A DNA stretch of 22,636 nucleotides, taken from a virus. The stretch is taken from positions 1,445-24,080 of IMG/VR virus record IMGVR_UViG_3300037847_001245; one strand, 5' to 3'. The notes beneath the pieces were generated by a model. That model saw only the letters and a program-made list of their open reading frames with translations. It did no database searches and was not told the DNA's origin. A program made the translations under genes and the position numbers. Positions 1 through 22,636 of the stretch are shown here, in pieces (the first letter of the stretch is position 1; every line of letters starts with the position of its first letter).

Positions 1-139
1 CTTGGCTTGTGTGATTTTTCATTACGCTCGCTTTCTTTTTTTCTTCTTGGCATTGGCTCATTTCAGGAAAGGTTGCTATTTGGTAGAACCTTAGATTGTC
101 TGTATTTAGAAACTGAATAAAGACCAGTACATAAATCAT
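1..139 (-). CDS. Small hydrophobic-start protein, 3' end outside window
   Basis: An open frame of 46 codons starts at ATG 139 and runs off the left edge without a stop. The start overlaps the TGA of the upstream gene by four bases (ATGA), and AGGAG lies nine bases before it. The peptide begins MIYVLVFIQFL, a hydrophobic stretch that could be a short membrane anchor or signal, and continues with a cysteine in SQCQEEKKK. This resembles small phage proteins with a hydrophobic N-terminus and a conserved Cys, but I cannot name a function. The coupled start and ribosome-binding site make it a credible gene rather than chance. Only the N-terminal part is visible. Confidence 0.6.
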   Translation of the reverse strand, partial: MIYVLVFIQFLNTDNLRFYQIATFPEMSQCQEEKKKASVMKNHTSQ

Positions 140-456
140 CTAAAGTAACTCCTAACATCAATCCACCCCATATAATGAAGGTAAGCTGCTGCACCTACAG
201 CAGAGAATATTAGTAATACAACGATACCAACTATAGTAATCATCATCTCTTGTCGTTGTATAGCGTCTCTTCTAGCTTGGGCTTCAGCCTCACGTTTCTC
301 TGCAAGTACCTCTCGTCTTATTTTGAGTAATTCCAAGTATTTGCTCCTGCCATACGTCTGTGTGATCCATTCCTTCAGTTCCTCTTCGGCCTCAGCAGCC
401 TGACGTAACTTAGCCCATCTATCCAATGCCGTAGCATTTGTGCTTTTAGCAGACAC
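136..456 (-). CDS. Phage protein with coiled coil and C-terminal transmembrane segment (start uncertain)
   Basis: From a GTG at 456 this encodes 106 residues: a charged helical region rich in Glu, Ala, Arg and Lys (about residues 12-70), then a hydrophobic segment (MMITIVGIVVLLIFSAVG) and a short tail. I recall a family of phage proteins near the tail hub genes with the same plan and an N-terminus like DPxTxLxxGLxxGxxISSL..FFDATDxAK. That N-terminus is present here upstream of the GTG, in the same frame, back to about base 597, so the real protein is probably about 150 residues. There is no ATG, GTG or TTG in the extension. Function unknown; a membrane role (lysis or DNA delivery) is a guess from the topology and position. 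Confidence 0.7.
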   Translation of the reverse strand: MSAKSTNATALDRWAKLRQAAEAEEELKEWITQTYGRSKYLELLKIRREVLAEKREAEAQARRDAIQRQEMMITIVGIVVLLIFSAVGAAAYLHYMGWIDVRSYFR

Positions 457-597
457 ACCCTTTTGCTGCAGCGTTTTTTTAGCTGCATCAGTTGCATCAA
501 AAAATTTACCTATGTCTTTACTTAAAGAACTGATTGTCCGGCCGGCCGCGAGTCCAGTTTTCAGTCCTGCTAAAATTGTTAAAGGATCGATTTTTAC
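457..597 (-). other. In-frame conserved N-terminal extension lacking a standard start
   Basis: The frame of the 136-456 gene stays open upstream to a TGA at 621-619. From GTA 597 it reads VKIDPLTILAGLKTGL, then AAGRTISSLSKDIGKFFDAT, which matches the N-terminus I remember for this phage family. No ATG, GTG or TTG occurs in this stretch; the nearest ATG (599) is one base out of frame and is the last sense codon of the preceding gene (GGA ATG TAA). Candidates are an ATC, ATT or CTG start, a -1 shift at that ATG, or an indel in the assembly. Confidence 0.6.
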
Positions 598-989
598 ATT
601 CCATCTTGTCGTGTAAACTCAACGGTCTTTTCCAAAATTGCCACCCTAGACTGTAACTTTACAATAGCCATCATATGAGCTGCCATCCCACCGACATCCT
701 CGTGAATTTGATCTATTTCTTCCCAAAGCTCGTTATCGCCATCTTCCAAATCTTCATAAACCTCAGATAATATATCAATTATTTCTTGAAGATCCTCAGA
801 GTTTTTCTCAACATCTCTAATCAGGTTTGTCCTGTCTGTAGCGTTATTCTCTACTGTTAGAACATTTACCGTCTCTTCAAGGTTTTGTATTGTACTAGCT
901 TGCTGTGCAGTCCACCATATAAAACCACCGATCTGGGCAATTACAACCCCGACTACAGCAATACTTACTTTTGGTAGTTTATCACTCAT
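594..989 (-). CDS. Small membrane-anchored acidic coiled-coil protein
   Basis: The 131-residue protein has one N-terminal transmembrane segment (about residues 8-26, VSIAVVGVVIAQIGGFIWW) followed by a polar, strongly acidic helical domain with heptad-like spacing (residues 30-125). This is the topology of a type II inner-membrane protein with a periplasmic coiled coil, as in phage i-spanins (Rz-like). I see no sequence signature that proves it, and no holin or endolysin is in view. It is the first gene after a good sigma70-like promoter. Its last codons (GGA ATG TAA) overlap the extension of the next gene. Hypothetical, with the spanin role an inference from topology only. Confidence 0.75.
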   Translation of the reverse strand: MSDKLPKVSIAVVGVVIAQIGGFIWWTAQQASTIQNLEETVNVLTVENNATDRTNLIRDVEKNSEDLQEIIDILSEVYEDLEDGDNELWEEIDQIHEDVGGMAAHMMAIVKLQSRVAILEKTVEFTRQDGM

Positions 990-1018
990 AACAATATACT
1001 CTCAAAAACTTCTTACAC

Positions 1019-1046
1019 ATTATACTACTATGCCTTAAAAAGTCTA
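1019..1046 (-). promoter_or_regulatory. Sigma70-like promoter for the terminal small-membrane-protein genes
   Basis: In the 59-base gap before the 989-594 gene the minus strand carries TAGACT, a 16-base spacer and a perfect TATAAT (plus-strand ATTATA at 1019-1024; AGTCTA at 1041-1046). It is the longest gap in the window and points towards the membrane-protein genes, so it may give them expression independent of the long structural transcript. Confidence 0.5.
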
Positions 1047-1048
1047 TA

Positions 1049-1567
1049 TTACTGTACACCTCTGTTATCATAAGTATTTTGTGCAAAAGTGGGGTTTTGA
1101 ACATTTGGAGGCCAAGTTGCACTATTACTAGGGTTTACGGGTGTAACTGGAACATAAGCGTTACCATCCGTGTGTGTATAAGTAAGATTAGAAAAGAAGG
1201 TAGCAACAGTGCCGGGGCTTGTTTGTTGACCAGAGTTCCAAGAAGAAGAACTACCAAAATTTCCTTTTACTACATTACCGCCTAGCTTTAAAACAGCATG
1301 TCCAAACCATATAGCCATTGGCAACCCCATAGTGAAAGGGGGAGCATACTGCATTAATAAAAAGTACCCATCACCCGCTATAATTGGACTAGAAGGTGCT
1401 GCGCTTGCTCCATAATAATCTGATATAGAATTTGAAGCGTTTAGACCCTTGCTTATTAAACCTCTGACATCGGTCTCATTTAGAGAAACCGTAGTTCCGC
1501 TTGTACCACCAACTTCAATGTGAATTTGGTTTAAGCTTAACGGAACACCAAAGGAAGGTAGTGTCAT
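1049..1567 (-). CDS. Tail adhesin-like protein with VPLSL...ISDYYG anchor
   Basis: This 172-residue protein starts with a module (about residues 1-53) of the pattern LPxxGVPLSLxxIxxEVGG...VSLNxxDVRGL...NSISDYYG. The same kind of module opens the glycine-rich protein at 5557-4841, and I recall it from fibre and adhesin proteins of many aquatic phages, where it probably attaches the protein to the tail. The rest (residues 60-172) is polar, rich in Ser, Asn, Pro and Thr, with no motif I recognise. The start overlaps the stop of the zinc-ribbon gene by one base (TAATG). Probable minor tail or receptor-binding protein; the role is inferred from the anchor and the context. Confidence 0.75.
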   Translation of the reverse strand: MTLPSFGVPLSLNQIHIEVGGTSGTTVSLNETDVRGLISKGLNASNSISDYYGASAAPSSPIIAGDGYFLLMQYAPPFTMGLPMAIWFGHAVLKLGGNVVKGNFGSSSSWNSGQQTSPGTVATFFSNLTYTHTDGNAYVPVTPVNPSNSATWPPNVQNPTFAQNTYDNRGVQ

Positions 1568-1794
1568 TAGGTAGCGCCACTAATCTTAGCAGGTGCTGTA
1601 ACTGATATTGTAGTTTTTCTTACTTCACTTCCTGTCCAAGGCTCTCCACAATCTGGGCAATCTCCATCAGGGTATGATGCAATCTCTGCAGGTGTATCTA
1701 CCTCGTTTTCACAATTTGCACACTTCACTACATCCGTAGACGAAGAAGGTGACCATTTCGAGCCATCAGGCATATTTATTACTGTATCAGACAT
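1567..1794 (-). CDS. Small zinc-ribbon protein
   Basis: A 75-residue protein with two CxxC knuckles (C25/C28 and C46/C49, in CANC and CPDC), the classic four-cysteine zinc ribbon. The N-terminus (MSDTVINMPDGSKW) and the Thr/Ala-rich C-terminus are not recognisable. It sits between the tail-hub companion gene and an adhesin gene and is coupled to the latter by TAATG. A zinc-bound structural clip in the virion or a small nucleic-acid-binding protein are both possible; nothing in the sequence decides. Confidence 0.75.
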   Translation of the reverse strand: MSDTVINMPDGSKWSPSSSTDVVKCANCENEVDTPAEIASYPDGDCPDCGEPWTGSEVRKTTISVTAPAKISGAT

Positions 1795-1803
1795 AACAAT
1801 TCC

Positions 1804-2355
1804 TTATATTACAATAGTTACTGTACCCACACCAGAAGTAGCAGATGCAGCGGTTCCAGTAAAAGAGTACGCAAATGCAGTAGTTACTGCCCCAACGCCA
1901 GAAGTAGCGGCGGCGGCTGTACCTGTAATACTATAAACAGCAACAGCATTAGCGCCTCCAACCTGACCATCTGCCATAAAATGGATAACATCATCTATCT
2001 CTGCAGAAGCATCAAAGGTTATAACCTGACCCACCTGTCCCGTACCTGATCTAAAGTACTCAATACTCACTGGCACATCTATATTAGGGTCAATAACAAT
2101 CCTTACTTCACCTGTGGAAAGCATCCACATATCGCCGGGCTGAAGACCTGCATTATAAGCTTCTACGTTATTAGCAAACTGCTTTATGCCCCCACCTTCA
2201 GGTTTTAAATTTAACTCGTTAGCTGTTACCTTTCCGGGGTTTGTTAACTGCTCTTGGAAAAGGGAAAAAGCTCTAACCACTTCACGCATGTAGTTTTGGT
2301 CGTATTCTTTTGGTGGTACGGCAAAGAAATACCGTGGGAGCGGGTTATCTGCCAT
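1804..2355 (-). CDS. Tail-hub companion structural protein with SFTGTAASATSGVG repeats
   Basis: The N-terminal half of this 183-residue protein (MADNPLPRYFFAVPPKEYDQNYMREVVRAF...) matches a family I remember next to gp10-like tail hub genes in marine phages; about residues 15-110 form its conserved core. The C-terminus carries two copies of a beta-type repeat, YS(I/F)TGTAA(A/S)ATSGVG(A/T)VT (about residues 138-183), similar in style to the 22-residue repeat of the 7823-6333 protein. It is coupled to the gp10-like gene by TAATG. Probably a structural tail component; exact role unknown. Confidence 0.75.
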   Translation of the reverse strand: MADNPLPRYFFAVPPKEYDQNYMREVVRAFSLFQEQLTNPGKVTANELNLKPEGGGIKQFANNVEAYNAGLQPGDMWMLSTGEVRIVIDPNIDVPVSIEYFRSGTGQVGQVITFDASAEIDDVIHFMADGQVGGANAVAVYSITGTAAAATSGVGAVTTAFAYSFTGTAASATSGVGTVTIVI

Positions 2356-4274
2356 TATCTTTTCCCGTCAGGTCTAATATCAAGTCTATTTAGACCTAAT
2401 CTCCATGTTGTGCCTGTTTGAGAAGATTGCACTTTTAAAGCAATGGCTCTGCCTCTAACTCTAAGATCTACTTTCTCTGTATACTGCTCTATAGGAACAG
2501 AGGAAGATTTAACAATATTTGCTGTGTCAGAGCTAACCTGCAGACCGCCATTATAGTTAAAAGCGTCTATGGTATAATCTACTGTCGGTGCAGCATTAGT
2601 GCTGTTTCTAAAAGTTACATCAGGTATTAGCTTTCGAACATAGCTAAAGACCTCACCATCTCCTAAATCTATGGGAGCAGATTGCACAAAAGCATTGATT
2701 GCAGTTGGCGTTGGAGTGCTTTGGTCATCATGCCCAAACTCGTGGAAATAAAGTTTACCATCTGTCCCCGCTGCTATTGGGTAATCGTCTACACCCATAT
2801 CTATCCATGCGGTTCTGTCTAAAGTACCATAATACCAAATGTCTTGGTTGTAATTATAGACAACGTACTTATCAATGTTATCACTTTCTAACGATGGATA
2901 GAACCACCATATTTCACCGTAGCCAGAGTTTACACCAACAAATATTTTTTCTGACTGCTCATTATTAATATCTGTAAGTACCTTCTCTTTTACTGTGCAA
3001 TTAAGTTGAGCGACATTACCTGAGTACACATAAAATTGATCAACACCCATCCAATATACATTATCACCTATAGCAACAGCAGAGTTAGGGCTTCTAATAC
3101 TTAAATTCTCTGAAACCCTGTTTATACCAAAAGTAAAAGGTGGGCCTATAAACTGCATAGAGTGTAGACCTTGGTCTGTAAAAATTAGTATCTCTTGTCT
3201 TGTCTCAACCGCTTGCACTATGGCTGTACCAGAACCTATACGGAGATCCCCTGCTGTATTAGTAGTTAAAGGTGTCCAATTCGCAGGATTTTCTTGATCT
3301 GAAAATCTAATAAGAAGAGGGTCTTGTACGTTAGATCCAAGCGGGTTGCAGCCAAAAGCTATAACGTGCCTATCAATATCTGACACCATAACCTGTTTTG
3401 CTACTAAAGGTGTGTTGCTCGCACTTGTAAGGGCTGATAAGTATACACCTCTCTGAGAAACACTGCCAGATGTGTCCCAGTAGAATATTGGCCCATCTCG
3501 TACACAAAAAATAAGGTCTTCACCAAAAGTATCATGTTGCCATAATCTTAATGTCTCTGCCAAAACATTGACTGAAGCTCTTGAGTTCCAAGCGCCTCTA
3601 GACCATGTACCTGCACCCCAACCATTGCCAAATGTAGATGTATCCACACCAGACTGCACTTGATAAGCGCCTACTGTATTTGAGCCGCCAGTGTTTGTAT
3701 CTCCTGATGTCGCTGATACATATGCTGCAGCATCATTTATAACCCCACCATCATAATATTGGTTTACGTCTGTATTTGCTGTCCTAGCATTTATCGTATA
3801 AGTGCTGTTTGTAGCTGTTTGTATTTGATATTCTTGATTTAAAACATCTGCTGTTATTGCTCCTCCAAGGCCAACAGCCCCACTAAACGTAACAAAATCA
3901 CCTAGTTTAGCTTCATGGTTTGTATCTGTCACAGTTATAACATGACTACCAGTTGTGGCAGAAAAAGTTACATCTCCCGCTGCGGTTGTGTTTCTTATTG
4001 GTGTAATGTCATAAAAGACCCCACCGTCTTCTATGTAGTATTTAAGGTGCGTACCCACCCCTACCAATCTATCTGATTCTAACGTCAACCAAGGCTTTAA
4101 TGCACGGCAAGAACCTATAAACTGATTTTCACCTTTAGCAGCCCAACCACCTATTTTTTCTGGGTAACCTTCTCTGAACCGTATCTTATCCCCATCACTC
4201 CAACCGTTTTCATTGGCGTAATCAGGAAGCTCCGAGTTTATTCCGGGCCTAAATTCCATTTTTTGTAATACCAT
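2355..4274 (-). CDS. P22 gp10-like tail hub / packaged-DNA stabilization protein
   Basis: The 639-residue product begins with the family hallmark QKMEFRPGINSELPDYANENGW...DGDKIRFREGYPEKIGGW and continues with repeated beta-strand segments, including LLIRFSDQENPANWTP and the hydrophobic EILIFTDQGLHSMQFIG region. This is the pattern of phage tail hub proteins related to P22 gp10, which close the head-tail channel below the connector and bind the tail spikes. P22 gp10 is shorter (about 470 residues); here Ser/Thr/Gly-rich inserts near residues 95-220 account for part of the difference. Start chosen at 4274, where GAGGG lies seven bases upstream; a second Met at residue 6 has no ribosome-binding site. 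Confidence 0.85.
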   Translation of the reverse strand: MVLQKMEFRPGINSELPDYANENGWSDGDKIRFREGYPEKIGGWAAKGENQFIGSCRALKPWLTLESDRLVGVGTHLKYYIEDGGVFYDITPIRNTTAAGDVTFSATTGSHVITVTDTNHEAKLGDFVTFSGAVGLGGAITADVLNQEYQIQTATNSTYTINARTANTDVNQYYDGGVINDAAAYVSATSGDTNTGGSNTVGAYQVQSGVDTSTFGNGWGAGTWSRGAWNSRASVNVLAETLRLWQHDTFGEDLIFCVRDGPIFYWDTSGSVSQRGVYLSALTSASNTPLVAKQVMVSDIDRHVIAFGCNPLGSNVQDPLLIRFSDQENPANWTPLTTNTAGDLRIGSGTAIVQAVETRQEILIFTDQGLHSMQFIGPPFTFGINRVSENLSIRSPNSAVAIGDNVYWMGVDQFYVYSGNVAQLNCTVKEKVLTDINNEQSEKIFVGVNSGYGEIWWFYPSLESDNIDKYVVYNYNQDIWYYGTLDRTAWIDMGVDDYPIAAGTDGKLYFHEFGHDDQSTPTPTAINAFVQSAPIDLGDGEVFSYVRKLIPDVTFRNSTNAAPTVDYTIDAFNYNGGLQVSSDTANIVKSSSVPIEQYTEKVDLRVRGRAIALKVQSSQTGTTWRLGLNRLDIRPDGKR

Positions 4275-4284
4275 TTAAAAACCC

Positions 4285-4833
4285 TCAATAAGCGGCTACT
4301 TTTATATAGCTTTGATCCTTACCTTCTCTCTTAGAATATACTAGTATAAAATTATTATCTGAAGCAATCTTTTCTAAACTATCGGCTAATGAACTACTTC
4401 CGCCCCAGTCGGCTCTGGATGCAACAACTTCAACTTCATCTATAGATATTTCAGTGCCATCAGATTCATACCTATCGATCAATGCATCGGTAGTATCAGT
4501 TTTTTTGTAGTTTTTCTTTTGGACTACTTTGTTATCGCTAGAAAAGTAATAACCTATTATATGCTCTTCACTGGAATGAGAATTGAGATATATTCTAACT
4601 TTATCAGTTCCAATACTACTTAGATCTACTCCATACCTAGTTGTATTGTATATTTCTGGAGGCAAGTCACCGACTAAATCTCTAAGGGTCTGCCTATTAT
4701 CAACCACTAAAGTTACGCTTTCGACACCGTCTCTATAACAATAAATGAGTTCTGTTGTTTTATTTAGAATTGCTGAATCTAACTCGTTTGTGGACGGATG
4801 AAGATGAGCAAATAATTTTCCTATATAAGACAT
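4285..4833 (-). CDS. Hypothetical protein, 182 residues
   Basis: I do not recognise this protein. It starts MSYIGKLFAHLHPSTNEL and looks like a mixed alpha/beta soluble protein: alternating hydrophobic strands (ELIYCYRDGVESVTLVVDN), an acidic middle (residues 110-150) and a predicted helix near SLADSLEKIASDN, ending in a basic KREGKDQSYIKVAAY. It lacks the Gly/Ser/Thr-rich composition of the fibre genes around it. It lies between a glycine-rich adhesin and the gp10-like hub gene with seven- and ten-base gaps, so it is in the same transcript. It could be an accessory or anti-host protein as easily as a virion protein. Confidence 0.7.
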   Translation of the reverse strand: MSYIGKLFAHLHPSTNELDSAILNKTTELIYCYRDGVESVTLVVDNRQTLRDLVGDLPPEIYNTTRYGVDLSSIGTDKVRIYLNSHSSEEHIIGYYFSSDNKVVQKKNYKKTDTTDALIDRYESDGTEISIDEVEVVASRADWGGSSSLADSLEKIASDNNFILVYSKREGKDQSYIKVAAY

Positions 4834-4840
4834 TTTTATC

Positions 4841-5557
4841 CTAACTACTTAATGTCAAAGTTCCACTGGATGTAAAAGGATACACGTTGCCACCAACTGT
4901 AATTCTTGCATAACCTGCCGCTCCGTTACCACCTGCGTGGTTGCCCCCAGTGCCTCCTGCACCTGCAGCTCCAATAGTTATCGTAATAGTAGTTCCGCTT
5001 ACAACTTCTCGTGTTCCTGTATACCTAGTCGCAGCAGCTCCACCTTCTCCTTTACCTCCTGAGCTATCGAATTTGTTAGGAGAATCTCCACCACCACCTG
5101 AACCACCTGCGCCATAATGAGTTGATACCGCTGATGCCCCTGCAACGCCGTTAGCAGTTTGCCCCGGCCCTACGCCATAATAAGAATCTCCACCCTCACT
5201 ACCTACGCCTGTACTCCAAGAAATAACAGCGTGTCTTCCGCCTTGTCCTCCAGATGCAGTTACTGTGGTCATACCAGACCCTGTAATCGAAGAAGTTCCT
5301 CCACTCCCCGCTCTAGCAGTAGAGCCGTAACCATCTTCTAGGCCATAGCCACCACCTCCGCCACCACCTATAATTTCGTAGCTAAAAGTAACAGTATTTG
5401 CTGTGCCGTAAAAATCACTTATAGAAATAGGATTACCATCAGCAGGTACACCAGAAGCAGCAGAAAAGTATTCAGACAAACCTATTGGGTTAGACCCACC
5501 AAACTCATCTTGGATATCATCTAAACTTAACGGAACTCCTGCGTTTGGTAAGCCCAT
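4841..5557 (-). CDS. Glycine-rich tail adhesin with VPLSL...ISISDFYG anchor
   Basis: The 238-residue product has an N-terminal anchor (about residues 1-51: AGVPLSLDDIQDEFGG..PIGLSEYF...PISISDFYG) followed by a long glycine-rich region with runs such as IGGGGGGGYG, GAGGSGGGG and GAAGAGGTGG, closing with YPFTSSGTLTLSS. Glycine-rich sandwiches of this type form the distal receptor-binding parts of several phage adhesins (the polyglycine packing of T-even gp38 is the best-known comparison). The anchor is shared with the 1567-1049 protein. Its start overlaps the stop of the preceding fibre gene by one base (TAATG), so the two are probably made together, as fibre and tip. Confidence 0.8.
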   Translation of the reverse strand: MGLPNAGVPLSLDDIQDEFGGSNPIGLSEYFSAASGVPADGNPISISDFYGTANTVTFSYEIIGGGGGGGYGLEDGYGSTARAGSGGTSSITGSGMTTVTASGGQGGRHAVISWSTGVGSEGGDSYYGVGPGQTANGVAGASAVSTHYGAGGSGGGGDSPNKFDSSGGKGEGGAAATRYTGTREVVSGTTITITIGAAGAGGTGGNHAGGNGAAGYARITVGGNVYPFTSSGTLTLSS

Positions 5558-6294
5558 TACGGTGATCCATATGCTGTCACATCATTTGCAGCGACTACTG
5601 CGCCAGAAGAGTTTATGCTAAACTTAGCAGATCCATTATAGTAAAAAACTAATTTACCACCTGCCTCATCTATAGTCCACGCCCCAAAATCTACCAATCC
5701 TGCTTGAACCTCACCACTATCTCCGTAGATAACGGCTTTTTGATTAACCACAGTATTTTTTACCGCTCCGTCTAAAAGATCTAGATCAGCGGCTTCTAAG
5801 CTAACGCTTATACCATCAAGCACATTAAGTTCTGCAGCGGTTGATGTTATGGCAACTCCATTTTGTTTTAGTTGTCCTAGCTGCGTGTTAGAGGATAGGT
5901 TTACAACATTGTTGTTACCATCAGCATATATGATTGCAAAAGACCCAGTAGTTACATTTGCTGTAGTTGCCCCAGAACCCTGAGATAGGGTAACTGTTTG
6001 GTTTGTATCGTTCTTTACATAGTAAACTTTTTGTGCGTCTGAGGGCAGTATGGTGATAGTATGAGCTGCAGCTAGAGTACCTGTACAAATTAAAACTTTA
6101 TACTGACCATCCGATGTGCTTCCGTTATTCGTGGTAAGGTTACTAGAAGTGCCTACCAGAGATAAACTAACAACACCGTTGATCGCACGGTCTATAATAT
6201 CACTATTTGTATTTACGGTTATGCCCCAAGAACCAGATTGCTCACCAGAAGCGGGCTTCTCTATCCCCGTGTTTGTTGTAAATGTACTAGGCAT
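5557..6294 (-). CDS. Tail fibre protein of the marine phage type, no chaperone domain
   Basis: The 245-residue product begins MPSTFTTNTGIEKPASGEQSGSW followed by GITVNTNSDIIDRAINGVV, an N-terminus I know from many marine phage tail fibres. It continues through VYYVKNDTNQTVTLSQGSG and FAIIYADGNNNVVNL, then has AITSTAAELNVLDGI, a typical fibre-shaft motif. It ends NSSGAVVAANDVTAYGSP. In homologues I recall, a segment like this leads directly into a C-terminal S74 chaperone domain; here a stop follows. A palindromic element and a ribosome-binding site (AGGAG) precede the ATG, and the glycine-rich adhesin follows by TAATG. Confidence 0.85.
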   Translation of the reverse strand: MPSTFTTNTGIEKPASGEQSGSWGITVNTNSDIIDRAINGVVSLSLVGTSSNLTTNNGSTSDGQYKVLICTGTLAAAHTITILPSDAQKVYYVKNDTNQTVTLSQGSGATTANVTTGSFAIIYADGNNNVVNLSSNTQLGQLKQNGVAITSTAAELNVLDGISVSLEAADLDLLDGAVKNTVVNQKAVIYGDSGEVQAGLVDFGAWTIDEAGGKLVFYYNGSAKFSINSSGAVVAANDVTAYGSP

Positions 6295-6307
6295 TTTATG
6301 CTCCTAT

Positions 6308-6330
6308 AAAAAGTTCAATTGAACTTATTT
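6308..6330. repeat. Palindromic intergenic element, copy 1
   Basis: A perfect 16-base palindrome, AAGTTCAATTGAACTT (6311-6326), lies in the 38-base gap upstream of the 6294 fibre start. Including flanks, 23 bases (6308-6330) are identical to the copy at 19034-19056. In the transcript the palindrome is followed by a short U-run and then by the ribosome-binding site AGGAG, so it could be a weak hairpin, an RNA-processing site or an operator. Confidence 0.7.
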
Positions 6331-6332
6331 CT

Positions 6333-7823
6333 CTACGCTGCTTCATCTTCTATGTTTAAATCTGACCATACAGGGGGAGCAGATTCATCAACAGTTAAAT
6401 TTATGTCAGTATACACATCTTGTGTTGGAACGTCTATAACTAAGGGTGAATACGGATCTGCCAAAGTTTCCTGTAAAGGATCTACCGAATTATACATCCT
6501 TACCTGACCAACAAGTGGAGTGCCTGTAGATACCCCCGTTACTGCAACCCCACTCCTACCTGTTATTGTCACGCTTCCAACAAGACCAGTAGACCCATCG
6601 GCTGTTGTTGGGAACGATATGTACGGAGTAACTGAACTTGTAGCTATGGTTGCGGATATACCAGTTACCGATATGTTCGCTGTAGCGGTACTTGTAACAG
6701 AACCAACAAATGTAGAAGCTGCAAGGCCTGTTGATGGTATGTCTGCCGTTCCTATTGTGGTTGCAGAACCTGCAGTACCAGTAGATGATGGCCCTGTAAC
6801 CGATACATTTACTGGGATAACGATCTCAACACCACGCACTGCAGTGCTAGAAGTCACACCTGTTACGGAGACTGTTATAGGTATGGCAGTACTTGCAGAG
6901 CCAACAGCACCTGTGCCTGACAAACCGCTTACCGCTACATTTGCCGTACCGACTATGGTCGGGCTACCAACTGCAGAAGATGCTTGAAAACCTGTCTCAG
7001 CTACGTCTGCTGCACCGCCTACAGTCACTCCATTTGTGCTAACTGTTGCTTGAGAGCCTCCAACATCAACAGATTTTGGTATAGCGGCTCCTGTAGAACC
7101 AACATTACCAGAAGCAGCAACACCACTAACCGCAACTGTAATATTGCTTATTGCTATTATAGTTACGTCTGTAAAGCCAACAGAAGTAAAGGGGTTCGGA
7201 GTTCCTCCCTCCACACCTGTTACAGAAACGCCTATACCTGTCTCAGCTACAACTCCTGAAGAACCGCCAGTAGCTGCAATACCTGTAACGCCTACGTTTG
7301 CATCGCCTGATACAGAGAAGTCTAGAGTTGATACCGCAATGGTATTACCCATACCATTACCGTGAACAGTACAATAATACCTAAGAGAATCAGGGGCATT
7401 ACTTGGGACAACGAAAGTAACTTTAGCTCCAGAATTTCCTGCAGTCCCTGTAGTGGTTACTCCTGTAGTATAGCTATTTCCACTCCCATCTTTAAAAGCA
7501 AGTGGATGGCCTGAAACTGAATTATCTGATACGTCAAAGACGTATGTTGTATTTCTTACAAGATTAAGCGTTGGTGCTTCTGCACCATCTATGTAGAACT
7601 TATTTCCAGACCCACTATTAGCTACTGTAACAGTAAAGGTAACTGTAGCATGAGGGCCAACACTAGCCTCAAGTCCTACCGCAGGTGTGTCATTAGCACC
7701 TGATATTACTACACTTCCAACCTGCCCAGTTCCAGATACTCCAGTAGCAGTAAGAGATACTGGTACTGAATCAATAACATCATCAGCTATTGGAACTTTT
7801 GCGAGGGGTTGAAAGCCAAACAT
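6333..7823 (-). CDS. Virion protein with cupredoxin-like domain and 22-residue repeats
   Basis: In this 496-residue protein, residues about 60-165 form a cupredoxin-like domain: KFYIDGAEAPTLNL, TYVFDVSDNSVSGHPLAF and LRYYCTVHGNGMGN. H106, C151, H154 and M158 are in the order and spacing of type-1 copper ligands. From residue 228 to 403 there are eight consecutive units of exactly 22 residues (consensus xxVxVTGxxxxxxVGSxxxxxx), with related, less regular units before and after, most likely a beta-solenoid or fibrous shaft. The C-terminus (about 440-496) is acidic, with PPVWSDLN. The same two ingredients occur in the 19936-19085 protein. Location in the tail cluster argues for a virion protein; copper binding is inferred, not shown. 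Confidence 0.75.
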   Translation of the reverse strand: MFGFQPLAKVPIADDVIDSVPVSLTATGVSGTGQVGSVVISGANDTPAVGLEASVGPHATVTFTVTVANSGSGNKFYIDGAEAPTLNLVRNTTYVFDVSDNSVSGHPLAFKDGSGNSYTTGVTTTGTAGNSGAKVTFVVPSNAPDSLRYYCTVHGNGMGNTIAVSTLDFSVSGDANVGVTGIAATGGSSGVVAETGIGVSVTGVEGGTPNPFTSVGFTDVTIIAISNITVAVSGVAASGNVGSTGAAIPKSVDVGGSQATVSTNGVTVGGAADVAETGFQASSAVGSPTIVGTANVAVSGLSGTGAVGSASTAIPITVSVTGVTSSTAVRGVEIVIPVNVSVTGPSSTGTAGSATTIGTADIPSTGLAASTFVGSVTSTATANISVTGISATIATSSVTPYISFPTTADGSTGLVGSVTITGRSGVAVTGVSTGTPLVGQVRMYNSVDPLQETLADPYSPLVIDVPTQDVYTDINLTVDESAPPVWSDLNIEDEAA

Positions 7824-7834
7824 CTAAGGCTCTC

Positions 7835-8155
7835 CTATGACTCTCTAGCGTTTACCCAAGCAGTAACCATCGCCGACACTTCATCGTTAGTCATGTCTAC
7901 TGTAGCACTAGGATCATCGCTGTCGGGGTCATCTTTTTGGAAAGCGTTAGCACTGTGAAGCGCCAGTACTCTAGTGTTTAGCTCTGTTGCTGTAAGAGTG
8001 GTTACTGTATCTGGAATATAATATTCTCTATCAGACTCATCTGGTGACCAGCCAACGTAAGTATGGTCTGATTTACCCCAGTACCCACCATCTTCTATCC
8101 ACTCAGGAGTTTTCATGCCCTCTGCAGTCATATGCATTTTATATTCAAGTATCAT
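7835..8155 (-). CDS. Small acidic tail-associated hypothetical protein
   Basis: A 106-residue acidic protein. The first half (MILEYKMHMTAEGMKTPEWIEDGGYW...) is aromatic-rich; the second half, TELNTRVLALHSANAF...MTNDEVSAMVTAWVNAR, has a helical pattern that I recall from short accessory proteins beside marine phage fibre genes. It may be a small fibre-assembly or capping factor, but no motif proves that. Its start overlaps the end of the 8984-8145 gene by eleven bases, so translation is probably coupled. Confidence 0.7.
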   Translation of the reverse strand: MILEYKMHMTAEGMKTPEWIEDGGYWGKSDHTYVGWSPDESDREYYIPDTVTTLTATELNTRVLALHSANAFQKDDPDSDDPSATVDMTNDEVSAMVTAWVNARES

Positions 8156-8984
8156 CTTTTTTCTCCGATTTTTCTAACCTTAACATATATTCAGGATTCA
8201 GAAAATCTGATTTACCGAATATTCTTTCAGCAGTTTTATCTGCATTCTTATAATACTTATCAGCCATTAAATCCATGAACTCTTCTAGATCGTTAGAGTG
8301 AGGTAGCTCATGGTTCTTAATACGTTGTGCGGTATGCTGTATATACCCAGAGACCTCAGTCATAGCCACCTGTGGATGAACGCCATATTGCTGCATGTAT
8401 TCTATTGTCGAAGTTGATACTCTGCCCCCGTCCATCAAGTTTCGATACATAAGCTCGAAGCCACGGCGCACATGGTGACGCTTCTCTTCTCTTTCGAAAG
8501 ACTCTTCGTCCCACTCGTCTATGTCCCACTTCTCTTTTATGTTTTCATAGCTATCGATAAGAACCGCAATGTCTTTGATAGAGCCGTTTATCTTATGCTC
8601 CATCATTGTCAGGCCATGACGGGCTGCTTTGAGCTTTGCCTCAGATACAACATCATCCTCTTCTTCGAGGTCTAGTATTTCTACACGTTTCTCAGCATGT
8701 GAGACCTGCGCGTCTGCAAGTGCCATCTTACGCTTTTCTACCTCTGCTGTAATCTGACGAAGCATACGGTGAGGTGAGTGACCGTTAAGCATAGTGAGCG
8801 TCATCATAGACAGAGTTGTCGCTGAGTTATTACGATCAAACGCTCTAGTTGCCTGATCTATCTCTGGTAACTTCTCTGCCACCCGCGCAGCAGCTACCTG
8901 ATTGATATTCTCAGACGCCTCTATAGGCAACGAAAACGTGATTGGCTTCGTTACTACGTTAGTTTTCTTTTTAGTTTTTCCCAT
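8145..8984 (-). CDS. Hypothetical helical protein, probably not a fibre
   Basis: I start this 279-residue protein at ATG 8984 (MGKTKKKTNVV), with AAGGAG six bases upstream. An upstream TTG at 9017 overlaps the previous gene and has no such site. The protein is almost entirely charged and helical: a basic head, a coiled-coil-like region at about residues 85-155 (EVEKRKMALADAQVSHAEKRVEILDLEEEDDV), and a C-terminal helical part. It contains no glycine-rich or repeat structure and is clearly different in composition from the adhesins on both sides. I do not recognise the family. It could be a scaffold-like, regulatory or host-takeover protein placed among the tail genes. Confidence 0.75.
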   Translation of the reverse strand: MGKTKKKTNVVTKPITFSLPIEASENINQVAAARVAEKLPEIDQATRAFDRNNSATTLSMMTLTMLNGHSPHRMLRQITAEVEKRKMALADAQVSHAEKRVEILDLEEEDDVVSEAKLKAARHGLTMMEHKINGSIKDIAVLIDSYENIKEKWDIDEWDEESFEREEKRHHVRRGFELMYRNLMDGGRVSTSTIEYMQQYGVHPQVAMTEVSGYIQHTAQRIKNHELPHSNDLEEFMDLMADKYYKNADKTAERIFGKSDFLNPEYMLRLEKSEKKDDT

Positions 8985-8995
8985 TTTTTTCTCCT

Positions 8996-10117
8996 TTAAG
9001 ATGCCGCTCCTGAACAAGCTACAGGATAAGACTGTGCTTCTGCAAGGTCTCCATGATCAGTAGCGTTTCCTGTGGTCTGGATCGTTATGATTTCTAAGTT
9101 ATTAGCAGGGTTGCTAGGCGTAATACCCCCTGCAAAAACTCCTTTTGTTAAGTTTGCCACACCTGCGGCTCCATCTAAATTTACTGTAAGATCACCAAAA
9201 TCTGTAGCATTTCCTGCGCTTTGCGTTGTAAGATATTGAAGCACATTTGATCCTCCTGCGTTACCACCAAAAACTATTCTGGTTGCATCCGAACAGCCTT
9301 GCAGATCCTGCTGAGTTGATAAGAAGTCTCCAAAATCTGTAGCGTTTCCTGCTGAAGCAAAGGTAAAATAATCTATTGTATTTGAGGTTCCCCCACTTCT
9401 CCCCCCTCCAAACACAGCTCTAGTCGCATCATTGCCAGACCCTAATCTACCATAATTAGCGCTTGACAGGTCTCCGAAATCCGCAGCGTTTCCTGTGTTG
9501 GCTATCGTGAAAGACTCTACTGTGTTTACATAGCTTGATGAAGCATTTATCCCGCCCGCATAAAGCCCTATTGTTCCGTTAGCACAACCACCCCCATAAG
9601 ACCTTGCTGTAGCAAGATTTCCAAAGTCCGTGGCGTTACCTGTTGTGGAATGTGTAATATAATCTATTTCATCTCTTCTTGCACTACTAGCGTAACCTCC
9701 CGCAAAAGTACCTCTAGTACTAGAACCGCAAGAACCTAGCTTAAAACCCCTAGTTACACTAAGATTACCAAAATCTGCTGCGTTGCTTGTTGAAGCTATG
9801 TTAAAATATTGAATTTCGTAGTTTGTAAAACTTTCACCAGTGATAACACCCCTATCACCACTCCAAGCATTACTAGTGGGAGCAGTAGCTCCAAGCCAGT
9901 CTTTCCACTCATTATTCATGTAGACTTTATAGATGTCATTATCACTATCCCACCAAGTATCTCCGTTGGATGGGCTGCTAGGCTCGGTAGCTCCTTCTGT
10001 ATGTGTAAAGCTTGAAATACCGCTATCAGAACCGTTTATGTTAAAACCGTTAGAAAAATTAACAGCGCCAGTACCTGCTCTATCGCTAAGTTTTGTAACT
10101 TTTAGGAATTCACTCAT
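8996..10117 (-). CDS. Six-repeat propeller-type tail adhesin, paralogue D
   Basis: The 373-residue protein has an N-terminal anchor (residues 1-75) with EPSSPSNGDTWWDSDNDIYK, then six tandem units of roughly 48 residues. Each unit reads approximately RGVFAGGY...NTIDYxTIxTTGNATDFGDLxxAR; the GNATDFGD words are NAADFGN, NATDFGN, NAADFGD, NATDFGD, NATDFGD and NATDHGD. The alternating strands, GG pairs and regular spacing fit a kelch-like six-bladed beta-propeller. It is the last of four paralogues here. It ends CSGAAS. Start ATG overlaps the stop of paralogue C (ATGA). Probably a receptor-binding protein exposed on the virion. Confidence 0.8.
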   Translation of the reverse strand: MSEFLKVTKLSDRAGTGAVNFSNGFNINGSDSGISSFTHTEGATEPSSPSNGDTWWDSDNDIYKVYMNNEWKDWLGATAPTSNAWSGDRGVITGESFTNYEIQYFNIASTSNAADFGNLSVTRGFKLGSCGSSTRGTFAGGYASSARRDEIDYITHSTTGNATDFGNLATARSYGGGCANGTIGLYAGGINASSSYVNTVESFTIANTGNAADFGDLSSANYGRLGSGNDATRAVFGGGRSGGTSNTIDYFTFASAGNATDFGDFLSTQQDLQGCSDATRIVFGGNAGGSNVLQYLTTQSAGNATDFGDLTVNLDGAAGVANLTKGVFAGGITPSNPANNLEIITIQTTGNATDHGDLAEAQSYPVACSGAAS

Positions 10118-11241
10118 GATGCGGCTCCTGATGATCCTGCGTTTTCATACCTTGCAACAGTTAAGTCGCCAAAATCCGCAGCATTTGCGGGTGTTTGTAT
10201 AGTTACAGACTGAATAGTGTTTACAGTAGTAGAAGTATATCCTCCCATCCAAACACCAACAGTGCCGTTAGATGTACCTGTGCAACCTCTTACTCCAGTA
10301 GTCATGTCTCCAAAATCTGTAGCGTTTCCTGTAGTTCCAGTTGTAACATAGTCTATAGTATTATTGCTACCTCCTGTAGACAAACCTCCACCAAAAACTG
10401 TTCTTGTGGCATCGGAGACTTTTTGAAACCCATAAAAATCTCTCCATGTAGTAGTTAGAGTACCAAAATTAGTAGCGTTTCCTGTTGTATCTATTGTTAT
10501 GTATTGAATCTCGTTTGTGATACTAGACCCATTACCGTTACCTGCAAATAGTCCTCTACTTCCATCACTACCGCAAGCGGGGCCATTATTAGCAAAATAA
10601 TTCGAAGAATCTAAAGACCCAAAAGATGTAGCATTACCTGTGTTGGCTATAGTAATGTATTCCATAGCTCCACTGTTCGATTTGCTGCCCCAAACTCCTC
10701 TAGTTCCATTGCTAACCGCACCGCAATAACTCATCCCTTGTACTAGATCACCAAAGTCTGTAGTGTTTCCTGTTGTAGAAGATGTAATATATTCTAAAGT
10801 CTGTGTGTTACTTGGCGGCAAACTACCAATAACTATTCTTGAAGCATTGCTTATAGCTGCTACTTTATTAGCGCCGCTCGATGTGTCACCAAAATCAGTC
10901 GCATTACCTGCTGAAGTTATATCAAAATAGTCGATAGTATTATAAGTGCTTGCGCCATCTCCCGCTGCGGTAATCCCTCTATCACCGCCCCAACCAAATG
11001 CAGGAGTGGAGGTTCCTAACCAGTCTTTCCATTCGTTATTCATATATACTTTGTATATATCATTATCGCTATCCCACCATGTGTCCCCATTGCTAGGACT
11101 ACTTGGTTCATTTGCTCCCTCTGTGTGCGTGAAGCTTGAGATGCCACTGTCAGAACCGTTTACATTGAAACCATTAGAAAAGTTGACCGCACCTGTTCCT
11201 GCCCTGTCACTAATTTTTGTAACTTCTTCGGCAGTACTCAT
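10114..11241 (-). CDS. Six-repeat propeller-type tail adhesin, paralogue C
   Basis: A 375-residue paralogue directly upstream of D. The anchor (TKISDRAGTGAVNFSNGFNV...NEWKDWLG) differs from that of D at 3 of 69 residues. After the anchor the six GNATDFGD-type units (NATDFGD, NTTDFGD, NATSFGS, NATNFGT, NATDFGD, NAADFGD) have diverged much further, in both loop length and sequence. The C-terminus GSSGAAS and the ATGA overlap with the next gene are also shared features. The pattern suggests a fixed attachment domain with a variable, presumably ligand-binding, propeller. Three bases separate it from the stop of paralogue B. Confidence 0.8.
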   Translation of the reverse strand: MSTAEEVTKISDRAGTGAVNFSNGFNVNGSDSGISSFTHTEGANEPSSPSNGDTWWDSDNDIYKVYMNNEWKDWLGTSTPAFGWGGDRGITAAGDGASTYNTIDYFDITSAGNATDFGDTSSGANKVAAISNASRIVIGSLPPSNTQTLEYITSSTTGNTTDFGDLVQGMSYCGAVSNGTRGVWGSKSNSGAMEYITIANTGNATSFGSLDSSNYFANNGPACGSDGSRGLFAGNGNGSSITNEIQYITIDTTGNATNFGTLTTTWRDFYGFQKVSDATRTVFGGGLSTGGSNNTIDYVTTGTTGNATDFGDMTTGVRGCTGTSNGTVGVWMGGYTSTTVNTIQSVTIQTPANAADFGDLTVARYENAGSSGAAS

Positions 11242-11244
11242 ATT

Positions 11245-12456
11245 CTAAGCCCCAGAAAAACCCGAAGTACTATACCACCTAATAGCAAGATTTCCTATAA
11301 AGGAGGCATTACCTGCGGTTGCTATGGTAACTACATACCTTCTTCCATCAAGGTTGGGGCCACTGGCAACTCCTGCTCCCAAATTACTTCCTGCAAACTC
11401 TCCGTAAGTACCGTTAGAAACAGCGGCTCCATCATTAACGCCATTAGGTAGATCTCCATGATCAGTAGCATTTGCACCAGTGGCAATAGTAAATCTATCT
11501 ATAGACTGAACATCTTGAGAGCCGTTATAACCACCTCCAACTATTCCAGTTGTATTATCAGATATTACACCCTTTAAAAAATATGCGTTTGCTGCAGTAA
11601 GATTTGCATGATCAGTAGCATTTCCTGCTGTCGCCATAGTTATTTTTTGTATTCTATTTTGATAAGTATACGGGCTTTGTGTATGCCCACCCATGAACAG
11701 CCCAGTAGTTTCGTCATTAGAAGAGGCTCCACTTTTCAATACGCCTGTATTACCAGATTCCCCTCCTAACAGATCCCCAAAGTCTACAGCATTACCTGTA
11801 TTAGCGATAGTTACATAATCAATGGTGTTAATGTAACCGCTTTGACCAAAACTATATCCGCCACCGTAGATACCACGAGTTCCATTACCAACAGATCCCA
11901 TACTAGTTGTTCTATCAACAGTCTGATCACCAAAATCAGAAGCATTTCCTGCTGTGGCACAGGTTATGTAGTCTAGTTGATTTGCGGCTGTTCCGCTACC
12001 TTGGTAACCAGAAGCAATTACACCTCTTGTATTATTGCTCGTTCCATAAGTGTAGTTAGGTTGAGTCATATTAAGATCACCAAAATCAGTAGCCTGTGTA
12101 CTATCATTTATAGTCCAGTTATCTATCTGTTGCAGATAACCACTACTTGGCCCCTGTGGGTTACCAGAACCTGCAGCATTAGTGTAAGCGCCGCCCCCTG
12201 TGGTAAAACCTTTTAAACCACCCCAGACAGGAGCAGAAGATCCAGCCAGACTTAACTCTTTAAATTCACCACTGATATATCTGTACAGTTTTTCGTTACT
12301 GCTATCCCACCAAAAGTCACCTGTTGCAGGACTGCTAGGTTCACTTCCACTAGCTGTATATCCTTGCTCTACGTTGCTTCCGCCTATCTTAAATTTTTGA
12401 GGTAGGTCAACGGCACTTCCATTATTCGTAATGGTGTTTACTCTTAGTGTACTCAT
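11245..12456 (-). CDS. Six-repeat propeller-type tail adhesin, paralogue B
   Basis: The most divergent of the four repeat proteins (403 residues). The anchor is different at its start (MSTLRVNTITNNGSAVDLPQKF) but contains the shared block SEPSSPATGDFWWDSSNEKLYRYISGEFKEL. Six units follow, with key words QATDFGDL, NASDFGDQ, NAVDFGDL, NATDHANL, NATDHGDL and NASFIGNL; the first unit has a long insert and the last is degenerate. It ends GFSGA. Gene position between the assembly chaperone and paralogue C fits a fibre-type protein whose folding may need the chaperone encoded just before it. Confidence 0.8.
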   Translation of the reverse strand: MSTLRVNTITNNGSAVDLPQKFKIGGSNVEQGYTASGSEPSSPATGDFWWDSSNEKLYRYISGEFKELSLAGSSAPVWGGLKGFTTGGGAYTNAAGSGNPQGPSSGYLQQIDNWTINDSTQATDFGDLNMTQPNYTYGTSNNTRGVIASGYQGSGTAANQLDYITCATAGNASDFGDQTVDRTTSMGSVGNGTRGIYGGGYSFGQSGYINTIDYVTIANTGNAVDFGDLLGGESGNTGVLKSGASSNDETTGLFMGGHTQSPYTYQNRIQKITMATAGNATDHANLTAANAYFLKGVISDNTTGIVGGGYNGSQDVQSIDRFTIATGANATDHGDLPNGVNDGAAVSNGTYGEFAGSNLGAGVASGPNLDGRRYVVTIATAGNASFIGNLAIRWYSTSGFSGA

Positions 12457-12464
12457 ATTACTTC

Positions 12465-12908
12465 CTATCTAAATCCATAGCCTTCAGGGACAGTAGGCCA
12501 AGTCACATTTTGCGGAAAGCCTGACTGATCAGTTATATCGAGCAATGCTGTGCGATAATCTGTCCATTCCGTTCTTTGTGAATCAGTCATATCATTCCAA
12601 CGCAAGTTATTTGAAACTATAGGGTCAACATGCGTTTTCAACAACATGTCCCTCTGAAACCTTACAGATGCCGCTTGCTGTGTGATTATTTCTTCAGAAG
12701 TTGGTGGAACATATTGTGCGTAACTTGACCCCATCATAGATAACAATTCAGAGTTACTAATGCTTCCATCAGGATCGTCAGGTGTTAAGGTGTAAGGTAT
12801 CCACCCAAACTCTGGATGATTAATTTCTAAATCAAAATCAGTATTTTCTTCGTTTAAAGATTTTGCATTTCTAACTTCTTCTATATGCCAGATTTTGGGT
12901 GTTGTCAT
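12465..12908 (-). CDS. Tail fibre assembly chaperone
   Basis: The 147-residue product shows the core pattern of phage tail assembly chaperones: RFQRDMLLKTHVDP (residues 83-96), then MTDSQRTEWTDYRTALLDI (107-125) and a proline-ended PQNVTWPTVPEGYGFR tail. The spacing R..RD.LL ... W..YR.ALxDI ... WP is that of the Phage_tail_APC/Tfa-like family, which helps fibres fold and trimerise and is often not in the finished virion. The N-terminal part (FDLEINHPEFGWIPYTLTPDD) resembles the fused N-terminal domain frequently seen in these proteins. It sits in the middle of the fibre bank, between the FQVNG trio and the propeller genes. Confidence 0.85.
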   Translation of the reverse strand: MTTPKIWHIEEVRNAKSLNEENTDFDLEINHPEFGWIPYTLTPDDPDGSISNSELLSMMGSSYAQYVPPTSEEIITQQAASVRFQRDMLLKTHVDPIVSNNLRWNDMTDSQRTEWTDYRTALLDITDQSGFPQNVTWPTVPEGYGFR

Positions 12909-12909
12909 T

Positions 12910-13383
12910 TTATGAAATCCTTATCCATAGACTTGCATATCGTCCTTTTTTTGGTGCGAGCATATTTCGATATGTTCCCGAATATCCTGTGTAAAGTGGG
13001 CTAGCATGAGCATTTGGCCTACCTGTTATTGATGATGTATTATACCAACCAGTTGTTTGAGAAGGTTCCATAACTCCCACAAAATACTCAAATGTCAAAT
13101 GTTGGTCACCCTTGCCAAGATGACTTGCTGGAACAGTTCCACCTGCTGCCACTGTAGCAGTGGTATCAACATTTGATACTGCCTGTCCTGATGTAACAGG
13201 TGGTATATAATTTGACCAAGTATAAACACCAACTTTACCATAGTATAAAGCATCAGCCGGGCCACTGTCAGTGATATTACCAGATCCTAAGATGCTGTTT
13301 CCGTCCAATGTTCTAAAACTATTTGCATTGTTTTGTATGCCACTAGAATCTAAAACTGTTGTGCCGTTTATCTGAAACCCCAT
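12910..13383 (-). CDS. Short FQ(V/I)NG tail protein, third of a tandem trio
   Basis: A 157-residue protein starting MGFQINGTTVLDSSGIQNNANSFRTLDG, with NSILGSGNITD after it, and ending RYASLWIRIS. The N-terminus is a short hook shared with the two genes upstream (13781-13383 and 14308-13781), and the end (W.RIS) is shared too, while the middle, here including CTY-free aromatic strands such as HLTFEYFVGVMEP, is unique. This is what one expects of small alternative tips or adhesins on a common adaptor. Coupled to the previous gene by a one-base TAATG overlap. No biochemical function can be assigned. Confidence 0.7.
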   Translation of the reverse strand: MGFQINGTTVLDSSGIQNNANSFRTLDGNSILGSGNITDSGPADALYYGKVGVYTWSNYIPPVTSGQAVSNVDTTATVAAGGTVPASHLGKGDQHLTFEYFVGVMEPSQTTGWYNTSSITGRPNAHASPLYTGYSGTYRNMLAPKKGRYASLWIRIS

Positions 13384-13781
13384 TATGAAATCCTAGCCCA
13401 AAGTATATTCATATGCTTACCTGCACTTGTATCAAATGCTTGGTGACTAAGAGAACGCCATGTTCCAGATTGGGCATAAGATTGTAAATCAGAAGTATTA
13501 TGACCTCTTGTTGTGTCAAAAGAATAATACCTTCCACTTATTACCAAAACCATTAAAGTTGACCCTGCCACAGTTGTTCCTGAATTAAAATTATTACTAC
13601 CTGTTGAAGTAGAACAACACTGAATAGTAAAAGTTCCGACAGCACCATAAGTTGTAGGTCTGACGTATTTCATATCACCAGAACCCACTATGCTAAAACC
13701 ATTTACTGTTTTAGGAAAAGCACTAGATTGAAAGTTTCTTGAGCCATCTATAACTGCTGTTCCATTTACTTGAAAAGCCAT
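13383..13781 (-). CDS. Short FQVNG tail protein, second of a tandem trio
   Basis: A 132-residue protein starting MAFQVNGTAVIDGSRNFQSS, then TVNGFSIVGSGDMKYV, and ending in SGTWRSLSHQAFDTSAGKHMNILWARIS. Both ends align with the neighbouring trio members; the variable middle contains a CC pair (FTIQCCSTSTGS) not seen in the others. Both junctions are one-base TAATG overlaps, so stoichiometric production with its paralogues is likely. Probable minor tail or adhesin protein, by position and by the phage-type hook; function otherwise unknown. Confidence 0.7.
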   Translation of the reverse strand: MAFQVNGTAVIDGSRNFQSSAFPKTVNGFSIVGSGDMKYVRPTTYGAVGTFTIQCCSTSTGSNNFNSGTTVAGSTLMVLVISGRYYSFDTTRGHNTSDLQSYAQSGTWRSLSHQAFDTSAGKHMNILWARIS

Positions 13782-14308
13782 TACGCAATCCTCATGTATA
13801 TATTGCTAGGCCAATAGCTAGAACCTCGTTCCGATCCGGGGGAATAAACACTCCAAGTTCCAGAAAAATTTCTAACATAATCTGAGTTTTGGGTTTGCCC
13901 TGATAAATGTGAGCTGCCACCCCACCAACCCTGAGCTAACCGCCAATTACTATCGTAAAATGGATAAGCGCCATAACTGAAATTCATATCGACCATATCC
14001 CTTATAGTAGAACCCGGGCTACCTGAACCATAGGGTTCTATCCCTGCAATAGTCCAACCACCGGGGACACCAGCGGCAAACTGAAAAGTGTTTAAAGCGG
14101 TTGCACTATAAGTAGGCGAACCATCATAAGCAACACCAAGCGTAACACTACCTACGGTGTTACGACTAGTACCAAAGGTTCCAACAGCCGCCGTATTAGT
14201 GGTCATCGAGCCTGTACCAGTCATAGCAGTGTTTTGTGCAGTTTTTAAACCTTGGGTAAAATGCCCACTGCTATTAATCCACTCAACACCGTTAACCTGA
14301 AAGCCCAT
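13781..14308 (-). CDS. Short FQVNG tail protein, first of a tandem trio
   Basis: A 175-residue protein starting MGFQVNGVEWINSSGHFTQG and continuing AMTGTGSMTTNTA, the same hook as the next two genes. The body is Gly/Ser/Trp/Tyr-rich (PGGWTIAGIEPYGSG, WRLAQGWWGGSSH), a composition common in receptor-binding tips, and it ends NIYMRIA, matching the trio's W.RIS end. ATG 14308 lies inside the last codons of the S74 fibre gene, with AAGGA eight bases upstream, so a 17-base overlap couples the two. Confidence 0.7.
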   Translation of the reverse strand: MGFQVNGVEWINSSGHFTQGLKTAQNTAMTGTGSMTTNTAAVGTFGTSRNTVGSVTLGVAYDGSPTYSATALNTFQFAAGVPGGWTIAGIEPYGSGSPGSTIRDMVDMNFSYGAYPFYDSNWRLAQGWWGGSSHLSGQTQNSDYVRNFSGTWSVYSPGSERGSSYWPSNIYMRIA

Positions 14309-15224
14309 TTAATTTATCCTTCAGCTTGTTAATCTGTTCTTGTTGACCTTTAACTGCCTCAATAAGCACACCGACTAGGTTGTTGTAGCTTACTGACTTC
14401 TTACCTTTTTCATCTGTTGAAACTGCGTTGGGCAGAACTTGCTCTACATCTTGGGCTAATACACCCTCTGCGCTTCCTTCATTGTCTCTCCAATCAAAAG
14501 AAACGCCTGTTATTTTTTCTAATATATCTAATGGGTTTTGTATTGGTACGATGTTTGTTTTTAAAGTTGCGTCTGAAGTGGCGTTAAATGTAGCAGCTTG
14601 AACAACTCCTGCGTTAGTAATTCTTGCTCTTTCTGTGAATCCACTTTGAGCGCTTGGATCAGTCGATGTGCCGAATACAAGGTTTGTTGTGCTATCAAAA
14701 GCAAATGTTGGCTGACTGGTGCTTTCTACATTGATTGCGAACTCACCAGTACCACTGCTAGGAGATGATCTTCTGAGTGTGAGAAACCCATTAGTTGTAT
14801 GTTCAATGTCAAGCTTATTCTGAGGGGAGCTAGTCCCTATACCTAATCGGTCATTTGAAGCATCGAGGTTAACAGTTGCTGTTGCTAAGTGTGCGTCAAC
14901 GTCACTATCTGAATAACCTGCAGGAGGAGCTGCCCAAGTTAATCCACCTGTATTTCCTGACTGTGCTGAAAGGAAGTATCCATTTGTAGGTGAGTTACTT
15001 ACTTTTAAATTATCTTCGTCAACTACGTTACTTGCAATAGCTGTTGCACCATCAGCAGAGCTTGTAACCTCGCCACTATGGTTAGGGTGAACATAGTTGT
15101 TAGCACTTGCGGCTATACCTGATAGTTTAGTTTCTTCTGCCGTTGTATAAGAAGCTGTTGACCCATCTATTATACTAGCTGAATCAGCTAAATCTGCGAA
15201 TTGTCTGTTTCTTGATTTTGTCAT
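14292..15224 (-). CDS. Tail fibre with C-terminal S74 intramolecular chaperone
   Basis: In this 310-residue fibre, residues 1-120 are a tail-fibre shaft with TTAEETKLSGIAASANNY and HPNHSGEV; residues 124-215 include DRLGIGTSSPQNKLDIE, also typical of phage fibres. The C-terminal ~95 residues are a peptidase S74 chaperone: SDATLKTNIVPIQNPLDILEKI, GVSFDWRD, GVLAQDVEQVLPNAV and a final coiled-coil helix. The self-cleavage dyad is present as S217 and K222 (Ser plus five to Lys, as in endosialidase-type chaperones), so the domain should trimerise the fibre and then cut itself off. Start overlaps the upstream stop (ATGA). Confidence 0.9.
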   Translation of the reverse strand: MTKSRNRQFADLADSASIIDGSTASYTTAEETKLSGIAASANNYVHPNHSGEVTSSADGATAIASNVVDEDNLKVSNSPTNGYFLSAQSGNTGGLTWAAPPAGYSDSDVDAHLATATVNLDASNDRLGIGTSSPQNKLDIEHTTNGFLTLRRSSPSSGTGEFAINVESTSQPTFAFDSTTNLVFGTSTDPSAQSGFTERARITNAGVVQAATFNATSDATLKTNIVPIQNPLDILEKITGVSFDWRDNEGSAEGVLAQDVEQVLPNAVSTDEKGKKSVSYNNLVGVLIEAVKGQQEQINKLKDKLNGLSG

Positions 15225-16378
15225 GATGCTGTTCCTGATCCTCCAGCATGTCCAGTTCTTCCTAAAGTAAGATCACCGAAGTCTGTTGCATTTCCGGGGG
15301 TTTGTATAGTAACTTGCTCAATTACATTTGATGTAGCACCTGCGTAATAACCCGTCATTACTGCCTTTGTTCCATTACTGCTTGCAGCGCCATCAAACCT
15401 GTAACTAAGAAGATCTCCAAAATCGGTAGCATTCCCTGCAGTTTGAGTTGTAACATAATCGATTACAGTCCCTTGTGTTGTTGTCGAAGGAGCGCCACCA
15501 AGAAAAAGAGACCTAGTAGTATCTGCAGCTCCAGAGCCTTCTTTTCTTCCTAAAGTAAGGTCTCCGAAATCTGTGGCATTTCCTGTAGTATCAATAGTTA
15601 CATACGCTATTGTATTTTCATACCCAAAGCTTGCGTTCTGACCGCCTCCAAATAAACCTCTAGACCCATCACCTGCACCTGCAGCATTATTTAGTGATAC
15701 AGTAAGGTCTCCGAAATCTGTCGTGTTTCCAGTATTAGCTATAGTTATATAAGTGATTTCATTGACTCTGGCAGAAAGACTAGAAGAATATCCACCTGCA
15801 AATAATCCTCTTGTGCCGCTTGATACAATACCATGATTCAATCCACTAATTCCAGTATGTGTATGATCACCAAAATCAGAGGCATTTCCTGTGGTTGCAG
15901 TGGTTATATAATCCAAATTTTGACTATAGCCACTTCCAGTATAACCTGTACCAGTAACAAATCGAGTTGAGCTTCCAGTTGCCCTAGCTCCGTTTCTTGT
16001 TTCTGTTGTATCACCAAAATCGGTAGCATTACCTGCAGAGGTTAAATTAATATAATCTATTGTATTTTGATAAGTTCCGCTTGCATAACCAGAAGCAAAA
16101 ACACCTCTATCACCGCCCCAAGTAAAAGTAGCACCAGAAGAAGCGTTTAACTCAATCTCCTTAAACTCACCTGCTATATAAACCATAACTTTATCGTTGC
16201 CGCTGTCCCACCACAAAGCTCCATTTTTAGGACTGCTTGGCTCTGAACCAGAAGATGTATACGAGTATGTGTTTAGCGTAGAAAGGGCTGAACCTGCAGA
16301 GTGTGTAGGAGACACAGGAAAGTTTGGTTTTCCTGAACCTGCTGCATTCTGTACGTTATCAACTTTTATTTCAGTCAT
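15221..16378 (-). CDS. Six-repeat propeller-type tail adhesin, paralogue A
   Basis: A 385-residue protein from ATG 16378, which overlaps the upstream stop as TAATG; an in-frame GTG at 16393 would give five extra residues but is less likely. The anchor has SEPSSPKNGALWWDSGNDKVMVYIAGEFKEI. Six units follow, with words NATDFGDT, NASDFGDH, NTTDFGDL, NATDFGDL, NATDFGDL and NATDFGDL and the unit motif RGLFAGGY...ITYITIANTGN. It ends GSGTAS. First of the four paralogues in transcript order, separated from B by the S74 fibre, FQVNG trio and chaperone. Probable beta-propeller adhesin. Confidence 0.8.
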   Translation of the reverse strand: MTEIKVDNVQNAAGSGKPNFPVSPTHSAGSALSTLNTYSYTSSGSEPSSPKNGALWWDSGNDKVMVYIAGEFKEIELNASSGATFTWGGDRGVFASGYASGTYQNTIDYINLTSAGNATDFGDTTETRNGARATGSSTRFVTGTGYTGSGYSQNLDYITTATTGNASDFGDHTHTGISGLNHGIVSSGTRGLFAGGYSSSLSARVNEITYITIANTGNTTDFGDLTVSLNNAAGAGDGSRGLFGGGQNASFGYENTIAYVTIDTTGNATDFGDLTLGRKEGSGAADTTRSLFLGGAPSTTTQGTVIDYVTTQTAGNATDFGDLLSYRFDGAASSNGTKAVMTGYYAGATSNVIEQVTIQTPGNATDFGDLTLGRTGHAGGSGTAS

Positions 16379-17178
16379 TATAGCAACACCCACCTAGCTC
16401 CTGAAGGGACTGTAACAGTCGCCCCACTATTTATCGTAATCGGGCCTACCGACATGGCATTTTTATTTGTAGTTAAAGTATAACTTGTTGTAACTGTGGT
16501 AGAGTTTTCGTGAAAAACTTCGTCACTACCACCACCAGTAGCTCCACCCCCACCAGAGATAGTAGAAAAACTAAGTGTCCCACTACCATTTGTAACTAAC
16601 GCTTGCCCATTTGACCCATCAGATCCGGGCAATGTAAAAGTGTTTGAGAATGTGGAAAGATTGCTATCGCCAAGTCCATATTCCACAACTTCTACTTTGT
16701 CATTTACAGCAGCGCCATGATCCAAGACAACACTTGTACCATTTGTTGCTGTATAATCTCCCTGTAGTAGCTTAACGCCGTTTAAAAAGACATCAATAGT
16801 GCCTACTGTGTAGTTTACCGAAAATGTCGTTTGGTTTGCTGTAGCTGTAAACTCGTTAACATTAAAAGCATTAGGAGCTAAAACTAAATCTGCAGCAGAA
16901 GGACTTATAAAAACCTTTGCATTACCACTAAGATTTAGTAGAGATCCCGTAGAACTAGAAGTTAAAACTCTGGTTAGAGTAGTGCCTGAGTGAGTGTAAA
17001 CACCTGTCCCAATCTCCCAAGCACTAACTCCATCTTCTATTACATACCTAACAGTATCTCCGTTACTAACACCACCAGAGGCAAAAGTTTGGTAGCCTGT
17101 TTCCGCTGACCCTAATGTTATAGTTCCAGTACCAGTTGTACTTGTACCTACCCTAACTCTATCTGCGAATTTGACCAC
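16378..17178 (-). CDS. Tail fibre / collar-like protein
   Basis: The 266-residue product opens [20 protein letters not shown] followed by a [24 protein letters not shown] block, an N-terminus common to marine and cyanophage fibre proteins. Residues about 108-170 are a second recurring module ([30 protein letters not shown]...KVEVVEYG). The C-terminus ([29 protein letters not shown]) is again a recurring fibre end. Start is GTG 17178, with AAGGTG just upstream; there is no in-frame ATG near. Probably a trimeric structural fibre; the receptor, if any, is unknown. Confidence 0.8.
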
Positions 17179-17193
17179 AACATCACCTTCAGA

Positions 17194-17640
17194 CTATGCT
17201 ATACGAATAATAGCGTTAGAAGCATCTGCTGCAGGGAACTGAATAGTAAAATCACCTGCTGTAGAAGTTTTGTCAGAACCAAAGTCCAATACAACGACTG
17301 TATCTGTTGTGCTTGATCCACTACCTGTTGTAGTATTGTAAATCAAAGCACCGCGAGCAGTCACAGTAGCATTAGAGAAAGTCAGATCAGCAAAGTCTGT
17401 CAAAGCTGTTGTGCCTGATGTTGTTGGATCTACTCTTACTAGAGTCCCACCACCTGCAGTATAACCAGATCCACTTACTTCGTTAGAAGTTGTGTAAGCA
17501 GTTGTAGCTGCGTTAAAAGAAGCACTATTTGTATACATTGCTAACTTGAATACATCGCCTCCTGAGTTTTTGAAGTTGTGCGCTCCCTCAAGAAGTTCTT
17601 GCTTGAAGGACGTACACATGTAGTTACCAGAAAATGCCAT
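17194..17640 (-). CDS. Conserved marine phage virion protein
   Basis: A 148-residue protein beginning MAFSGNYMCTSFKQELLEGAHNF and ending TAGDFTIQFPAADASNAIIRIA, with ARGALIYNTTTGSG in the middle. I remember this family from many marine phage genomes, always in the structural region and predicted to be all-beta; the exact position in the particle is not known to me. AAGGAG lies nine bases before the ATG. It lies at the junction between connector genes and fibre genes, so a tail-tube, decoration or fibre-base role is possible. Confidence 0.75.
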   Translation of the reverse strand: MAFSGNYMCTSFKQELLEGAHNFKNSGGDVFKLAMYTNSASFNAATTAYTTSNEVSGSGYTAGGGTLVRVDPTTSGTTALTDFADLTFSNATVTARGALIYNTTTGSGSSTTDTVVVLDFGSDKTSTAGDFTIQFPAADASNAIIRIA

Positions 17641-17641
17641 A

Positions 17642-17944
17642 TCATAATCTCCTTATTAGTTCGGCAAGTTTAGGATGCCCCGCGTCTTTCAAGGCATTAT
17701 ACACGGTTGTGCGGTCACTGCGAATAGCTTCTCGCATATAAAATGCAACCACTTTTTCCATGTGCTTTTTGAAGGCATTTGCCTGATCTCTAATAGCAGG
17801 ATGTGATCCTTCAGAAACGCTTATCAATTTCTCTACACATCTCTCTGCTACCTCATCAGGTGTAAACCCTCTATTCTCTGTAGTTTTTATGTTAACTATA
17901 GGTTCTTTTGGTACATCTATATTAAACTTAAACATTAGCTTCAT
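17642..17944 (-). CDS. Small conserved helical phage protein
   Basis: I start this at ATG 17944 (MKLMFKFNIDVPKEPIV), giving 100 residues, because a GAGGAGGG lies eleven bases upstream and the recognisable family sequence starts here. ATG 17935 (97 residues) is a close alternative; a GTG-type start at 17998 would overlap the previous gene by 71 bases. The core NRGFTPDEVAERCVEKLISVSEGSHPAIRDQANAF is followed by VAFYMREAIRSDRTTVYNALKDAGHPKLAELIRRL. This is a small helical family that I recall beside adaptor genes in marine phages; no function is known to me. Confidence 0.7.
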   Translation of the reverse strand: MKLMFKFNIDVPKEPIVNIKTTENRGFTPDEVAERCVEKLISVSEGSHPAIRDQANAFKKHMEKVVAFYMREAIRSDRTTVYNALKDAGHPKLAELIRRL

Positions 17945-18587
17945 CAGGGCCGTAGCCCTCCTCCCCATTTCTATAGCCATCTTGTTGCAGCAGACCACCC
18001 ACCTTGGTAAATGCTTGCATAGCCAGTTGATGTTGTTTTCTATACTCGTTCATAAGTTCTGTATCACCTTTCATAAACGAATAAGCTTCTAATAATGACC
18101 CATACAGCAAAGCTGTTTCGGCATTGTCACCCAACCATGTTGTACCCGCTGTTACAATAGATGGTGGATCGTAATAGTAATTTATTTGAGCTAGATAGGC
18201 TTGATCTGGAGTTGGCGCTAATATGAAAAAACCCGGAGTGTTTGTTGTACCCCCAACAAACTGACCATAATACTTAGGTAAGCCTGTATCAGAAGCAGGG
18301 TATGCTTCTTTCATATAAGTCACGTTCTTGTTTAAGAGATAGCTCCAGTTACCATTCCCATCCTGTATAGCTATAGAGTACACGGCTATCATATCACTTG
18401 GCCTAGCCAGATACTGAGAACTTGCCGCAGTAGAACCAGTAGAAGCTTTTCTAAGCTCTGGTATGAGAACCTGACGCAATATCTTCTCTTCTGCCTGACG
18501 GACAAACGTAGGAATGTTAGCCACAAAAGAAGTCTCTGTGTTTTCCGTATAGTCCTTTATAGCCTGTGTTAACTCTGTATAGTTCAT
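17928..18587 (-). CDS. Head-tail adaptor family protein
   Basis: The 219-residue product starts MNYTELTQAIKDYTENTETSF, then VANIPTFVRQAEEKILRQV, includes YLARPSDMIAVYSIAI and YYYDPPSIV..GTTWLGDNAETALLYGSLLEAYSFMKGD, and ends acidic. These are hallmarks of a phage adaptor family found between portal/capsid genes and tail genes, which binds below the portal. The ATG is inside an imperfect copy of the repeated palindrome and has no strong ribosome-binding site, so its translation may depend on the upstream basic-protein gene or on structure at the palindrome. The end overlaps the next gene. Confidence 0.8.
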   Translation of the reverse strand: MNYTELTQAIKDYTENTETSFVANIPTFVRQAEEKILRQVLIPELRKASTGSTAASSQYLARPSDMIAVYSIAIQDGNGNWSYLLNKNVTYMKEAYPASDTGLPKYYGQFVGGTTNTPGFFILAPTPDQAYLAQINYYYDPPSIVTAGTTWLGDNAETALLYGSLLEAYSFMKGDTELMNEYRKQHQLAMQAFTKVGGLLQQDGYRNGEEGYGPDEANV

Positions 18588-18597
18588 TTGAACTTAT
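18581..18597. repeat. Palindromic element, imperfect copy spanning a start codon
   Basis: The plus-strand sequence AGTTCATTTGAACTTAT (18581-18597) is a one-mismatch relative of the palindrome at 6311-6326 and 19037-19052. Here the minus-strand ATG of the adaptor gene sits inside it (GTTCAAATGAAC), and the stop of the upstream gene abuts it, so a hairpin or bound protein at this site would directly affect initiation. Confidence 0.5.
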
Positions 18598-19022
18598 CCC
18601 ATTCTGCCGTAGCTTCCGCCTCTTGTAGCCTTACCCATACCACGGCAAGAACCACCTTTTTTCATGTAACCCATTTTGTTACGAACAGCCGTAGGCAACT
18701 TCTTTAGTCCTTTGTTTCCTTCAGGAACTGACTTAAGGCTTCCACCTGCTGCTGATTTCTTTGTAGGTCTTACTTTTGGCCTTAAAGAAGTCGCCTTTGG
18801 TCTTGGCTTTGGCCTAAGAGATGCAGACGGAGCAGAGCTAGATTTTTTAAGTTTTCTCTCATTATCTACTACTTCTTTAATTTTATTAAATCCAGACCTA
18901 GCACCTCTAACAACGGCTGCAGGTGCGCTGTCTCTTAAAATTTTTTTACCTGCACTTTTTATATTATCAACCATCTTTTTAGTGCCGCGCACTCTTGGTT
19001 TATTTCTTCCTTTTGTTGCCAT
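18594..19022 (-). CDS. Highly basic protein with RPKxRPK repeats and GGSCRGMG tail
   Basis: Start at ATG 19022 (MATKGRNKPRVRG), five bases after GGAGG; an in-frame TTG at 19034 overlaps that ribosome-binding site and is unlikely. The 142-residue protein is rich in Lys and Arg throughout. It contains a duplicated SLRPKPRPKATSLRPKVRP, and ends YMKKGGSCRGMGKATRGGSY, with GRMG last. I recall such Gly-Cys-Arg ends on small marine phage proteins. It has no globular hydrophobic core in its middle half and is probably disordered and nucleic-acid-binding. Position between two connector genes suggests a virion-associated DNA-binding protein, but this is inference. Confidence 0.75.
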   Translation of the reverse strand: MATKGRNKPRVRGTKKMVDNIKSAGKKILRDSAPAAVVRGARSGFNKIKEVVDNERKLKKSSSAPSASLRPKPRPKATSLRPKVRPTKKSAAGGSLKSVPEGNKGLKKLPTAVRNKMGYMKKGGSCRGMGKATRGGSYGRMG

Positions 19023-19033
19023 TTCGACCTCCA

Positions 19034-19056
19034 AAAAAGTTCAATTGAACTTATTT
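19034..19056. repeat. Palindromic intergenic element, copy 2
   Basis: The perfect palindrome AAGTTCAATTGAACTT (19037-19052) with flanks is identical over 23 bases to the copy at 6308-6330. In the transcript it is followed by U-rich sequence and immediately by the GGAGG ribosome-binding site of the basic-protein gene, the same arrangement as at copy 1. The rest of the 62-base gap (19023-19084) is AT-rich with no convincing promoter. Confidence 0.7.
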
Positions 19057-19084
19057 TAACATGTTTAAATTTTCAAATCCACCA

Positions 19085-19936
19085 TTAAGGCGTATTCGCT
19101 TGGCCTCCCATGCCACTATGATTTGTACAATAGTAGTACAGAGTTGGTGCGCCTGAAGCTACAGTAATTCTAGTATAAGCACCTGCGTTTCCTGCTGTAC
19201 CACCAGTTGTCACCCCAGTTGTATACTCTACGCCGCTTCCATGAGTTCCATCTGGTGTAGTAGAGAACCTTAAAGGATGACCGCTGTTACTTGAGTCAGA
19301 CTGATCAAATGTATAGGTGCTACCTTCATTTAGCGTTCCTGTGGGCTGTTGTGAGCCATCAATAAAGTACTTATTTCCGTATCCAGTGCTTTGTACAGTA
19401 ACAGCAAAAGATTGCGCCACATTAGTTGAAACGGTAGGTGAAGATGTACCACCAGTAGCTGAGACTCCGTTTGGAGTTGCAATCGCCTCTACCCCTAGTA
19501 CATTAACTGAGCCTACTCCACCTATAGCAGCATTTGGAGCGTTTGCATTTGCAGTAAACACATTAGCTATAACAGTGCCAACAGTGGCTGTTAGAGGCGT
19601 ACCTGTGACTGTTGCAAGGCTTTCATTGAAGTTTACAGTAACTGTACCTACAGATGCGGTCATGTATTGTGCAGGGTTCCAAACAGGATTAAACCCAAAT
19701 AACTGTCTGCTTTGTTCTAACGATCTATCTGGCCTAGCATTTGCAAGACTTTGAGGGTCAAATATTCTCATTCTGCCAAGAAAGTTTTGAGGGTGGTCGC
19801 CATCAGCAACATCCCTACCAACTCTTAACCCCGTCTTTACGCCATTCTGAAACTCGTCAACAAGCTCATTCAGTGGATACCTGAAGCCTGTTCTGTCACA
19901 GTAACCATAAGCATATTTGGCTTTAGCAATTGTCAT
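19085..19936 (-). CDS. Structural protein with YGYCDRTGFRYPL head and cupredoxin-like domain
   Basis: The first ~80 residues of this 283-residue protein (KYAYGYCDRTGFRYPLNELV, NGVKTGLRVGRD, DHPQNFLGRMR, DPQSLANARPDRS) match a phage family that follows gp4-like connector genes; related versions have a full zinc ribbon, but only one Cys (C13) remains here. The middle has beta repeats (VGTVTVNFNESLATVTGT, VGSVNVLGVE). Residues about 175-280 are cupredoxin-like: KYFIDGSQQPTGTLNEGSTY, SGHPLRF, LYYYCTNHSGMGG. H220, C270, H273 and M276 make a complete type-1 copper ligand set. Overlaps the upstream stop (ATGA). Probably a virion protein near the connector. Confidence 0.8.
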   Translation of the reverse strand: MTIAKAKYAYGYCDRTGFRYPLNELVDEFQNGVKTGLRVGRDVADGDHPQNFLGRMRIFDPQSLANARPDRSLEQSRQLFGFNPVWNPAQYMTASVGTVTVNFNESLATVTGTPLTATVGTVIANVFTANANAPNAAIGGVGSVNVLGVEAIATPNGVSATGGTSSPTVSTNVAQSFAVTVQSTGYGNKYFIDGSQQPTGTLNEGSTYTFDQSDSSNSGHPLRFSTTPDGTHGSGVEYTTGVTTGGTAGNAGAYTRITVASGAPTLYYYCTNHSGMGGQANTP

Positions 19937-20610
19937 CCACCACCCAGTACAAACGTATTATATGGAACAAACTTAATAGATGCTGTTTCTGCATCTTCAC
20001 CTGCTGCAAGCTCAAACTGATACTCATACTCTTGTTTTAAGGGCATAACTCTAGCTGCAGCTTCTGGTTTTTTCATAGCTATTTGATAAGCTAAACCAGA
20101 GACAAGGCACGGGATAAATCTTGGCGGTATCGCGGCTGTTGTGCCAACTCCTGTAGCTAACCCATCTATACCTTTCAAGCGATGATATGCAAAAGTGTAG
20201 GCTGTATCTGGAACAGGCCAAAGAGTAACTTTTGTTGCTGTAGCTAATCTTTGCACAAATATTTGAGTAGGTTTACCTGTAGTGTTTTTATTAGATTGAG
20301 CCGCATAGGTTGAAACGGATATACGCTGCAAAGCAGAATCAATCTGATTTACGCCCTGCCCAGTCCGTATCTGATGCTCAATCACATCAATGGTATCTAT
20401 AGGCATATTATACGTCTCTACACCTGCTGTTAAAGCTAGAGTGCCTTCATCTATTGTGAATAGATTAAGACCTCTATTTTGCCACTCAAGCAACATGATA
20501 TTAAGGCTACGTCTCGCTGTTCGAAGATCGTAGCCTGTGTTTAGCTCTAAACCTGCACGTTCATACGCCTCTTCGAATATATCAGGTAAATCTGGTGTAA
20601 CGACTGCCAT
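19933..20610 (-). CDS. P22 gp4-like head-tail connector (tail accessory factor)
   Basis: The 225-residue product begins with DIFEEAYERAGLELNTGYDL and RTARRSLNIMLLEWQNRGLNLFTIDEGTL, the helical signature of phage connector proteins related to P22 gp4 and similar adaptors, followed by beta segments (TYNMPIDTIDVIEHQI; KPTQIFVQRLATATKVTLWP) and a C-terminal helix (AYQIAMKKPEAAARVMPLKQEYEYQFELA). Members attach under the portal and keep packaged DNA from leaking. P22 gp4 is shorter (about 166 residues). The partner expected next to it, the gp10-like hub, is instead 15 kb downstream (4274-2355), beyond the fibre bank. Confidence 0.8.
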   Translation of the reverse strand: MAVVTPDLPDIFEEAYERAGLELNTGYDLRTARRSLNIMLLEWQNRGLNLFTIDEGTLALTAGVETYNMPIDTIDVIEHQIRTGQGVNQIDSALQRISVSTYAAQSNKNTTGKPTQIFVQRLATATKVTLWPVPDTAYTFAYHRLKGIDGLATGVGTTAAIPPRFIPCLVSGLAYQIAMKKPEAAARVMPLKQEYEYQFELAAGEDAETASIKFVPYNTFVLGGG

Positions 20611-20616
20611 TTTATC

Positions 20617-20862
20617 CTACCGTTTCTTGGCCTTAGAGTTTCTAGGAAAACTCCTGTTTCTAGCCTTTGTTTTCATCTTTAGGTTCTTTCTAGAGTTATC
20701 ACGCGGATTTCCGTTCTTGTGATCAACGTCTTTTCCATCACCTTTTTTCGCTTTACCTGCCTTCACCATCTTGGCTCGTGCTGTGTTTCGAGATGCCCTT
20801 CTCTTCTTCTGAGTAGAAGATTTATGGTAGTTATCATATTCTTTTCGATAATTACGAGGCAT
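20617..20862 (-). CDS. Mini HNH-like protein
   Basis: An 81-residue basic protein. Residues 43-63 (GKDVDHKNGNPRDNSRKNL...) have the DH...N...N..NL pattern of the HNH nuclease fold: D47-H48, N56 and N60. The flanking regions are lysine/arginine-rich and there are no zinc-binding cysteines. The family (MPRNY.KEY..YH...KK.R..RN.AR...G....G.DVDHKNGNP) is one I recall from marine phages and cyanophages. Whether it cuts DNA is unclear; the third metal-region residue of a standard HNH is replaced by the NRS segment. HNH proteins near terminase genes can assist packaging, but this one is too small to assume that. It starts directly after the upstream stop. Confidence 0.8.
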   Translation of the reverse strand: MPRNYRKEYDNYHKSSTQKKRRASRNTARAKMVKAGKAKKGDGKDVDHKNGNPRDNSRKNLKMKTKARNRSFPRNSKAKKR

Positions 20863-21114
20863 TTATCTATAACTTCTTGTCTTTTTTGCTATCTTCTTTG
20901 GTTGTTTTACATGTTGCTTACCTGCCTTCTTACCTTTTCTCTTTGCCCGGGAGGTAGCCGCGTATTCGGCAGGACTTAGAGCTTTTATGGCTGCAGAAGG
21001 CAGGTATCTCTCACCAGTAGCCTTACGACCCTGCGTAGATGGCTTACCGCTTTTGGTACGCCATTTCTGCTTAGTCCAGTTCTTAAGGCTTCTTTGTGAC
21101 TTTTTTAGCGGCAT
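20863..21114 (-). CDS. Small basic WRTKSGKPST-family protein
   Basis: The 83-residue product contains LKNWTKQKWRTKSGKPST, QGRKATGERYLPSAAIKALS, AEYAATSRAKRKGKKAGKQ and PKKIAKKTRSYR. This is a compact domain that I recall as conserved in marine phages, some bacteria and giant viruses, of unknown function. About a third of residues are Lys or Arg. A DNA- or RNA-binding role is plausible from charge alone. Coupled to the 44-residue gene by a one-base TAATG overlap. Confidence 0.75.
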   Translation of the reverse strand: MPLKKSQRSLKNWTKQKWRTKSGKPSTQGRKATGERYLPSAAIKALSPAEYAATSRAKRKGKKAGKQHVKQPKKIAKKTRSYR

Positions 21115-21248
21115 TACTTTTTCTTCGCTTTACCGCCACGTTTCATAGCCATAGGCTTTTTAGCCATACCGCCACGCATCATTTTCTTTCCGCCACGCTT
21201 CATTGCTATTGGCTTCTTTTTCATTGCTCTAGGCTTCATAGCCATCAT
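21114..21248 (-). CDS. 44-residue MKRGGK-repeat protein (tiny basic protein)
   Basis: This short gene begins at ATG 21248, overlapping the end of the 176-residue gene by 20 bases, with AGGAG five bases upstream, and its TAA overlaps the next ATG (TAATG). The product starts MMAMKPRAMKKKPIAMKRGG and ends PMAMKRGGKAKKK. It contains two copies of (K)KP(I/M)AMKRGGK and a third RGG between them; only basic, Met and Gly residues are common. The same MKRGGKxKKK word occurs in the 112-residue protein encoded at 22094-21756. Perfect operon fit on both sides argues strongly that it is translated. Probably a nucleic-acid-binding peptide; function unknown. Confidence 0.7.
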   Translation of the reverse strand: MMAMKPRAMKKKPIAMKRGGKKMMRGGMAKKPMAMKRGGKAKKK

Positions 21249-21759
21249 CAAGTCTCCTCTTTCTATTAACGACTAACTCTTCATACTCCTCATCAGGATA
21301 CACATCATAGTAACCCAATGTTTGTAACTTGTCACTTGCTCGAACCACTTGTTCGAGGTCTTGAATAAATATCATGCAATAAGGCTTATCTAGTGAGCTT
21401 TCCCAATCATTATCATATAGAAAGTCTAAATCTGCATCTTCTGCCCCATAGTCTGGGTGAAACTCCATACAATGAAGAGTATCGAAAAGTATGTTAAGGT
21501 TTTGAACATACTTATTAAATTTTTTTATTTCTGGTATGTCATAGGAAGCAACAACGATAAGTTCTTTGTCAGTCAACGGCATATCAGAACACTGTCTTAA
21601 GCTTTCTGCAAATATATCATCAGTTTGTATTACTAATACTTTATCTTTTTCCCAAGCATTCTTGGCATACGGACACGGAGAAAGACCTTTGAGGTCTTGA
21701 CTTGGAACTTCCAAAACCTCAACTGACCAACTTCTAAGATCTTTCTCTATCTCGTTCAA
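21229..21759 (-). CDS. Hypothetical acidic protein with SPCPYAKNAW motif
   Basis: The 176-residue product starts at TTG 21759, overlapping the TGA of the previous gene (TTGA); the next in-frame Met is 59 residues in, so the TTG is needed. Residues 16-34 (LEVPSQDLKGLSPCPYAKNAW) are the recognisable part: I recall L(P/S)(P)CP(F/Y)AKxAW in uncharacterised proteins of marine phages and bacteria. The rest is a mixed alpha/beta acidic protein with no catalytic motif I can name. It is the only non-basic protein in this block. Enzymatic or regulatory rather than structural, as a guess. Confidence 0.75.
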   Translation of the reverse strand: MNEIEKDLRSWSVEVLEVPSQDLKGLSPCPYAKNAWEKDKVLVIQTDDIFAESLRQCSDMPLTDKELIVVASYDIPEIKKFNKYVQNLNILFDTLHCMEFHPDYGAEDADLDFLYDNDWESSLDKPYCMIFIQDLEQVVRASDKLQTLGYYDVYPDEEYEELVVNRKRRLDDGYEA

Positions 21760-22094
21760 TCTCTGTAGCCCCCACCTGCTTTTTTATAAGCTTTAGCCAT
21801 CATTTGAGCTTTTCTGGCTGACCATTGACCCGGAGCGCCACCTTTGCCACCCGCTTTTATTCTATTAAATATGCGCTTTCTAAGACCCGGTTTAGTATAG
21901 TTACCTGCCTCATTGACACGGCTTTTAGACTTCTTCTTAACCTTGCCGCCTCTTTTCATGCTAACAGGGCCATCATCTATATTCTTAGCAGCTCTAAGCA
22001 TTGCTAAGTCTTTTGCGTCATCACCTGTAGATTGAAATCCCATACGAGAGCTTCCTTTCATTTGACTGGGTATATTTGATCTTGAGATAGTCAC
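21756..22094 (-). CDS. Small basic protein with GKGGAPGQWSARKAQ domain
   Basis: The 112-residue product starts at GTG 22094, which overlaps the stop of the gene before it (GTGA). Residues 46-58 are MKRGGKVKKKSKS-like, and the C-terminal part (NYTKPGLRKRIFNRIKAGGKGG, then APGQWSARKAQMMAKAYKKAGGGY) is a domain I recall from phages and giant viruses (annotated in Pfam as a DUF, probably DUF5872). The domain is predicted helical and basic. Function unknown; it may bind nucleic acid. Partner domains of the same type are encoded at 21114-20863. Confidence 0.8.
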   Translation of the reverse strand: MTISRSNIPSQMKGSSRMGFQSTGDDAKDLAMLRAAKNIDDGPVSMKRGGKVKKKSKSRVNEAGNYTKPGLRKRIFNRIKAGGKGGAPGQWSARKAQMMAKAYKKAGGGYRD

Positions 22095-22396
22095 CTAATT
22101 GTACCTTTGGTTTTACCTCTAATAGCAATACCATCTATTTTTCCACCCTTAGCAGTTTTATATACCTTCATTGGTTTATTCTTTTTAGGTGTTGTTTTTT
22201 TCTTTTTAGGTGGAACATTGGCTCTACCACCGCCCTCATCAAACATGCCCATTTTTTTTAAAGACTTTTGATACTTGCGGTCTTTTTTTCTTTCTCTGCG
22301 ATTTAGCAAACCTACCATTAACGCCCTAAGAGGAGTTACTCCACCTTGATCGATAAGTCCTCTATCAACTTTTCTATTTCTTGGTCTTTCAGCCAT
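22091..22396 (-). CDS. Small basic protein with GGKIDGIAIRGKTKG tail
   Basis: A 101-residue basic protein (MAERPRNRKVDRGLIDQGG...). A central KKMGMFDEGGGRANVPP is followed by the lysine run PPKKKKTTPKKNKPMKVYK and the C-terminal motif AKGGKIDGIAIRGKTKGTIR. I recall that C-terminal motif on many small proteins of marine phages, where it acts like a portable tail of unknown use. A similar Gly-rich tail ends the 142-residue protein at 19022-18594. The gene is one base from the preceding stop and overlaps the next start (GTGA). Confidence 0.75.
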   Translation of the reverse strand: MAERPRNRKVDRGLIDQGGVTPLRALMVGLLNRRERKKDRKYQKSLKKMGMFDEGGGRANVPPKKKKTTPKKNKPMKVYKTAKGGKIDGIAIRGKTKGTIR

Positions 22397-22397
22397 G

Positions 22398-22610
22398 TTA
22401 ACACTTCCATCTCTTCCTAGCCTGTCTTAAACGGCTGTTTGGATCTTTTGCTGCTTTTGGAAACTTCTTCATCTGTCCTGCAGATCTAGCGCAGAAAGAC
22501 TTACGCCGCTTTGCGGCCTTACTGCCCTTCTTAACTTTACCAGTCACAGCAGTTTTGAGCTTAGAACCGGGGTTATCCCTTCGGTACTTAGCTACCCCTT
22601 TGGCGGTCAT
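22398..22610 (-). CDS. Small basic KRRKSFCAR-family protein, 5' end possibly outside window
   Basis: From ATG 22610 the product is 70 residues: MTAKGVAKYRRDNPGSKLKT, AVTGKVKKGSKAAKRRKSFC, ARSAGQMKKFPKAAKDPNSR and LRQARKRWKC. The pattern KRRKSFCAR...D(P)xSRxxxARxRWKC is a family I recall in marine phages and giant viruses. The frame is open upstream to the window edge (RPTKKGAG before the Met), so the true protein may be longer. An AAGGTG upstream of the ATG gives some support for the start used here. Two cysteines (C50 and the C-terminal C70) are the only non-basic conserved feature. Confidence 0.75.
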   Translation of the reverse strand: MTAKGVAKYRRDNPGSKLKTAVTGKVKKGSKAAKRRKSFCARSAGQMKKFPKAAKDPNSRLRQARKRWKC

Positions 22611-22636
22611 TCCTGCACCTTTTTTGGTGGGGCGTT

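Follow-up and report, generated by a model that had tools for sequence, protein, structure and literature searches.

A cupredoxin-like module with a candidate type-1 copper site in predicted structural proteins of marine tailed phages

Protein B, a predicted virion protein of 496 residues encoded by a marine virus, carries at residues 57-166 a domain modelled as a cupredoxin fold with type-1-copper-like ligands, and the same module recurs in many extracellular proteins of marine phages and microbes. Our favoured explanation, to which we give a probability of about 0.6, is a mobile extracellular module which is displayed on the particle, loaded with copper and of help in host contact. In such a scheme, the beta-sandwich would be exposed on the particle and its preformed site (His106, Cys151, His154 and the axial Met158) would bind copper. 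Loading would probably take place once the particle has reached seawater, since almost no free copper is present in the cytoplasm where virions assemble. The metallated face could then help the particle touch the host surface. Marine phages carry the module on proteins of the tail fibre, the baseplate and the head-tail region, and in marine microbes it is joined to adhesin-like proteins of the surface. A bolder version, which we regard as possible but doubtful, is that unrelated marine tailed phages carry genuine blue-copper domains, several per particle, that are loaded from seawater after lysis and latch onto or recognise the host surface, making the particles an uncounted ocean pool of strongly bound copper.

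The stretch of DNA analysed (the window; 22,636 nucleotides) is the greater part of a marine virus record of 24,080 bases (IMG/VR record IMGVR_UViG_3300037847_001245), and nearly all of its real genes lie on the minus strand. The predicted 496-residue reading frame was recovered on that strand (7823→6333), and both motifs named in the original prediction, SGHPLAF and CTVHGNGMG, are found, with H106, C151, H154 and M158 at exactly those residue numbers. C151 is the sole cysteine of protein B and its histidines are three (58, 106 and 154). The domain stands N-terminal to the repeats, whereas that of protein A, the second domain-bearing protein, is C-terminal, again as had been claimed. Coordinates are listed in Table 1.

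Table 1. Features of the two domain-bearing genes, their context and one variant copy.
Feature	Position	Strand	Remarks
Protein B gene, 496 aa	6333..7823	-	Short N-terminus, cupredoxin-like domain, then V/T/S/G/A-rich repeats; PHROG matches to tail fibre and baseplate-connector families
Cupredoxin-like domain of protein B, residues 57-166	7326..7655	-	AF2 pLDDT 95; Foldseek to cupredoxins; hhalign to plastocyanin/amicyanin
Codon of predicted ligand His106	7506..7508	-	Invariant column; aligned to plastocyanin His39
Predicted ligand loop Cys151-x2-His154-x3-Met158	7350..7373	-	C, H and M invariant; aligned to plastocyanin Cys89, His92 and Met97
Repeat region of protein B, residues 167-440	6504..7325	-	22-residue spacing over about 274-384
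Protein A gene, 283 aa, second domain-bearing gene	19085..19936	-	Directly after SU10-type adaptor gene
Cupredoxin-like domain of protein A, residues 173-283	19088..19420	-	Predicted ligands H220, C270, H273, M276 (Cx2Hx2M)
SU10-like adaptor protein gene (context)	19933..20610	-	Pfam PF24175, E 5e-11
Second SU10-like adaptor protein gene (context)	17928..18587	-	Pfam PF24175, E 1e-20
Nozzle/stabilization-like virion protein gene (context)	2355..4274	-	phrog_3287, E 6e-74; 40% identity to stabilization protein of phage DSL-LC04
Gln-for-Met copy in L302	residues ~1327-1424 of ORF at 2038-6309		Ends the surface protein

The gene of protein B has as neighbours two SU10-type adaptors, a nozzle/stabilization-like protein, an S74 chaperone domain and several fibre-like paralogues. 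Since head-tail and tail genes surround it, placement in the virion is likely. Both protein B and protein A are thus likely virion proteins, judging from gene position and from homologues in the S-TIM phages and Syn1, which are annotated as virion structural proteins. Four paralogous fibre-like proteins (window 8996-12456 and 15221-16393, minus strand) have ‘NATDFGDLT’ kelch-like repeats and a common ‘SEPSSPxxGDxWWDS’ N-terminal motif; on contig L293, repeats of this kind are fused to the cupredoxin-like domain. Three tandem paralogues starting with MGFQVNG... are located at 12910-14308 (minus strand), followed by the S74 chaperone-domain fibre protein at 14292-15224. Within the head-tail gene block, positions 20617-20862 (minus strand) encode a basic 81-aa protein with an HNH-like stretch (DVDHKNGNPRDNSRKNLK).

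Based on an alignment of 42 family members, residues ~57-166 of protein B are modelled as a confident β-sandwich (pTM 0.88). A Foldseek search of this model against the PDB returned cupredoxins for all of the best 23 matches, including all 12 with an E-value of at most 1e-3. The best is the three-domain nitrite reductase 2dv6 (2.1e-5, TM 0.66), and others are rusticyanin, AcoP, McoA and CueO, multicopper oxidases being among the top 23; TM-scores to the solved cupredoxins are moderate, at 0.5-0.66. The domain of protein A, modelled separately (pLDDT 93), also finds rusticyanin and nitrite reductase first, with a weaker E-value of about 2e-3. Both copies are thus predicted to form the Greek-key beta-sandwich of about 7-8 strands that defines the cupredoxin fold superfamily. 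In the BFVD, the domain model matches the Pithovirus-/marseillevirus-like proteins A0A481Z7Q7, A0A481Z6J5 and A0A481YXP1 (‘beta-sandwich protein’).

At the sequence level, hhalign aligns the domain profile to plastocyanin/amicyanin (P 88%, E 2.9e-6), with all four predicted ligands placed on copper ligands. The score is 38; shuffling the columns 60 times never gave more than 24, and the reversed profile reached 10. When the ligand columns are masked, the score falls to 16.8 and most of the match is gone, so the sequence link to cupredoxins leans largely on the ligands and the fold prediction serves as independent support. Searching PDB sequences with protein B alone gave no useful match. With the family profile, SUMO and antibody chains outscore plastocyanin (E 0.3-0.6), and this search is therefore unusable alone. 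Taken together, model, Foldseek and hhalign support the cupredoxin-like fold with a full ligand set that had been proposed for protein B.

H106, C151, H154 and M158 conform to the type-1 motif, i.e. a His followed by Cys-x(2-4)-His-x(2-4)-Met in a loop between the last two strands, and from the alignment register the four side chains would converge on one metal. An alignment of 144 distinct homologues (Neff 40) has few fully invariant columns, and the four ligands H, C, H and M belong to them. This set had partly been recruited with a pattern containing YYCTVHGN, i.e. the ligand loop, which raised a concern of recruitment bias. The bias was removed by recruiting loci with the N-terminal half of the domain, which holds no ligand, and 79 out of 80 loci so obtained keep all four ligands. 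Recruitment bias can thus be dismissed as the cause of the conservation, which is non-random as originally suggested. Over the whole of protein B, identity to its relative L006 is 61%, compared with 90% in the domain, where 34 of the 46 codon differences are synonymous; the domain is therefore under strong purifying selection.

When all loci were scanned with a ligand-masked profile, 251 distinct domains were obtained, of which 245 are intact (five alignment slips corrected after inspection by eye), one is truncated, one has Met replaced by Gln and four have lost ligands (L245, L266 and the related L298 and L299). The Gln-for-Met copy, in the SAR86 surface protein L302, reads CLAHGNQ, an exchange of the stellacyanin type. 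When the whole genomes of two isolates were searched, four more ligand-free copies came up, three in S-RIM2 and one in Bellamy; each of these phages also holds two intact copies. The ligand-free copies sit in large structural proteins (S-RIM2, KX349248, at 21738, 62552 and 76081; Bellamy, MF351863, at 84405) and possibly represent a second use of the same fold. Every copy with ligand loss lacks both the Cys and the second His, and in most of them Asp stands in for the Cys (‘YYFD’ type). A shared site accounts for this all-or-none loss better than random drift does. According to the original prediction, loss of the ligands in close relatives that keep the rest of the domain would refute the idea. 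Ligand-free copies with the rest of the domain kept do occur, in S-RIM2, Bellamy, L245 and L298/L299, but they are a small minority and lose Cys and second His jointly.

The ligand-free copies indicate that the domain can persist without metal. One alternative is a purely structural Ig/beta-sandwich spacer, with H/C/H/M as a fossil or packing feature and no metal in the particle. The copies of S-RIM2, Bellamy, L245, L266 and L298/L299, often with Asp for Cys, fit such a spacer, as does the place of the module among other repeat and Ig-like domains. A spacer would, however, not need to keep a lone Cys for so long, and neither the near-complete retention of four invariant residues under unbiased recruitment nor the strictly joint loss of Cys and second His is what it predicts. 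We therefore consider it unlikely. Because ligand-free copies keep the domain sequence, the suggested use in stabilising the particle is weakened.

If the site does bind a metal, its ligand set makes copper the likely one. Cupredoxin sites can accept Zn or Ni in vitro, which gives some room to a site for another metal (Zn, Fe or Ni), for example as bait for host metal-uptake receptors in the manner of a ‘Ferrojan horse’. The tip of T4 gp37 binds iron in HxH motifs, and receptor bait of this kind has been proposed for marine phages (PMC11705849). The domain, in contrast, has no HxH motif, it shows the ligands and the loop typical of type-1 copper sites, and the one Met-to-Gln exchange matches the axial-ligand pattern of copper, all of which makes another metal quite unlikely. 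Fold and ligands also match those of electron-transfer cupredoxins, as would be expected of a redox-active blue copper domain that exchanges electrons with the host surface, or with the medium, while the phage adsorbs. Nevertheless, neither a partner redox protein nor a second copper centre was recognised within the window, the copies are spread over diverse structural proteins, and type-2/3 copper motifs are absent, hence no oxidase; a redox role appears very improbable.

The second domain had been described as independent of the first, which does not hold, as the domains of protein A and protein B are 55% identical over 104 residues and therefore homologues; two independent inventions are ruled out. 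The original prediction was right, on the other hand, that protein B does not carry a simple copy and that its ligand loop is one residue longer (Cx2Hx3M versus Cx2Hx2M in protein A). In a tree of 128 rows, built on few columns and with many forks unresolved, the Cx2Hx3M form makes up a clade of 45 rows (SH-aLRT 91), set in a wider background of Cx2Hx2M forms to which the copy of protein A belongs. This placement rules out a recent duplication. Contigs encoding both proteins exist among close relatives (G001 and G003) and more distant ones (G007 and G008); in G002, the spacing suggests that the expected place of the protein A gene lies beyond the contig end. On many other contigs the domain occurs at least twice, either as tandem copies or in different genes, so that more than one copy per phage is a recurrent state.

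In the freshwater Planktothrix phage Pag-Yong1, the part corresponding to the N-terminus of protein A stands alone beside the adaptor gene and the domain is missing; the domain is therefore an add-on. This N-terminus (residues 1-70) is related to a small adaptor-adjacent protein. Its relatives in L279 and Pag-Yong1 have zinc-ribbon-like Cys pairs, most of which are lost in protein A.

Hundreds of marine viruses share the module with some marine microbes, and among isolates it is present in 124-157 phage records. Cyanophages, pelagiphages and methylophages have it in tail fibres, connectors and baseplate proteins, and one genome often contains several copies. Pelagibacter phages HTVC028P and Baldr, like Methylophilales phage Melnitz, carry it in tail fibres; in P-HM1 it lies in the baseplate wedge protein gp7, in S-RIM2 at the C-terminus of the baseplate wedge-tail fibre connector, and in the S-TIM phages and Syn1 in virion proteins. 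The cellular carriers are large secreted or surface, adhesin-like proteins of marine bacteria and archaea: a giant Bacteroidetes protein on a 1.06 Mb contig (L291), a SAR86 protein with cadherin and Big_9 repeats, a Prochlorococcus DUF4214 protein, a collagen-repeat lipoprotein of marine group II archaea and a SAR116 RTX-type protein. MAG matches on short contigs (L279-L288, L303) and L293 are possibly phage contamination; L291 is not. Judging from this distribution, the module is an add-on that moves among extracellular proteins of both marine phages and marine microbes.

Among possible uses of a copper-binding module, we favour adhesion, because it accompanies adhesin-type repeats, fibre ends and connectors, is under purifying selection and retains its ligands jointly. 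The original suggestion of binding to the host surface fits the presence of the module in surface-adhesin-like cellular proteins. Should the sites be loaded, copper would be present in the tails of a large share of marine phages, with a bearing on adsorption, on how particles age under light and metal, and on the chemistry of copper in the ocean. The domain also gains a name and a testable site; PHROGs has it only within tail proteins, and no Pfam model covers it on the window proteins.

No Pfam family reaches the cut-off on protein A or protein B; Copper-bind (PF00127) is not reached by the window proteins, its best E-value of 0.0016 being found in 4 of 42 relatives. Protein B matches phrog_677, phrog_30742 and phrog_693 (E 2.5e-16, 7e-16 and 2e-6), essentially over the domain only. 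By profile match, PHROG 30742, 677, 693 and 27200 (tail fibre, baseplate wedge-tail fibre connector) contain the same domain in 41-42 of 42 members, but each family stands for a whole protein, takes its annotation from gene position and names no relation to copper proteins. Like the phage domain, plastocyanin and amicyanin are beta-sandwiches, and their His, Cys, His and Met follow one another in matching order and register. Protein A shares the Cx2Hx2M spacing with amicyanin, and protein B has Cx2Hx3M. At the first ligand, the phage domain has His-Pro where plastocyanin has His-Asn; it is embedded in a phage structural protein and has no known electron-transfer partner. Rusticyanin and the cupredoxin domains of the nitrite reductase from Hyphomicrobium are the best solved-structure matches of both copies, at 14-19% identity and TM-scores of about 0.5-0.66, and come from redox proteins.

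Multicopper oxidases such as CueO have His-Pro at the first type-1 ligand. The type-1 site of CueO is a fold match, but the phage protein has a single such domain and no trinuclear-site motifs. Multicopper oxidases are characterised by HxH/HCH trinuclear motifs and at least two cupredoxin domains, and protein B, with three His and one Cys, falls outside this class. An oxidase or an AMG plastocyanin (petE-like) was accordingly rejected, as the domain is fused to repeats among tail genes and has no HxH. In the literature searched, which covered papers outside subscription access, no description of cupredoxins in phage tails was found. The nearest published idea is iron bound by the HxH motifs of tail tips (PMC11705849), to which loaded sites would be the copper counterpart. 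T4 gp37-like tips also place metal in a phage tail, but with another fold, other ligands and another metal (PMC11705849).
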